DNA of 64,000 bases from Streptomyces wedmorensis (GTDB taxonomy: Bacteria; Actinomycetota; Actinomycetes; Streptomycetales; Streptomycetaceae), in NCBI RefSeq assembly GCF_000716445.1, contig NZ_JNWK01000023.1:1-64000 (forward strand). Reading direction: 5' to 3'. The notes beneath the pieces were generated by a model. It saw only the letters and a program-made list of their open reading frames with translations, made no database searches and was not told the DNA's origin. Position numbers and translations under genes: made by a program. Shown in pieces: positions 1 through 64,000 of the stretch; the stretch's first letter is position 1, and each line of letters opens with the position of its first letter.

Positions 1-1
1 G

Positions 2-106
2 CTGCGCGGCGACGGAGCCCCGCAGTGGAAGTCCGGCGCCGGCAACGTCTACGCCGACGAGGGCAACCACTGGGACGTGACCTTCTACAACTGCGGCGGC
101 TGCTGA
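2..106 (+). CDS. C-terminal end of an unidentified protein (5' end outside window)
   Basis: An open frame enters at the left edge and stops with TGA at 104-106, giving 34 residues. The end reads ...HWDVTFYNCGGC, rich in Gly, Asn and aromatic residues with two closely spaced Cys. This resembles the last beta-strand of a secreted, disulfide-bonded extracellular protein. I do not recognise the family from so short a piece. It is followed directly by a terminator hairpin and then by a secreted glycosidase, so it may belong to the same exported accessory cluster; that is inference. Confidence 0.55.
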   Translation: MRGDGAPQWKSGAGNVYADEGNHWDVTFYNCGGC

Positions 107-117
107 CCGCCGCCGCC

Positions 118-168
118 CCAAGGAGCCCCCTTCGACGGTCACTTGGACTAACCGAAGGGGGTTCTTGG
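118..168 (+). terminator. Rho-independent-type terminator after the partial left-edge gene
   Basis: Left arm 118-134 and right arm 153-168 form a near-perfect stem (ccaagnnnccccttcg paired with cgaagggggttcttgg) with an 18-nt loop, 11 nt after the stop codon. There is no long T-run, as is common in Streptomyces. Confidence 0.7.
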
Positions 169-233
169 ACTGGAGGGGCCCGTACGGCGCGATCTCGTTG
201 ACGGTGCCGCCGGGGCGCGGCTGACTGTTCCGC

Positions 234-3200
234 ATGTCCCTCCCCCTCTCCTCCAGAATCCGCGCTGCCTGCGCGCTCGCGGCGGCGTCGGCGACCGTGC
301 TCGCCCTGACCGGGCCGGCCCTCGCCGACGCCGGCGCGGTCGCCACCGCCCCGGCGGCGACCACCGCCGCGTCCGCCGTCATCGGTTCCGCCGAGCTCTC
401 CGTCGCCGTCGCCGAGGACTTCCCCCGCGTCCTCTCGTACACCGACCGCGCCACGGGCGCCCGCCTCCTCGGCAGTACGGCCCCGGTCACCCAGGTGGTC
501 CTCAACGGCACCGGCCACACCGTCCGGGTCGAGGGCGCCCCCGTCCTGACCGCCACGTCCGCCGCGTACACGCTGTCCTTCCCCGACCTGCCCGGCGTCG
601 AGATCGACGCGGTCCTGGGGGTGGAGGGCCGGACCACCACGTTCCGGGTGACCGCGGTCCGCGACACCGAGGCCTTCCGGGTCGGCACCCTCGACATACC
701 CGGCCACGACCTCGTCTCCGTCGGCTCATCGGACGGCGCCGCCGCCACCGCCTTCACCCGGCTCGACCCCGACTCCACCCGGACCGCCGACGTCTTCGCC
801 CAGGTCACCGACGCCACCGCCGCCGAGGCGAACCCCGTCGGCGCGAGCTACGCGATCGTCAACACCGGACGGCTGGCCGCCGCCGTCGAGTCCAACTCCA
901 GCTACGACAAGCCCTCCGGCGCCTCCGCCCGCGACGGCGCCCGCTTCTGGCACCAGGCCCGCAAGAACGGCACGGAGACCCGCGTCGGCGTATGGTCCGG
1001 CCAGTGGACCTACCGGGGCGCCGGCGCCCCGGCCCCCGAGAGCGGCGACGGCCTGCCCTGGGCCAAGGTCGTCGTCACCCCCGACGCCAACGCCGACGGC
1101 ACCACCGACTGGCAGGACGGCGCCGTCGCCTTCCGCACCATCGGGATCAAGGCCCCCGGCAGCGACGGGACGCCGGACCGGGTCGTCGCCCACATCCCGT
1201 TCAACTTCGCCTCCCAGGCCACGCACCCCTTCCTGCGCACCCTCGACGACGTCAAGCGGATCTCCCTCTCCACCGACGGACTCGGCCAGTTCGCCCTGCT
1301 CAAGGGGTACGGCTCCGAGGGCCACGACTCCGCCCACCCCGACTACGGCGGCAACTACAACAAGCGGGCCGGCGGCCTCGACGACCTCAACACCCTGCTC
1401 CGCGAGGGCAGGAAGTGGGGCGCCGGCTTCGGCGTCCACGTCAACGCCACCGAGTCGTACCCCGAGGCGAAGAACTTCAGCGAGACCCTCGTCGACAAGA
1501 CGAAGCCGGGCTGGAACTGGCTCAACCAGAGCTACTACATCGACCAGCGCAGGGACGTGAACAGCGGCGACCTCGCCCGCCGCTTCCAGCAGCTCCGCGA
1601 CGAGACCGACCCCAACCTGTCGATGCTCTACATCGACGTCTACTACACGCACGGCTGGATCGCCGACAAGACGATGCAGGCCGTCCAGGCACAGGGCTGG
1701 AACGTCGCCACCGAGTGGTCGGAGAAGTTCGAGCACGCCTCCCTCTGGTCCCACTGGGCCAACGACCTCGACTACGGCGGCGCCACCAACAAGGGCCTCA
1801 ACTCGCGGATCATCCGCTTCATCCGCAACGGCGAGAAGGACGTCTGGAACGACCACCCCGTCCTCGGCCAGACCGCCCTCGTCGACTTCGAGGGCTGGAC
1901 CGGCGAGACCGACTGGAACGCCTTCTCCGCCAACATCTGGCAGCGCAACCTGCCCGCCAAGTACCTCCAGCAGCAGCGGATCACCCGCTGGGACGGCGAC
2001 GACATCACCTTCACCGGTGGCGTCCGCGGCACCGTCGAGAACGGCCGCCGCACCTTCTACGAGGACGGCCGCAAGGTCCTCGACGGCGAGGACTACCTGC
2101 TCCCCTGGGACGGCGGGAAGAAGCTCTACCACTACGACAAGTCCGGTGGCACGACCAGCTGGGCCGTCCCCGCGGGCGTCCGCTCGTACGCCGTGTACAA
2201 GCTGACCGACAACGGCCGCGTGCGGACCGCCACCGTGCGGCCGGTGGACGGGCGCATCACCCTGGACGCCGTCGCCGGGCAGCCCTACGTCCTCTACCCG
2301 GCCGCGGCCCCCGCGCAGACCGCCCCGCGCTGGGGCCAGGGGACCCCGGTGAAGGACCCCGGCTTCAACGACGCGCGGCTCGCCGGCTGGAACAAGGCCG
2401 GCACCGTCACCCGCGACACCGACGCCCAGGGCCGCAACAGCGCGAAGCTCGCCGGCACCGCCACCGCCTCGGTCCGCCAGCAGATCACCGGACTGGTACC
2501 CGGCCGGCGCTACACCGCCTCCGCCCTCATCGAGGTCGAGCCCGGCGCCACCCGGCCCACCACCCTGTCCATCGGCGGGAAGGCCGTCACGGTCGAACGG
2601 TCCTCCCTGGAGGACCGGGTCGCCGCCTCCGACTGGAACGGAACCCGCCTCCAGCGCGCCAAGGTCACCTTCACCGCTCCGGCCGACGGCTCCACCCCGC
2701 TCCGGATCCAGGCGGCGGGCGGCAGTGACGCGACGGTCCGGATCGACGACGTGCGGATCGTGGCCGGCGACCCCGCCACCCGGGCCGGGGCGGCCGTGTA
2801 CGAGGACTTCGAGGCCGTCGACCAGGGCTGGGGCCCGTTCCTGAAGGGCGACGCCGGCGGCACGACCGACCCGCGCACCCACATAGCCCAGCTCCACGCC
2901 CCCTACACCCAGGCCGGCTGGAACGGGAAGCTCGTCGACGACGTCCTCGGCGGCGCCGAGTCCCTCAAGTCGCACGACGAGAACAGCGGCCTGGTCTACC
3001 GGACCGCGCCCTGGACCGTCCCGATGAAGGACGGCCACCGCTACCGCGTGGAGTACGACTACCAGTCCAGCCACGCGGGCGCGTACGAGTGGATCACCGG
3101 CTACGACCGGACGAACGGCACCGGGACGAGCGTCGAGACCCGCCGCACCCCGATCGGGCAGCAGCGGACCACCGGGCACTTCGCCGAGACCGTCACCGCC

Positions 3201-4094
3201 GGCTGCGGCGACACCTGGACCGGACTCCGCAAGCGGGCCGACGCCCCCGACGGCGCCGACTTCGTCCTCGACGCCTTCACCGTCACCGACCTCGGCCCGG
3301 CCGCCGAGCGCGCCGCCTGCGGCACGCTCACCCTCACCGCGCCCGAGACCCTGGAGCCCGGCCGCCCGAACCGGGTCACGGCCACCTTCGGCAACGACGA
3401 GGCCGCCGACGTCACCGGCGCCCTCGCCGCCCTGAACCTCCCCGACGGCTGGACCGCGCAGCCGGCCGCGCCGATCTCCCTCGGCACGGTCGCGCCGGGC
3501 GGGCAGGCCACCGCCACCTGGCAGGTCACACCCCCGGTGGACGCCGCCTACCGGCCGTACGCCCTGGGGGCCGACCTCACGTACGCCGTCGGGGACGGCA
3601 CGCGGAAGCTGACCCGCACCACCACCGTCCGCACCCTGCCCCCGCCGCCCACCGCCGACAGCTGGGCGAGCGACCTGGACTGGACCTCGGCCACCAACGG
3701 CTGGGGACCCGTCGAGCGCGACCTCTCCAACGGCGAGACCGGCACCGGAGACGGCTCCCCGCTGCGCATCGGGGGAGTGGCGTACGCCAAGGGGCTCGGC
3801 AGCCACGCCCCCGCCCGGATCCGCTACTACCTGGGCGGCCGGTGCACCTCCCTCACCGCCGAGGTCGGCGTCGACGACGTGCAGACCAGCCGCGGCAGCG
3901 TCCGGTTCAGCGTCCTCGCCGACGGAGCCGAGAAGGTGACGTCGCCGGTCCTCAAGGCCGCCGACAGTGCCTGGTCGCTCACCGCCGACGTCACCGGCGC
4001 CTCCTACGTCGACCTGGTGGTCGACGACGGCGGCGACGGCAACGGCAACGACCACGCCGACTGGGGGAACGCGCGCTTCCACTGCGCGGACTGA
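234..4094 (+). CDS. Secreted endo-alpha-N-acetylgalactosaminidase, GH101 family
   Basis: 1286 aa. GH101 enzymes release the Gal-beta-1,3-GalNAc disaccharide from Ser/Thr of O-glycoproteins such as mucin. Residues 1-32 are a signal peptide (Arg, a hydrophobic Ala/Leu core, ALADA cleavage region). The catalytic barrel follows: LYIDVYYTHGW supplies the probable nucleophile D468 and VATEWSEKFE the probable acid/base E494, placed by analogy with the known GH101 Asp/Glu pair. C-terminal modules are carbohydrate-binding-like beta domains around 690-1030, a NEW3-type domain near 1040-1130 (ending before a PPPPTADS linker), and an NPCBM domain near 1140-1286 (GVAYAKGLGSHAP). The ATG has no good ribosome binding site. 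There is no sugar transporter or regulator beside it. It reads as an accessory gene inserted next to the conserved accBE region. The family call is firm; the substrate in soil is unknown. Confidence 0.93.
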   Translation: MSLPLSSRIRAACALAAASATVLALTGPALADAGAVATAPAATTAASAVIGSAELSVAVAEDFPRVLSYTDRATGARLLGSTAPVTQVVLNGTGHTVRVEGAPVLTATSAAYTLSFPDLPGVEIDAVLGVEGRTTTFRVTAVRDTEAFRVGTLDIPGHDLVSVGSSDGAAATAFTRLDPDSTRTADVFAQVTDATAAEANPVGASYAIVNTGRLAAAVESNSSYDKPSGASARDGARFWHQARKNGTETRVGVWSGQWTYRGAGAPAPESGDGLPWAKVVVTPDANADGTTDWQDGAVAFRTIGIKAPGSDGTPDRVVAHIPFNFASQATHPFLRTLDDVKRISLSTDGLGQFALLKGYGSEGHDSAHPDYGGNYNKRAGGLDDLNTLLREGRKWGAGFGVHVNATESYPEAKNFSETLVDKTKPGWNWLNQSYYIDQRRDVNSGDLARRFQQLRDETDPNLSMLYIDVYYTHGWIADKTMQAVQAQGWNVATEWSEKFEHASLWSHWANDLDYGGATNKGLNSRIIRFIRNGEKDVWNDHPVLGQTALVDFEGWTGETDWNAFSANIWQRNLPAKYLQQQRITRWDGDDITFTGGVRGTVENGRRTFYEDGRKVLDGEDYLLPWDGGKKLYHYDKSGGTTSWAVPAGVRSYAVYKLTDNGRVRTATVRPVDGRITLDAVAGQPYVLYPAAAPAQTAPRWGQGTPVKDPGFNDARLAGWNKAGTVTRDTDAQGRNSAKLAGTATASVRQQITGLVPGRRYTASALIEVEPGATRPTTLSIGGKAVTVERSSLEDRVAASDWNGTRLQRAKVTFTAPADGSTPLRIQAAGGSDATVRIDDVRIVAGDPATRAGAAVYEDFEAVDQGWGPFLKGDAGGTTDPRTHIAQLHAPYTQAGWNGKLVDDVLGGAESLKSHDENSGLVYRTAPWTVPMKDGHRYRVEYDYQSSHAGAYEWITGYDRTNGTGTSVETRRTPIGQQRTTGHFAETVTAGCGDTWTGLRKRADAPDGADFVLDAFTVTDLGPAAERAACGTLTLTAPETLEPGRPNRVTATFGNDEAADVTGALAALNLPDGWTAQPAAPISLGTVAPGGQATATWQVTPPVDAAYRPYALGADLTYAVGDGTRKLTRTTTVRTLPPPPTADSWASDLDWTSATNGWGPVERDLSNGETGTGDGSPLRIGGVAYAKGLGSHAPARIRYYLGGRCTSLTAEVGVDDVQTSRGSVRFSVLADGAEKVTSPVLKAADSAWSLTADVTGASYVDLVVDDGGDGNGNDHADWGNARFHCAD

Positions 4095-4137
4095 GCACAC
4101 CCCGGCGCCCCGAAGGCGTTATGGTCAGGCGGTCGCT

Positions 4138-4154
4138 CTCCCGGTACCCGGGAG
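4138..4154 (+). terminator. Short perfect hairpin after the GH101 gene
   Basis: ctcccgg-tac-ccgggag lies 44 nt after the GH101 stop and is followed by gcggccgtctttcc. It probably ends GH101 transcription. The rest of 4095-4330 must hold the accB promoter, but I see no convincing -35/-10 pair. Confidence 0.45.
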
Positions 4155-4330
4155 GCGGCCGTCTTTCCGTCGTGTGCGTCTATGTGGGACCCCTACAAAC
4201 ACAGGGGGTGTCTGGCTGTCGACTCGCTCGGGGCAGGTGATGGTTCTGTCCAGCCCCACCAGGATTCGACACGGGAGACTGTAGTGAGTCGACGGCGGAG
4301 TTTTCTCGGCTGACTTCGTAGGGTCGGTAC

Positions 4331-5914
4331 ATGACCGTTGTGGACCAGATCCCGAGCGAGCCCGCTGACGCCCGTGGCCGAGTGGCCGAGCTGCACGTCC
4401 TGCGCGAGCAGGCGCTCCGCGGCCCGAGTGACCGCGCCACCGAGGCCCAGCACGCCAAGGGCAAGCTGACGGCGCGTGAGCGCATCGAGCTGCTGCTCGA
4501 CCCTGGTTCCTTCAGCGAGGTCGAGCAGCTTCGCCGACACCGCGCCTCCGGCTTCGGCCTGGAGGCGAAGAAGCCGTACACCGACGGTGTCATCACCGGC
4601 TGGGGCACGGTCGAGGGCCGCACGGTCTTCGTCTACGCCCACGACTTCCGGATCTTCGGCGGTGCCCTCGGCGAGGCGCACGCCACCAAGATCCACAAGA
4701 TCATGGACATGGCCATCGCGGCCGGTGCCCCGCTGGTCTCCCTGAACGACGGCGCCGGCGCCCGTATCCAGGAGGGCGTCTCCGCCCTCGCCGGCTACGG
4801 CGGCATCTTCCAGCGCAACACCCGCGCCAGCGGCGTCATCCCGCAGATCTCGGTCATGCTCGGCCCGTGCGCCGGCGGCGCGGCCTACTCGCCGGCCCTC
4901 ACGGACTTCGTCTTCATGGTCCGCGAGACCTCGCAGATGTTCATCACCGGCCCGGACGTCGTCAAGGCGGTCACCGGCGAGGAGATCACCCAGAACGGCC
5001 TCGGCGGCGCCGACGTCCACGCCGGCACCAGCGGCGTCGCGCACTTCGCGTACGACGACGAGGAGACCTGCATCGCCGAGGTCCGCTACCTCCTGTCGAT
5101 GCTCCCGCAGAACAACCGCGAGAACCCGCCGACCGTCGCCTCCGAGGACCCGGCGGACCGCCGCTCCGACGTCCTGCTCGACCTGGTCCCGGCCGACGGC
5201 AACCGCCCGTACGACATGCACAAGGTCATCGAGGAGCTCGTCGACGACGGCGACTACCTGGAGATCCACGAGCGCTGGGCCCGCAACATCATCTGCGCCC
5301 TGGCCCGTCTCGACGGCCAGGTCGTCGGCATCGTCGCCAACCAGCCCCAGTCGCTGGCCGGTGTCCTCGACATCGAGGCCTCCGAGAAGGCCGCCCGCTT
5401 CGTGCAGATGTGCGACGCCTTCAACATCCCGATCATCACCCTTCTGGACGTCCCCGGCTTCCTTCCGGGCGTCGACCAGGAGCACGGTGGAATCATCCGC
5501 CACGGCGCGAAGCTGCTGTACGCGTACTGCAACGCGACCGTCCCCCGGATCAGCCTGATCCTGCGCAAGGCCTACGGCGGCGCCTACATCGTCATGGACT
5601 CGCAGTCCATCGGCGCCGACCTGACGTACGCCTGGCCCACCAACGAAATCGCGGTCATGGGCGCCGAGGGCGCCGCCAACGTGATCTTCCGCAAGCAGAT
5701 CGCCGAGGCCGAGGACCCCGAGGCCATGCGAGCCCGCATGGTCAAGGAGTACAAGGCCGAGCTGATGCACCCGTACTACGCGGCGGAGCGCGGCCTGGTC
5801 GACGACGTCATCGACCCCGCCGACACCCGCCAGGTGCTCATCCGGTCCCTCGCGATGCTCCGCACCAAGCATGCCGACCTGCCGTCCCGCAAGCACGGCA
5901 ACCCGCCTCAGTAA
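4331..5914 (+). CDS. accB: Acyl-CoA carboxylase beta subunit (carboxyltransferase), acetyl/propionyl-CoA type
   Basis: 527 aa, full length for the family. It moves the carboxyl group from carboxybiotin (on a separate alpha subunit encoded elsewhere) to acyl-CoA, making malonyl- or methylmalonyl-CoA for fatty acids and polyketides. The crotonase-fold halves carry the two oxyanion-hole regions GPCAGGAAYSPAL (about 178-190) and KAYGGAYIVM (about 413-422). The residue at the known specificity position is Ile420 (codon 5588-5590). In Streptomyces, Ile here marks AccB-type enzymes that accept acetyl-CoA, while Asp marks PccB, which prefers propionyl-CoA. accE follows 15 bp downstream in the same direction, as is usual for this complex. 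Confidence 0.95.
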   Translation: MTVVDQIPSEPADARGRVAELHVLREQALRGPSDRATEAQHAKGKLTARERIELLLDPGSFSEVEQLRRHRASGFGLEAKKPYTDGVITGWGTVEGRTVFVYAHDFRIFGGALGEAHATKIHKIMDMAIAAGAPLVSLNDGAGARIQEGVSALAGYGGIFQRNTRASGVIPQISVMLGPCAGGAAYSPALTDFVFMVRETSQMFITGPDVVKAVTGEEITQNGLGGADVHAGTSGVAHFAYDDEETCIAEVRYLLSMLPQNNRENPPTVASEDPADRRSDVLLDLVPADGNRPYDMHKVIEELVDDGDYLEIHERWARNIICALARLDGQVVGIVANQPQSLAGVLDIEASEKAARFVQMCDAFNIPIITLLDVPGFLPGVDQEHGGIIRHGAKLLYAYCNATVPRISLILRKAYGGAYIVMDSQSIGADLTYAWPTNEIAVMGAEGAANVIFRKQIAEAEDPEAMRARMVKEYKAELMHPYYAAERGLVDDVIDPADTRQVLIRSLAMLRTKHADLPSRKHGNPPQ

Positions 5915-5929
5915 GAGGGAGCCATCCAC

Positions 5930-6124
5930 GTGACAACGTCTGCCAACCTCCTCCGCGTCGAAAAGGGCCACGCCGACCCCGAGGAGCTCGCCGCCATAAC
6001 GGCCGTGCTCCTCGCCCGCGCCGCCTCCCAGCCCGCCGAGAACGCCCACCACGGCCGCACCACGGCCGGCTGGCGCCGCCTGGAGCGCGAGCACGGCTTC
6101 CGCGCCCCCCACAGCTGGCGCTGA
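5930..6124 (+). CDS. accE: Acyl-CoA carboxylase epsilon subunit
   Basis: 64 aa. A small actinobacterial subunit that binds the carboxylase complex and stimulates its activity. The family signature is seen: an N-terminal LLRVEKGHADPEELAAIT stretch, an Ala/Leu-rich helix, and a C-terminal GWRRLEREHGFRAPHSWR tail. The start is GTG at 5930, preceded by the purine-rich aagagggagcc. The gene is 15 bp behind accB, so the two are surely cotranscribed. It is followed by a strong hairpin. Confidence 0.93.
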   Translation: MTTSANLLRVEKGHADPEELAAITAVLLARAASQPAENAHHGRTTAGWRRLEREHGFRAPHSWR

Positions 6125-6139
6125 GACCCAGCGGCACGC

Positions 6140-6173
6140 GAGGGCCCCGCACCGACACCGGTGCGGGGCCCTC
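6140..6173 (+). terminator. Strong hairpin ending accB-accE
   Basis: 14-bp perfect stem gagggccccgcacc / ggtgcggggccctc with a 6-nt loop, 15 nt after the accE stop. Because accE and cvnD converge, it may work in both directions. Confidence 0.85.
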
Positions 6174-6176
6174 CTG

Positions 6177-6232
6177 CGTTCCGTCGTGGGCATTCGTTCC
6201 GCTGGGGCGGAACGGGTGGGCACGACGGAACG
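6177..6232. other. Two-tier hairpin between accE and cvnD
   Basis: Outer 12-bp stem 6177-6188 with 6221-6232 (cgttccgtcgtg / cacgacggaacg), a symmetric 6+6 internal loop, then an inner 8-bp stem 6195-6202 with 6207-6214 (cgttccgc / gcggaacg) and a TGGG loop. It sits between two terminator-like hairpins and belongs to no gene. Confidence 0.6.
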
Positions 6233-6248
6233 GCGCCCTGGCGGGCGC
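6233..6248. other. Small hairpin in the accE-cvnD interval
   Basis: gcgccc / gggcgc 6-bp stem with a TGGC loop, directly after the two-tier hairpin. It is weak on its own and is listed as part of the stacked structure at 6140-6307. Confidence 0.35.
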
Positions 6249-6271
6249 GTCCGCCTTAGGTGCCCGCACCC

Positions 6272-6307
6272 GAGAGGCCCCGCACCGGAAGTGGTGCGGG
6301 GCCTCTC
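6272..6307 (-). terminator. Strong hairpin ending the downstream cvn operon
   Basis: 15-bp perfect stem gagaggccccgcacc / ggtgcggggcctctc with a 6-nt loop, 20 bp beyond the cvnD stop on the minus strand. Its core (ggccccgcacc) is the same as that of the accE terminator at 6140-6173, so the two look duplicated. Confidence 0.8.
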
Positions 6308-6327
6308 GCCGTACGTCCGTCCGGGAC

Positions 6328-6806
6328 TTACCGCAGGCGCGCCATGAGGGCGTGCTCGACGAGCGTGATGAGCGCGCTCTTGGCGTCCGCGCGGTGGCGG
6401 GCGTCGGTGGTGATGATCGGGGTGTCGGGGCCGATCCCTCCGGCTGGTACGGCTGGTGTCCGTCGAAGCCGTTGAGGGCGATGACGAACGGGAGGCCCGA
6501 GTTCTCGAAGTAGTCGACCGCCGGGAAGCAGTCGGCGAGACGGCGGGTGTCGACGAGGACGACGGCGCCGATGGCACCGCGGACCAGGTCGTCCCACATC
6601 GAAGAGGTACAGGATCAGGTCCTGGTCCAGGGTGATGCGGCCGAAGTCCATGGCGACAGTCGTCGTCGTCTTGTCGCCGGTGTGCGTGAGGTCGTCGATG
6701 CCCGCGGAGGCGGACGTCATCACGGCTTCGGTACGCAGCGGGTTGATCTCCGAGACGGCGCCGACGAACGTGGTCTTGCCCACGCCGAAGCCACCCGCCA
6801 CCACGC
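6328..6806 (-). CDS. cvnD: CvnD, Ras-like small GTPase of a conservon (reading frame broken twice and 5' end missing in this sequence)
   Basis: CvnD proteins are about 200-aa GTPases that act with the membrane sensor CvnA. Three blocks can be read on the minus strand. 6806-6600 gives the P-loop GGFGVGKTTF through MDFGRITL to ILYLF. 6599-6437, in another frame, gives MWDDLVRGAIGAVVLVDTRR through the base-recognition-like ALNGFDG. 6436-6328, back in the first frame, gives IGPDTPIITTDARHRADAKS to the stop. The DxxG region usually written GTPGQDRFWF and the helix after HQPYQPE are missing, and so is the true N-terminus. The two internal breaks, and the missing 5' end, abut 99-bp stretches identical to the second operon, so I regard them as assembly losses rather than mutations. 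Confidence 0.85.
6338..6436. repeat. 99-bp exact repeat, copy a1
   Basis: Identical over exactly 99 bp to 11324-11422; bases on both sides differ. A cvnD frame break lies at its right end (6436/6437). Confidence 0.97.
6501..6599. repeat. 99-bp exact repeat, copy b1
   Basis: Identical over exactly 99 bp to 11430-11528; flanks differ. A cvnD frame break lies at its right end (6599/6600). Confidence 0.97.
6708..6806. repeat. 99-bp exact repeat, copy c1
   Basis: Identical over exactly 99 bp to 11648-11746; flanks differ. The missing cvnC tail and cvnD start lie at its right end (6806/6807). Confidence 0.97.
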
Positions 6807-7321
6807 TCGTCGCCGCCCGGCTGGTGGATGGCGACGAGTCCGGCCTCGGCCAGGTCGGCGACGAGGATTCGGGCGACGCCGAGGGGAATGGAGAGAAGAG
6901 CCGAGATCTCCGCGACCGACTTGATCTCGAAGCACAGCCGGCAGATCCGCTGGTGCTCGGGCAACTGCCCCTGCAGCCGGGACGGATCGGCCGTCGTACT
7001 GACCAGCGCCTCGATGGCGAGCTGGTAGCGCGGCCGGGTCCGGCCGCCGGTCATCGCGTAAGGACGCACGAGCGGGTTGTGCCCGCCCGAACCGCCCGCG
7101 GAGGACGGAGCGCGCGAGGCGCTCGGAGAGCCCGCCGCCGTGGACGGGGCGTGGGGCTGCGGGAAGGGCTGTGCCGCGCCCTGTCTGCTGGGGGCGGAGG
7201 GAAAGTTGAACCGGTTGTGCGCGGTGTCGCCCAGCGGCGCCTGGTGCGCGTCATAACCGTTGTAAGGGCTCGCGCCCGGTGGTGTTCCCACGTCTCCTCC
7301 TCCGACTGCCTCGCGGTCCAT
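6807..7321 (-). CDS. cvnC: CvnC, DUF742 protein of a conservon (C-terminus missing in this sequence)
   Basis: About 171 codons before the break. ATG at 7321 with AAGGGA just upstream. Residues 1-80 are a Pro/Ser/Ala/Gly-rich tail. Then comes the DUF742 core: VRPYAMTGGRTRPRYQLAIE, a Cys-containing LPEHQRICRLCFEI, and a winged-helix-like ALLSIPLGVARILVADLAEA. CvnC links the sensor CvnA/CvnB to CvnD. The frame runs on through VAIHQPGGDE and then jumps directly into cvnD P-loop sequence in the wrong frame, so the normal C-terminus and stop codon are absent at 6806/6807. The 62-bp gap to cvnB holds a strong hairpin. Confidence 0.88.
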
Positions 7322-7334
7322 GTCCCTTGGAGCC

Positions 7335-7364
7335 GCGCCACCGCACCTTACGGTGCGGTGGCGC
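7335..7364 (-). other. Intercistronic hairpin between cvnB and cvnC (downstream operon)
   Basis: 13-bp perfect stem gcgccaccgcacc / ggtgcggtggcgc with a TTAC loop, in the 62-bp gap between the cvnB stop and the cvnC start. There is no T-run after it on the minus strand, so partial termination or mRNA processing is more likely than full termination. Confidence 0.7.
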
Positions 7365-7383
7365 GAAACGCACTGTCCGTCTG

Positions 7384-7789
7384 TTAGTTGAGCAGACTTC
7401 CCTGAAGCTCCGCACGGAGGTCAGGAGTCAGTACGGTGCCCGCGCGGTCCACGAGCAGGGCCATCTCGTAGCCCACGAGACCGATGTCGGCCTCCGGGTG
7501 GGCGAGTACGGCCAGCGAGGAACCGTCCGAGATCGACATGATGAAGAGGAAGCCGCGCTCCATCTCCACGACGGTCTGGTTGACCGCACCGCCCTCGAAG
7601 ATCCGGGACGCGCCCGCGGTCAGCGAGGTCAGTCCCGAGGCGACGGCCGCCAGCTGGTCGGCGCGGTCGCGGGGGAACCCCTCGGACATCGCCAGCAGGA
7701 GTCCGTCGGCGGAGACCACCACCGTGTGCGACACCCCGGGGGTGTTGTCCACGAAGTTGGTGATCAACCAGTTCAGATTCTGCGCCGCC
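7384..7789 (-). CDS. cvnB: CvnB, roadblock/LC7 protein of a conservon (first few residues missing; runs in frame with cvnA here)
   Basis: About 135 residues of a usual ~137-140. It begins at AAQNLNWLITNFVDNTPGV (the family normally starts MSQAAQNL or similar) and ends ...LRAELQGSLLN. Roadblock/LC7 proteins are small dimeric regulators of Ras-like GTPases, here presumably CvnD. Motifs include GLLLAMSEGFPRDRADQLAA and LAVLAHPEADIGLVGYEMA. In this sequence the frame is continuous with the end of cvnA, making an apparent CvnA-CvnB fusion. The junction at 7789/7790 is the edge of a 99-bp exact repeat and the paralogous operon is broken at the same base, so the fusion is most likely false. Confidence 0.9.
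7691..7789. repeat. 99-bp exact repeat, copy d1
   Basis: Identical over exactly 99 bp to 12520-12618; flanks differ. The cvnA/cvnB junction lies at its right end (7789/7790). Confidence 0.97.
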
Positions 7790-10700
7790 CCCTGCTGGAC
7801 GCCCCGGCGCAGGTTGCTCAACCTGCCCCGTACGTCCTCGGGAGCGCGGGAGACCTGGGGGCCGCCCTGCGGCGTCTGCTCCGCCGTGCCCTCGACCAGG
7901 TTGGCCTTCGGGACCCGTCGGGGAAGACCGGACGAGGTGACCCCGCCCGCCTTCGGGTCCTTGAGCTTCCCGGCCCGCTGCCAGCGCTCGTCGTTGGTCG
8001 AGCGCCATTCGTCGGAACCGTCGGCTTCGTTCTGCTGTTCCGGCTGCACGGGCTTCGGCTGCTGCGGCGCCTGCTGCGGCACCGGCCGGCCCTGCGGGGC
8101 GACGCTGCCGCGGCGCGGCAGACCGGCGTCGGTCAGCGCGTGGCCGGCATCCGGGACGGGCGTGGGGGCCGGGCCCGGACGGTCGAAGCCTACGCGTTCG
8201 CGGGCCTGTTCGGGAGCGCTCGGAGCAGATTCCGATTCCGCTCCGTACTCCTGGCCGTAGCCGCTCTGGTAAGCGCTCTGATCCGGCCACTCTGCCTGGT
8301 GAGACTGCGGATCGAACGTGTTGCCGTACTGCTGGTGTTCGGTTCCCGGTGTCTCGTACGAAGCTTCCGCATAGGCCTGCTGCGGGTACGCCTCGTAACC
8401 CTGCTGCGGGTACTCGTAGCCGTCCTGCTGCGGGTAGCCGGCCGCGTACTCCTGGCCGTACTCCTGCGCCTGCTGCGGCTGCCCGTAGTCCTGCGCCTGG
8501 TACTGCTCCGCCGGGTACTCCTGCACCGGCTGCGGCGCGTACTCCTGGCCGTACTCCTGGGGCTGCTGCGCGTACTCCTCGGCCTGCTCGGCCTCGTCGC
8601 CGAACAGCGGCCGGTCGCCGGCCTGCGCCTGGGCGCCCAGGGCGGCACGACGCTCCTCGCGGTTCAGCGAGCGGTTGACCGGGTCGAGCTGGAGCTCCTC
8701 CTCGGCCGGCTGCTCGTAGCGCGAGTCGTCGAAGCCGAGGTCGGCGGCGGTCAGCATCTGCTGCTGCGGAGCGGCCTCGAAGGCGTTCTGCTGCTGCCGC
8801 GGAATGATCTGCGAGACGGTGAAGTCGTCCTGGAGCGGCTGCTCGCCGCCACCGCCGTGGGTGATGGCGTCCGGCAGCATGACGAGCGAGGTCGTCCCGG
8901 CCTGCTCGCCCGAGGGACGGAGCTGGACCCGGATGCCGTGCCGGTCGGCCAGCCGGCCGACCACGAAGAGGCCCATGCGCTGCGAGACGGCCGCGTCCAC
9001 GGTCGGCGGGTTGGCCAGCTTGTGGTTGATGTCCGCGAAGTCCTCGGCGGTGAGGCCGATGCCCTTGTCGTGGATCTCGACCATCACACGGCCGTCGGGG
9101 AGACGGGTCGCGGTGACGCGGACCTTGGTCTGCGGGGAGGAGAACGTGGTGGCGTTCTCCAGGAGCTCGGCGAGCAGGTGCACGAGGTCGGTCACGGCCT
9201 GGCCGTGGATCTCGGCGTCCGGGACACCGGCCAGCTCGATGCGCTCGTACTGCTCCACCTCGGAGGAGGCGGCGCGCATGACGTCGACCAGCGGGACCGG
9301 CTGGTCCCAGCGGCGGCCCGGCTCCTCGCCGGCGAGGACGAGGAGGTTCTCGCCGTTGCGGCGCATACGGGTGGCCAGGTGGTCCAGCTTGAAGAGGTTC
9401 TCCAGCTGGTCCGGGTCGGCCTCGTTGTTCTCCAGGTCGGTGATGAGGGTCAGCTGGCCCTCGATCAGCGACTGGTTGCGGCGCGAGAGGTTCGTGAAGA
9501 TCGCGTTGACGTTGCCCCGGAGCATGGCCTGCTCGGCGGCGAGCCGGACGGCCTCGCGGTGGACCTGGTCGAAGGCGCGGGCGACCTCGCCGATCTCGTC
9601 CTGCGTGTCGATCGGGATCGGCTGCACCCGGGTGTCGACCCGGCCGGGCTCGGTACGGGAGAGCTGGTCGACCAGCATCGGCAGGCGCTGCTCGGCGATG
9701 CCGAAGGCGGCGGTCCGCAGCTGCTGCATCGAGCGGCTCATCTGGCGGGCCATCATGCCGGCCAGGATGAAGGCGGCGAGCAGGGCGACGACGACGATGC
9801 CGCCGTTGACCCAGGCGTCCGTCTTGGACTCGTCGGAGATCCGCACGGCCTCGGCCACGGCCTTGTCGACGAGGGCCTTCTCGACCTCGGTGTAGCCCTC
9901 GAACTTGGCGGTGGCGACGGCCATCCAGGTCTCGGCCGTGATGCCCTTGGACTTCAGGGCGGCCAGGCCGTCCGGGTCCTTGGCGGTGCCGATGGCGGAG
10001 GCCACGCCCGAGTAGACGGAGCCGTCCTTGCCCTTCGGCAGCTCGACGCCGGCGGCCTGCATCTGCTTCGCGCCGTCGGCGGCCTTGCCCGCCATGACCT
10101 TCTTCAGCAGCTCGACGTCCTCGGGCATGCCGCCGGAGCTGAACTCGCCGAGGGCGATCTGCTCCAGGTAGTTGTACGAGTTGAACGCCACGGACTGCTG
10201 GGCGAAGACCGTCTCCTGGCGGCTGGGCCGGACCAGGAGCTGGGTGCCGATGGAGCGCTGGAGGGACTCGGCGCCCTTGGCCAGCTGGACCGCGTAGACG
10301 CTGCGGCCGTAGCTGGTGACGTTGCCGGTGCCCAGTCCGAGCTCGTTGGAGAACTCGGTGAGGTAGTGCTGGACCGAGGTGTACCCGAGCTGGGTGTTCA
10401 CCGGGTCGAGGGAGCGCGTGTACGCGGCCTTGCGGAGCGCGTCGAGCTTGGGCTCCTCGTCCTTGAACAGGCGCAGACGGCGCTCCAGGCCCTGCCCCGA
10501 GGGGAGGTTCTTGGCGGCCTCGTCGAACTTGGCGCGGGCGGCGTCGGTGGCGGCGTACGCCTGCGTCACCTCGTCGCTCTTGCGGTCCTCGGCCGACTTC
10601 GCGGCGAGCAGGGGAGCGGCGGTCAGGTCCCGCTCGTTGAGCAGGGCGGTGCTGTACTCCGAGGCGGCGCGCACGATGAGCGCCGTCTTCTCGGCGTCCT

Positions 10701-10962
10701 GCGCCTCCTGCCAGGTGTCGATGGACCCCTTGACCTGGAAGCCGCCCATGACGAGGCCGACGAGCACGGGTATGAGGAGGATCGCGTTCAGCCTGGTCGG
10801 CACCCGCCAGTTGCGGGGCGAGAGCTTGCTGGTGCTGCCCGTGGCGGCCGCGGTGGGCGGCGGCGTCACGGGCACGTCCGCGGGCGACATCGCCGCACGC
10901 GACGGCGGGGTGAAGTTGCCCCGCGCCTCCTGCTCCGCGGAGCTTTCCTTGCTGCGCCTCAC
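7790..10962 (-). CDS. cvnA: CvnA, membrane sensor kinase-like protein of a conservon (stop codon missing in this sequence)
   Basis: About 1057 codons before the junction. The start is GTG at 10962 (MRRSKESSAEQEARGNF), with gagagg upstream. Domains: cytoplasmic N-tail; membrane helix at about 59-77; extracellular nitrate/nitrite-sensing-type helical domain at about 80-380; second membrane helix at about 385-405; HAMP linker with coiled coil; histidine-kinase ATPase domain with N-box LLAELLENAT (near 600) and EIHDKGIGL (near 628); then a low-complexity tail rich in Gln, Tyr, Glu and Pro. CvnA proteins resemble histidine kinases but work with CvnB-D rather than a normal response regulator. By position this looks like cvn2 of S. 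coelicolor (from memory). Sequence after GRLSNLRRGVQQG, including the stop, is lost. Confidence 0.92.
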
Positions 10963-11313
10963 TCGACCAACAACCTCTCGGCGTCGGCACCTACGTTGTG
11001 CCGGTGTTTCGTTCAGGGCCGTACTACTCGGGAGTTCATGAATTGCAGCACGTGAAGGGGGTCCCTTCCAAACAGTGGGACAGACCCTCTTCTCGTGATC
11101 CGGACCGCACGTAAAACGGGCATAAAGAGCGAGCCCCGCCAAATGGCGGGGCTCAGGTGAGCGCAGTGACACCGATCGGATGCGTCGGGTGTCCGGGGCG
11201 CCCCAATTCTCTGTCGAAACGTTATGAACGGGAGGGCGGTCGTGTCGAAGGACACAGACGGCCGCCGGCAGGGGCATATGACAGGTGCCCCGGCCGGTCC
11301 CCGCTCCGTCGTC
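10963..11313 (-). other. Intergenic region between the two conservons
   Basis: 351 bp. It holds the terminator of the upstream cvn operon (11131-11154) and must hold the promoter of the downstream one, since cvnA starts at 10962. A small hairpin, cggcac-N7-gtgccg (10985-11003), lies 23-41 nt before the cvnA start codon, in its leader. I see no clear -35/-10 pair and no additional gene. Confidence 0.5.
11131..11154 (-). terminator. Terminator of the upstream cvn operon
   Basis: 11-bp perfect stem gagccccgcca / tggcggggctc with a 2-nt AA loop (4-nt if the A-T closing pair opens). On the minus strand it is followed by gctctttatg. It lies 160 bp beyond the cvnD stop. Confidence 0.75.
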
Positions 11314-11746
11314 CTACTTGAGCCGCGCCATGAGGGCGTGCTCGACGAGCGTGATGAGCGCGCTCTTGGCGTCCGCGCGGTGGCGGGCGTCGGTGGTGAT
11401 GATCGGGGTGTCGGGGCCGATCGGCCGCTGTTCTCGAAGTAGTCGACCGCCGGGAAGCAGTCGGCGAGACGGCGGGTGTCGACGAGGACGACGGCGCCGA
11501 TGGCACCGCGGACCAGGTCGTCCCACATGTCCGGGCGTACCGAAGAGGTACAGGATCAGATCCTGGTCCAGCGTGATGCGGCCGAAGTCCATCGCCACCG
11601 TGGTGGTCGTCTTCCCACCGGTGTGCGTGAGGTCGTCGATGCCCGCCGAGGCGGACGTCATCACGGCTTCGGTACGCAGCGGGTTGATCTCCGAGACGGC
11701 GCCGACGAACGTGGTCTTGCCCACGCCGAAGCCACCCGCCACCACG
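11314..11746 (-). CDS. cvnD: CvnD, Ras-like small GTPase, second conservon (reading frame broken twice and 5' end missing in this sequence)
   Basis: Paralogue of the gene at 6328-6806 with the same three readable blocks. 11746-11529 gives GGFGVGKTTF to ILYLFGTPG. 11528-11423, in another frame, gives MWDDLVRGAIGAVVLVDTRR to YFENS. 11422-11314 gives IGPDTPIITTDARHR to the stop TAG. More of the centre is missing than in the other copy: everything from ENSG to IGPD, including the ALNGFDG motif. The breaks fall at exactly the same repeat edges. It is very unlikely that two paralogues decayed independently at the same bases, so the genomic gene is probably intact. Confidence 0.85.
11324..11422. repeat. 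99-bp exact repeat, copy a2
   Basis: Partner of 6338-6436. A cvnD frame break lies at its right end (11422/11423). Confidence 0.97.
11430..11528. repeat. 99-bp exact repeat, copy b2
   Basis: Partner of 6501-6599. A cvnD frame break lies at its right end (11528/11529). Only 7 bp separate it from copy a2, against 64 bp between a1 and b1. Confidence 0.97.
11648..11746. repeat. 99-bp exact repeat, copy c2
   Basis: Partner of 6708-6806. The missing cvnC tail and cvnD start lie at its right end. Confidence 0.97.
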
Positions 11747-12055
11747 GCCGGCCTCCGCCAGGTCGGCGACGAGGATCCTCGCGACGCCGAGCGGCATCGA
11801 GAGGAGGGCCGACACCTCGGCGACCGACTTGACCTCGCGGCACAGGTGGCAGATCCGCTGGTGCTCGGGCAGCAGCGTGGCGAGGTGTGCCGGGTCGGCC
11901 GTGGTGCTGACCAGCGCCTCGATGGCGAGCTGGTAGCGCGGCCGGGTCCGGCCGCCGGTCATCGCGTAAGGACGCACCAGCGGCTGGTCGCCCTCATGTC
12001 CGTACTCGTCGACTGAGGCGCCGTACGGATCGTGAGAGGCGGGGGGCGGGGTCAT
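11747..12055 (-). CDS. cvnC: CvnC, DUF742 protein, second conservon (C-terminus missing in this sequence)
   Basis: About 103 codons before the break. ATG at 12055 with an excellent GGAGGA 5 nt upstream. It has a short N-tail (about 27 residues, against about 80 in the other copy), then the DUF742 core VRPYAMTGGRTRPRYQLAIE, LPEHQRICHLCREV and ALLSMPLGVARILVADLAEA. The frame then jumps into cvnD P-loop sequence at 11746/11747, so even LVAIHQPGG, kept in the other copy, is gone. Role as for the other CvnC: adaptor between CvnA/B and the GTPase. Confidence 0.87.
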
Positions 12056-12143
12056 GAATCCTCCGGGCGTGACAGCAAACTCTCTGCCGTCTGATGGGGC
12101 CGGTGGGGGGCCGGGTGGGGCGGCCGGACGGTGAACGGTGACG

Positions 12144-12169
12144 GGGCGGTACGGAGGGGCGTACCGCCC
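12144..12169 (-). other. Intercistronic hairpin between cvnB and cvnC (upstream operon)
   Basis: 10-bp perfect stem gggcggtacg / cgtaccgccc with a 6-nt loop in the 157-bp cvnB-cvnC gap. It is a different sequence from the hairpin at 7335-7364 but in the equivalent position of the paralogous operon. Confidence 0.6.
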
Positions 12170-12212
12170 TGTCGGTCAGTCGTTTCGGATTGGCTGTCCG
12201 GTGCAGGACCGG

Positions 12213-12618
12213 CTAGTGGAGCAGGCTGCCCTGGAGCTCCGCACGGAGATCCGGGGTGAGCACGCTGCCGGCCCGGTCGACCAGCAGCGCCATCTCGTAG
12301 CCCACGAGGCCGATGTCGCACTCGGGGTGGGCGAGTACGGCCAGCGAGGAACCGTCGGAGACCGACATGAGGAAGAGGAAGCCGCGCTCCATCTCCACCA
12401 CCGTCTGGGCGACGGGTCCGCCCTCGAAGATCCGGGACGCGCCCGCGGTCAGCGAGGTCAGTCCGGATGCGACCGCCGCCAGCTGGTCGGCGCGGTCGCG
12501 GGGGAATCCTTCGGACATGGCCAGCAGGAGTCCGTCGGCGGAGACCACCACCGTGTGCGACACCCCGGGGGTGTTGTCCACGAAGTTGGTGATCAACCAG
12601 TTCAGATTCTGCGCCGCC
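12213..12618 (-). CDS. cvnB: CvnB, roadblock/LC7 protein, second conservon (5' end missing in this sequence)
   Basis: About 135 residues from AAQNLNWLITNFVDNTPGV to ...LRAELQGSLLH and TAG at 12213. Nearly identical to the CvnB at 7384-7789, with changes such as GPVAQTVVEM for GAVNQTVVEM. Its start codon is missing at the 99-bp repeat edge 12618/12619, and upstream sequence joins in a different frame from cvnA. It is predicted to regulate the CvnD GTPase as a dimer. Confidence 0.9.
12520..12618. repeat. 99-bp exact repeat, copy d2
   Basis: Partner of 7691-7789. The cvnA/cvnB junction lies at its right end (12618/12619). Confidence 0.97.
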
Positions 12619-15600
12619 TCAGCCGGCCGCGGACGTCGTCGGGTGCACGCGAGACCTGAGGGCCGGCCGTGTGGGCCTGCTCCTGCGCGGTCCCGGGTAC
12701 GAGGTTGGCCTTCGGCACGCGCCGGGGAAGACCGGAGGTGGTGACGCCGCCGGCCGCGGGCTTGCGCACCCGCTCGGCCTGGCGCACCAGCTCGTCGTTG
12801 GGCGAGGTCCGCCATGCGGCCGCGCCGTTCTGCCGGCCGCCGTCGGCGGGCGCCGGGGCGGACGGCTGGGCGACGACCGGGGTCTGCGTCGTCTGCGCCA
12901 CGTCCGCCGGCGCCTGCTGCTGGGCCTGCTGGGCCTGGTCCTGGTGGAACCAGTTGGTCTCCAGCGTGTCGTACAGCGGGGTACGACCGTCACCGGTACC
13001 GGCCGGCGGCAGTGCCTCCGGACGGCGCGGCTGCTGGAGCGCCGGCTGCTGCGGCCCGGACTCGCCGCCGGTCCGCTGCCGCGGAGCCGGGGCCTGCGCC
13101 TGCGCCTGCTGCGGAGCCTGCTGGGCCTGCGGTACGAAGGGCTGCCGGCCGAACTGCTGCTGCTGGCCGCCCTGGTACCCCTGCGGAGCCTGCCGGCCCT
13201 GCTGCGGGGCCTGCTGCGGAGCCGTCTGCGGGGCGCCGAAGTCCGGGCGCGGGAACTGGCCGGTGGAGCCGGGACCCTGCGGCGCGTCGAAGTCCGGGCG
13301 CGGGAACTGGCCGGTGGAGCCGGGACCCTGCGGGGCGCCGAAGTCCGGGCGCGGGAACTGCGCCGTCGACGCCGGGTCCTGGACACCGCCCTGGTACCCC
13401 TGCGGCGCCGGACGGCCCTGGAGGGGACGACCCTGCTGCGGAGCCGCCTGCGGGGCGCCGAAGTCGGGGGCCGGGAACTGGCCGGTGGAGCCGGGACCCT
13501 GCGGAGCGCCGAACAGGCCGGCCGCCTCCGGGTCCTCGTGGCCGCGCGGGGCGTCCAGCGGGGACATCTCCTGCTGCGGGCGGCGCACCGGCTGCTGCGC
13601 CGGGTCGTTGCCCCAGCTCGCGGCCTGCGGGCGCTGCGGCTGCGGGTTGCCACCCGGCAGCTCGGCGCGCGGGAAGTCGTAGCCGCCGGGCTGGTCGCCC
13701 TGCGGGGTCTGACCCTGCGGGGCGTGCTGCGGCGCGCCGGGGCCGGCCGGTCGGCCGGTCTGGCCGCCGCCCTGGTTGCCCTGGTTGCCCTGGTTGCCCC
13801 ACACGTCCGTACGGGACGGGATGGCGCTGGCCGCGCCGCCGATGAGACCGCCGCCACCGGGGCCCGGGCGCAGCGCGTCCGGGTTCTGCGGGGCCTGCGG
13901 CGTCTGCGGCAGCTGACCGGTCTGGTCGAACTGCGCGTTCTGCGGCTGCGGGGTGCGCGACTGCGGGGCGCCCTGCGGAGCACCGTCACGGGCGGGCAGC
14001 GCGGCCCGGGGACCGCTCGTGCCGACCTGACCGCGCGCGGCACCGGCACCGACCCGTCCGGCCGCCGCCGACGGGGCGCCGCCCGGACGTCCACCGCCGG
14101 GGCCACCGGTCGCGCCGGGACCGCCGGGGAGCCGGCCGCCGGGGGCGGAGGCACCCTGCGGCATCGCGCCCTGGCCGCCCGCGCCCGGCTTGGGCATCGG
14201 CTTCTTGCCGCCCTGGGCGACGTCGACCGGGAGCATGACGAGCGCGGTGGTGCCGCCCGAGTCCGAGGGGCGCAGCTGGATGCGGATGCCGTGTCGCAGG
14301 GACAGGCGGCCGACCACGAAGAGACCCATGCGGCGGGAGACCGAGACGTCCACGGTGGGCGGCGAGGCGAGCCGCTCGTTGATCGCGGCGAGGTCCTCGG
14401 GGGAGAGGCCGATGCCGGTGTCGTGGATCTCGACGAGCACGCGGCCGTCGGGCAGCGCGTGACCGGTGACCCGGACCTTCGTCTGCGGCGAGGAGAACGA
14501 GGTGGCGTTCTCGAGCAGCTCGGCGAGGAGGTGCACGAGGTCGTTGACGACCCGGCCGGCGACCTCGGTCGCCGGGACCGCGGCCAGTTCGATGCGCTCG
14601 TACTGCTCCACCTCGGAGGCGGCGGCACGGAGGACGTCGACCAGCGGGACCGGGCGGGTCCACCGGCGGCCCGGCTCCTCGCCGGCGAGGACGAGGAGGT
14701 TCTCGCCGTTCCGGCGCATACGGGTCGCGAGGTGGTCGAGCTTGAAGAGCGAGGAGAGCTGGTCCGGGTCGGCCTCGCGCGACTCCAGTTCGGAGATGAG
14801 CGACAGCTGACGCTGGATGAGGCCCTGGGAACGGCGCGAGAGGTTGGTGAACATCGCGTTGACGTTGCCCCGGAGGAGGGCCTGCTCGGCGGCGAGGCGG
14901 ACGGCCTCGCGGTGCACGTCGTCGAAGGCCGCGGCCACCTGGCCGATCTCGTCCCGGGAGTGCACACCGACGGACTCGACGGAGGTGTCGACGTCCTGCG
15001 GGTCGGACTCGGAGAGCTGCTTGACGAGCTCGGGCAGACGGTCCTGGGCGACCTTGGTCGCGGTGTCCTGGAGGCGGCGCAGCGAGCGGATCATGGACCG
15101 GGCCACGACGAAGGCGCCGATGAGCGAGACGCCGAGGACGAGCAGGATCAGCGCACCGTTGATGATGGCCTCGCGCTGCGACTCCTGGCGCAGCTCACGG
15201 GCCATCGTCTCCATGTCGCCGAGGAGGCCGTCCTCGATGACGTTCATGGCGTTGATCTTGATGCCGTACTCGTCGGTGAAGTTCAGGTGACCGCGGCGGG
15301 TGCCGCCCGGCATGGCGTCGTCCGCGTTCAGCACGCGCTCGGCGTACTTGTCGGCGGCGACGATCGACGGGTTGGCACCGGTCAGGGACGCGGTCCGCTC
15401 GGCGGCGTCGCCACCGGTCGACTCGTAGATCGCCTGGAACGACTTGAACTCGACGCCCTCACTGTTGAGCGCGGCGTCGGCGTACAGGCGGTCACCCTGC
15501 TGGATGCGGCCCGGGGTCTTGTCGTTCGGCGGGAGCGCGGCGGCGATGATCGCCTGCTGGATGGAGGCGTACTCCTTGGCGGACGAGAACGCGGCGAGCG

Positions 15601-16405
15601 CGCGGGTCCGCTTGATCATCTCCGGGTTGCTGGTCGCCTGCGCCATGTCCTGGGACAGGCTGAGCAGCGAGCGGATGAGACGGCTGTACGCCTCGACCGT
15701 CACCGAGTGGGCGACGCCCTTCTCGTAGGCGTTGCCGCGGATGGTGTTGAGCTGGATGACCTGGGAGGCGATCTGGCTGACGTTCTGGCGGATGCTCCGC
15801 AGCGCCTCGTCGCCCTCGGTGGTCGGGATGTCCTCGGTGGCGTCGAGGAAGGCCTTGTACTCGCGGTCCGTCTTCCGGCGCGGGTTGGCGACCTGGTAGT
15901 CGCTGACCGGGCGGCCGTTGGCCAGCGGACCGGCGGACAGGTCGCGCTCGGACTGCAGCGCCTGCGCGAGGTCGGTCGCCTCACGGGTCAGCTTGGTGAG
16001 CAGCTGCATGTGGTCGAGCTGCTCCATGTCCTGGAGCGACTCGCTGATACGGATGCCGCCCAGGGTGGTCGCCGCCACCACGGGAAGGGTGAGGAGGGCG
16101 ACGAGGCGCGTGGAGATGCGCCAGTTGCGCAGCGCTATTCGCGGGCCGACCTCGTTCTCGGAACGGGGCTTGGCGGGGGCGGCCGCCGGTTCGGCGGGCG
16201 CGGCCTTGCCGCTCGTCCTGCCGCCCGCGCGCCTGCCGCCGCCGTCGCCGGCCTCGCCGGCCGGGCCCTGACCCTGGTTCGGGGTGTGCGGGGCCGAGGG
16301 ACCGCGGTCGGTCCCGGCGCGCGGTTCCTGCTCCGCCTGAGCTTCCGCTCGGCTCTGGCGGGCCTGGGGAGACCCCGAGCCATCCCTCTTGAAACGTCCC
16401 TGCAC
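12619..16405 (-). CDS. cvnA: CvnA, membrane sensor kinase-like protein, first conservon (C-terminus missing in this sequence)
   Basis: About 1262 codons before the junction. GTG start at 16405 (MQGRFKRDG), overlapping the stop of a possible short upstream frame (TAGTG). Layout: charged and Pro-rich N-tail to about 95; membrane helix at about 100-118; nitrate/nitrite-sensing-type periplasmic helices; membrane helix at about 412-435; HAMP; kinase-like ATPase domain with LLAELLENAT and EIHDTGIGL; then a roughly 500-residue Pro/Gln/Gly-rich tail holding 17-residue repeats. It ends at DDVRGRL and shifts frame at 12618/12619, so the last residues and stop are lost. By position next to the FAH gene and gltX it corresponds to cvnA1 of S. 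coelicolor (from memory). Confidence 0.92.
13237..13389 (-). repeat. Tandem 51-bp (17-residue) repeats in the CvnA tail
   Basis: Units start at 13237, 13288 and 13339, exactly 51 bp apart. They encode GPGSTGQFPRPDFGAPQ-type peptides; the third is partly diverged (DPASTAQFPRPDF). A fourth, looser copy is at about 13460-13510. In-frame repeats of this kind can change number without breaking the gene. Confidence 0.85.
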
Positions 16406-16973
16406 TAGCGTCGCAACCTTTTGACCAGGCGTCCTTCCGGGTGAACGGAGCGGACGGTGTCGGCGTCGTCGGGGTACGTGGCGTACCCCAGGTGGTCATC
16501 GGTGACCGGCGCAGTTCCCCCTTCCCCGCCACTCGGCCGGCGCTGTTGCGCCTCCTCTGCGCGCCGGCTTGTGAACCCGCGGCGGTGCGTGGAATTCCAG
16601 CACAGTGCCGGATCTCCAACAAGGGCCGCGTGTCGCACTGTGAGGGGAATGACAACCTGTGCACGAAGTGTCACCCCATGTAGAAGATGATCACGGAGGA
16701 TTCGGACTTTTGCCCTCGAATGGTTTGCGGTGTTCGTGTGTCCCAGTCGGCATGATCAGGAGCGGAATAGAGCATTCAGTGGCGGAATGTCCCTTTCCGT
16801 AGTGACCGGCAACAGTCCGTAATGCCTGGAATGTGCGTCAACGGGTGAGCAAACTCACACGCGAATCGATGTCTCAGCCATGCATTCGAAGGGAATCGCA
16901 TGTTTAGCCTGACGCTTTACACCCCTTCGCGCCCGCACGGGCGCCCGTCCCGGAACAAGGGCTGATCACCGCG
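16406..16973. other. Divergent intergenic region upstream of cvnA
   Basis: 568 bp, clearly less GC-rich than its surroundings from about 16610 to 16910, as expected for regulatory DNA. It holds an 8-bp hairpin ggggtacg-tgg-cgtacccc at 16471-16489 (leader of cvnA on the minus strand) and a small gtgag-caaa-ctcac hairpin at 16845-16858. It should carry the cvn promoter and that of the small gene at 16974. I see no confident -35/-10 and no good gene. Confidence 0.5.
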
Positions 16974-17177
16974 ATGAACACGACGACGCTCCGCACCACG
17001 GCCAACCCGCGCCGCTCCACCCTCGCCCACCTCGCGGACGCCGCACAGCTCGGCCGGGGCGCCCAGCCGGAGTACGCGGCGGAACTGCCGGGCAACACGG
17101 CCAACCCGCGCCGCACCGTCCTGATGCAGGCCCCGGCCCCCTACGAGCCGCAGCCGTACGCCAGCGCCTCCCGCTGA
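16974..17177 (+). CDS. 67-aa small protein with a duplicated TANPRR motif
   Basis: I do not recognise the family. The ATG at 16974 has aaggg about 13 nt upstream, a long spacing. The peptide contains TANPRRSTL (residues 9-17) and TANPRRTVL (42-50), exactly 33 residues apart. The matching DNA (16997-17015 and 17096-17114) is a 19-bp identical direct repeat. Between them lies a small Ala/Gln/Gly-rich linker; the C-terminus is Pro/Tyr-rich. There is no signal peptide, membrane helix or Cys. Third codon positions are strongly G/C, which supports coding. The short length and repeated motif allow a peptide precursor or a small regulator, but no modifying enzyme is adjacent. The gene downstream is the FAH-family enzyme, 119 bp away. 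Confidence 0.65.
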   Translation: MNTTTLRTTANPRRSTLAHLADAAQLGRGAQPEYAAELPGNTANPRRTVLMQAPAPYEPQPYASASR

Positions 17178-17296
17178 CCCGACCGGCCCCCGCCCGCCTC
17201 ATCCGCCCCGGTGATATCGCCGGTCGGCCGCCCCCGCGCCGCGTTAGCCTGGAGCGTCAGACTCCAGCCAGTACCAAGTGAGGGGCGACAGCACTC

Positions 17297-18082
17297 GTGC
17301 GCATCGCCAGATTCTCCATCGACGGCAATGTGGCCTTCGGCGCCGTCGAGGGCGAGGGAACCGTCGAGTCCGGCGGCCTCGTCCTCGACATCATCAAGGG
17401 CATCCCGTACACCGACTTCGAGCTCAGCGGCACCAAGGTCCCGCTGAGCAAGGTACGGCTCCTGCCGCCCGTGCTCCCCAACAAGGTCGTGGCCATCGGC
17501 CGCAACTACGCCGAGCACGCCGCCGAACTCGGCAACGAGGTCCCCGACGTCCCCGTCGCCTTCTTCAAGCCCACCACCTCGGTGATCGGCTCCGGCGACG
17601 CCATCGAGTACCCCTCCTTCTCCAACGAGCTGCACCACGAGGCCGAACTGGCCGTGGTCATCGGCCGCATGTGCCGTGAGGTGCCCCGCGAGCGCGTGAA
17701 GGACGTCGTCTTCGGCTACACCTGCGCCAACGACGTCACCGCCCGCGACGCCCAGCAGCGCGAGAAGCAGTGGGCCCGCGCCAAGGGCTTCGACACCTCC
17801 TGCCCCCTGGGCCCCTGGGTGGAGACCGACCTCGACCCGAGCGACCTGGCCATCCAGGCCACGGTCAACGGCGAACAGCGCCAGCTGGGTCGTACGAGCG
17901 ACATGATCCGCTCCATCGAGGACCTGGTCGTCCACATCACCGAGGCCATGACGCTGCTCCCCGGCGACGTCATCCTCACCGGCACCCCCGCCGGGGTCGG
18001 CCCCCTCAACGTCGGCGACGAGGTCGCCGTCACCATCGAAGGCATCGGCACTCTCACCAATAAGGTGATCAAGCGTGGCTAA
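17297..18082 (+). CDS. Fumarylacetoacetate hydrolase (FAH) family protein
   Basis: 261 aa. FAH-fold enzymes cleave or decarboxylate beta-keto or acylpyruvate acids with a divalent metal; the exact substrate cannot be told from sequence. Typical motifs are present: AIGRNYAEHAAE (about 70), the metal-binding HHEAEL (about 115), GYTCANDVTARD (about 140), and GDVILTGTPAGVGP near the C-terminus. Start GTG at 17297 with aggggcgac upstream. The stop overlaps the gltX start by 8 bp, so the two genes are translationally coupled; this coupling of a small-molecule hydrolase with a tRNA synthetase is seen in other actinobacteria (from memory). Confidence 0.9.
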   Translation: MRIARFSIDGNVAFGAVEGEGTVESGGLVLDIIKGIPYTDFELSGTKVPLSKVRLLPPVLPNKVVAIGRNYAEHAAELGNEVPDVPVAFFKPTTSVIGSGDAIEYPSFSNELHHEAELAVVIGRMCREVPRERVKDVVFGYTCANDVTARDAQQREKQWARAKGFDTSCPLGPWVETDLDPSDLAIQATVNGEQRQLGRTSDMIRSIEDLVVHITEAMTLLPGDVILTGTPAGVGPLNVGDEVAVTIEGIGTLTNKVIKRG

Positions 18083-19550
18083 CGCGAACATCCGCGTCCG
18101 TTTCTGTCCCTCGCCGACCGGCAACCCCCACGTGGGCCTGGTCCGCACCGCCCTCTTCAACTGGGCCTTCGCCCGGCACAACGAGGGCACGTTCGTCTTC
18201 CGCATCGAGGACACCGACGCCGCGCGCGACTCGGAGGAGTCGTACCAGCAGCTGCTCGACTCGATGCGCTGGCTCGGATTCACCTGGGACGAGGGCCCCG
18301 AGATCGGCGGCCCGCACGCGCCGTACCGCCAGTCGCAGCGGATGGACATCTACAAGGACGTCGCCGACAAGCTGCTCGCCGGCGGCTACGCGTACCCCTG
18401 CTACTGCACCGCCGAGGAGCTCGACGAGCGCCGCGAGGCCGCCCGCGCCGCCGGCCGCGCCTCCGGCTACGACGGCCACTGCCGCGACCTCACCGACGAG
18501 CAGAAGCAGGCCTACGAGGCCGAGGGCCGCAGCCACATCGTCCGCTTCCGGATGCCGGACGAGGCGACCACCTTCACCGACCTGGTCCGCGGCGAGATCA
18601 CCGTCCAGCCGGAGAACGTCACCGACTACGGCATCGTCCGCGCCAACGGCGCCCCGCTGTACACCCTGGTGAACCCGGTCGACGACGCCCTGATGGAGAT
18701 CACCCACGTCCTGCGCGGCGAGGACCTGCTCTCCTCCACCCCGCGCCAGATCGCGCTCTACAAGGCGCTGATCGAGCTGGGCGTCGCCAAGGAGATCCCG
18801 CAGTTCGGCCACCTGCCGTACGTCATGGGCGAGGGCAACAAGAAGCTCTCCAAGCGCGACCCGCAGGCCTCCCTCAACCTCTACCGGGAGCGCGGCTTCC
18901 TCCCCGAGGGCCTCCTGAACTACCTGTCGCTCCTCGGCTGGTCGTTCTCCGCCGACCAGGACGTCTTCTCGATCGAGGACATGGTCGCGAAGTTCGACAT
19001 CGCCGACGTGAACGCCAACCCGGCGCGCTTCGACCTCAAGAAGGCCGAGTCGATCAACGGCGACCACATCCGCATGCTGGACGTGAAGGCCTTCACCGAG
19101 GCCTGCGAGCCCTGGCTGCGGGCCCCGCACGCCGACTGGGCGCCCGAGGACTTCGACCGCGCCGCCTGGGAGGCCATCGCGCCGCACGCCCAGACCCGCA
19201 TCACCGTCCTTTCGGACATCACGGCCAACGTCGACTTCCTCTTCCTCCCGGAGCCGGTCTTCGACCAGCCCTCGTGGGACAAGGCGATGAAGGGCGAGCC
19301 GGCCGCGCTGCTCACCACGGCCCGCGAGAAGCTCGTGGACGCCGACTGGAGCGACCCCGAGTCGCTGAAGAACGCGGTCCTGACCGCCGGCGAGGCCCAC
19401 GGCCTCAAGCTCGGCAAGGCCCAGGCCCCGGTCCGCGTCGCGGTCACCGGCCGCACGGTCGGCCTGCCCCTCTTCGAGTCCCTGGAGATCCTGGGCAAGG
19501 AGCGGACCCTGACCCGCATCGACGCGGCGCTGGCGAAGCTCGCCGCGTAA
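18075..19550 (+). CDS. gltX: Glutamyl-tRNA synthetase
   Basis: 491 aa, normal bacterial length. It charges tRNA-Glu with glutamate; in bacteria without a glutaminyl-tRNA synthetase it also mischarges tRNA-Gln for correction by GatCAB. HIGH-type signature PSPTGNPHVG (about 9-18) and KMSKS-type KLSKRDP (about 256-262) are intact. CYCTAEELDERR followed by a downstream CRDL matches the class-I connective region. The start GTG at 18075 lies inside the end of the FAH gene, with aaggtgatcaag as the ribosome binding site. A HAD phosphatase and then three Glu and two Gln tRNA genes follow. Confidence 0.97.
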   Translation: MANANIRVRFCPSPTGNPHVGLVRTALFNWAFARHNEGTFVFRIEDTDAARDSEESYQQLLDSMRWLGFTWDEGPEIGGPHAPYRQSQRMDIYKDVADKLLAGGYAYPCYCTAEELDERREAARAAGRASGYDGHCRDLTDEQKQAYEAEGRSHIVRFRMPDEATTFTDLVRGEITVQPENVTDYGIVRANGAPLYTLVNPVDDALMEITHVLRGEDLLSSTPRQIALYKALIELGVAKEIPQFGHLPYVMGEGNKKLSKRDPQASLNLYRERGFLPEGLLNYLSLLGWSFSADQDVFSIEDMVAKFDIADVNANPARFDLKKAESINGDHIRMLDVKAFTEACEPWLRAPHADWAPEDFDRAAWEAIAPHAQTRITVLSDITANVDFLFLPEPVFDQPSWDKAMKGEPAALLTTAREKLVDADWSDPESLKNAVLTAGEAHGLKLGKAQAPVRVAVTGRTVGLPLFESLEILGKERTLTRIDAALAKLAA

Positions 19551-19602
19551 GGGATTCCGCCGTCGGGGCCCGGGCGTAGGGGCCGCGCGCTACGGTCGTT
19601 CC

Positions 19603-20322
19603 ATGACCATCCGCGCGGTCCTCTGGGACGTCGACGACACGATCTTCGACTACGCCCGCGCCGACCGCGTCGGCATGAGCGAGCACCTGACGGCCGAGGG
19701 CCTGGTGGACGGATACGACTCCGTCGACCAGGCCCTCCGTCGTTGGCGGGAGCTGACCGCGCTCCACTGGCGCCGCTTCGAGGCCGGCGGGGTCGACTTC
19801 CAGGACCAGCGCAGGGAGCGCGTCCGGGACTTCCTGGGGCAGCCGCTGACCGCCGCCGAGGCCGACGACTGGTTCGAGCGGTACGTGGCGCGGTACGAGG
19901 CCGCCTGGGAGCTCTTCCCCGACGCGGTGCCCGTGCTCGACCTGCTGGCCCGTGACTACCGTCACGGGATCCTGTCGAACGCCAGCATCCACAACCAGGA
20001 GCGCAAGCTCCGGGTCCTGGGCGTGCGCGACCGTTTCGAGGCCGTCCTGTGCGCCGCCGAGCTCGGTGTCGCCAAGCCGGCCCCGGAGGCCTTCCACGCC
20101 GCCTGCGCCGCCCTTGACCTGCCCCCGCACCAGGTGGCGTACGTCGGGGACCAGCCGGACATCGACGCGCGCGGTGCCGTGGAGGCGGGGCTCCTGGGCA
20201 TCTGGCTGGACCGCGCGGGCACCGGCGGCCGCCCCGAGCTGAACCGGATCACGGGCCTCCATCAGCTCCCCGGCCTGCTGGGCGGGCATACCCGTTTTGG
20301 AGCACCGTCCACCTTCGGGTAA
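19603..20322 (+). CDS. HAD-superfamily hydrolase (phosphatase-like)
   Basis: 239 aa. Motif I DVDDTIFDY (residues about 9-17) carries the nucleophilic Asp and the +2 acid/base Asp. Motif II is ILSNAS, motif III is K of GVAKPAPEAF, and motif IV is VGDQPDIDARGA. A helical cap of about 80 residues (C1 type) lies between motifs I and II, as in YjjG/phosphoglycolate phosphatase-like enzymes. The substrate is unknown; small phosphorylated metabolites are usual. It starts 52 bp after gltX. The stop codon TAA overlaps the -10 element of the tRNA promoter. Confidence 0.88.
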   Translation: MTIRAVLWDVDDTIFDYARADRVGMSEHLTAEGLVDGYDSVDQALRRWRELTALHWRRFEAGGVDFQDQRRERVRDFLGQPLTAAEADDWFERYVARYEAAWELFPDAVPVLDLLARDYRHGILSNASIHNQERKLRVLGVRDRFEAVLCAAELGVAKPAPEAFHAACAALDLPPHQVAYVGDQPDIDARGAVEAGLLGIWLDRAGTGGRPELNRITGLHQLPGLLGGHTRFGAPSTFG

Positions 20323-20325
20323 TGT
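20297..20325 (+). promoter_or_regulatory. Promoter of the Gln/Glu tRNA cluster
   Basis: TTGGAG (20297-20302), a 17-bp spacer and TAATGT (20320-20325): a good match to the main sigma factor consensus, about 90 bp before the first tRNA. It overlaps the end of the HAD gene. Confidence 0.65.
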
Positions 20326-20416
20326 TCTTTCTGCGCCGAGGGGAACAAGCCGAAAGGCAAGAACCCGGAAAGCGCAAGCCGAGCAAGATCCTCCCTGGTG
20401 GGGGACGTTGTCACGG

Positions 20417-20488
20417 TGGCCTATGGTGTAATTGGCAGCACGACGGTTTCTGGTTCCGTTAGTCTTGGTTCGAGTCCAGGTAGGCCAG
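20417..20488 (+). tRNA. tRNA-Gln (CUG), copy 1
   Basis: 72 nt. Acceptor TGGCCTA pairs with TAGGCCA, discriminator G, anticodon CTG in the loop TTCTGGT, T-loop GGTTCGAGTCC. CCA is not encoded. Five tRNA genes follow one another as Gln-Glu-Glu-Gln-Glu. Confidence 0.95.
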
Positions 20489-20511
20489 CTCGCAGAGCTT
20501 TATCTGCAACC

Positions 20512-20528
20512 TGTGGATGGCATCCACA
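20512..20528 (+). other. Inter-tRNA hairpin, Gln1-Glu1 spacer
   Basis: tgtggat-ggc-atccaca, a 7-bp stem just before the Glu gene. A structural counterpart with a different sequence is at 20869-20883. Possible processing signal. Confidence 0.5.
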
Positions 20529-20530
20529 AA

Positions 20531-20603
20531 GCCCCCGTTGTGTAGCGGCCTAGCACGCCGCCCTCTCAAGGCGGTAGCGCCGGTTCGAATCCGGTCGGGG
20601 GTA
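20531..20603 (+). tRNA. tRNA-Glu (CUC), copy 1
   Basis: 73 nt. Acceptor GCCCCCG / CGGGGGT, anticodon stem CCGCC/GGCGG around CTCTCAA (anticodon CTC), T-arm CCGGTTCGAATCCGG, discriminator A, no encoded CCA. Confidence 0.95.
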
Positions 20604-20687
20604 CAGATCCATCCTGCGGATCACCTGGGTAGCTCCCGGTGCATTCGCGGTGACATCACCCGGCGCATGCCGGGTGGGATCGCTAGG

Positions 20688-20760
20688 GCCCCCGTTGTGT
20701 AGCGGCCTAGCACGCCGCCCTCTCAAGGCGGTAGCGCCGGTTCGAATCCGGTCGGGGGTA
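20688..20760 (+). tRNA. tRNA-Glu (CUC), copy 2
   Basis: Identical to the copy at 20531-20603. The 84-bp spacer before it carries a perfect hairpin cacccggc-gcat-gccgggtg. Confidence 0.95.
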
Positions 20761-20774
20761 CGGTGCAACCACCA

Positions 20775-20846
20775 TGGCCTATGGTGTAATTGGCAGCACG
20801 ACGGTTTCTGGTTCCGTTAGTCTTGGTTCGAGTCCAGGTAGGCCAG
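20775..20846 (+). tRNA. tRNA-Gln (CUG), copy 2
   Basis: Identical to the copy at 20417-20488. The first bases after it (ctcgcagagct) are also conserved, so the Gln-Glu unit looks duplicated. Confidence 0.95.
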
Positions 20847-20868
20847 CTCGCAGAGCTCATCTGCAACA

Positions 20869-20883
20869 GCGGATCTGATCCGC
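20869..20883 (+). other. Inter-tRNA hairpin, Gln2-Glu3 spacer
   Basis: gcggatc-t-gatccgc, a 7-bp stem, at the same place as the hairpin at 20512-20528 but with changed bases. Confidence 0.5.
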
Positions 20884-20886
20884 GAG

Positions 20887-20959
20887 GCCCCCGTTGTGTA
20901 GCGGCCTAGCACGCCGCCCTCTCAAGGCGGTAGCGCCGGTTCGAATCCGGTCGGGGGTA
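20887..20959 (+). tRNA. tRNA-Glu (CUC), copy 3
   Basis: Identical to the two other Glu genes. It is the last of the cluster and is followed 9 nt later by a terminator. Confidence 0.95.
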
Positions 20960-20968
20960 CAAATCGAG

Positions 20969-20996
20969 GAAGCCCTTCCCTTCGGGGGAGGGCTTC
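20969..20996 (+). terminator. Terminator of the tRNA cluster
   Basis: 12-bp stem gaagcccttccc / ggggagggcttc (one G-T pair) closed by a TTCG tetraloop, followed by ttcgctgtt. Confidence 0.85.
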
Positions 20997-21105
20997 TTCG
21001 CTGTTCGGTGCCGTACGCGGAACCCCGACCGCACGCGGACACAACTCCGGCCCACCGCTGCGGCGTTGAAGCGGTGGGCCGGGACGAACAGAGGGACGGA
21101 GCAGG

Positions 21106-21822
21106 TCAGCCGTTGCGGCGGAGCGCCTCGGAGAGACGGGCGGCGGCGTCGATGACCGCCTGGGCGTGCATACGGCCCGGGTGGCGCGTCAGGCGCTCGA
21201 TGGGACCCGAGACCGACACGGCGGCCACCACGCGGTTCGAGGGGCCCCGTACGGGCGCGGAGACGGACGCGACGCCCGGCTCCCGCTCGCCGATCGACTG
21301 GGCCCAGCCGCGGCGCCGTACGCCCGACAGGGCCGTCGCGGTGAAGCGGGCGCCCTGGAGGCCGCGGTGCAGCCGCTCGGGCTCCTCCCAGGCCATCAGG
21401 ATCTGCGCCGAGGAGCCGGCCTTCATGGTCAGCGTCGAGCCGACCGGCACGGTGTCCCGCAGGCCCGAGAGCCGCTCGGCCGCCGCCACGCAGATGCGCA
21501 TGTCACCCTGCCGGCGGTAGAGCTGGGCGCTTTCGCCGGTGACGTCGCGCAGATGCGTCAGCACGGGGCCGGCGGTCGCGAGCAGGCGGTCCTCGCCGGC
21601 CGCGGCCGCGAGCTCCGAGAGGCGCGGTCCGAGGATGAACCGGCCCTGCATGTCACGCGCCACCATCCGGTGGTGCTCCAATGCCACGGCCAGTCGGTGT
21701 GCCGTGGGTCGTGCGAGTCCCGTCGCCGCGACCAGTCCTGCGAGGGTGGCCGGACCGGACTCCAGGGCGCTCAGGACAAGGGCTGCCTTGTCGAGAACGC
21801 CTACGCCGCTAGAGTTGTCCAT
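21106..21822 (-). CDS. ndgR: IclR-family regulator NdgR
   Basis: 238 aa, the known NdgR length. It controls branched-chain amino acid genes (leuCD in particular) and links them to nitrogen source and antibiotic production in Streptomyces. The N-terminal winged helix spans about 8-70 (LAGLVAATGLARPTAHRLAV recognition region) and the C-terminal effector domain about 80-238. I chose ATG 21822 (MDNSSGVGVLDKA) because it gives the family start, although the frame is open further upstream. It is divergent from leuC over a 140-bp region that holds a candidate operator. Confidence 0.93.
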   Translation of the reverse strand: MDNSSGVGVLDKAALVLSALESGPATLAGLVAATGLARPTAHRLAVALEHHRMVARDMQGRFILGPRLSELAAAAGEDRLLATAGPVLTHLRDVTGESAQLYRRQGDMRICVAAAERLSGLRDTVPVGSTLTMKAGSSAQILMAWEEPERLHRGLQGARFTATALSGVRRRGWAQSIGEREPGVASVSAPVRGPSNRVVAAVSVSGPIERLTRHPGRMHAQAVIDAAARLSEALRRNG

Positions 21823-21834
21823 GCAACGATATTC

Positions 21835-21855
21835 GCGTCTCACTCTGTGAAACGC
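21835..21855. promoter_or_regulatory. Candidate NdgR operator between ndgR and leuC
   Basis: Inverted repeat gcgtctcac-tct-gtgaaacgc: 9-bp half-sites with one mismatch and a 3-bp spacer, 13 bp upstream of the ndgR start codon and 108 bp upstream of leuC. Its size and position suit an IclR dimer site giving autoregulation and control of leuCD. Confidence 0.6.
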
Positions 21856-21962
21856 AAGTTCAATTTTCCGAGGACCTTGGCACTCTGGTGATGCGGCCGC
21901 ACAACGGCCCGCGAAACGGGTCTCTAGTTGTGCCGGCGTAGACGTCGGCCGGAGGGAAAGCG

Positions 21963-23387
21963 ATGGGTAGGACACTCGCGGAGAAGGTCTGGGACGACCA
22001 TGTCGTCCGGCGCGCCGAGGGCGAGCCCGACCTCCTCTTCATCGATCTGCACCTGCTGCACGAGGTGACCAGCCCCCAGGCCTTCGACGGCCTGCGCCAG
22101 AACGGCCGGCAGGTGCGGCGCCTCGACCTCACCATCGCCACCGAGGACCACAACACTCCGACCCTCGACATCGACAAGCCGATCGCCGACCCGGTCTCCC
22201 GCGCGCAGCTGGAGACCCTCCGGAAGAACTGTGCCGAGTTCGGCGTCCGGCTGCACCCGCTGGGCGACGTCGAGCAGGGCGTCGTCCACGTCGTGGGGCC
22301 GCAGCTGGGCCTGACCCAGCCCGGCACCACCGTCGTCTGCGGCGACTCGCACACCTCCACGCACGGCGCCTTCGGCGCGCTGGCCTTCGGCATCGGCACC
22401 AGCCAGGTGGAGCACGTGCTCGCCACCCAGACGCTGCCGCTGGCCCGTCCGAAGACCATGGCCATCACGGTCGACGGCGAACTGCCCGAGGACGTCACCG
22501 CCAAGGACCTGATCCTGGCGATCATCGCCAAGATCGGCACCGGCGGCGGCCAGGGCTACATCCTGGAGTACCGCGGCTCCGCCATCGAGAAGCTCTCGAT
22601 GGAGGCCCGGATGACCATCTGCAACATGTCGATCGAGGCCGGCGCCCGCGCGGGCATGATCGCCCCCGACGAGACCACCTTCGCCTACCTGGAGGGCCGC
22701 GCCCACGCCCCCGAGGGCGAGGACTGGGACGCCGCCGTCGCGTACTGGAAGACCCTGAAGTCCGACGAGGACGCGGTCTTCGACGCCGAGGTCGTCATCG
22801 ACGCCGCCTCCCTGGCGCCGTTCGTCACCTGGGGCACCAACCCGGGCCAGGGCGCGCCGCTTTCGGCGAACGTCCCCGACCCGGCTTCGTACGAGGACGC
22901 TTCGGAGCGCCTGGCCGCCGAAAAGGCCCTGGAGTACATGGGGTTGACCGCCGGACAGCCGCTGCGCGACATCAAGGTCGACACCGTCTTCGTAGGCTCC
23001 TGCACCAACGGCCGCATCGAGGACCTGCGCAACGCGGCCTCGCTGCTGGAGGGCCGCCAGGTCGCCGACGGCGTCCGCATGCTGGTCGTCCCCGGCTCGG
23101 TCCGGGTCGCCCTGCAGGCCGTCGAGGAGGGCCTGGACAAGGTCTTCAAGGAGGCCGGCGCCGAATGGCGGCACGCGGGCTGCTCGATGTGCCTGGGCAT
23201 GAACCCCGACCAACTGGCGCCCGGTGAGCGCTCCGCGTCCACCTCCAACCGCAACTTCGAGGGCCGGCAGGGCAAGGGCGGCCGGACCCACCTGGTCTCT
23301 CCCCAGGTCGCCGCCGCCACCGCCGTCCTGGGCCACCTGGCCTCCCCGGCCGATCTGTCCGACGTCGCCACCACCGCGGGGGTCTGA
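21963..23387 (+). CDS. leuC: 3-isopropylmalate dehydratase large subunit
   Basis: 474 aa. It isomerises 2-isopropylmalate to 3-isopropylmalate in leucine synthesis, together with LeuD. The aconitase-type [4Fe-4S] ligands are present at Cys347 ([11 protein letters not shown]), Cys407 and Cys410 ([11 protein letters not shown]). [13 protein letters not shown] near 122-134 is the substrate-binding signature. ATG at 21963 with a strong ggaggg site. leuD follows 6 bp downstream. Regulation by the divergent NdgR is likely. Confidence 0.98.
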
Positions 23388-23393
23388 GGAACC

Positions 23394-23987
23394 ATGGAAG
23401 CTTTCACCACGCACACCGGCCGGGCCGTCCCGCTGCGCCGCAGCAACGTCGACACCGACCAGATCATCCCGGCGCACTGGCTGAAGAAGGTCACCCGCGA
23501 CGGCTTCGAGGACGGCCTCTTCGAGGCCTGGCGCAAGGACTCCGAGTTCGTCCTCAACCGCCCCGAGCGCCAGGGCGCGACGGTCCTGGTCGCCGGCCCC
23601 GACTTCGGCACCGGCTCGTCCCGCGAGCACGCCGTCTGGGCGCTCCAGAACTACGGCTTCCAGGCGGTCGTCTCCTCCCGCTTCGCCGACATCTTCCGCG
23701 GCAACTCGCTGAAGAACGGCCTGCTGACCGTCGTCCTGCCGCAGGAGACGGTGGACGCGCTCTGGGAGCTGACCGAGGCCGACCCGACCGCCGAGATCAC
23801 CGTCGACCTGGAGCGCCGCAAGGTCCTCGCCGCCGGGATCGACGCCGACTTCGAGCTCGACGAGAACGCCCGCTGGCGTCTGCTGAACGGCCTCGACGAC
23901 ATCAGCCTCACCCTTCAGAACGAAGCCGACATCGCGGCCTACGAGGCGGCCAGGCCGTCCTACAAGCCCCGTACAATTACGGTCTGA
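23394..23987 (+). CDS. leuD: 3-isopropylmalate dehydratase small subunit
   Basis: 197 aa, normal length. It forms the swivelling domain of the isopropylmalate isomerase with LeuC. Family signatures: [20 protein letters not shown] (about 19-38) and [17 protein letters not shown] (about 66-82). The ribosome binding site tgagga overlaps the leuC stop, giving translational coupling. A perfect 17-bp terminator follows. Confidence 0.97.
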
Positions 23988-24002
23988 GCAGCGCTTTTCC
24001 AA

Positions 24003-24038
24003 GACTGCGCCCCCCACCTCAAGGTGGGGGGCGCAGTC
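24003..24038 (+). terminator. Terminator of leuCD
   Basis: Perfect 17-bp stem (24003-24019 with 24022-24038; core gcgccccccacct) with a 2-nt loop, 15 nt after the leuD stop. Confidence 0.88.
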
Positions 24039-24091
24039 GCTTGTTGGGACCCTGTCGGGCGACAACTCGCCCTAGATGGCACAATCGGTGC

Positions 24092-24319
24092 ATGGAACGC
24101 GACAGCCAACTCGAGCTCTACGAGGCAGTCGCCGCCCGATTGAAGGAAGCGCACACAAGGGTGCGCTCACTGCAAGTCCCGGAGGGCGTAAGGATGGCGC
24201 TGTCCCGGAAGCTGCTGGTCGTGACGGCCGCGGCGAAGCACGATCTCAAGGACGCGGCAACGCGTCTGGACCGGTTGATGAAGGACCTCGACGAGGGCCG
24301 ATTCCCAGAGGACGACTGA
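24092..24319 (+). CDS. 75-aa conserved small helical protein of unknown function
   Basis: Starts at ATG 24092 (MERDSQLELYEAVAARLKEA); the frame is open for another 17 codons upstream but they do not look coding. The whole protein is predicted amphipathic helix with alternating Leu/Ala and charged residues (LKDAATRLDRLMKDLDEGRF) and no Cys or membrane segment. No Shine-Dalgarno is seen before the ATG, so it may be leaderless. It sits alone between leuCD and hupS; the same small gene is found at this place in other Streptomyces (from memory). Function unknown. Confidence 0.75.
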   Translation: MERDSQLELYEAVAARLKEAHTRVRSLQVPEGVRMALSRKLLVVTAAAKHDLKDAATRLDRLMKDLDEGRFPEDD

Positions 24320-24382
24320 CACCAGGAACTCCGCAGCGGCTGTTCCACGTTGCGGCACTAGGGTGATTAGCCCGTTTCGTGT

Positions 24383-24411
24383 TTGATTTGCGGTATATAC
24401 ATGCCTAACGT
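24383..24411 (+). promoter_or_regulatory. Candidate hupS promoter
   Basis: TTGATT (24383-24388), a 17-bp spacer and TAACGT (24406-24411), 52 bp before the hupS start, in unusually AT-rich DNA for this chromosome. Confidence 0.5.
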
Positions 24412-24462
24412 GCGAAAAAGCTTGAACACTTTCGTTCTGGCAATGTCTCCGAAGGGGAAGAC

Positions 24463-25167
24463 GTGAACAAGGCGCAGCTCGTAGAAGTGATTGCCGACAA
24501 GATGGGCGGTCGCCAGCAGGCCGCCGAAGCCGTCGACCACGTGCTCGACGCCATCGTGCGTGCCGTGGTCGCCGGCGACCGGGTCTCGGTCACGGGCTTC
24601 GGCTCGTTCGAGAAGGTCGACCGTCCGGCCCGCTACGCCCGCAACCCCCAGACGGGTGAGCGCGTGCGGGTCAAGAAGACCTCGGTCCCGCGCTTCCGTG
24701 CAGGTCAGGGCTTCAAGGACCTGGTCAGCGGCTCGAAGAAGCTCCCCAAGGGAGGCGAGGTCTCCGTCAAGAAGGCCCCCAAGGGCAGCCTCACCGGTGG
24801 CGCCTCCGCGACGGTGAAGAAGGCCGCCGCGAAGAAGGCCACCACCGCCAAGAAGGCCGCCGCGAAGAAGGCGATGCCGGCGAAGAAGACCACGACGACG
24901 GCCGCCGCGAAGAAGGCGACGCCGGCGAAGAAGACCACCACGGCCGCCGCGAAGAAGGCGACGCCGGCGAAGAAGACCGCCACCACGGCCGCCGCGAAGA
25001 AGGCGACCCCCGCCAAGAAGGCCACCACGGCCGCCGCCAAGAAGGTCACCAAGGCCGCGGCGAAGAAGACCGCGCCGGCGGCCAAGAAGGCCACGGCGAC
25101 GAAGGCGCCCGCCAAGAAGACGACGGCGCGCAAGACGACCGCCAAGAAGGCCGCCGCCAAGAAGTAA
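24463..25167 (+). CDS. hupS: HupS, HU-type nucleoid protein with a Lys/Ala-rich histone H1-like tail
   Basis: 234 aa. Residues 1-92 are a complete HU fold (MNKAQLVEVIADKM start, GFGSFEKVDRPAR arm region, RNPQTGERV DNA-binding arm). Residues about 110-234 are AAKKA/TPAKK repeats like a histone H1 tail. This two-part protein is the sporulation-associated HU of Streptomyces, which compacts spore DNA. GTG start at 24463 with gaaggggaag 3 nt upstream. The tail DNA is itself repetitive (gccgcgaagaaggcg units), so repeat number may vary between strains. Confidence 0.95.
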   Translation: MNKAQLVEVIADKMGGRQQAAEAVDHVLDAIVRAVVAGDRVSVTGFGSFEKVDRPARYARNPQTGERVRVKKTSVPRFRAGQGFKDLVSGSKKLPKGGEVSVKKAPKGSLTGGASATVKKAAAKKATTAKKAAAKKAMPAKKTTTTAAAKKATPAKKTTTAAAKKATPAKKTATTAAAKKATPAKKATTAAAKKVTKAAAKKTAPAAKKATATKAPAKKTTARKTTAKKAAAKK

Positions 25168-25188
25168 GGACGTGCGGTACACATCTGC

Positions 25189-25220
25189 CGGGCCGGGCTC
25201 TCCTCAGGGAGCCCGGCCCG
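25189..25220. terminator. Bidirectional terminator between hupS and the 69-aa gene
   Basis: 12-bp perfect stem cgggccgggctc / gagcccggcccg with an 8-nt loop between convergent genes. Confidence 0.8.
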
Positions 25221-25259
25221 CGGCGCGTCGGCGCGTCTCCGGGACGCGCGAAAGGCCGG

Positions 25260-25469
25260 TCAGAAGGTCTGCAGGGTCACCAGCGTGATCCGCGAGCCCG
25301 CACCCGAGGTGCCGGGCTCCGTCTCGATCCGCACCCGCTGGCCCGGCCGCAGCAGCAGCAGCCCGCCCGCCTCGAAGGCCGCCGCCCCGAACTCCACGGG
25401 GGTGCCGTCGTCGAGCAGCACACTGCCGCTGCGGGTCTCGGGGTCGTACGTGAACGCGGTCGCCTGCAT
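25260..25469 (-). CDS. 69-aa conserved hypothetical protein downstream of cofC
   Basis: I do not recognise a named family. It reads as a small beta-barrel: MQATAFTYDPETRSGSVLLD, then VEFGAAAFEAGGLLLLRPGQ, then VRIETEPG...ITLVTLQTF. The strand order and the LDDGTPVEF/LRPGQRVRI turns resemble S1/cold-shock-like (OB) domains that bind RNA. The start ATG is 10 bp after the cofC stop, so it is cotranscribed with cofC. A role with F420 is not implied by the sequence alone. Confidence 0.7.
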   Translation of the reverse strand: MQATAFTYDPETRSGSVLLDDGTPVEFGAAAFEAGGLLLLRPGQRVRIETEPGTSGAGSRITLVTLQTF

Positions 25470-25479
25470 GGTCCGCAGC

Positions 25480-26127
25480 CTATCCGGCCACCGGCAGCCA
25501 CCGGGCGGCCGTCCGCGGGCCGAGCCCCAGCGCCCTGGCCTCCTCCAGATCGGCCCCGGTGTCCACGTCCCGGCGTACGGAATCCACCCCTGCGAGCCGG
25601 ATTTCCACCGCTCCCGACGACAAATGCCGCAGCCTCGACGCGCCCCCGAATGCCGGTTCCAATTCCACCCCCGGACCCGCCGAGAGGAATGTCGTACCTA
25701 TTTCGGCGGCATCCGCGAGAAATGCCCTCGGAAAATTCAGGGCCGCGTCCAGGACCCGGGTCAGCTCCGCGGGCCGCAGCGCCGGCAGGTCCGCGTTGAG
25801 CGCGGCCACCCGCGCGTGCGGCCGCCCCGCCCGTACCGCACGGACCCCGTGCGCGAGCGCCGCGTTGAGCCCCTCCGCCGGAAGGTCCGGCACGACCCGC
25901 GCGCCCAGCGCCGCCAGCGCCGCACCGGCCGCGGGATCGTCCGTGACGACCACCACATCCCGTACGCGCGCGCAGTTCAGCACCGCGTCCACGGTGTCCT
26001 CGGCGAACGCCAGCGCGAGCCGGGGGCGTAACCGGGCTCCCGCCGCCGCTGCCAGTCTGCTCTTCGCCAGGGCAAGGGGCTTCAGGGGTACGACCAGCGA
26101 CCAGTCGTCGTCCGTATCCGTGTTCAT
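25480..26127 (-). CDS. cofC: 2-phospho-L-lactate / phosphoenolpyruvate guanylyltransferase (F420 biosynthesis)
   Basis: 215 aa. It activates phospholactate or phosphoenolpyruvate with GTP to give the side-chain donor of cofactor F420 (FbiD/CofC family). The nucleotide-binding start LVVPLKPLALAKSRL (about 11-25), DVVVVTDD, the metal Asp in ALNADLPAL, and the FGGASRLRH region are all present. ATG at 26127 is the family start; the frame is open upstream. Its 69-aa neighbour shares the operon. An F420-type LLM oxidoreductase occurs at 50169-51140. Confidence 0.88.
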   Translation of the reverse strand: MNTDTDDDWSLVVPLKPLALAKSRLAAAAGARLRPRLALAFAEDTVDAVLNCARVRDVVVVTDDPAAGAALAALGARVVPDLPAEGLNAALAHGVRAVRAGRPHARVAALNADLPALRPAELTRVLDAALNFPRAFLADAAEIGTTFLSAGPGVELEPAFGGASRLRHLSSGAVEIRLAGVDSVRRDVDTGADLEEARALGLGPRTAARWLPVAG

Positions 26128-26254
26128 CGGAGCCCATTCTGTCCCGCCCACGCGGTCCGCCGGGGGCCCCGGGGCGTACGGTGTCACTCGACAGACCAGG
26201 AGCACGGGGCGACACTTGACCCCCTGCCAGCCAGTCCCGGAGAAAGGTGTCCGA

Positions 26255-27007
26255 GTGCCCCGCCGCAGAATCGGCTTCTGGTACCGCCTCGCGGCGGTCA
26301 TCGCCAAACCCCCCCTGGTGGTTCTGTTCAAGCGGGACTGGCGCGGCATGGAGCACATCCCGGCCGACGGCGGATTCATCACCGCGGTCAACCACAACTC
26401 CTACCTGGACCCGCTGTCGTACGCGCATTACCAGTACAACACCGGCCGTGTCCCGCGCCTCCTGGCCAAGGCGGGCCTCTTCAAGGCCCCCTTCGTCGGC
26501 ATGATGCTGCGCGGCACCGGGCAGATCCCGGTCTACCGCGAGACCACCAACGCGCTGGACGCCTTCCGCGCCGCCGTCGACGCCATCGAGCGCGGCGAGT
26601 GCGTCGCCTTCTACCCCGAGGGCACCCTCACCCGCGACCCCGACATGTGGCCCATGGCGGGCAAGACCGGCGCCGCCCGCGTCGCCCTGCTCACCCAGGC
26701 CCCCGTGATCCCGGTGGCCCAGTGGGGAGCCAACCTCGCGATGCCGCCGTACGCCAAGGAGAACAAGCTCAGCCTGTTCCCCCGCAAGACGCTGATCGTG
26801 CAGGCCGGTCCGCCCGTCGACCTCTCCCGCTTCCACGGCCTGGAGCCGACGCCCGAGGTACTCCGCGAGGCCACCGAGACCATCATGGCCGCCATCACCG
26901 CCCTCCTGGAGGAGGTCCGCGGCGAGAAGGCGCCCGCCGAACCGTACGACCACCGCAAGGCCCGCCTGGAACAGCGGCGCAAGGCCGCCGAGGAGCGCAC
27001 CAAGTGA
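26255..27007 (+). CDS. Lysophospholipid (1-acylglycerol-3-phosphate) acyltransferase, PlsC family
   Basis: 250 aa. It adds the second acyl chain during phospholipid synthesis at the inner face of the membrane. Motif I NHNSYLD (HX4D, about 46-52), motif III FYPEGTLTRD (about 121-130) and an N-terminal hydrophobic helix (LAAVIAKPPLVVLF) are seen. GTG 26255 is chosen because ggagaaagg sits at the right distance; the open frame runs upstream as a shadow over cofC. Its stop overlaps the gpsA start (GTGA), which fits a shared glycerol-3-phosphate pathway. Confidence 0.9.
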   Translation: MPRRRIGFWYRLAAVIAKPPLVVLFKRDWRGMEHIPADGGFITAVNHNSYLDPLSYAHYQYNTGRVPRLLAKAGLFKAPFVGMMLRGTGQIPVYRETTNALDAFRAAVDAIERGECVAFYPEGTLTRDPDMWPMAGKTGAARVALLTQAPVIPVAQWGANLAMPPYAKENKLSLFPRKTLIVQAGPPVDLSRFHGLEPTPEVLREATETIMAAITALLEEVRGEKAPAEPYDHRKARLEQRRKAAEERTK

Positions 27008-28005
27008 CCAAGGCAGCCGTCTTCGGCAACGGATCCTGGGGCACCGCCTTCGCCATGGTGCTCGCCGACGCGGGATGCGAGGTGAGCCTCTGGGGCCGCC
27101 GCGCCGAACTCGCCAAGGAGATCAACGCCACCCGGACCAACCCCGACTACCTGCCGGGCGTCGAACTCCCGGGGACGATCACGGCCACCGCGGACCCGGC
27201 CGAGGCCGCCCACGGCGCCGACTTCACCGTCCTCGTCGTCCCCTCCCAGACCCTGCGCGGCAACCTCGCCGCCTGGAAGCCGCTGCTCGCCCCGGACACC
27301 GTCCTCGTCTCCCTCATGAAGGGCGTCGAACTCGGCACCGCGAAGCGCATGAGCGAGGTCATCACCGAGGTCGCCGACGTGCCCGCCGAGCGCGTGGCCG
27401 TCCTCACCGGCCCCAACCTGGCCAAGGAGATCGCCGCCCGGCAGCCCGCCGCCGCCGTCGTCGCCTGCGTCGACGAGACCGTCGCCCAGCGCCTCCAGAC
27501 CGCCTGCATGACCCCGTACTTCCGCCCGTACACCAACACCGACGTGGTGGGCTGCGAGCTCGGCGGCGCCGTGAAGAACGTCATCGGCCTCGCCGTCGGC
27601 ATCGCCAACGGCATGGGCCTCGGCGACAACTCCAAGGCCACGCTCATCACCCGCGGCCTCGCCGAGACCACCCGCCTCGGCCTCGCCATGGGCGCCGACC
27701 CGCTCACCTTCTCCGGCCTCGCCGGCCTCGGCGACCTGGTCGCCACCTGCTCGTCGCCGCTCTCCCGGAACAACACCTTCGGCACCAACCTCGGCCGCGG
27801 GATGACCCTCCAGGAGACCATCGCGGCCACCAAGCAGACCGCCGAGGGCGTCAAGTCCTGCGAGTCCGTGCTCGATCTGGGCCGCCGCCACGGCGTCGAC
27901 ATGCCGATCACCGAGACCGTCGTCTCGATCGTCCACGACGGCAAGCCGCCGATCGTCGCGCTCAAGGAGCTCATGTCGCGCTCGGCCAAGCCCGAGCGCC
28001 GCTGA
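27004..28005 (+). CDS. gpsA: Glycerol-3-phosphate dehydrogenase [NAD(P)+]
   Basis: 333 aa. It reduces dihydroxyacetone phosphate to sn-glycerol-3-phosphate for phospholipids. Rossmann motif FGNGSWGTAFA (about 7-17), SLMKGVELGT (catalytic Lys region, about 101-110), and the helical C-terminal signature GGAVKNVIGLAVGIANG with DNSKATLITRGLAE are complete. GTG at 27004 overlaps the acyltransferase stop by 4 bp, so the two are translationally coupled. Confidence 0.97.
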   Translation: MTKAAVFGNGSWGTAFAMVLADAGCEVSLWGRRAELAKEINATRTNPDYLPGVELPGTITATADPAEAAHGADFTVLVVPSQTLRGNLAAWKPLLAPDTVLVSLMKGVELGTAKRMSEVITEVADVPAERVAVLTGPNLAKEIAARQPAAAVVACVDETVAQRLQTACMTPYFRPYTNTDVVGCELGGAVKNVIGLAVGIANGMGLGDNSKATLITRGLAETTRLGLAMGADPLTFSGLAGLGDLVATCSSPLSRNNTFGTNLGRGMTLQETIAATKQTAEGVKSCESVLDLGRRHGVDMPITETVVSIVHDGKPPIVALKELMSRSAKPERR

Positions 28006-28102
28006 ACCCCACCGGGCCGGTGTCGCCCCCGCTGCGCCGTACGCGCGAGGCGGCAGCGGGGCGCTCAGGAGTTCGGGAGTCGCAGGGTACGCTCATCGCG
28101 AT

Positions 28103-29242
<1,140 letters not shown>

Positions 29243-29272
29243 GCACGGCGGAACACCCGGTCCGGAGTGCGG

Positions 29273-29764
29273 CTAGCCGCACTCCGGGTCCAGGCCGCAG
29301 GGGACGGTCCTCGCCACGGGGGCGGCGAGATCCACGAGCGGCCCGATGTCGTGCGCGTACCGCTCGTCGAGGCCGACCTCGACGTAGGTCTTCCGGTACA
29401 CGGTGGTGAGGCGGGGGCCGCCGTCCGTGGGCTCCAGCATCCAGCGCACGCCGTTCACGGAGACGCCCTGCGCCTTCGGATCGCTCATCTTTTCGGGCCG
29501 GGGGACCCCGCAGCGCAGTACGATCGCACCGTCACCCCACCCGGCGGTCAGCTCGGAGCCGGGCTCCGGATCACTCCGTTCCAGCCCCGCCACGGTGTCG
29601 GGAAGCTCCTTCGCCAAAGCCTGGCAGAAGGCGGCCTCCTCCACCGGGGGGCTGGGAACCTCGACGGACGCCGCGGCGCCCGTCGAGGAGCAGCCGGCGA
29701 CGGCCAGCAGCAGGACAGCGGCCGACACGGCGGCGGGCAGGCCGAAAGGCCGGTGGGCAGACAT
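29273..29764 (-). CDS. DUF3515-family lipoprotein
   Basis: 163 aa. Signal peptide with lipobox LAVAGCSS (Cys about 25), so it is exported and lipid-anchored. Conserved pieces are FCQALAKELPDTVAGL, AIVLRCGVPRP and VRTVPCG; two Cys outside the lipobox (in RCGVPRP and PCGLDPECG) may pair. ATG 29764 is chosen because it places the signal peptide at the N-terminus. Function unknown. It sits between ddl and a RAM-domain gene and is conserved here in Streptomyces. Confidence 0.88.
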   Translation of the reverse strand: MSAHRPFGLPAAVSAAVLLLAVAGCSSTGAAASVEVPSPPVEEAAFCQALAKELPDTVAGLERSDPEPGSELTAGWGDGAIVLRCGVPRPEKMSDPKAQGVSVNGVRWMLEPTDGGPRLTTVYRKTYVEVGLDERYAHDIGPLVDLAAPVARTVPCGLDPECG

Positions 29765-29787
29765 CACCGGCCAAGGGTAGACGGGGG

Positions 29788-30021
29788 CTACAGATGAACG
29801 ACCGGGCAGGTGAGCGTGCGCGTGATGCCTTCCACTTGCTGGACCTTGGCGACCACCATGCGGCCGAGCTCGTCCACCGTGTCCGCCTGTGCGCGGACGA
29901 TGACGTCGTACGGACCGGTCACGTCTTCCGCCTGGAGCACCCCCGGGATCTTGGAGATGGTGTCGGCGACGGTCGACGCCTTGCCCACCTCGGTCTGGAT
30001 GAGGATGTACGCCTGAACCAC
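29788..30021 (-). CDS. Stand-alone RAM (Lrp/AsnC ligand-binding) domain protein
   Basis: 77 aa. It contains only the alpha-beta RAM fold of Lrp/AsnC regulators (MVQAYILIQTEVGKASTVAD, EDVTGPYDVIVRAQ, VDELGRMVVAKVQQVEGI) without the helix-turn-helix. Such small proteins bind amino acids and can act on their own or as partners of full regulators. GTG start at 30021 behind a strong ggagg. It is followed by the DUF3515 lipoprotein, 23 bp away, and the two are probably cotranscribed. Confidence 0.9.
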   Translation of the reverse strand: MVQAYILIQTEVGKASTVADTISKIPGVLQAEDVTGPYDVIVRAQADTVDELGRMVVAKVQQVEGITRTLTCPVVHL

Positions 30022-30147
30022 GGAACCTCCAGGGCGACCACGAGGATCTTGTGGGAGAAAGGGACGCCACGGTACCGCGTCGCCGCGGGCCGCGGGGAGA
30101 CCCGCGCGTCCCGGGGCACCCGGGGTGTGGCGTACGCAGCACAGAAG

Positions 30148-30167
30148 TTGACGGTCTACTTGACGGT
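30148..30167 (+). repeat. Direct repeat ttgacggt upstream of thiL
   Basis: Two copies of ttgacggt (30148-30155 and 30160-30167), 12 bp apart and about 90 bp before thiL. Either could be a -35 element or a regulator half-site. Confidence 0.35.
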
Positions 30168-30254
30168 ACCCAGCACGGTGACGGCCCGCGACCCGCGGCG
30201 CGCCCAGACGCGCCCCCGCCCGCCGGCCGGCACGAAGACACGAGGTGAGACGCG

Positions 30255-31213
30255 GTGAAGGGCACAGTCGGAGAGCTGGGCGAGTTCGGGCTCATCAGGG
30301 AGCTCACGTCCCGGCTCACCTCCACCCCCGCGGTGCGGATCGGGCCCGGTGACGACGCAGCGGTCGTCTCCGCCCCCGACCGGCGGGTGGTGGCCAGCAC
30401 GGACATCCTCCTCGAAGGACGTCACTTCCGCCGCGACTGGTCGACGGCGTACGACGTCGGCCGCAAGGCCGCCGCGCAGAACCTCGCCGACATCGCGGCC
30501 ATGGGCGCGGTCCCCACGGCGCTCCTCCTCGGCCTCGTCGTACCCGCCGAACTCCCCGTCACCTGGGCCACCGAACTCATGGACGGACTCCGCGATGAAT
30601 GTCAGGTCGCGGGCGCGGCGGTGGTCGGCGGCGACGTCGTCCGCGGCGACACGATCATGGTCTCCATCACCGCCCTCGGCGATCTGCGCAACCACGACCC
30701 GGTCACCCGGGGCGGCGCCCAGCCCGGCGACGTCGTCGCCTACACCGGCTGGCTCGGCTGGTCCGCCGCCGGATACGCGGTCCTGTCCCGCGGCTTCCGG
30801 TCCCCGCGCGCCTTCGTCGAGGCCCACCGCAGGCCCGAGCCGCCGTACCACGCGGGCCCCGCGGCCGCCGGGCTCGGCGCCACCGCCATGTGCGACGTCA
30901 GCGACGGCCTCATCGCCGACCTCGGCCACATCGCCGAGGCCAGCAAGGTCCGCATCGACCTGCGCTCCGGACTCATCGACATCCCCACCCAGATGAACGA
31001 CATCGGCCAGGCCGTCGGCGTCGACCCCATGCAGTGGGTGCTCACCGGGGGAGAGGACCACGCCATCGTGGCCACCTTCCCGCCCGACGTGAAGCTCCCC
31101 GCCCGCTGGAAGGTCATCGGCGAGGTCCTCAACCCCTCGGCGCTGCCGCAGGTCACCGTCGACGGGGCGCCCTGGCACAGCGTGGGCGGCTGGGACCACT
31201 TCGGGGAGACGGA

Positions 31214-31217
<4 letters not shown>
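30255..31217 (+). CDS. thiL: Thiamine-monophosphate kinase
   Basis: 320 aa. It phosphorylates thiamine phosphate to thiamine diphosphate, the last step of the pathway. The N-terminal Mg-ATP motif [10 protein letters not shown] (about 30-39), [20 protein letters not shown] (about 61-80), [10 protein letters not shown] and a C-terminal [12 protein letters not shown] (about 266-277) are in the normal PurM-like arrangement. GTG 30255 with gaggtgag upstream. Its stop overlaps the thiD start (GTGA). Confidence 0.96.
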
Positions 31218-32014
<797 letters not shown>

Positions 32015-32077
32015 GCCCGTCCGGCCCTGATCCGCCGGACGGGCCCCGGCGGCGGGCAGGGTTCTCCGGGCATGGCA

Positions 32078-32109
32078 AAAGGCCGGTTCACCTAGGTGAA
32101 CCGGCCTTT
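32078..32109. terminator. Bidirectional terminator between thiD and rpmB
   Basis: 32-bp perfect palindrome (arms aaaggccggttcacct / aggtgaaccggccttt) between convergent genes, with an A-run before and a T-run after. Confidence 0.9.
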
Positions 32110-32150
32110 CAAGGCAACCGCAGGGGCTGCGCTACGACAGAACGTCGCAA

Positions 32151-32336
32151 TTAGCGCGAGACCTTGCCGGCCTTGATGCACGAGGTGCAGACGTTGAGCC
32201 GCTTCGGCGTCCGACCGACCACGGCACGCACGCGCTGGATGTTCGGGTTCCAGCGACGGGACGTACGGCGGTGCGAGTGCGAAATGTTGTTGCCGAAGCC
32301 CGGCCCCTTGCCGCAGACGTCGCAGTTGGCAGCCAC
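32151..32336 (-). CDS. rpmB: 50S ribosomal protein L28, zinc-binding (C+) form
   Basis: 61 aa. It begins [20 protein letters not shown]. The CxxC pairs CDVC (about 4-7) and CTSC (about 50-53) form a zinc ribbon, so this is the C+ form used when zinc is plentiful. GTG start at 32336 with ggag upstream. On the minus strand a leader of about 100 nt lies between it and a possible promoter (TTCGTT-N18-TATGCT, 32473-32444). Confidence 0.96.
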
Positions 32337-32572
32337 GGGTCACTCCAAAGACTTCAGAATTACGGTGAAATCCGGCGCACCGGAATCAGGAGTCTGAAGT
32401 GGCTTGCCGGGGAACGGCCCGGTGTGGACCGGGCAACCGAAGCAGCATACAACGCCTGCCTCGGTGGAACGAAACTACCATGGTCTCCGCCGACCTCGCC
32501 CCGGGCCCAGGTCACGACCCGGACACCCCGGGTCTACCCTGCGGTGAGCTCACCGCAGAAGGAGGACCCCCG

Positions 32573-34192
32573 TTGTCGCGAGCCCTTCAGCCTTTCGAGG
32601 AGCTCGTCGAGCTCGACGCGGAGGCGCTCCGGACCTGGTGCGCGCGGACGCTGGACGCCCTCGGCCGGGAGCGCGAGGACATCGACGCGATCAACGTCTA
32701 CCCGGTCGCCGACGGGGACACCGGCACCAACCTGTACCTGACGGCGGAAGCCGCCCACCAGGCCGTCGAAGAGGTCTTCGCCGCCTCCGCGCCCGACACC
32801 GCCGAGACCGTACGGGCCATGGCCCACGGCGCCCTGCTCGGCGCCCGCGGGAACTCCGGGACCATCCTCTCCCAGCTCCTGCGCGGCATGGCCGGCGTCC
32901 TCGCCGACGGATGTGACGGCGATCACCTCGCCCGCGCCCTCGCCGAGGCCGCGACCTCGGCCCGCCGGGCCGTCGCCCACCCCGTGGAAGGCACCATCCT
33001 CACCGTCGCGACCGCCGCCGCCGGCGCCTGCGCCACGGGCGGCACCCTCGTGGACGTGGCCAGGAACGCCTACGAGGGGGCCAGGACCGCCCTGGCGGCC
33101 ACCTCGGGGCAACTGGACGTCCTCGAACGCGCCGGAGTCGTGGACGCGGGCGGACAGGGCCTCGTGACGGTCCTCGGCGCCCTCCTCCAGACCGTGACCG
33201 GGCAGACCCCGCCCGACCCGGCGACGGCGCCCCGCCGCCCCGCCGCACCCGAACCGCACGAGGAGTGCGCCACCGACGGCGGGCCCGCCTACGAGGTGAT
33301 CTACCTCCTGGAAGCCGACGACACCGCCGTGGAACTGCTCCGCGGGCGGCTCGACGCCCTCGGGGAGTCCCTGGTCGTCGTCGGCGGCGACGGACTCTGG
33401 AACGTCCACGTGCACGTCGACGACGCCGGAGCCGCCGTCGAGGCGGGCATCGAGGCCGGCCGGCCGCACCGCATCCGCATCACCCACTTCGCGGCCGACT
33501 CCGCGGCCGCCACCGGACGCGGCGAACGCGCCCAGCGCGCCGTCGTCGCCGTCGTCCCCGGCGAAGGCCTCGCCGGACTCTGCGCCGAGGCCGGCGCCAC
33601 CACCGTCCGGACCCGCCCCGGCGAACAGCCCGCCGGCGACGAGCTCCTCGACGCCATCAGGCGGGCCCACGCGCGCGAGGTCGTCCTCCTCCCCAACGAC
33701 ACCGACCTGCGGCAGACCGCCGCGGCCGTCGCCGAACGCGCCAGGGCCGAGGGCATCCGCGTCGCCCTCATCCCGACCCGCGCCGCCGTCCAGGGCATCG
33801 CGGCCCTCGCCGTCCACGAACCCGACCGGCGCTTCGACGAGGACGTCGTCGCCATGACCGCCGCCGCCGGAGCCACCCGCTACGCCGAACTCGCCGTCGC
33901 CGAACGCCAGTCCTTCACCTCGGCCGGCGTCTGCCAGGCCGGCGACGTCCTCGGCCTCATCGAGGGCGACGTCGCCGTCATCGGCACGGACCTCGCCGAG
34001 ACCGCCCGCACCGTCCTGGACCGCATGCTCTCGGCGGGCGGCGAACTCGTCACCCTCGTCGTCGCCGACGACACCCCGCCCGACCTCGCCCCCGACCTGG
34101 AACGGCACGTCCGCCGCGGCTACCTGGCGGTCGACACCACCACGTACCACGCGGGCGCGGGGGCGCCGCCGCTGCTCATCGGGGTGGAATAG
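32573..34192 (+). CDS. DAK2-domain kinase, FakA/YloV family (fatty acid kinase-like)
   Basis: 539 aa. In firmicutes FakA phosphorylates fatty acids held by a DegV-type FakB. The N-terminal DAK2 domain has the metal-binding NVYPVADGDTGTNL (about 36-49) and the ATP lid GARGNSGTILSQLLRG (about 90-105). Two further alpha/beta domains follow (EVIYLLEADD; AVVAVVPGEGL), with TSAGVCQAGDVLGLIEGD near the C-terminus. I choose TTG 32573 because agaaggagga lies 7-8 nt upstream; an ATG at 32480 has no such site and would add a low-quality extension. No fakB is adjacent. recG follows 59 bp away. Confidence 0.85.
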   Translation: MSRALQPFEELVELDAEALRTWCARTLDALGREREDIDAINVYPVADGDTGTNLYLTAEAAHQAVEEVFAASAPDTAETVRAMAHGALLGARGNSGTILSQLLRGMAGVLADGCDGDHLARALAEAATSARRAVAHPVEGTILTVATAAAGACATGGTLVDVARNAYEGARTALAATSGQLDVLERAGVVDAGGQGLVTVLGALLQTVTGQTPPDPATAPRRPAAPEPHEECATDGGPAYEVIYLLEADDTAVELLRGRLDALGESLVVVGGDGLWNVHVHVDDAGAAVEAGIEAGRPHRIRITHFAADSAAATGRGERAQRAVVAVVPGEGLAGLCAEAGATTVRTRPGEQPAGDELLDAIRRAHAREVVLLPNDTDLRQTAAAVAERARAEGIRVALIPTRAAVQGIAALAVHEPDRRFDEDVVAMTAAAGATRYAELAVAERQSFTSAGVCQAGDVLGLIEGDVAVIGTDLAETARTVLDRMLSAGGELVTLVVADDTPPDLAPDLERHVRRGYLAVDTTTYHAGAGAPPLLIGVE

Positions 34193-34251
34193 GCCCCGTT
34201 CCGGGCGGTCGTCCACAGCCTTCGCGCCGACTGTCGGTCCCTTGGTGTGGA

Positions 34252-36453
34252 ATGGAACGCGTGCCCGCGCTCGACGAACCACTCAAGAAGTCACTCGGCC
34301 CCGCCACCGCCAAGGTCATGGCCGAGGCACTCGACCTGCACACGGTCGGCGACCTCCTCCACCACTACCCCCGCCGGTACGCCGAGCGCGGGGAGCTGAC
34401 CACCCTCGCCGACCTGCCGCTCGACGAGCACGTCACGGTGGTCGCCCAGGTCGCCGACGCCCGCGTGCTCACCTTCAACGGCGCCAAGGGGCGCGGCCAG
34501 CGCCTCGAAGTGACCATCACCGACGGCAGCGGCCGCCTGCAGCTGGTCTTCTTCGGCAAGGGCGTCCACAAGCCGCACAAGGACCTGCTGCCCGGCACCC
34601 GCGCGATGTTCTCCGGCAGGGTGTCGCTCTTCAACCGCCGCCTCCAGCTCGCCCACCCCGCGTACGAACTCCTCCGCGGCGACGGCGACGAGTCCGCCGA
34701 CAGCGTGGGCACCTGGGCCGGAGCCCTCATCCCGATCTACCCGGCCACCACCAAGCTGGAGTCCTGGAAGATCGCCAAGGCCGTCGACGCGGTCCTGCCC
34801 AGCGCCGGGGACGCCGTCGACCCCCTCCCGCCCGCCCTGCGCGAGGGTCGCGGCCTCACCGACCTGCCCGACGCCCTGCGGAGGATCCACCGGCCCCGCA
34901 CCAAGGCCGACATCGCCGACGCCCGCGAACGCCTCAAGTGGGACGAGGCCTTCGTCCTCCAGGTCGCCCTCGCCCGCCGCCGGCACGCCGACACCCAGCT
35001 CCCCGCCGTCCCCCGCCGCCCCACCCCCGACGGCATCCTCGACGCCTTCGACGCCAAGCTCCCCTTCACCCTCACCGACGGCCAGTCGAAGGTCTCCGCG
35101 GAGATCTTCGACGACCTCGCCACCGACCACCCCATGCACCGCCTGCTCCAGGGAGAGGTCGGTTCGGGGAAGACGATGGTGGCCCTGCGCGCCATGCTCG
35201 CCGTCGTCGACGCCGGGGGACAGGCCGCGATGCTCGCACCCACCGAGGTCCTCGCCCAGCAGCACCACCGCTCCGTCACCGAGATGATGGGCGAGCTGGC
35301 CGAGGGAGGGATGCTCGGCGGCGCCGAGCGCGCCACCAAGGTCGTCCTGCTCACCGGCTCCATGGGCGCCGCCGCCCGCCGCCATGCCCTGCTCGACCTG
35401 GTCACCGGCGAGGCCGGGATCGTCATCGGCACCCATGCCCTGATCGAGGACAAGGTGCAGTTCCACGACCTGGGTCTGGTCGTCGTCGACGAGCAGCACC
35501 GCTTCGGCGTCGAGCAGCGCGACGCCCTCCGGGGCAAGGGGAAGCAGCCGCCCCACCTGCTCGTGATGACCGCCACGCCCATCCCGCGCACCGTCGCCAT
35601 GACCGTCTTCGGCGACCTGGAGACCTCCGTCCTCGACCAGCTGCCCGCCGGCCGTTCGCCGATCGCCAGCCACGTCGTCCCCGCCGCCGACAAGCCGCAC
35701 TTCCTCGCGCGCGCCTGGGAACGGGTCCGCGAGGAGGTGGGGAACGGCCACCAGGCGTACGTGGTGTGCCCCCGCATCGGCGACGAGGAGGACCAGAAGA
35801 AGAAGGCCAGGGCCTCCGCCGAGGACGAGGCCGAGAAGCGCCCGCCGCTCGCCGTCCTCGACGTCGCCGAGCAGCTCGGCGCCGGCCCCCTCGCCGGACT
35901 GCGGATCGCCGTCCTGCACGGCCGCATGCACCCCGACGACAAGGACGACGTGATGCGCCGCTTCGCCGCCGGCGAGCTCGACGTCCTCGTCGCGACCACC
36001 GTCATCGAGGTCGGCGTCAACGTCCCCAACGCCACCGCCATGGTGATCATGGACGCCGACCGCTTCGGCGTCTCCCAGCTCCACCAGCTCCGCGGCCGCG
36101 TGGGCCGAGGCTCCGCACCCGGCCTCTGCCTCCTCGTCAGCGAGATGCCCGAGGCGAGCCCCGCCCGACAGCGTCTGGCCGCCGTCGCGGCCACCCTCGA
36201 CGGCTTCGAGCTCTCCCGCATCGACCTCGAACAGCGGCGCGAGGGCGACGTCCTCGGACAGGCCCAGTCCGGCGTCCGCTCCTCGCTGCGGGTGCTCACC
36301 GTCATCGACGACGAGGAGGTCATCACCGCCGCCCGCGAGGAGGCCACCGCCCTCGTCCTCGCCGACCCGGACCTCACCGGCCACCCGGGTCTGCGCACCG
36401 CGCTCGACGCCCTGCTCAGCGAGGAGCGGGAGGAGTACCTGGAGAAGGGCTGA
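34252..36453 (+). CDS. recG: ATP-dependent DNA helicase RecG
   Basis: 733 aa. Remodels stalled replication forks and recombination junctions. The wedge OB domain spans about 60-150 (VTVVAQVADARVLTFNG), the Walker A GEVGSGKTMVA lies at about 301-311, DEQHRFG is the DExH box, MTATPIPRT is motif III, and LHQLRGRVGRGS is motif VI. A Lys/Glu-rich insert (DEEDQKKKARASAEDEAEKR) lies in the second helicase lobe. ATG 34252 (MERVPAL) is used; GTG 34261 is an equally possible start. rsmD follows. Confidence 0.96.
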   Translation: MERVPALDEPLKKSLGPATAKVMAEALDLHTVGDLLHHYPRRYAERGELTTLADLPLDEHVTVVAQVADARVLTFNGAKGRGQRLEVTITDGSGRLQLVFFGKGVHKPHKDLLPGTRAMFSGRVSLFNRRLQLAHPAYELLRGDGDESADSVGTWAGALIPIYPATTKLESWKIAKAVDAVLPSAGDAVDPLPPALREGRGLTDLPDALRRIHRPRTKADIADARERLKWDEAFVLQVALARRRHADTQLPAVPRRPTPDGILDAFDAKLPFTLTDGQSKVSAEIFDDLATDHPMHRLLQGEVGSGKTMVALRAMLAVVDAGGQAAMLAPTEVLAQQHHRSVTEMMGELAEGGMLGGAERATKVVLLTGSMGAAARRHALLDLVTGEAGIVIGTHALIEDKVQFHDLGLVVVDEQHRFGVEQRDALRGKGKQPPHLLVMTATPIPRTVAMTVFGDLETSVLDQLPAGRSPIASHVVPAADKPHFLARAWERVREEVGNGHQAYVVCPRIGDEEDQKKKARASAEDEAEKRPPLAVLDVAEQLGAGPLAGLRIAVLHGRMHPDDKDDVMRRFAAGELDVLVATTVIEVGVNVPNATAMVIMDADRFGVSQLHQLRGRVGRGSAPGLCLLVSEMPEASPARQRLAAVAATLDGFELSRIDLEQRREGDVLGQAQSGVRSSLRVLTVIDDEEVITAAREEATALVLADPDLTGHPGLRTALDALLSEEREEYLEKG

Positions 36454-36520
36454 CCACGACCCGCCGACGGCGGTCATATCCTGAGACGTACGCACTGGAC
36501 GACGCAGGACGAGGACACCG

Positions 36521-37102
36521 ATGACCCGCGTGATCGCCGGCACGGCCGGCGGGCGCCGCCTGGCCGTGCCGCCAGGCAACGGCACCCGCCCCACCTCCGA
36601 CCGGGCGCGCGAGGGCCTCTTCTCCACCTGGGAGGCGTTCCACGGCCTCGCCGGGGCCCGGGTCGCCGACCTGTACGCGGGCTCCGGCGCCGTCGGCCTC
36701 GAAGCGCTCTCCCGCGGCGCCTCCCACGCCCTCCTCGTCGAGGCCGAGCCCCGCGCCGCCAGGACCGTCCGCGAGAACATCGCCTCGCTCGGCCTGCCCG
36801 GCGCCGAACTCCGCACCGGCAAGGCGGAGCAGATCGTGACGGGACCGGCCCCGGCCGACCCGTACGACCTGGTCTTCCTCGACCCGCCGTACGCCGTCGG
36901 GGACGCCGATCTCCGCGAGATTCTCCTCACACTGCGCTCGGGGGGCTGGCTGAGCGAGGATGCCCTCGTCACCGTGGAGCGCAGCACTCGAGGCGGTGAA
37001 TTCGGCTGGCCGGCCGGTTTCGAACCCCTGCGGTCCCGTCGTTACGGCGAGGGAACGTTTTGGTACGGTCGCGCCGCCTCTACGTGCGAAGACGCACGAT
37101 GA
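36521..37102 (+). CDS. rsmD: 16S rRNA (guanine966-N2)-methyltransferase
   Basis: 193 aa. SAM-dependent methylation of G966 in the small ribosomal subunit. [15 protein letters not shown] (about 23-37), the SAM motif [20 protein letters not shown] (about 47-66), and the catalytic DPPY ([11 protein letters not shown], about 123-133) are typical. The end of the frame overlaps an ATGA, but the next gene (coaD) most likely starts 26 bp downstream. Confidence 0.93.
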
Positions 37103-37128
37103 CCGGACCGGAGAGCGAGGGACCCAAG

Positions 37129-37608
37129 TTGCGCCGCGCCGTCTGTCCGGGGTCATTCGACCCCATCACCAACGGACACCTCGACATCATCGCCCGCGCC
37201 TCCAAGCTGTACGACGTCGTGCACGTCGCGGTGATGATCAATCAGTCGAAGAAGGGCCTGTTCACGGTCGACGAGCGGATCGAGCTGATCCGCGAGGTCA
37301 CCGCGGACTTCGGCAACGTCGAGGTGGAGTCCTTCCACGGCCTCCTCGTCGACTTCTGCAAGCAGCGCGACATCCCCGCCATCGTCAAGGGCCTGCGCGC
37401 GGTCAGCGACTTCGACTACGAGCTGCAGATGGCGCAGATGAACAACGGCCTCACGGGCGTGGAGACGCTGTTCGTCCCCACCAACCCGACCTACAGCTTC
37501 CTCTCCTCCTCGCTGGTCAAGGAAGTGGCGGCCTGGGGCGGCGACGTCTCCCATCTGGTCCCGCCGACCGTCCTTCCCCGGCTCACCGAGCGGCTCGCGC
37601 AGAAGTGA
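37129..37608 (+). CDS. coaD: Phosphopantetheine adenylyltransferase
   Basis: 159 aa. Transfers AMP to 4'-phosphopantetheine in coenzyme A synthesis. The nucleotidyl-transferase motif [14 protein letters not shown] (about 7-20, including the T/HxGH site) and [17 protein letters not shown] (about 84-100) are complete, and [16 protein letters not shown] is the C-terminal signature. TTG 37129 is chosen because gcgaggga sits just upstream and it gives the standard length; an ATG at 37099 would add ten atypical residues. It lies immediately behind rsmD, the usual bacterial pairing. Confidence 0.95.
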
Positions 37609-37646
37609 CGCGCGGCCACCGCCGCTGACGCTCCGTCACCTGGTGT

Positions 37647-37684
37647 CGGACGGGAGCCGACTGCCCTTAAAGTCGTCCCGTCCG
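37647..37684 (+). terminator. Terminator after coaD
   Basis: Stem cggacggga / tcccgtccg plus cgact / agtcg with a 2-nt bulge and an 8-nt gcccttaa loop, 39 nt after the coaD stop. Confidence 0.7.
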
Positions 37685-37718
37685 TCTCCATCCAGCTGTA
37701 GAGAGTGGCGAGCACCCG

Positions 37719-38783
37719 GTGGACGTGCAGAAGAAGCTCGACCAGATCGTCGCGACCGTGCAGGGCGCCCGCTCCATGCCCATGTCGGCATCCTGCGTGG
37801 TCAACCGAGCCGAGCTGCTCGCCCTGCTCGAAGAGGTGCGGGAGGCCCTGCCCGGCTCCCTCGCCCAGGCCCAGGAGCTGATCGGCGGCCGCGAGCAGGT
37901 GGTCGAGCAGGCCCGCCAGGAGGCCGACCGGATCATCGAGGCCGCCCACGCCGAGCGGGGCTCGATCGTCTCCGACACCCAGGTCGCCCGGCAGTCGCAG
38001 GAGGAGGCCGACCGGATCCTCGCCGAGGCCCACCGCGAGGCCGAGGAGGTCCGCGCCGAGGCCGACGACTACGTCGACTCCAAGCTCGCCAACTTCGAGG
38101 TCGTCCTCAACAAGACGATCGGCTCCGTCGACCGCGGCCGCGAGAAGCTCCTCGGCCGGGGCCCCGGCCTCGACCAGGACGGCTACGCGGACCCGGACGC
38201 CCCGGAGTACAGCTCGGACCCGCAGACCCTGATCCGGCGGGCCGACGAGTACGTGGACGCCAAGCTCGGCGCCTTCGAGGCGGTGCTCAGCAAGACCCTG
38301 GAGGCGGTCGGCCGGGGCCGGCAGAAGCTGCACGGCCGGATCGCCACCGACGACCTCGGCGAGCACATGGCGGCCCAGGACGGCCTCGGTGCCGCGGTGC
38401 ACACCAGCGACGCCGACTACCTGGCGGGCCTCGCGGAGCTCGCCGACCCCGAGCCGGCCCAGGCCCAGACCCAGCCCTCCGCGCAGATCCCCGCCCAGCA
38501 GCAGCCGGACCCCTACGGGTACCAGCAGCCGCAGCAGGACCCCGCGTACGCCTACCAGCAGCAGCACCAGCAGGCCGACCCGTACGCGTACCAGCAGCAG
38601 GACCCGTACGCCTACCAGGGGCAGTACGGCTACGAACAGCAGCAGTACGACCCCCGGGTCCAGCAGGCCCACCAGCCGCAGCAGGCCGCCGCGCTCGACG
38701 AGACCAGCTTCTTCGACACGAGCATGATCGACCTGGAGCAGCTGCGCCGCTACGAGCAGGGGCAGTACGAACAGGGACAGTAG
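37719..38783 (+). CDS. SepIVA-like DivIVA-family coiled-coil cell-division protein
   Basis: 354 aa. Residues about 1-150 are a long coiled coil (VVEQARQEADRIIEAAHAER, EEADRILAEAHREAEEVRAE) like DivIVA or ATP-synthase b helices. A unit is repeated: YVDSKLANFEVVLNKT...GREKLLGR (from about 118) and YVDAKLGAFEAVLSKT...GRQKLHGR (from about 178), 60 residues apart. The last 100 residues are Gln/Tyr/Pro-rich (PYAYQQQ, YGYEQQQYD). In mycobacteria the equivalent gene next to the YceD/rnc/mutM genes is sepIVA (Rv2927c), needed for septation and cell-wall growth; the same neighbours are found here. GTG start at 37719. Confidence 0.85.
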   Translation: MDVQKKLDQIVATVQGARSMPMSASCVVNRAELLALLEEVREALPGSLAQAQELIGGREQVVEQARQEADRIIEAAHAERGSIVSDTQVARQSQEEADRILAEAHREAEEVRAEADDYVDSKLANFEVVLNKTIGSVDRGREKLLGRGPGLDQDGYADPDAPEYSSDPQTLIRRADEYVDAKLGAFEAVLSKTLEAVGRGRQKLHGRIATDDLGEHMAAQDGLGAAVHTSDADYLAGLAELADPEPAQAQTQPSAQIPAQQQPDPYGYQQPQQDPAYAYQQQHQQADPYAYQQQDPYAYQGQYGYEQQQYDPRVQQAHQPQQAAALDETSFFDTSMIDLEQLRRYEQGQYEQGQ

Positions 38784-38799
38784 GGGCACGGGGCCCGGA

Positions 38800-38829
38800 T
38801 TGGGCCCTGAGCGAAGCGTCCAGTATCCT
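38800..38829 (+). promoter_or_regulatory. Candidate promoter for yceD-rpmF-rnc
   Basis: TTGGGC (38800-38805), an 18-bp spacer and TATCCT (38824-38829), about 90 bp before the YceD-family gene and 17 bp after the SepIVA-like gene. Confidence 0.5.
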
Positions 38830-38919
38830 GGCTCTTCGGTCGCGCGTATGTCCGCGATCCTTGCTGCCCGCTTCTGGCAGCCTCCTCACGTTGAGAACGA
38901 TCCGAAAGCAGGAAGAACC

Positions 38920-39573
38920 CTGAGCACGCGCCTCGACCACCGCAACCCCCTCGTGTTCGACACACACGAGCTGGGGCGGCGTCCTGGTGCCCTCCAGCGG
39001 ATCTCGCGTTCGGTCGAGGCCCCCGCGGCCCTCGGCGTCGAAGGAGTGATCGGGGTGCCCGAGGGCTCTCCGGTGGAAATCGATCTCCGTCTTGAGTCGG
39101 TCATGGAAGGGGTGCTCGTCACAGGCACCGCCCGTGCATCGGCCGAGGGGGAGTGCGTAAGGTGTCTGGAGCCCGTCGAGCTCGATCTCGACGTGGACTT
39201 CCAGGAGATGTTCTCGTACCCCGACTCCGACGACCGGGGCCGCTCCAAGGCGGCCGCGGACGACGAAGCCGAGGAAGACGAGGACATGATCCCCCTCGAG
39301 GACGGCATGTTCGACCTCGAACCCGTGCTGCGTGATGCGGTGGTGCTCGCACTGCCGATGCAGCCGGTGTGCCGGGAGGACTGTGCGGGTCTGTGCTCCG
39401 AATGCGGGGCCGACCTGAACGAGAACCCGGACCACCACCATGACGCCGTCGACATCCGTTGGGCGGCACTGCAGGGACTCGCCGGTTCGCTGGGAACCGA
39501 TGAGAAGGACAACATGAGCGGCAAAGCCTCTGACGGGGACGTCCGAAGCGCCGCCGAGAAGCAGGAGAAGTAG
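38920..39573 (+). CDS. YceD/DUF177-family protein
   Basis: 217 aa from the proposed start. It usually sits directly before rpmF, as here, and YceD is thought to act in rRNA or ribosome assembly (23S rRNA accumulation in E. coli). Signatures: [32 protein letters not shown], and a Cys cluster [20 protein letters not shown] that looks zinc-binding. An acidic stretch ([15 protein letters not shown]) lies mid-protein. The frame is open upstream to ATG 38848, but the conserved region begins at LSTRLDH. A CTG at 38920 with aggaagaa upstream is the best start, though unusual. rpmF starts 2 bp after the stop. Confidence 0.88.
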
Positions 39574-39575
39574 CC

Positions 39576-39749
39576 GTGGCTGTTCCGAAGCGGAAGATGT
39601 CGCGCAGCAACACGCGCCACCGCCGGTCGCAGTGGAAGGCTGCGGTCCCCACCCTGGTTTCGTGTGAGCGTTGCCAGGAGCCGAAGCTGCAGCACATCGC
39701 GTGCCCGAGCTGCGGCACCTACAACAAGCGCCAGGTCCTCTCGGTCTGA
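39576..39749 (+). CDS. rpmF: 50S ribosomal protein L32, zinc-binding (C+) form
   Basis: 57 aa: [20 protein letters not shown] at the start, then CERC and CPSC pairs that form the zinc ribbon, ending [13 protein letters not shown] start at 39576, two bases after the YceD stop, with gcaggagaag as ribosome binding site. The gene is too short for most gene finders but is unmistakable and in its normal place between yceD and rnc. Confidence 0.96.
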
Positions 39750-39768
39750 GTGGCTGGTGAGAGGCACG

Positions 39769-40563
39769 ATGTCTGAGAACATCAGCGCAGCCTCGTCCCA
39801 CACGCTTCTGGAAGGGCGGCTCGGCTATCGGCTCGAGTCCGCCCTTCTGGTGCGTGCGCTGACGCACCGCTCGTACGCGTACGAGAACGGCGGTCTGCCC
39901 ACCAACGAGCGTCTCGAGTTCCTCGGGGACTCGGTGCTCGGTCTGGTGGTCACCGACACGCTGTACCGCACCCACCCCGATCTGCCGGAAGGCCAGCTGG
40001 CCAAACTGCGGGCCGCGGTGGTCAACTCTCGTGCGCTGGCGGAGGTCAGTCGCGGCCTGGAACTCGGCTCCTTCATCCGGCTCGGCCGGGGCGAAGAGGG
40101 CACGGGCGGCCGGGACAAGGCATCCATCCTCGCCGACACCCTCGAAGCGGTGATCGGTGCGGTCTATCTCGACCAGGGCCTCGACGTGGCGTCCGAGCTG
40201 GTGCACCGGCTCTTCGACCCGCTGATCGAGAAGTCCTCGAACCTCGGTGCCGGCCTGGACTGGAAGACCAGTCTCCAGGAGCTCACCGCGGCCGAGGGCC
40301 TGGGCGTGCCGGAGTACCTCGTCTCCGAAGAGGGCCCGGACCACGAGAAGGTCTTCACGGCTGCCGCCCGCGTCGGTGGTGTCTCGTACGGCACCGGCAC
40401 CGGCCGCAGCAAGAAGGAAGCGGAACAGCAGGCCGCCGAGTCCGCGTGGCGCGAGATTCGCGCGGCCGCGGACGAACGCGCGGCGGCGGCCAAGGCCGCT
40501 GCCGAGGCGGGCGCGGGAGAGGTCGCCGACCCCTCTCCGACCGCACACGGGGCGTCGGCCTGA
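39769..40563 (+). CDS. rnc: Ribonuclease III
   Basis: 264 aa. Cuts double-stranded RNA in rRNA processing and mRNA control; the S. coelicolor orthologue is absB, required for antibiotic production. The catalytic signature [14 protein letters not shown] (about 44-57) with the second metal-site acids [13 protein letters not shown] is intact. The C-terminal double-stranded RNA-binding domain runs from about 170 to 240 ([34 protein letters not shown]). A long Ala-rich tail follows. ATG at 39769 with gtgagagg upstream. It lies 19 bp after rpmF, so likely cotranscribed. Confidence 0.96.
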
Positions 40564-40584
40564 CGGCCCGCACCCACCGCTTCC

Positions 40585-40614
40585 CGAGAACCCCGCCCCA
40601 GGGCGGGGTTCTCG
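40585..40614 (+). terminator. Terminator after rnc
   Basis: 14-bp perfect stem cgagaaccccgccc / gggcggggttctcg with a 2-nt loop, followed by tcttt. Confidence 0.88.
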
Positions 40615-40677
40615 TCTTTCCGGCACCGTCACGCCGGTAGGGTTGAAGCGCTGTCGACGACGTCCGGAGGAGTCCCC

Positions 40678-41535
40678 GTGCCCGAGCTGCCCGAGGTCGA
40701 GGTCGTACGGCGCGGTCTGGAGCGCTGGGTCGCCGGACGGACCGTGACCGAGGTCGAGGTGCTGCACCCGAGGGCCGTACGGCGCCATCCGGCGGGCGGC
40801 GAGGACTTCGCGGCCCGGCTGAAGGGGCAGCGGTTCGAGGTGGCGCGGCGGCGCGGCAAGTACCTCTGGCTGCCGCTCGCCGACACCGGCACCTCCGTGC
40901 TCGGACACCTCGGCATGAGCGGCCAGCTCCTCGTCCAGCCGGAGGACGCCCCGGACGAGAAGCACCTGCGCATCCGCCTCCGCTTCGACGACGCGGCCGG
41001 CACCGAGCTCCGCTTCGTCGACCAGCGCACCTTCGGCGGGCTCTCGCTCCACGACCAGACGCCCGACGGGCTGCCCGACGTCATCGGGCACATCGCCCGT
41101 GACCCGCTGGACCCCGAGTTCGACGACGCCGCCTTCCAGGCCGCGCTGCGGCAGCGCCGTACGACCGTCAAGCGGGCGCTCCTCGACCAGTCGCTGATCA
41201 GCGGCGTCGGCAACATCTACGCCGACGAGGCCCTCTGGCGGTCCCGGCTGCACTACGACCGGCCCACGGCGACCCTGACCCGGCCGCGCTCGGCCGAGCT
41301 CCTCGGGCACGTCCGGGACGTGATGAACGCGGCGCTCGCGGTCGGCGGCACCAGCTTCGACAGCCTGTACGTGAACGTCAACGGCGAGTCCGGCTACTTC
41401 GACCGCTCGCTCGACGCCTACGGGCGTGAGGACGAGCCCTGCCGCCGCTGCGGGACGCCGATGCGCCGCCGGGCCTGGATGAACCGGTCCAGCTACTTCT
41501 GCCCGCGCTGCCAGCGCCCGCCGCGGGCGGCCTGA
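40678..41535 (+). CDS. mutM: Formamidopyrimidine-DNA glycosylase
   Basis: 285 aa. Removes 8-oxoguanine and ring-opened purines. The N-terminus [16 protein letters not shown] supplies the catalytic Pro and Glu; RRGKYLW (about 58-64) carries the conserved Lys; [16 protein letters not shown] is the helix-two-turn-helix; the zinc finger [11 protein letters not shown]...FCPRCQR closes the protein (about 255-280). GTG 40678 with cggaggag 5 nt upstream. Confidence 0.97.
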
Positions 41536-41548
41536 GCCGGCCGGGCGG

Positions 41549-41935
41549 TCAGCCCGTCACGGGGGCCGCGCGCTCCGCGTCGTAACTCTCCCGCGCCGCC
41601 TCGACCTGGGGCATCCGCCCCTCCACCAGCTGGATCAGGCCGATCAGCCGCTCCGCGATCTCGCGGCCGAGCGGCGTGAGCCGGTAGTCGACCCGGGGCG
41701 GGTTCGTGGGCTGCGCGTCGCGGTGGACGAGACCGTCGCGCTCCAGGGCGTGCAGGGTCTGCGACAGCATCTTCTCGCTCACGCCGTCGACCCGGCGCCG
41801 CAGCTCGTTGAAGCGGAACGTCCCGTCGTACAGGGCGCCCAGGGTCAGGCTGCCCCAGCGGCCCGTCACGTGCTCCAGCGTGCCGCGCGAGGGGCAGGCA
41901 CGCGCGAACACGTCGTAGGCGAGGTCATCGGTCAT
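41549..41935 (-). CDS. HxlR-family transcriptional regulator with an N-terminal Cys
   Basis: 128 aa. Winged-helix domain with FNELRRRVDGVSEKMLSQTL and LVHRDAQPTNPPRVDYRLT (wing), as in YodB/QorR regulators. The only Cys, Cys14 (VFARACPSRG), is at the position used by thiol/quinone-sensing members of this family. It is divergent from a flavodoxin-like reductase with a 122-bp gap that holds a direct repeat. This is the usual layout for an HxlR repressor of a quinone or FMN reductase. Confidence 0.9.
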   Translation of the reverse strand: MTDDLAYDVFARACPSRGTLEHVTGRWGSLTLGALYDGTFRFNELRRRVDGVSEKMLSQTLHALERDGLVHRDAQPTNPPRVDYRLTPLGREIAERLIGLIQLVEGRMPQVEAARESYDAERAAPVTG

Positions 41936-41974
41936 GGGCCCACCGTACTCCCGCGCAGCGCTTACTGCCAGGAG

Positions 41975-42002
41975 TGCGCTTTCCAGAGGCTTGCGCTTTC
42001 CA
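41975..42002. promoter_or_regulatory. Direct repeat tgcgctttcca, candidate HxlR operator
   Basis: Two copies (41975-41985 and 41992-42002), 17 bp start to start, in the divergent gap between the HxlR gene and the reductase. Confidence 0.5.
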
Positions 42003-42057
42003 AAAGTTAGTGCTCTACTTCTGGACGTTCCCCTGCGACCCCTTCGAGGAGCCCCTT

Positions 42058-42642
42058 GTGACCACCCCCGTCGTCTCCATCGCCTACCACTCCGGCTACG
42101 GCCACACCGCCGTCCTCGCCGAGGCCGTCCGCGCCGGTGCCGCCGACGCGGGCGCCACCGTCCACCTGATCGCCGTCGACGGGATCAGCGACGCCGAGTG
42201 GGAGCTCCTGGACGCCTCCGACGCGATCGTCTTCGGCTCCCCGACCTACATGGGCACCGCCTCCGGCGCCTTCCACCAGTTCGCCGAGGCCACCTCCAAG
42301 CGCTGGTTCACCGACGCCTGGCTGGACAAGCTCGCCGCCGGCTTCACCAACTCCGGCTCCAAGAGCGGCGACAAGCTGCACACCCTGCAGTTCTTCCAGA
42401 CCCTCGCCGGCCAGCACGGCATGACCTGGGTCAACCTCGGCCTGAAGCCCGGCTGGAACAGCAGCGAGGCCTCCGAGAACGACCTCAACCGCCTCGGCTT
42501 CTTCGCCGGCGCCGGCGCCCAGACCCACACCGACCTCGGCCCCGAGGGCGTCCACAAGGCCGACGTCGCCACCGCCGAACACCTCGGCCGCCGCGTCGCC
42601 CTCACCGCCCGCACCTTCGCCGCCGGCAAGGCCGCCGCCTGA
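42058..42642 (+). CDS. Flavodoxin-like NAD(P)H:FMN/quinone oxidoreductase
   Basis: 194 aa. Flavodoxin fold: IAYHSGYGHTAVLAEAV (phosphate loop, about 8-24), FGSPTYMGTASGAFHQF (about 62-78) for the isoalloxazine ring, and GFTNSGSKSGDKL, as in WrbA-type proteins. GTG 42058 behind cgaggagcc is chosen; the open frame upstream overlaps the regulatory gap. A target of the divergent HxlR regulator is likely, by analogy with YodB/AzoR-type pairs; the substrate is not determined. Confidence 0.87.
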   Translation: MTTPVVSIAYHSGYGHTAVLAEAVRAGAADAGATVHLIAVDGISDAEWELLDASDAIVFGSPTYMGTASGAFHQFAEATSKRWFTDAWLDKLAAGFTNSGSKSGDKLHTLQFFQTLAGQHGMTWVNLGLKPGWNSSEASENDLNRLGFFAGAGAQTHTDLGPEGVHKADVATAEHLGRRVALTARTFAAGKAAA

Positions 42643-42698
42643 CCACCCCACGCCCCGGCGCCGCACACGGCATCGCCCGCCCGTGCGAGACCCGTACG

Positions 42699-42739
42699 CG
42701 AGAGGGTCCCGTCACTCACAGAGTGACGGGACCCTCTCG
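42699..42739. terminator. Bidirectional terminator between the reductase and the CAP protein gene
   Basis: Perfect 19-bp stem (42699-42717 with 42721-42739, core gagggtcccgtcact) and a 3-nt loop between convergent genes. Confidence 0.9.
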
Positions 42740-42756
42740 TTCGCGTTCCGCGCGGC

Positions 42757-43692
42757 TCAGTAGCCGAAGTCCTGGGTCCACCAAGGGCCGCCGTCGGCGA
42801 AGTGGACGCCGACGCCGAGGGTGTTGAAGTCGCAGTTGAGGATGTTGGCGCGGTGGCCGTCGCTGTTCATCCAGGAGGTCATGACGGAGGCAGCGTCCAC
42901 CTGGCCGCGGGCGATGTTCTCGCCGCCCATGCCGGAGACGCCCGCCTGCTGGGCCCGGGCCCAGGGGGTGTCGCCGTCGGGGTCGGTGTGGTCGAAGAAG
43001 CCGCGGGTGGCCATGTCGGCGCTGAAGGAGCCGGCCAGGGCGGCGAGGCGGGCGTCGGCGCGGACCGGGGTGCAGCCGACCTTGGCGCGTTCGGCGTTGA
43101 CCAGCCGGAGGACCTCCGCCTCGGCGGCCCCGCCGCGGTCGGCGGTGGAGGTGACCGCGGCCTTCTCGGTCGGTGCCGCGGTCGTCGGGTCCGGCTTCGG
43201 CGCGGGTGCCTTCGTGGTGGGTGCCTTCGTCGTCGGTGCCTTCGCCGGCGCCGTGGAGGGCTTGGGCTTCGCGGTGGCCGTCTTCGACGGGGTCGGCTCC
43301 GGCTTCGGGGTGGCCTTCGGGCTCGGCTTCGTGGACGGGGTCGCCGAAGGGGAGGCGGAACCGCCGCCGGGCTTCCCCGTGCCCGTGCCCTTGCCCGTAC
43401 CGCCCGCTTCGCCGGCGGGGGTCTGGGTGGATCCGCCCTGCGTGGTCAGTTCCGGGGCCTGGCGGGACAGCGTGCGCTGCTCGCTGTTCGCGGCGCTGCC
43501 GATCGTGAAGGTCTCCCCGCCCGGCAGGAGTCCCGAGGTGACGGCGACGGCGCCGACGGCGACCGCCGCGGAGACGCCGAGCAGCCCGGTGCGCACGGGC
43601 CGCCCGCGGAGGGCACCCCGGTTTCGGCGGCCCGAACCGGCCGCGTAATCTTCTGAGGCGGGTGCGGCGCCGGAGCGACGGTGGCGTCCCAT
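42757..43692 (-). CDS. CAP (SCP/PR1)-domain secreted or membrane-anchored protein
   Basis: 311 aa. Arg-rich cytoplasmic start, membrane helix at about 35-55 (GLLGVSAAVAVGAVAVTSGL), a Pro/Lys/Thr-rich wall-spanning linker at about 80-190 (TTKAPTTKAPAPKPDPT), then a CAP domain of about 120 residues: VLRLVNAERAKVGC, FFDHTDPDGDTPWARA, GGENIARGQ, WMNSDGHRANILNCDFNTLGVG. The conserved His and Glu of the CAP cavity (FDHTD, GENIA, GHRANI) are kept. CAP proteins act outside the cell; no enzymatic role is assured. ATG 43692 is chosen; upstream frame is shadow. Confidence 0.92.
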   Translation of the reverse strand: MGRHRRSGAAPASEDYAAGSGRRNRGALRGRPVRTGLLGVSAAVAVGAVAVTSGLLPGGETFTIGSAANSEQRTLSRQAPELTTQGGSTQTPAGEAGGTGKGTGTGKPGGGSASPSATPSTKPSPKATPKPEPTPSKTATAKPKPSTAPAKAPTTKAPTTKAPAPKPDPTTAAPTEKAAVTSTADRGGAAEAEVLRLVNAERAKVGCTPVRADARLAALAGSFSADMATRGFFDHTDPDGDTPWARAQQAGVSGMGGENIARGQVDAASVMTSWMNSDGHRANILNCDFNTLGVGVHFADGGPWWTQDFGY

Positions 43693-43872
43693 CTGCTCTG
43701 CCTTCCTGCTGATCTCTTGCCGGGTCTTTGCTGATCTTTGCTGTCGGTACCGTTCCGGTTCGACATCGAACGGTGCGCGCCCGAACGGGTGAGGCGCGTT
43801 CGTCGGGACTGTACGCCATGAGACCCAGGGGGCGACGTGCTCATCTGGCATTCCGCCCGTTAGCGTGCAGCC

Positions 43873-44154
43873 ATGAGTGACGACGTACGGATGACCGCCT
43901 GGGTACGCGGCCGGGTGCAGGGAGTGGGCTTTCGCTGGTTCACCAGGGCAAACGCCTTGGAGATCGGCGGCCTGGTGGGCTTCGCCCTGAACCTCGACGA
44001 CGGCCGGGTGCAGGTGGTGGCCGAGGGGCCGCGTGAGAATTGCCACCGTCTGCTCGACTGGCTGCATTCCGCCGACACACCCGGGCGCGTGGACGGCGTC
44101 ACTGAGATCTGGGACACCCCGCGTGGCGGTTACGAGAGCTTCGCCATCCGCTGA
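43873..44154 (+). CDS. acyP: Acylphosphatase
   Basis: 93 aa, the standard length. Hydrolyses acyl phosphates such as acetyl phosphate or carbamoyl phosphate. Signature [18 protein letters not shown] (about 11-28) with the catalytic Arg, and the catalytic Asn in [10 protein letters not shown] (about 46-55). ATG at 43873. It lies upstream of smc in Streptomyces; a hairpin follows. Confidence 0.95.
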
Positions 44155-44543
44155 CGGTCATGCTCCGACGCCCCGTCCGGTGACCGTGCGGGGCGTCGAA
44201 CGGACGCGCGGTAACGGTCGCGTGAGGGGAAAACGCCCTGGTGGTTGCCAATATGCGCCCGTCGTGCAAGGCTGCCGCTTAAGGATGATCGCGACGCCCC
44301 GAGGCACCGAGTTGCGAGGACCCGCCGCGTGCTGAGCGGTGGTGGCCCCCTCGGTCGGCCCTTCAAACGGGGCGTGATCGTGTTGACCGTCAAACTTTTT
44401 GGTGAGACTCTGGAAGCCCCGCGCACCTTAGCTGTTTGGCAGTGGAACCGGCACCACTAGCAGTACTGCCGAGCACCGCGGGTGCGAATCCCTCACGACC
44501 CACACCACTACGGTCGGTCACTCATTGTGGAGGACCATCCATC
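44155..44543 (+). other. Intergenic region between acyP and the small coiled-coil gene
   Basis: 389 bp without a convincing gene. It contains a terminator-like stem after acyP (44166-44198), a candidate promoter TTGACC-N17-GACTCT (44383-44411) in a locally AT-rich stretch, and a folded leader of about 125 nt before ATG 44544 (stem agtgg/ccact 44441-44445 with 44454-44458, alternative ggcagt/actgcc, and ggtgcgaatcc at 44481-44491). Confidence 0.5.
44166..44198 (+). terminator. Terminator after acyP
   Basis: 10-bp perfect stem cgacgccccg / cggggcgtcg with a 13-nt loop, 12 nt after the acyP stop; no T-run. Confidence 0.65.
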
Positions 44544-44762
44544 ATGGCAAAGGCGCTTCTCGGTTACGTCGGCGGCTCCGACCCGCGACTCCTCGCCGAG
44601 ATGCGACGGCTTCAGCAGCGCGTCCAGGACCTCGAATCCGAGCTGGTACGGATTCAGTCCGAGAACGACTCGCTCGCAGCTGCCGCCGCTCAGCACCAGG
44701 GAGAGTCGCTGCTGAACAGCATCGACCTCGACGTACCCCAGGCGGAGCCTGCGCTCACCTGA
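44544..44762 (+). CDS. 72-aa conserved small coiled-coil protein upstream of smc
   Basis: Starts MAKALLGYVGGSDPRLLAEM, then a heptad-like helix LQQRVQDLESELVRIQSEND, and a short acidic tail. ATG 44544 has tgtggagga about 10 nt upstream, a good ribosome binding site. No membrane segment or Cys. The family is conserved at this site in streptomycetes (from memory) but has no known function. It lies 166 bp before smc in the same direction; the coiled coil and neighbour allow, but do not show, a link with chromosome organisation. Confidence 0.8.
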   Translation: MAKALLGYVGGSDPRLLAEMRRLQQRVQDLESELVRIQSENDSLAAAAAQHQGESLLNSIDLDVPQAEPALT

Positions 44763-44928
44763 CAACCCAGCCCCCAGGGGCCAGGTGGGAAACACTCCTT
44801 GCAAGGGGCGCTTAGGCGTCCCTTCTCTCTTTCACCCGCCGTTTCCCCCACGTCCCACCCCTCCTCACCCGAGGATCTTCCCTGCACCTTCGCGGGTGAA
44901 ACGCGCGGGCCCCGGTAGAGTCCCCGGG

Positions 44929-47900
44929 GTGCACCTCAAGGCCCTGACCCTCCGCGGATTCAAGTCGTTCGCATCGGCCACCACCCTCCGGTTCGAGCCG
45001 GGGATCACCTGTGTCGTGGGGCCCAACGGATCGGGCAAGTCCAACGTCGTGGACGCCCTGTCCTGGGTCATGGGCGAGCAGGGCGCCAAGTCGCTGCGCG
45101 GCGGCAAGATGGAGGACGTCATCTTCGCCGGCACGACCGGGCGCCCTCCGCTCGGCCGCGCCGAGGTCTCGCTGACCATCGACAACTCCGACGGCGCGCT
45201 GCCCATCGACTACGCCGAGGTCACCCTCACCCGGATCATGTTCCGGGGCGGCAGCAGCGAGTACCAGATCAACGGCGACACCTGCCGACTGCTCGACTTC
45301 CAGGACCTGCTCTCCGACTCCGGCATCGGGCGCGAGATGCACGTCATCGTCGGACAGGGCCAGCTCGACTCCGTGCTGCACGCCGACCCGATGGGCCGCC
45401 GCGCCTTCATCGAGGAGGCAGCGGGCGTCCTCAAGCACCGCAAGCGCAAGGAGAAGGCGCTGCGGAAGCTGGACGCGATGCAGGCCAACCTCGCGCGCGT
45501 GCAGGACCTCACCGACGAGCTGCGCCGCCAGCTCAAGCCCCTCGGCCGGCAGGCCGCCGTCGCCCGCCGGGCCGTCGTCATCCAGGCCGACCTGCGCGAC
45601 GCGCGCCTCCGCCTGCTCGCCGACGACCTCGTCCGCCTCCAGCGGGCCCTCACGGCCGAGGTCGCGGACGAGGCGGCGCTGCTCGCCCGCAAGGAGGCCA
45701 CCGAGGCCGAGCTGCGCGCCGCGCTCGCCCGGGAGGCGGACCTCGAAGCGGAGGCCCGCGCCCTCGTGCCCCGCCTGGAGCGCGCCCAGCAGAGCTGGTA
45801 CGCCCTCTCCCAGCTCGCCGAACGCGTCCGCGGCACCGTCTCGCTGGCCGACGCGCGCGTGAAGAGCGCCACCACCGCGCCCGCCGAGGAGCGGCGCGGC
45901 CGCGACCCTGAGGACCTGGAACGGGAAGCGGCCCGGGTCCGCGAACAGGAGGCGGAGCTCGAAGCGGCCCTGGAGGCGGCCGAACGCGCCCTGGAGGACA
46001 CCGTCGCCCACCGCGCCGAACTGGAGCGGGCGCTGACGGCCGAGGAGCGCCGGCTCAAGGACCTGGCCCGGGCCATCGCCGACCGGCGCGAGGGCCTCGC
46101 GCGACTCCACGGCCAGGTCAACGCGGCCCGCTCGCGCGCCGCTTCCGCCCAGGCCGAGATCGACCGTCTCGCCGCCGCCCGCGACGAGGCGGGGGAGCGG
46201 GCCACCGCGGCCCAGGAGGAGTACGAGCAGCTCAAGGCCGAGGTCGACGGCCTCGACGCGGAGGACACCGAGCACGCCGGACGGTACGAGGCCGCCCGCC
46301 GCGAACTCGCCGAGGCGGAGGCCGCCCTGAGCGCCGCACGCGAGGCGGCCGGCACCGCCGAGCGCCGCCGCGCCGCGACCCGGGCCCGGCACGAGACCCT
46401 CGCCCTCGGCCTGCGCCGCAAGGACGGCACGGGCGCGCTCCTCGCCGCCGGCCTCACCGGACTGCTCGGCCCGGCGGCCGAACTCCTCACCGTCACCCCG
46501 GGATACGAGATCCCCGTCGCCGCCGCCCTCGGCGCGGCCGCCGACGCGGTCGCGGCCACCGGACCCTCCGCCGCCGCCGACGCACTCCGCCTGCTGCGCA
46601 AGCAGGACGCGGGCCGCGCCTCGCTGCTCCTGACCGGCGCCCCCGAGCAGCCGCCCGCCATCGCCGACGGGTGCCTCCAGGTCGCCGAGCTGGTGCGGGG
46701 GCCCGCCGAACTCATGGGTGCCGTACGCCGGTTGCTGGCCGGCGTTGTGGTCGTCGAGGGCCTGGACGAGGCCGCCGAACTGGTCAGGGCCCGGCCCGCG
46801 CTGACCGCGGTCACCGCCGAAGGGGACCTCCTCGGCGCCCACTTCGCCCAGGGCGGCTCCGCCGGGGCGCCCAGCCTGCTCGAAGTCCAGGCCTCGGTGG
46901 CCGAGGCCGCCGCAGAGCTCGACGAACTGACCGTCCGCTGCGAGGCGTTGGCCGACGAGCAGCGCGAGGCCGACGAGCGGCGCCGTACCGCGGGCGCGCT
47001 CGTCGAGGAGCTCGACACCCGCCGCCGGGCCGCCGAGCGCGAGAAGTCCGCCGTCGCCCAGCAGCTCGGTCGGCTCGCCGGCCAGGCCAGGGGAGCGGCG
47101 GGGGAGGCCGAGCGGACCGCGGCGGCCGCCGCCCGTGCCCAGGAGGCGCTGGAGAAGGCCACCGCCGACGCCGAGGAGCTCGCCGAGCGGCTGCTCGTCG
47201 CCCAGGAGGCCACCGCCTTCGGGGACGGCGAGGACGAGCCCGACACCGCGGTCCGCGACCGGCTCGCCATCGACGGCTCCAACGCGCGCCAGACCGAGAT
47301 GGAGGCGCGGCTCCAGGTCCGTACCCACGAGGAGCGGGTCAAGGGGCTCGCCGGACGGGCCGACTCGCTCGACCGGGCCGCCCGCGCCGAACGGGAGGCA
47401 CGCGTGCGTGCCGAGCAGCGCCGGGCACGGCTGCGCCACGAGGAGCGGGTCGCGGGCGCGGTCGCCGCGGGCGCCCGCGCGCTCCTCGCCCACGTCGAGG
47501 TCTCGCTCGTCCGCGCCGAACAGGAGCGGGTGGCGGCCCAGTCCGCCAGGGCCGACCGCGAGGAGGGGCTGACGGCCGCAAGGACCCGCGCCCGGGACCT
47601 CAAGGCCGAGCTCGACAAGCTGACCGACTCCGTCCACCGGGGCGAGGTGCTCGGCGCCGAGAAGAGGCTGCGGATCGAGCAGCTGGAGGCGAAGGCGCTG
47701 GAGGAGTTCGGCGTCGAGACGACCGACCTGGTGGCGGAGTACGGCCCCGACCAGCCCGTGCCCGCGTCGCCGGTCGAGGACGGCACCGACCGGAACGGCT
47801 CCGACGACCCCGCCGCCTCGCCGCGGCCGTTCGTCCGTTCGGAGCAGGAGAAGCGGCTCAAGGCCGCCGAACGGGCGTATCACCAGCTCGGCAAGGTCAA

Positions 47901-48480
47901 TCCGCTGGCCCTGGAGGAGTTCGCGGCGCTCGAGGAGCGGCACCGGTTCCTCTCGGAGCAGCTGGAGGACCTGAAGAAGACCCGGATCGACCTGCTTCAG
48001 GTCGTGAAGGAGGTCGACGTGCGCGTCGAGCAGGTCTTCACCGAGGCCTACCGGGACACGGCCCGGGAGTTCGAGGGGGTCTTCTCGCGGCTCTTCCCGG
48101 GCGGCGAGGGCCGGCTGATCCTCACCGACCCGGACAACATGCTCACCACCGGCGTCGACGTGGAGGCCCGTCCGCCGGGCAAGAAGGTCAAGCGCCTCTC
48201 GCTGCTCTCGGGCGGCGAGCGGTCGCTGACGGCCGTGGCGCTGCTCGTCTCCATCTTCAAGGCGAGGCCCAGCCCGTTCTATGTGATGGACGAGGTCGAG
48301 GCGGCGCTCGACGACACCAACCTCCAGCGGCTGATCCGGATCATGCAGGAGCTCCAGGAGTCGTCGCAGCTGATCGTGATCACGCACCAGAAGCGGACGA
48401 TGGAGGTCGCGGACGCGCTGTACGGCGTCTCCATGCAGGGCGACGGCGTCTCGAAGGTGATCAGTCAGCGGCTTCGCTGA
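44929..48480 (+). CDS. smc: Chromosome segregation protein SMC
   Basis: 1183 aa. ATPase of the condensin complex, organising and segregating chromosomes together with ScpA/ScpB. HLKALTLRGFKSFASATTL start, Walker A GPNGSGKS at 31-38, coiled coil to about 500, flexible hinge at about 505-660 (GYEIPVAAALGAAADAV), second coiled coil, ABC signature LSGGERSLTAVALL and Walker B FYVMDEVEAALDDTN near the C-terminus. GTG 44929 is the family start. No ribosome binding site is clear; tagagt at 44915-44920 could be a -10 giving a near-leaderless mRNA. The coiled-coil arms are extremely Ala/Glu/Arg-rich. Confidence 0.97.
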   Translation: MHLKALTLRGFKSFASATTLRFEPGITCVVGPNGSGKSNVVDALSWVMGEQGAKSLRGGKMEDVIFAGTTGRPPLGRAEVSLTIDNSDGALPIDYAEVTLTRIMFRGGSSEYQINGDTCRLLDFQDLLSDSGIGREMHVIVGQGQLDSVLHADPMGRRAFIEEAAGVLKHRKRKEKALRKLDAMQANLARVQDLTDELRRQLKPLGRQAAVARRAVVIQADLRDARLRLLADDLVRLQRALTAEVADEAALLARKEATEAELRAALAREADLEAEARALVPRLERAQQSWYALSQLAERVRGTVSLADARVKSATTAPAEERRGRDPEDLEREAARVREQEAELEAALEAAERALEDTVAHRAELERALTAEERRLKDLARAIADRREGLARLHGQVNAARSRAASAQAEIDRLAAARDEAGERATAAQEEYEQLKAEVDGLDAEDTEHAGRYEAARRELAEAEAALSAAREAAGTAERRRAATRARHETLALGLRRKDGTGALLAAGLTGLLGPAAELLTVTPGYEIPVAAALGAAADAVAATGPSAAADALRLLRKQDAGRASLLLTGAPEQPPAIADGCLQVAELVRGPAELMGAVRRLLAGVVVVEGLDEAAELVRARPALTAVTAEGDLLGAHFAQGGSAGAPSLLEVQASVAEAAAELDELTVRCEALADEQREADERRRTAGALVEELDTRRRAAEREKSAVAQQLGRLAGQARGAAGEAERTAAAAARAQEALEKATADAEELAERLLVAQEATAFGDGEDEPDTAVRDRLAIDGSNARQTEMEARLQVRTHEERVKGLAGRADSLDRAARAEREARVRAEQRRARLRHEERVAGAVAAGARALLAHVEVSLVRAEQERVAAQSARADREEGLTAARTRARDLKAELDKLTDSVHRGEVLGAEKRLRIEQLEAKALEEFGVETTDLVAEYGPDQPVPASPVEDGTDRNGSDDPAASPRPFVRSEQEKRLKAAERAYHQLGKVNPLALEEFAALEERHRFLSEQLEDLKKTRIDLLQVVKEVDVRVEQVFTEAYRDTAREFEGVFSRLFPGGEGRLILTDPDNMLTTGVDVEARPPGKKVKRLSLLSGGERSLTAVALLVSIFKARPSPFYVMDEVEAALDDTNLQRLIRIMQELQESSQLIVITHQKRTMEVADALYGVSMQGDGVSKVISQRLR

Positions 48481-48490
48481 ACCCCCCTTC

Positions 48491-48510
48491 TTCAAGTCTT
48501 GAACTCAAGA
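48491..48510. promoter_or_regulatory. Overlapping palindromes upstream of glcP
   Basis: ttcaag-t-cttgaa (48491-48503) overlaps tcttga-ac-tcaaga (48497-48510). A further cttgaa lies at 48561-48566 inside the promoter spacer. Operator-like for a regulator of glucose uptake. Confidence 0.5.
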
Positions 48511-48548
48511 GCCCCCATGGCCTCGTTAAAGTCACATGACATCGACTA

Positions 48549-48576
48549 TTGACTTCGAAACTTGAAGGCATAGTCT
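48549..48576 (+). promoter_or_regulatory. Candidate glcP promoter
   Basis: TTGACT (48549-48554), a 16-bp spacer and TAGTCT (48571-48576), about 85 bp before the glcP start, in a locally AT-rich stretch. Confidence 0.6.
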
Positions 48577-48660
48577 CTGCAACGTTGCTTTTACCTTCAC
48601 GTGGTGGGCGGCGTGAAGTTGTGCGCCACTGGAAGGGCTTCCCCCCACCGAGGAGTCCAT

Positions 48661-50094
48661 GTGACCAACACCGCGCAGGCGCCCACGCCGCCGCCTTCCG
48701 AAGGCCGAGCCGCCCACCCGGACCACCTCGGCCACGTCATCTTCATCACGGCCTCGGCCGCGATGGGTGGATTCCTCTTCGGCTACGACAGCTCCGTGAT
48801 CAACGGCGCGGTCGAGGCGATCCGCGACCGGTACGACATCGGCTCCGGCACCCTCGCCCAGGTCATCGCCATCGCGCTGATCGGCTGCGCCATCGGCGCC
48901 GCGACCGCCGGCCGGATCGCCGACCGGATCGGCCGCATCCGCTGCATGCAGATCTCGGCGGCGCTGTTCGCCGTCAGTGCCGTCGGCTCCGCGCTCCCCT
49001 TCGCCCTCTGGGACCTCGCCTTCTGGCGGATCGTCGGAGGCTTCGCCATCGGCATGGCCTCCGTCATCGGCCCCGCCTACATCGCCGAGGTCGCCCCCGC
49101 CGCCTACCGCGGCCGCCTCGGCTCCTTCCAGCAGGCCGCGATCGTCATCGGCATCGCCATCTCCCAGCTGGTCAACTACGGCATCCTCCAGCTCGCCGAC
49201 GGCGACCAGCGCGGTGAGATCGGCGGTCTGGAAGCCTGGCAGTGGATGCTCGGCGTGATGGTCGTCCCCGCGCTCCTCTACGGGATGCTGTCCTTCGCCA
49301 TCCCCGAGTCCCCCCGCTTCCTCATCTCCGTCGGGAAGACCGACCGGGCCAAGGAGGTCCTCGCCGAGGTCGAGGGCCACGGCGTCGACCTGGACCACCG
49401 CGTCGCCGAGATCGACCGCGCCATGCGCAGCGAGCACAAGTCCACCTTCAAGGACCTGCTCGTCGCCGGCGGCAAGTACCGGCTGCTGCCCATCGTCTGG
49501 GTCGGCATCGGGCTCTCGGTCTTCCAGCAGCTCGTCGGCATCAACGTCGCGTTCTACTATTCCGCGACCCTCTGGCAGTCCGTCGGCATCGACCCGTCGA
49601 GCTCGTTCTTCTACTCGTTCACCACGTCGATCATCAACATCATCGGCACCGTGATCGCGATGGTCCTGGTCGACCGGGTCGGCCGCAAGCCGCTCGCCCT
49701 CGTCGGCTCCGTCGGCATGGCGATCGCCCTCGCCGTCGAGGCCTGGGCCTTCTCCGCCGACCTCGTCGACGGCAAGCTGCCCGAGACCCAGGGCGTCGTG
49801 GCCCTCGTCGCCGCCCATGTCTTCGTGCTCTTCTTCGCCCTCTCGTGGGGCGTGGTGGTCTGGGTGTTCCTCGGCGAGATGTTCCCCAACCGGATCCGGG
49901 CCGCGGCCCTCGGCGTCGCCGCCTCCGCCCAGTGGATCGCCAACTGGGCCATCACCGCCAGCTTCCCGTCCCTCGCGGACTGGAACCTCTCCGGCACCTA
50001 CATCATCTACACGGTCTTCGCCGTGCTCTCGATCCCCTTCGTGCTCAGGTACGTCAAGGAGACCAAGGGCAAGGCGTTGGAGGAGATGGGCTGA
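48661..50094 (+). CDS. glcP: Sugar/H+ symporter of the major facilitator superfamily, GlcP-type glucose permease
   Basis: 477 aa, about 12 membrane helices. Sugar-porter signatures: GGFLFGYDSSVINGA (helix 1), GRIADRIGR (loop 2-3), RIVGGFAIGMASVIGPAYIAE, PESPRFL (after helix 6), QQLVGINVAFYYS (helix 7) and a C-terminal VKETKGKALEE. These match the glucose permease that lies next to smc in S. coelicolor (SCO5578, from memory). GTG 48661 with ccgaggag 7 nt upstream. The palindromes and promoter upstream suggest regulation by carbon source. Confidence 0.92.
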   Translation: MTNTAQAPTPPPSEGRAAHPDHLGHVIFITASAAMGGFLFGYDSSVINGAVEAIRDRYDIGSGTLAQVIAIALIGCAIGAATAGRIADRIGRIRCMQISAALFAVSAVGSALPFALWDLAFWRIVGGFAIGMASVIGPAYIAEVAPAAYRGRLGSFQQAAIVIGIAISQLVNYGILQLADGDQRGEIGGLEAWQWMLGVMVVPALLYGMLSFAIPESPRFLISVGKTDRAKEVLAEVEGHGVDLDHRVAEIDRAMRSEHKSTFKDLLVAGGKYRLLPIVWVGIGLSVFQQLVGINVAFYYSATLWQSVGIDPSSSFFYSFTTSIINIIGTVIAMVLVDRVGRKPLALVGSVGMAIALAVEAWAFSADLVDGKLPETQGVVALVAAHVFVLFFALSWGVVVWVFLGEMFPNRIRAAALGVAASAQWIANWAITASFPSLADWNLSGTYIIYTVFAVLSIPFVLRYVKETKGKALEEMG

Positions 50095-50123
50095 TCCCCG
50101 CTGCCCCCCTCCTCGCGACGACT

Positions 50124-50157
50124 GCCCCGGCCGAGGCCTCACGCCTCCGGCCGGGGC
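50124..50157. terminator. Terminator between glcP and the LLM oxidoreductase
   Basis: Stem gccccggccgaggc / gcctccggccggggc with a one-base bulge and 5-nt loop between convergent genes. Confidence 0.8.
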
Positions 50158-50168
50158 GGTACGTCGTC

Positions 50169-51140
50169 TCAGGCCCCGAGCCCCGGCACCACGTCGTCGC
50201 AGAACAGCCGAAGGCTCCGCCACCCCTCCTCCACCGGCATCCCGCCGCACAGCGGGTGCAGCACCACGCTCTCCAGCCCGAGCGCCAGGCACTCCTCGGG
50301 CGTCACGACCCGGTACACCCCCTCCGCCCGCAACTCCGCCACCGTCGTCGCGGACGACCGCACCGCCGAGGTGATGTCCTTGGACTGCCAGGAGGCGTAC
50401 GTCCGCGCCTCGTGCAGGAAGTGCTCCCCGTACTCCGCCCAGGTCCGGTCCGGGTCCCGCGACAGGTGCAGCAGCGGGGTCTCCTCGGCCGGCATCATCG
50501 TCCAGCCCTCGGTGCCGTACTCCGCGCACCGCTCCCGGTAGTACGCGTCGAGCTCCGGCAGGTGCGCGCTCGGGAAGAACGGCAGCCCGAGCCGGGCCGC
50601 CCGCCGCGCCGCCGCCCGCGACGAACCGCCGACGAGCAGCATCGGATGCGGCTGGGTGAAGGGACGCGGGGTGACCCGTACCGTACGGCCCCGATACGTG
50701 AACGGCTCCCCGGTCCAGGCCGTGAGCAGGGTCTCCAGGAGCTCGTCCTGGAGCCGGCCGCGCCGGCCCCAGTCGACCCCGCGCTCCTCGTACTCCTCCG
50801 GCCGGTAGCCGATGCCCGCCACGGTGACCAGCCGCCCGCCGCTGAGCAGGTCCAGGACCGCGATGTCCTCGGCCAGGCGGAGCGGGTCGTGCAGCGGGCC
50901 GATGATCGCCGAGACGGTGACCGCGATCCTGCGCGTCGCGCCGAAGACCGCGCCCGCGAAGGCGAAGGGGGAGGGCAGCCAGTTGTTCTCGACCCCGTGG
51001 TGCTCCTCGGTCTGCACGGTGTCGACGCCGTGCTCGTCGGCGTACGCCGTCATGGCGAGCGCGGCCCGGTAGCGCTCCGAGAGGGATGCGGGGGTCGCCC
51101 GGGGATCGACGAGGTTGAACCGTACGACGCTGAACGGCAT
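50169..51140 (-). CDS. LLM-class flavin-dependent oxidoreductase (F420- or FMN-dependent)
   Basis: 323 aa. Luciferase-like TIM barrel: VQTEEHHGVENNWLPSPF (about 44-61), GPLHDPLRLAEDIAVLDLLS with GGRLVTVAGIGYRPEEYEE, and PMLLVGGSSRAAARRAARLG. Many actinobacterial members use reduced F420, which this strain should make (cofC at 25480-26127), but FMN cannot be excluded from sequence. ATG 51140. No substrate clue from neighbours; it lies alone between glcP and an NCS1 permease facing the same way. Confidence 0.88.
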   Translation of the reverse strand: MPFSVVRFNLVDPRATPASLSERYRAALAMTAYADEHGVDTVQTEEHHGVENNWLPSPFAFAGAVFGATRRIAVTVSAIIGPLHDPLRLAEDIAVLDLLSGGRLVTVAGIGYRPEEYEERGVDWGRRGRLQDELLETLLTAWTGEPFTYRGRTVRVTPRPFTQPHPMLLVGGSSRAAARRAARLGLPFFPSAHLPELDAYYRERCAEYGTEGWTMMPAEETPLLHLSRDPDRTWAEYGEHFLHEARTYASWQSKDITSAVRSSATTVAELRAEGVYRVVTPEECLALGLESVVLHPLCGGMPVEEGWRSLRLFCDDVVPGLGA

Positions 51141-51192
51141 GGGAAGTCCCCCTTCGCAGGTGCGCGGAAGGGGGACGGTAGCTGACGAAGCG

Positions 51193-52647
51193 TCAGATGG
51201 AAACGGTCTCGCGCACTTCGGCGACCGCCGCCGGAGCCTTCGGCGCGGTGCGCGGCAGCACCGCGTACAGCACGCCCGCGACCACGATCGTCGCCGCCCA
51301 CCCCAGGCCGTTCTCGCCGATCCACGAGGACGCGAGCGGACCCGAGAACCAGTCGACCTTGGTGAACAGCAGGCCCACGATCAGCGCCACGGCCCACGCC
51401 GTCATCGCCTGCCAGGCGAAACCGCCCCGGTACCAGTAGGCGCTGGTCCTGGTGGTGTCCATCAGCGCCGCGGCGTCGTACGACGTCCGGCGCAGCATGT
51501 CCACGCCGAAGACGCCGATCCACGCCGAGAACGCCACCGCGAGCAGGGTGAGGAAGGAGATGAACGAGCCGATGAAGCTGGTCGCCACCACCATCAGGAG
51601 GAAGCCGAAGACCAGGCTGATCACGGCGTTGACGCTCACCGCCGCCGCACGGGACACCTTGATGCCCAGGGTCTGCGCGGTGAACCCGGCCGAGTACATC
51701 GACATCGAGTTGATCAGCAGCATTCCGATCAGGGCGATCACCAGGTACGGCACGGAGATCCACATCGGCAGCAGCTCGCCGATGAAGGAGACCGGGTCCT
51801 GTGCCGCCGCCAGGTCCGGCGTGGACACCGCCATCACCGCGCCCATCAGCACCATCGGGAGCACCACGATCCCGGCGCCGCCGATCGTCGAGCCGACCAT
51901 CGCCCGCGAGGAGGCCGTGCGGGGCAGGTAGCGGGTGAAGTCGGGGCCCGACGGCACCCAGCTGATGCCGCCGGCCGCGATGGTGCCGATGCCCGCGACC
52001 AGCATCGCGGTCGAACCGGCCGGCTTGTCGAAGACCGCCGACCAGTCGGTGTTCGCCGCCAGGTAGACCAGGACGAGCACCGAGAAGGCGCCGAAGAGGT
52101 ACGTCGACCACTTGCTGCACACCCGCAGCGCCTGGATCCCCAGCCCCGACACCAGGAACGTGCAGGTGACGAAGAGAAGCAGCGTCACCACGATGAGGAG
52201 CGTGTTCGACTTCACGCCGAAGAGCAGGTCGAGCACGGTCAGCACCGCGTACGCCCCCGCGACCGCGTTGATCGTCTCCCACCCCCAGCGGGCCACCCAG
52301 ATGAGCGCACCGGGAAAAAGGTTTCCGCGCTGACCGAACACGGCCCGCGACAGCGCCATGCCGGGCGCCCCGCCGCGCTTGCCCGCGATCGAGATCACTC
52401 CGACGATCCCGTACGACAGGACCGGCGCCACGATCGCCACCGTCAGGACCTGCCAGAAGTTCAGGCCGTTGAAGACGACGAGCCCGGCGCCCATGGTGAG
52501 CAGCAGCACGCTGATGTTGGCCGCGACCCAGGTCGGGAAGAGCTCGTGGACCCGGCCGGTCCGCTCGGCGTCGGGGACGGGTTCGAGACCGCGGGTCTCC
52601 ATGGCGCCGTCGAGCGTCGCGCCTTCGGCATCGGAGGCGTGGGGCAT
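51193..52647 (-). CDS. NCS1-family nucleobase/cation symporter (cytosine/purine permease)
   Basis: 484 aa, about 12 membrane helices. NCS1 features: LFPTWVAANISVLLLTMGAG (helix 1), GKRGGAPGMALSRAVFGQRG, the substrate-site region GGISWVPSGPDFTRYLPR, and the LINSMSMYSAGFTAQTLGI helix. The closest functional type is cytosine or purine permease (CodB/Fcy-like), but allantoin or hydantoin cannot be excluded. ATG 52647 with ggagtacccct upstream. The frame continues upstream without stop antisense to ftsY; that part is shadow. Divergent from ftsY with an 87-bp gap. Confidence 0.9.
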   Translation of the reverse strand: MPHASDAEGATLDGAMETRGLEPVPDAERTGRVHELFPTWVAANISVLLLTMGAGLVVFNGLNFWQVLTVAIVAPVLSYGIVGVISIAGKRGGAPGMALSRAVFGQRGNLFPGALIWVARWGWETINAVAGAYAVLTVLDLLFGVKSNTLLIVVTLLLFVTCTFLVSGLGIQALRVCSKWSTYLFGAFSVLVLVYLAANTDWSAVFDKPAGSTAMLVAGIGTIAAGGISWVPSGPDFTRYLPRTASSRAMVGSTIGGAGIVVLPMVLMGAVMAVSTPDLAAAQDPVSFIGELLPMWISVPYLVIALIGMLLINSMSMYSAGFTAQTLGIKVSRAAAVSVNAVISLVFGFLLMVVATSFIGSFISFLTLLAVAFSAWIGVFGVDMLRRTSYDAAALMDTTRTSAYWYRGGFAWQAMTAWAVALIVGLLFTKVDWFSGPLASSWIGENGLGWAATIVVAGVLYAVLPRTAPKAPAAVAEVRETVSI

Positions 52648-52734
52648 AGGGGTACTCCGTTGGACAGATGTGGGGGAACCACCCACTCTACGTGCTCCGC
52701 CCACGGCGCCTTCGTGGCCGATACTGGACCCGTT

Positions 52735-53952
52735 ATGGAACTCATCCTTGCTGTAGTCATCGCCCTGGTCGTCGCGGTCGCCGTGACAAGCGGGCTCGTG
52801 ATCAGCGGTCGCAAGAAGAAGCAGCTGCCGCCGGCCGAGCCGCCGTCCACCACGCCGACCATCACCGCTCCGCCCGCCGAACCGCACGTCGGCGACGAGG
52901 CGGAGACGCCGCGGGAAGAACCACGGCGCACCGTCGAGGAGGTCGACCTTCCCCCGACCGAGGCCCCCGAGGCCCCGGTCGCCGTCGAGGAGCCCGAGGC
53001 TCCCGCCGCCCCCGAGATCGAGGTCCCGGAGCCCACCGCGGGCCGTCTCGTACGGCTCCGGGCCCGCCTCGCCCGCTCCCAGAACTCGCTCGGCAAGGGG
53101 CTGCTGACGCTCCTGTCCCGCGAGCACCTCGACGAGGACACCTGGGAGGAGATCGAGGAGACCCTCCTCACCGCCGACGTCGGCGTCGCCCCCACCCAGG
53201 AGCTCGTCGACCGGCTCCGCGAGCGGGTCAAGGTGCTCGGCACCCGCAGCCCGGACGAGCTGCGCGGCCTGCTCCGCGAGGAGCTCGTCGCCCTCCTCGG
53301 CCCCGACCTCGACCGCACGGTCAAGACCGAGAGCCCCGCGGACGTCCCGGGCATCGTCATGGTCGTCGGCGTCAACGGCACCGGCAAGACCACCACCACC
53401 GGCAAGCTGGCCCGCGTCCTCGTCGCCGACGGCAAGTCCGTCGTCCTCGGCGCGGCCGACACCTTCCGCGCCGCCGCCGCCGACCAGCTCCAGACCTGGG
53501 GCGAGCGCGTCGGTGCCCGCACCGTGCGCGGACCCGAGGGCGGCGACCCGGCGTCGATCGCCTTCGACGCGGTCAAGGAGGGCATCGCCGAGGGCGCCGA
53601 CGTCGTCCTCATCGACACCGCCGGCCGCCTCCACACCAAGACCGGCCTCATGGACGAGCTCGGCAAGGTCAAGCGCGTCGTCGAGAAGCACGGCCCGCTC
53701 GACGAGATCCTCCTCGTCCTCGACGCCACCACGGGCCAGAACGGCCTCATCCAGGCGCGCGTCTTCGCCGAGGTCGTCGACATCACCGGCATCGTCCTGA
53801 CCAAGCTCGACGGCACCGCCAAGGGCGGCATCGTCGTGGCCGTCCAGCGCGAGCTGGGCGTCCCGGTCAAGCTGGTCGGCCTGGGCGAGGGCCCGGACGA
53901 CCTGGCTCCCTTCGAGCCCGGCGCCTTCGTCGACGCCCTGATCGGCGACTGA
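52735..53952 (+). CDS. ftsY: Signal recognition particle receptor FtsY
   Basis: 405 aa. Docks SRP-ribosome complexes at the membrane. Unusual for proteobacteria but typical for actinobacteria, it starts with a true membrane helix (ILAVVIALVVAVAVTSGLVI, 3-22), then an acidic Pro/Glu linker to about 100, then the NG domain: SLGKGLLTLLSREHLDEDTW, G1 GVNGTGKTTTTGK, DTAGRLHTK, TKLDGTAKGG and GLGEGPDDLAPF. Ends with a strong terminator. Its partner Ffh is at 61171. Confidence 0.97.
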   Translation: MELILAVVIALVVAVAVTSGLVISGRKKKQLPPAEPPSTTPTITAPPAEPHVGDEAETPREEPRRTVEEVDLPPTEAPEAPVAVEEPEAPAAPEIEVPEPTAGRLVRLRARLARSQNSLGKGLLTLLSREHLDEDTWEEIEETLLTADVGVAPTQELVDRLRERVKVLGTRSPDELRGLLREELVALLGPDLDRTVKTESPADVPGIVMVVGVNGTGKTTTTGKLARVLVADGKSVVLGAADTFRAAAADQLQTWGERVGARTVRGPEGGDPASIAFDAVKEGIAEGADVVLIDTAGRLHTKTGLMDELGKVKRVVEKHGPLDEILLVLDATTGQNGLIQARVFAEVVDITGIVLTKLDGTAKGGIVVAVQRELGVPVKLVGLGEGPDDLAPFEPGAFVDALIGD

Positions 53953-53966
53953 CACCCCGTACGGCA

Positions 53967-54009
53967 CACGGAAGGGCCCCCGCCATCCGATGGCGGGGGC
54001 CCTTCCGTG
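53967..54009. terminator. Bidirectional terminator after ftsY
   Basis: Perfect 21-bp inverted repeat (53967-53987 with 53989-54009, core gaagggcccccgcc) between convergent genes. Confidence 0.9.
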
Positions 54010-54018
54010 TACCTGGGG

Positions 54019-54672
54019 TCAGAAGTGCGTCCGGTGGCAGATGTACGCCAGCGTGCCGAGCAGCAGCCGTGCCTGCGGCGGCGCCCCCGCCGTGTCGAGG
54101 GTCGGCGGCCGCAGCCAGCGCACCGGCCCGAGCCCGCCCAGGTCCGACGGGGGAGCGGTGATGTGGCTGCCGGGACCCAGACAGTGCAGGTCCAGATCGG
54201 CGTCGTCCCAGCCCATCCGGTACAGCAGCTGGGGCAGCTCGGCCGCCGCGCCCGGCGCCACGAAGAACCGCGCCCGGCCGGTCGGGGTCGCGCACACCGG
54301 GCCGAGCGGCAGCCCCATGCGCTCCAGGCGCACCAGCGCCCGCCGGCCCGCCGCCTCGGCGACCTCGATCACGTCGAAGGCCTTGCCCACCGGCAGCAGC
54401 AGCGCCGCGCCCGGGTACTCGGACCACGCCTTCACGGCGTCGTCGAGGCCGGCGCCGGCCGGCACCGGTTCCGCGAAGGAGAGGGGGTGTGCGCCCGGGG
54501 CCGCGCACGCCCGGTCCCCGCAGGAGCACTGGCCGGACACGGCCCGAGCTCCGGGGGCCACGTCCCAGCCCCACAGTCCTGTGTACTCCGCCACCGCTGT
54601 GCACTCCGTGGTGCGTACGCGGCGGCGTGCGCCGGACCGCATCTCACGAATGCCGCCGATCGTGAAACCCAT
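54019..54672 (-). CDS. Prim-pol (bifunctional DNA primase/polymerase N-terminal domain)-like protein
   Basis: 217 aa. YTGLWGWDVAPGARAV, then a Cys/His cluster CSCGDRACAAPGAHP (about 49-63), then LPVGKAFDVIEVAEAAG and ATPTGRARFFVAPG: the pattern of the prim-pol N-terminal domain found in plasmid and phage primases. Here it is a short chromosomal protein without helicase. In the polymerase the pair D/E-x-D or D/E-h-D coordinates metal; FDVIEV is at the matching place but lacks the second acid in the usual spacing, so activity is doubtful. ATG 54672 with ggaggggg upstream. Conserved next to nsdA in Streptomyces (from memory). Confidence 0.75.
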   Translation of the reverse strand: MGFTIGGIREMRSGARRRVRTTECTAVAEYTGLWGWDVAPGARAVSGQCSCGDRACAAPGAHPLSFAEPVPAGAGLDDAVKAWSEYPGAALLLPVGKAFDVIEVAEAAGRRALVRLERMGLPLGPVCATPTGRARFFVAPGAAAELPQLLYRMGWDDADLDLHCLGPGSHITAPPSDLGGLGPVRWLRPPTLDTAGAPPQARLLLGTLAYICHRTHF

Positions 54673-55081
54673 GCCCCCTCCAACGGGTCGAGCGCGCCGG
54701 TGGTTACGACCCGGAGCACCGTCGTCACCCTTCGTCACGTTTCCGTCGCCGAATGTGGCGCGCGGTCGTGCGGGGGGTGGTGCGGGCCGCCGCGCGCGCC
54801 TCTCCGCGCTTCCGTCCGCCGACTCCGGTTCGTCGCATGTCAAGTGAATCGCGTTCCACGGGCGGCGAGTTCATTCGAAGGGGTGGCGAATGGTGGCGTT
54901 TCTTGAATCGCCCTCGTAGAGGGGTGATCGTAGGATTACTTTCGGTACTCGAACCCCGGGGGCCACGTGCACGCGCGGGTATGCCGGAGGCAACCCGGTT
55001 TCCAGTTCGAAGGAGCGCGAACGCCGGACGTGTGCCGCGGGACGCGGCATTCTGATAGGGGTTCGCACGACAGGCAATCAG
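54673..55081 (+). other. Intergenic region upstream of nsdA
   Basis: 409 bp between the divergent prim-pol-like gene and nsdA. A less GC-rich patch lies at about 54890-54950 (tagaggggtgatcgtaggattac), as expected for promoters. I see no confident -35/-10, no RNA gene and no coding frame with good codon bias. Confidence 0.45.
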
Positions 55082-56575
55082 GTGGATGGGGGCGTTCCAG
55101 TGGGCGGCAACGGCGCAGACGGTACGACTGCCGGCAAGCGCCCGAACGAGCAGCTGGGCTCGTGGTTCGTGCGCAGCGGCTGGTCCAAGGGCGAACTCGC
55201 GCGGCAGGTGAACCGCAGGGCGCGCCAGATGGGCGCGCACCACATCTCCACCGACACCTCGCGGGTGCGCCGCTGGCTCGACGGCGAGCAGCCGCGCGAA
55301 CCCATCCCGCGCATCCTCTCCGAGCTGTTCTCCGAGCGCTTCGGATCCGTCGTCGCCGTCGAGGACCTCGGCCTGCGCACCGCCCACCAGTCGCCGTCCG
55401 TCTCCGGCGTCGACCTGCCCTGGGCGGGGCCGCAGACAGTCGCCCTGCTCAGCGAGTTCTCCCGCAGCGACCTCATGCTCGCCCGCCGCGGCTTCCTCGG
55501 CTCGTCCCTGTCGCTCGCCGCCGGACCCGCCCTCATCGAACCGATGCAGCGCTGGCTCGTCCCCACCCCGGCCGGTGACATCGAGCGGCCCGACCCCCTC
55601 GCCGACGTCCGCCGCCCCAACCGGCTCTCCGAGGTCGAACTCGACCTCCTGGAGTCCACCACCGCCATGTTCCGCAAGTGGGACGCCCAGTGCGGCGGCG
55701 GACTGCGCCGCAAGGCCGTCGTCGGACAGCTCCACGAGGTCACCGACCTCCTCCAGGAGCCCCAGCCCACCGCCACCGCCAAGCGCCTCTTCACCTGCGC
55801 CGCCGAACTCGCCGAACTCGCCGGCTGGATGAGCTACGACGTGGGCCTCCAGCCCACCGCCCAGAAGTACTTCGTGCTCGCCCTGCACGCCGCCAAGGAA
55901 GCCGGCGACAAGCCCCTCGGCTCGTACATCCTGTCGTCCATGAGCCGCCAGATGATCCACCTCGGCCGGCCCGACGACGCCCTCGAACTCATCCACCTCG
56001 CCCAGTACGGCAGTCGGGACTGCGCCACCCCGCGCACCCAGGCCATGCTGTATGCGATGGAGGCCCGGGCCTATGCCAACATGGGCCAGCCCTCCAAGTG
56101 CAAGCGGGCCGTCCGGATGGCCGAGGACACCTTCGCCGACGTCGGCCTCGACGGCGAGCCCGAGCCCGACTGGATCGGCTTCTTCTCCGAGGCCGAGCTC
56201 AACGGCGAGAACTCCCACTCCTACCGCGACCTCGCCTACGTCGCCGGACGCTCCCCGACCTACGCCTCGCTCGCCGAGCCCGTCATGGAGCGGGCCGTCG
56301 AGCTCTTCGAGAAGGACCCCGACCACCAGCGGTCGTACGCGCTCAACCTCATCGGCATGGCCACCGTCCACCTCCTCAAGCGCGAGCCCGAGCAGTCCGT
56401 CGTCCTCGCCGAGAAGGCCCTCGGGGTCGCCCGCAGCATCCGCTCCGAGCGGGTCAACACCCGCCTGCGCAAGACCGTCGACCACGCCGCCCGCAACTAC
56501 AGCGACGTCGCCGAGGTCGTCCAGCTCACCGACCGGCTCACCCAGCTCCTGCCCGAGGCCGCCGAAGCGGTCTGA
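55082..56575 (+). CDS. nsdA: NsdA, negative regulator of differentiation and antibiotic production
   Basis: 497 aa. In S. coelicolor, loss of nsdA increases sporulation and antibiotic yield. N-terminal helix-turn-helix-like domain (LGSWFVRSGWSKGELARQVN, DTSRVRRWLDGEQPREPIPR, about 25-85), then an Ala-rich helical part and tetratricopeptide-like helices from about 195 to the end (AAELAELAGWMSYDVGLQ, YFVLALHAAKEAGDKPLGSY, AMLYAMEARAYANMGQPSKC). GTG 55082 gives this length; GTG 55100 with gatgggggcg upstream is also possible. Leads into a strong terminator before amtB. Confidence 0.92.
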   Translation: MDGGVPVGGNGADGTTAGKRPNEQLGSWFVRSGWSKGELARQVNRRARQMGAHHISTDTSRVRRWLDGEQPREPIPRILSELFSERFGSVVAVEDLGLRTAHQSPSVSGVDLPWAGPQTVALLSEFSRSDLMLARRGFLGSSLSLAAGPALIEPMQRWLVPTPAGDIERPDPLADVRRPNRLSEVELDLLESTTAMFRKWDAQCGGGLRRKAVVGQLHEVTDLLQEPQPTATAKRLFTCAAELAELAGWMSYDVGLQPTAQKYFVLALHAAKEAGDKPLGSYILSSMSRQMIHLGRPDDALELIHLAQYGSRDCATPRTQAMLYAMEARAYANMGQPSKCKRAVRMAEDTFADVGLDGEPEPDWIGFFSEAELNGENSHSYRDLAYVAGRSPTYASLAEPVMERAVELFEKDPDHQRSYALNLIGMATVHLLKREPEQSVVLAEKALGVARSIRSERVNTRLRKTVDHAARNYSDVAEVVQLTDRLTQLLPEAAEAV

Positions 56576-56603
56576 CCCAGGGCCCCCGCGGCCCGCACAG
56601 ACC

Positions 56604-56685
56604 CCGGCCGCGCCGGACGTCCCGTACTGCCCGACTCGGCTCCCCCGCCGCAAGGTCACACGGACGCCGGCGCGGCCGGCTTTTT
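56604..56685 (+). terminator. Intrinsic terminator after nsdA
   Basis: 13-bp stem ccggccgcgccgg / ccggcgcggccgg (56604-56616 with 56667-56679), extended by a bulged acgtcc/ggacg, a long loop, and a CTTTTTC tail: a rare full U-tract for this chromosome. Confidence 0.85.
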
Positions 56686-56705
56686 CTCGTGCGGAGGATA
56701 CGGAC

Positions 56706-58583
<1,878 letters not shown>

Positions 58584-58604
58584 TCACACGTGAGGAGCCG
58601 CCGG

Positions 58605-61052
58605 GTGACGAGCCTCGAAGCGAGTACAGAGACCGAAGATTCGGGACCCGGCGGTTACGCGGCGGCCCGGCTGCTCCTTCTCGACGAGAAGGAGCGGTCC
58701 GGGCCGCCGCGCCGTTCCGCCCTGGCCCGCCTCACCGACGAATGGCTGGCCGGCCTCTTCGCCGCGGCCGCCGCACCGCCCCGCGGGGTCGCCCTCGTCG
58801 CCGTCGGCGGATACGGCCGAGCCGAACTCTCCCCGCGCAGCGACCTCGACCTCCTCCTGCTCCACGACGGCACCGCCGACAAGGCCGCCGTCGCCGCCCT
58901 CGCCGACAGCGTCTGGTACCCCGTCTGGGACCTCGGCCTCGCCCTCGACCACTCCGTCCGCACCCCCGCCGAGGCCCGCGCCACCGCGGGCGACGACCTC
59001 AAGGTCCAGCTCGGCCTCCTCGACGCCCGGCCCGTCGCCGGAGACCACGGGCTCGTCGCCGCCCTGCGCACCACCGTCCTCGCCGACTGGCGCAACCAGG
59101 CACCCAAGCGCCTCCCCGAACTCGACGAACTCTGCCGCGAGCGGGCCGAACGCATGGGGGAGCTGCAGTTCCTCCTCGAACCCGACCTCAAGGAGGCCAG
59201 AGGAGGCCTCCGCGACGCCCAGGCCCTCCGCGCCGTCGCCGCCTCCTGGCTCGCCGACGCCCCCCGCGAAGGCCTCGACGACGCCCGCCGCCGGCTCCTC
59301 GACGCCCGCGACGCCCTCCACCTGGCCACGGGACGGGCCACCGACCGGCTCGCCCTCCAGGAGCAGGACGCCGTCGCCGCCCGACTCGGCCTCCTCGACG
59401 CCGACACCCTGCTCCGCGAGGTGTACGAGGCGGCCCGGACCATCTCGTACGCCGCCGACGTCACCTGGCGCGAGGTCAACCGCGTCCTCAAGGCCCGCTC
59501 CGCCCGGCCCCGGCTGCGCGCCCTCCTGAGCCGCACCGGGGGCACGAAACCGCCCGTCGAGCGCACCCCGCTCGCCGAAGGCGTCGTCGAGATGGACGGC
59601 GAAGCCGTCCTCGCCCTCAGCGCCAGGCCCGAACGCGACCCCGTGCTGCCCCTGCGGGCCGCCGCCGCGGCGGCCCAGTCCGCCCTGCCGATCTCCCTGC
59701 ACGCCGTACGCCGCCTCGCCGCGGCCGCCAAACCCCTCCCCGTGCCCTGGCCCGCCGAAGCACGCGAGGAACTCGTCACCCTCCTCGGCGCCGGCGAGGC
59801 CACCGTGCCCGTCTGGGAGGCCCTGGAGGCCGAAGGCCTGATCACCCTGCTGCTCCCCGACTGGGAACGGGTCCGCTGCCGGCCCCAGCGCAACCCCGTC
59901 CACACCTGGACCGTCGACCGCCACCTCGTCGAGACCGCCGTACGCGCCGCCTCCCTCACCCGCCGCGTCGGCCGCCCCGACCTCCTCCTCGTGGCCGCCC
60001 TCCTCCACGACATCGGCAAGGGCTGGCCGGGCGACCACTCCGTCGCCGGCGAGACCATCGCCCGCGACGTCGCCGCCCGCATCGGCTTCGACCGCACCGA
60101 CGTCGGCGTCATCGCCACCGCCGTCCGCCACCACCTCCTCCTCATCGAGACCGCCACCCGCCGCGACCTCGACGACCCCGCCACCGTCCAGTCCGTCGCC
60201 CAGGCCGTCGGCACCCTCGGCACCCTCGAACTCCTCCACGCCCTCACCGAGGCCGACGCCCTCGCCACCGGCCCCGCCGCCTGGTCGTCCTGGCGCGCCT
60301 CACTCGTCGCGGACCTGGTCAAACGCGTCGCCGGCGTCCTCGCGGGCGAGACCCCGCCCGACCCCGAGGCCGCCGCCCCCAGCGCCGAGCAGGAACGCCT
60401 CGCCGTGGAGGCCCTCCGCACCGGTGAACCCGTGCTCGCCCTGCACACCGAACCGGTCGCGGCGGAGCCCGAGGAGCCCGAGCCCGTCGGCGTCGAACTC
60501 CTCATCGCCCTGCCCGACCAGCCCGGCGTCCTCCCCGCCGTCGCCGGCGTCCTCGCCCTCCACCGGCTCACCGTCCGCGCCGCCGACCTCAGGGCCGTGG
60601 AACTGCCCACCGCGCTCGGCTCCGGCTCCGTCCTCGTCCTCGACTGGCGCGTCGCCGCCGAGTACGGCTCCCTGCCCGAAGCCGCCCGGCTCCGCGCCGA
60701 CCTCGTCCGCGCCCTCGACGGCACCCTCGACGTCCCCGCCCGCCTCGCCGAACGCGACGCCGCCTACCCGCGCCGGCGCGGCCTCACCGCCCCGCCGCCC
60801 CGCGTCACCGTCGCCGCCGCCGACTCCCGCCTCGCCACCGTCATCGAGGTCCGCGCGCAGGACGCCCCCGGCCTCCTCCACCGCATCGGCCGCGCCCTGG
60901 AGGGAGCCGCGGTACGCGTCAGGAGCGCCCACGTCTCCACCCTCGGGGCCAACGCCGTCGACACCCTCTACGTGACCCGCCCCGACGGCTCCCTCCTCCC
61001 GGACGAGGAGGCGATCGACCTGGCCCGCACGCTGGAGGAGGCGCTGCGGTGA
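58605..61052 (+). CDS. glnD: PII adenylyl/uridylyltransferase GlnD
   Basis: 815 aa from GTG 58605. Modifies and de-modifies GlnK in response to glutamine. Nucleotidyltransferase domain GGYGRAELSPRSDLDLLLL (about 67-85), central helical domain, HD domain with VAALLHDIGKGWPGDHS (about 465-481), and two C-terminal ACT domains (IALPDQPGVLPAVAGVLALH; IEVRAQDAPGLLHRIGRALE). I choose GTG 58605 because gaggag lies 7 nt before it; a GTG at 58590 would add five residues. 21 bp after glnK, same operon. Confidence 0.95.
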   Translation: MTSLEASTETEDSGPGGYAAARLLLLDEKERSGPPRRSALARLTDEWLAGLFAAAAAPPRGVALVAVGGYGRAELSPRSDLDLLLLHDGTADKAAVAALADSVWYPVWDLGLALDHSVRTPAEARATAGDDLKVQLGLLDARPVAGDHGLVAALRTTVLADWRNQAPKRLPELDELCRERAERMGELQFLLEPDLKEARGGLRDAQALRAVAASWLADAPREGLDDARRRLLDARDALHLATGRATDRLALQEQDAVAARLGLLDADTLLREVYEAARTISYAADVTWREVNRVLKARSARPRLRALLSRTGGTKPPVERTPLAEGVVEMDGEAVLALSARPERDPVLPLRAAAAAAQSALPISLHAVRRLAAAAKPLPVPWPAEAREELVTLLGAGEATVPVWEALEAEGLITLLLPDWERVRCRPQRNPVHTWTVDRHLVETAVRAASLTRRVGRPDLLLVAALLHDIGKGWPGDHSVAGETIARDVAARIGFDRTDVGVIATAVRHHLLLIETATRRDLDDPATVQSVAQAVGTLGTLELLHALTEADALATGPAAWSSWRASLVADLVKRVAGVLAGETPPDPEAAAPSAEQERLAVEALRTGEPVLALHTEPVAAEPEEPEPVGVELLIALPDQPGVLPAVAGVLALHRLTVRAADLRAVELPTALGSGSVLVLDWRVAAEYGSLPEAARLRADLVRALDGTLDVPARLAERDAAYPRRRGLTAPPPRVTVAAADSRLATVIEVRAQDAPGLLHRIGRALEGAAVRVRSAHVSTLGANAVDTLYVTRPDGSLLPDEEAIDLARTLEEALR

Positions 61053-61067
61053 GCCGATGACCGACCC

Positions 61068-61099
61068 GCCCCCGCACGCCGGATCGGGCGGGCGGGGGC
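61068..61099 (+). terminator. Possible terminator after glnD
   Basis: 8-bp stem gcccccgc / gcgggggc with a 16-nt loop, 15 nt after the glnD stop and before ffh. No T-run. Confidence 0.45.
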
Positions 61100-61170
61100 A
61101 CACACTTCGAGCGGCCGGATACCCTGGAGGGCAATCCGACCGCCCCCGACACCGAGGATCCGCGACCGCC

Positions 61171-62724
61171 GTGTTCGATACCCTCTCCGACCGCCTTGCA
61201 GCGACCTTCAAGAACCTCCGTGGCAAGGGCCGTCTGTCCGAGGCGGACATCGACGCCACCGCCCGTGAGATCCGCATCGCACTGCTCGAAGCGGACGTCG
61301 CCCTGCCGGTCGTCCGGTCCTTCATCAAGCAGGTCAAGGAGCGCGCCACCGGCGTCGAGGTCTCCCAGGCCCTCAACCCGGCGCAGCAGGTCATCAAGAT
61401 CGTCAACGAGGAGCTCATCGGCATCCTCGGCGGCGAGACCCGCCGGCTGCGGTTCGCCAAGACCGCGCCCACCGTGATCATGCTCGCCGGTCTCCAGGGT
61501 GCCGGTAAGACCACCCTCGCCGGAAAGCTCGGTCTGTGGCTGAAGGGCCAGGGCCACTCGCCGCTGCTCGTCGCCTGCGACCTCCAGCGGCCGAACGCCG
61601 TGACGCAGCTGTCCGTCGTCGCCGACCGCGCGGGCGTGGCCTTCTACGGGCCGCAGCCGGGCAACGGCGTCGGTGACCCGGTCCAGGTCGCGAAGGACTC
61701 GATCGAGTTCGCGCGGACCAAGATGTACGACGTCGTGATCGTCGACACCGCCGGCCGCCTCGGCATCGACCAGGAGCTGATGCAGCAGGCCGCGGACATC
61801 CGCGACGCCGTCAGCCCCGACGAGGTCCTCTTCGTCGTCGACGCGATGATCGGTCAGGACGCGGTCAACACGGCCGAGGCCTTCCGCGACGGCGTCGGCT
61901 TCGACGGCGTCGTGCTCTCGAAGCTCGACGGCGACGCCCGCGGTGGTGCCGCGCTCTCCATCGCGCACGTCACCGGCAAGCAGATCATGTTCGCCTCCAA
62001 CGGCGAGAAGCTGGACGACTTCGACGCGTTCCACCCGGACCGCATGGCGTCCCGCATCCTCGGCATGGGCGACATGCTCTCCCTCATCGAGAAGGCCCAG
62101 CAGACCTTCGACGAGGAAGAGGCCGCCAAGATGGCCTCGAAGCTCGCGTCGAAGAAGGGCCAGGAGTTCACCCTCGACGACTTCCTGGCGCAGATGGACC
62201 AGGTCCGTCGCATGGGCTCCATCTCGAAGCTCCTCGGCATGCTCCCCGGCATGGGTCAGATGAAGGAGCAGATCGCCAACATCGACGAGCGGGACGTCGA
62301 CCGCATGGCCGCCATCATCAAGTCGATGACCCCGGCCGAGCGTCAGGACCCGACGATCATCAACGGCTCCCGCCGGGCCCGTATCGCCAAGGGTTCGGGC
62401 GCCGAGGTCAGCGCGGTCAAGGGCCTGGTCGAGCGGTTCTTCGAGGCCCGCAAGATGATGTCCCGCATGGCGCAGGGCGGCGGCATGCCGGGAATGCCGG
62501 GCATCCCGGGCATGGGCGGCGGTCCCGGCCGGCAGAAGAAGCAGGTCAAGCAGGCCAAGGGCAAGCGCAAGAGCGGCAACCCGATGAAGCGGAAGGCCGA
62601 GGAGCAGGCCGCCGCCGAGCGTCGTGAGCAGGCGCAGGCGGGCGGCGCCTTCGGTCTCCCGGCCGCCGGGCAGACTCCGAAGGACTTCGAGCTCCCGGAC
62701 GAGTTCAAGAAGTTCATGAGCTGA
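61171..62724 (+). CDS. ffh: Signal recognition particle protein Ffh
   Basis: 517 aa. Binds signal peptides of nascent chains and the SRP RNA. N domain [21 protein letters not shown]1 [15 protein letters not shown] (about 107-121), [34 protein letters not shown], then the M domain with [18 protein letters not shown] and the RNA-binding [18 protein letters not shown] Met/Gly/Pro-rich flexible tail ([14 protein letters not shown]) and a basic stretch follow. GTG 61171 is the family start. Confidence 0.97.
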
Positions 62725-62739
62725 CGGCTCGTACGAGGA

Positions 62740-62778
62740 GGGGCCCGGGGCGGCGCGAAACCGCCCCGGGCCCCTTTT
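62740..62778 (+). terminator. Terminator after ffh
   Basis: 14-bp perfect stem ggggcccggggcgg / ccgccccgggcccc with a 7-nt loop and TTTT, 16 nt after the ffh stop. Confidence 0.9.
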
Positions 62779-62857
62779 CATCCCTCCGGACCGCCCGCGA
62801 TGCCGGGTTCGTCCCGCTCTTCGATACTGGGGCCACTGCCGCCCCGAGGAGAGCCAC

Positions 62858-64000
62858 GTGGCCAACCCCGTACCCCCGCGCGATCGGACCGATCAGCCCT
62901 GGCGCTCGGAGGGGGCCCCGCCACCCCCGCCGCCGAAGAAGCGCATGCCGGGGCGCTGGGGCAGCCTCATCCTCACCGCACTCGTCGTGTACCTGATCGC
63001 CAACATCGTCCTGTCGTTCTTCAACGACGGCGACGGGCCGACGATCTCGTACACCGAGTTCGACAAGCAGGTCGCCGCCGGGAACGTCACGAAGATCTAC
63101 TCCAAGGGCGACGCGATCCAGGGGCAGCTGAAGAACAAGCAGCCCGTCCCCGACGGCGAAGGCGACTACACCAAGTTCACCACCCAGCGGCCGGCGTTCG
63201 CCGACGACGATCTGTGGGCCCAGCTGACCAAGCAGAACGTGGTCGTCACCGCCGAGCCGGTCGTCAAGGAGCGCAGCTTCCTCGCCAACCTGCTCATCTC
63301 GCTCGCCCCGATGCTGCTGCTCATCGTGCTGTGGGTGTTCATCGCCCGGCGGATGAGCGCCGGCATGGGCGGCGCCGGGGGCATGCTCGGCCGCAAGACC
63401 CCGCCCAAGCCGGTGGAGCTGGAGGGCGGCAAGCGCACGACGTTCGCCGACGTCGCCGGCATCGACGAGGTCGAGGGCGAGCTCAACGACGTCGTCGACT
63501 TCCTCAAGAACCCGCAGGCCTACCGCGAGATGGGCGCCAAGATGCCCCGCGGTGTGCTCCTCGCGGGTCCTCCCGGCACCGGCAAGACCCTGCTGGCGCG
63601 GGCGGTCGCCGGCGAGGCCGGGGTGCCGTTCTTCTCGGCCTCCGCCTCCGAGTTCATCGAGATGATCGTGGGCGTCGGCGCCTCCCGGGTCCGCGAGCTG
63701 TTCGCCGAGGCCCGCAAGGTCGCGCCCGCGATCATCTTCATCGACGAGATCGACACCATCGGCCGGGCCCGCGGCGGCGGTTCCGGGATGGGCGGGCACG
63801 ACGAGCGCGAGCAGACCCTCAACCAGATCCTCACCGAGATGGACGGCTTCACCGGCTCCGAGGGCGTGATCGTGCTCGCCGCCACCAACCGCGCCGACGT
63901 GCTCGACCCCGCCCTCACCCGGCCGGGCCGCTTCGACCGCATCGTCCACGTCAACCCGCCGGACCGGGGCGGCCGCGAGGCCATCCTCAAGATCCACACC
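62858..64000 (+). CDS. ftsH: ATP-dependent zinc metalloprotease FtsH (N-terminal part; runs off the window)
   Basis: 381 codons are visible and the frame is open to the right edge. FtsH degrades membrane and regulatory proteins. N-terminal Pro-rich cytoplasmic stretch, membrane helix at about 36-55 ([19 protein letters not shown]), short extracytoplasmic domain, second helix at about 146-166 ([19 protein letters not shown]), then the AAA+ module: Walker [17 protein letters not shown] (about 236-251), Walker [13 protein letters not shown] (about 294-305), second region of homology [20 protein letters not shown] (about 344-363). The HEXXH protease domain lies outside. GTG 62858 with ccgaggag 6 nt upstream. 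Confidence 0.96.

Follow-up and report, generated by a model that had tools for sequence, protein, structure and literature searches.

The eight breaks that interrupt two tandem conservon operons in the analysed DNA are almost certainly not a real feature but a software error, caused by the joining of contigs with shared 99-base ends. We have very little doubt that all eight stem from the de Bruijn assembly of short reads at k = 99, through a joining of contigs that entailed loss of sequence. In fact, two close relatives carry the missing sequence at every joint, the same signature recurs elsewhere in the assembly, and seven further public assemblies have both of their cvnD genes broken alike.

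The window, i.e., the whole stretch of 64,000 nucleotides that was analysed, corresponds to bases 1-64000 of a 188,771-bp contig from an assembly of 9,378,363 bp in 259 contigs, and it contains no Ns. Pfam matches to NIT, HATPase_c, Robl_LC7, DUF742 and ATP_bind_1 lie on the minus strand of both operons in conservon order, so that the arrangement of CvnA kinase, Robl_LC7 protein CvnB, DUF742 protein CvnC and GTPase CvnD could be recognized in each, with CvnD matched in pieces only. As deposited, the four genes do not form intact open frames: neither operon is in frame, frameshifts affect both cvnD genes, and positions 7384-11277 of operon 1 read as a false CvnA-CvnB fusion, which results from the loss to the right of repeat 4. 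Six other conservons of the same assembly are unbroken and without such repeats, each having its cvnD matched without interruption over 169 to 175 codons. The estimated completeness of the assembly, 99.99%, gives no warning of an error of this kind. The coordinates of the operons, the repeats and the joints are collected in Table 1.

Table 1. Conservon operons, 99-bp repeats with the adjoining losses, and an internal control in the window; joints are numbered after the repeats
Feature	Positions	Strand	Content	Basis
Conservon operon 1	6334..11277	-	cvnA, cvnB, cvnC, cvnD remains	Pfam; relatives intact
Conservon operon 2	11320..16405	-	cvnA, cvnB, cvnC, cvnD remains	Pfam; relatives intact
Repeat 1, operon 1 copy	6338..6436	.	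in cvnD; 19 nt absent to right	
Repeat 1, operon 2 copy	11324..11422	.	in cvnD; 76 nt absent to right	
Repeat 2, operon 1 copy	6501..6599	.	in cvnD; 29 nt absent to right	
Repeat 2, operon 2 copy	11430..11528	.	in cvnD; 17 nt absent to right	
Repeat 3, operon 1 copy	6707..6805	.	cvnD start; 102 nt of cvnC-cvnD junction absent to right	
Repeat 3, operon 2 copy	11648..11746	.	cvnD start; 132 nt of cvnC-cvnD junction absent to right	
Repeat 4, operon 1 copy	7691..7789	.	cvnB start; 85 nt of cvnA-cvnB junction absent to right	
Repeat 4, operon 2 copy	12520..12618	.	cvnB start; 112 nt of cvnA-cvnB junction absent to right	
71-bp common stretch, internal control	6999..7069 with 11907-11977	.	shorter than k, no break	

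A script was used to list all maximal direct repeats in the window with exact identity over at least 25 bp. Of those that the two operons share, four measure exactly 99 bp and the other eight 27 to 71 bp; all four that exceed 71 bp therefore have one and the same length. A first-pass annotation, made from the sequence alone, had described four such segments of exactly 99 bp with differing bases on both sides, and the listing returned them as maximal repeats at the same coordinates for three pairs; the third pair, placed there at 6708-6806 in operon 1, lies at 6707-6805/11648-11746. Each of the eight copies has a break in the coding sequence at its right edge, the losses adjoin this side only, and all eight 99-bp copies are still present.

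A DNA search of 31 genomes (the source and 30 relatives) identified two close relatives, G015 (a single contig) and G004; their best-matching stretches show 90-95% identity to the window. Their loci (L030 in G015 and L031 in G004) align along both operons and leave gaps in the window at the eight joints, where the numbers of absent nucleotides in Table 1 were obtained by anchored placement. As expected of an artefact, the relatives carry the missing sequence at each of the eight joints, and the deletion sizes derived from L030 and from L031 agree at all of them. A more distant relative, L032, gives the same size at six of the eight, the deviations being 138 for 132 and 88 for 85. In both L030 and L031, cvnA, cvnB, cvnC and cvnD are separate and open in both operons, and cvnD has 193 codons. 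Furthermore, in the 13 genomes in which cvnD was compared, 25 of 26 copies are matched without interruption over residues 1-179 and the remaining copy over residues 13-179; none of the 13 shares the deletions of the window.

Several claims of the first-pass annotation could be checked on these alignments. It had seen a jump in frame or content at the right end of all eight copies, and a deletion lies directly to the right of each; its estimate of unequal losses at one joint, about 29 nt at 6599/6600 and about 17 nt at 11528/11529, proved exact. The 71-bp stretch, which it had reported as unbroken, lies inside alignments to L030 that run across it (6806-7789 and 11737-12619). The comparison with a close relative that it had recommended revealed two intact operons. 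With the relatives intact and the artefact signature extending beyond the window, its view that the CvnA-CvnB fusion, the cvnD frameshifts and the absent cvnC and cvnD ends are unreal is most probably correct.

The same signature was sought in a sample of 614,694 bases, including 2,500 Ns and amounting to about 6.5% of the genome. It comprised the window, the loci of the six other conservons, seven stretches linked to polyketide-synthase (PKS) genes, and a set of 40 contigs chosen by number alone (C90-C109, C111-C124, C126-C128 and C130-C132, of which C124 reads N). This sample contains 25 exact-repeat pairs at 99 bp, four at 100-102 bp and none above 102 bp, i.e., the pile-up at k with nearly nothing above it that is expected of the artefact, and among repeats of at least 60 bp no length except 99 bp is represented by more than six pairs. 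The tandem loci of the relatives, by contrast, hold exact repeats of 537 bp (L030) and of 239 and 201 bp (L031), the longest in L032 measuring 81 bp. Twelve of the 25 pairs occur among the window and the PKS contigs, and 13 involve contigs chosen by number. Bases that happen to agree beyond a joint may account for the four slightly longer repeats. Where a de Bruijn graph branches, the contigs that meet overlap by k, and the contig ends of this assembly do share exact k-mers of one fixed length: the terminal 99-mer recurs in the sample for 29 of 86 contig ends, compared with 2 of 20,000 random internal 99-mers.

The PKS contigs, whose genes are unrelated to conservons, show losses in the same position relative to the repeats. 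Three paralogous stretches concur in placing a loss of about 183 nt to the right of L055:3605; by comparison with one such stretch about 270 nt are absent to the right of L052:4461, and with two about 198 nt to the right of L052:4861. All three positions are right edges of 99-102 bp repeats. Moreover, the contig numbers follow length almost in order, with 14 of 45 tested contigs out of order, one of which is the unreadable C124; an internal repeat of 99-102 bp is present in 8 of these 14 as against 2 of the 31 in order (p 0.0005), the proportions being 3/9 and 2/31 (p 0.07) when the five contigs chosen for their PKS content are left aside. This hints that joining took place after the contigs had been numbered.

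The error is not confined to one strain. CvnA was used to scan public species genomes, and the best 80 of 588 loci were taken: at least two full cvnD genes are found in 36 of them, a contig end falls inside cvnD in 16, and cvnD is otherwise partial in 10. In seven of these ten (L120, L128, L138, L156, L169, L178 and L185), both cvnD genes are broken at inter-operon repeats of 99, 100 or 101 bp. The other three were left out of this group, L124 and L171 on account of repeats of 125/99/98 and 299/299/130/128 bp, respectively, with Ns present, and L160 on account of a second cvnD cut by a contig end, with no repeat above 59 bp. The seven loci contain no Ns, and their titles have the form contigN.1 or P404contig10.1. 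Elsewhere among the 80 best of the 588 loci, repeats above 60 bp come in assorted lengths (e.g., 440, 362 and 239 bp).

In the seven assemblies, 14 of 14 copies lack codons immediately to the right of the repeat when the contig is read as deposited, a count that is informative mainly through the two copies of L138, since the genes lie on the minus strand in the window and in the other six. In L138, the only reversed case, the genes are deposited in the opposite direction and sequence is again lost on the right, so that the side of loss follows the contig and not the gene, as the artefact would have it. One cvnD copy of L138 is interrupted once more near 20047, a position that does not coincide with the right edge of any repeat found there.

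Taken together, these patterns suggest the following course of events. The strain most likely has two intact tandem conservons, which would share identities of more than 99 bp in cvnD and neighbouring stretches. Since adjacent contigs overlap by k, a contig that runs into such a repeat would take in exactly 99 of its bases and stop. In a later joining or gap-closing step, the left contig would have been kept whole and a cut-back right contig abutted to it, without Ns being written, and the repeat interior, together with some unique sequence, would have been dropped just to the right of each 99-mer. What we observed are the pile-up at 99 bp, the shared contig ends, the losses at right edges, the intact operons of the relatives and the return of the signature in other assemblies; from these we infer that the strain itself is intact, as well as the joining step, the program behind it and the reason for its unequal trimming.

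The amounts lost specify the step further. If only the overlap were trimmed, both copies of a repeat would lose the same amount, repeat length minus k, and the unequal losses between the operons at all four joints (Table 1) are at odds with equal k-trimming as the joining rule. At joint 4 the two operons of the relatives share only 8 bases past the 99-mer, and 85 and 112 nt are missing; the join must therefore also have cut unique sequence off the right-hand contig, unequally between the operons. Thus, a plain k-overlap trim is insufficient, and the right contig must have been shortened further. The first-pass annotation had proposed that contigs ending in a shared 99-mer were joined and the repeat interior dropped; the joining at k = 99 holds in view of the repeat pile-up, the contig ends, the PKS contigs and the seven assemblies, but the loss extends beyond the repeat interior. 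No overlap or microhomology was seen by eye in the joint alignments to L030 and L031, and no rule for the amounts lost emerged across the eight joints. Nor was a near-identical copy of the lost stretches present in the readable part of the assembly, where the missing cvnC-cvnD stretch has its best partial match, 48 bases at 79%, in another conservon; 13 short contigs of 200 to 1,260 bases and C124, of 2,500 bases, read entirely as N and could conceal such a copy.

Two biological explanations deserve consideration. Both operons could be decaying pseudogenes, in which slipped or unequal recombination at the repeats produced real deletions, and their out-of-frame state as deposited is what such decay would look like. 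Recombination between repeats, however, removes one copy and the interval, whereas here all eight copies stay and the losses are one-sided. Decay also leaves unexplained the exact length of 99 bp, the recurrence of 99-mers at contig ends and a side of loss that follows orientation; the direction in which a contig happens to be printed would be irrelevant to any biological process. Nor does any of the 13 genomes share the deletions. We regard this explanation as very improbable.

Even less credible is the proposal that gene conversion between the operons left short tracts, seen as the 99-bp identities, and that the breaks arose as mutations of their own. It draws on the concerted evolution of cvnD within many genomes, described below, but it offers no reason why four of four tracts should measure 99 bp, and tandem pairs in other assemblies show assorted repeat lengths, for example 239, 201 and 98 bp in L113, 440 bp in L136, and 167, 117, 116 and 92 bp in L146. 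The long identity probably stems from conversion; the assembler made the cut at 99. Erroneous joining of contigs at k = 99 is therefore retained as the explanation of the breaks.

The evolution of the tandem genes was compared in 12 of 13 tandem genomes, G012 being left out with a second cvnD that is only 75% identical. For cvnD, mean third-position identity is 85.8% within a genome, as against 74.6% (operon 1) and 72.5% (operon 2) between genomes; the corresponding values are 69.2% against 68.8% and 66.5% for cvnB and, in the opposite direction, 68.4% against 82.5% and 79.1% for the part of cvnA compared. By nucleotide identity, the nearest relative is the copy in the same genome for 16 of 24 cvnD, 4 of 24 cvnB and 0 of 24 cvnA sequences. 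The comparison gives good support to the view that the cvnD genes of the tandem pair convert, or otherwise evolve in concert, within many genomes, and that cvnA does not. Such conversion looks episodic rather than universal, since G007, G011 and G013 (3 of the 12 genomes) group by operon in the cvnD tree and the within-genome third-position identity of cvnD spans from 100% (G015) to 68.7% (G011).

It is possible to hypothesize that the identity on which the assembler failed is genuine biology, and that conversion keeps the tandem cvnD genes near-identical within many genomes while the cvnA genes diverge, so that two receptors would feed what is in effect one shared G protein; we consider the arguments for and against this proposal evenly balanced, and its shared-pathway part is our extrapolation from the sequences. 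Concerted evolution gives rise to identities longer than k, which would make cvnD a recurrent breaking point in assemblies. A search of the open-licence literature for conservons together with gene conversion returned no paper.

It follows that annotators should record neither pseudogenes nor a CvnA-CvnB fusion at these breaks. With seven further public assemblies affected in the same way, the error is systematic, and false frameshifts will enter the counts when conservons, PKS genes and other recently duplicated genes are surveyed in such drafts; a simple check, the distribution of exact-repeat lengths, exposes it. The interest of the case lies in a systematic error and in what provokes it, a bacterial G-protein gene that evolves in concert between two receptors.

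Repeats beyond the resolution of the assembler are described as breaking or corrupting short-read bacterial drafts, for example in PMC5771137, and the present case resembles the repeat-induced misassembly reported there in that repeats stand at contig ends and coding sequences are misannotated. Different from that account, the repeats are here barely longer than k, the joins are silent, without Ns, and the loss falls on a fixed side; no published account of this pattern was found in the open-licence literature, whether sought as such or through the sequencing project behind the similar assemblies.

As to the operons themselves, they resemble a conservon tandem of the S. coelicolor cvn1/cvn2 kind, with genes for a NIT-domain sensor kinase, a roadblock protein, a DUF742 protein and a small GTPase in this order and with two operons in tandem on one strand. 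From the order of the operons, operon 2 is presumably of the cvn1 type and operon 1 of the cvn2 type. A table in PMC9739842 lists CvnA1 as SCO5544 and CvnA2 as SCO5540, numbers that fit a tandem. As deposited, the operons differ from this kind in that cvnD is frameshifted in both and cvnA and cvnB are seemingly fused in operon 1, differences that we judge to be assembly errors.

The two tandem cvnD genes resemble each other more closely within a genome than between genomes in most of the 12 genomes compared (loci L030-L032, L191-L194 and L196-L200), whereas the cvnA genes of the same tandem conservons lack this higher within-genome likeness. This difference, seen at the level of sequence, indicates concerted evolution of the tandem-pair cvnD, with gene conversion as the process probably behind it.

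Among the best 80 of 588 CvnA loci, both cvnD copies are broken at repeats of 99-101 bp in seven public actinomycete assemblies, whose contig names are alike. The cvnD disorder of two further loci, from Streptomyces sp. Root431 and Streptomyces sp. t39, differs in kind from these breaks; their repeat lengths, together with the Ns close by, suggest that the same place defeats different assemblers.

Repeats of other lengths and two perfect palindromes also occur in the window; the repeats inside the operon 2 cvnA lie in a segment coding for a low-complexity stretch.

Features of the public loci, the PKS loci and the window
Feature	Location	Description
L120, L128, L138, L156, L169, L178, L185	near 14700-15200 and 19700-20300 (locus)	cvnD breaks
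L124 (Root431)	14830-20636 (locus)	cvnD disorder; repeat copies 98/99/125 bp, Ns
L171 (t39)	14647-21790 (locus)	cvnD disorder; repeat copies 128/130/299 bp, Ns
L052, L053, L054, L055	contigs C125, C129, C133, C138	PKS loci, same genome as window
Repeats within operon 2 cvnA	13226-13504 (window)	33-46 bp repeats
Direct repeats	20417-20961 (window)	74-83 bp, clustered
Direct repeats	24898-25007 (window)	28-39 bp, side by side
Palindrome	29262-29287 (window)	26 bp
Palindrome	32078-32109 (window)	32 bp

In the S. wedmorensis assembly itself (GCF_000716445.1), PKS genes show losses directly right of repeats similar to those of the cvn genes, and the ends of the PKS contigs have 99-mers in common; judging from these sequence features, the PKS gene models of this assembly are to be regarded as unreliable.
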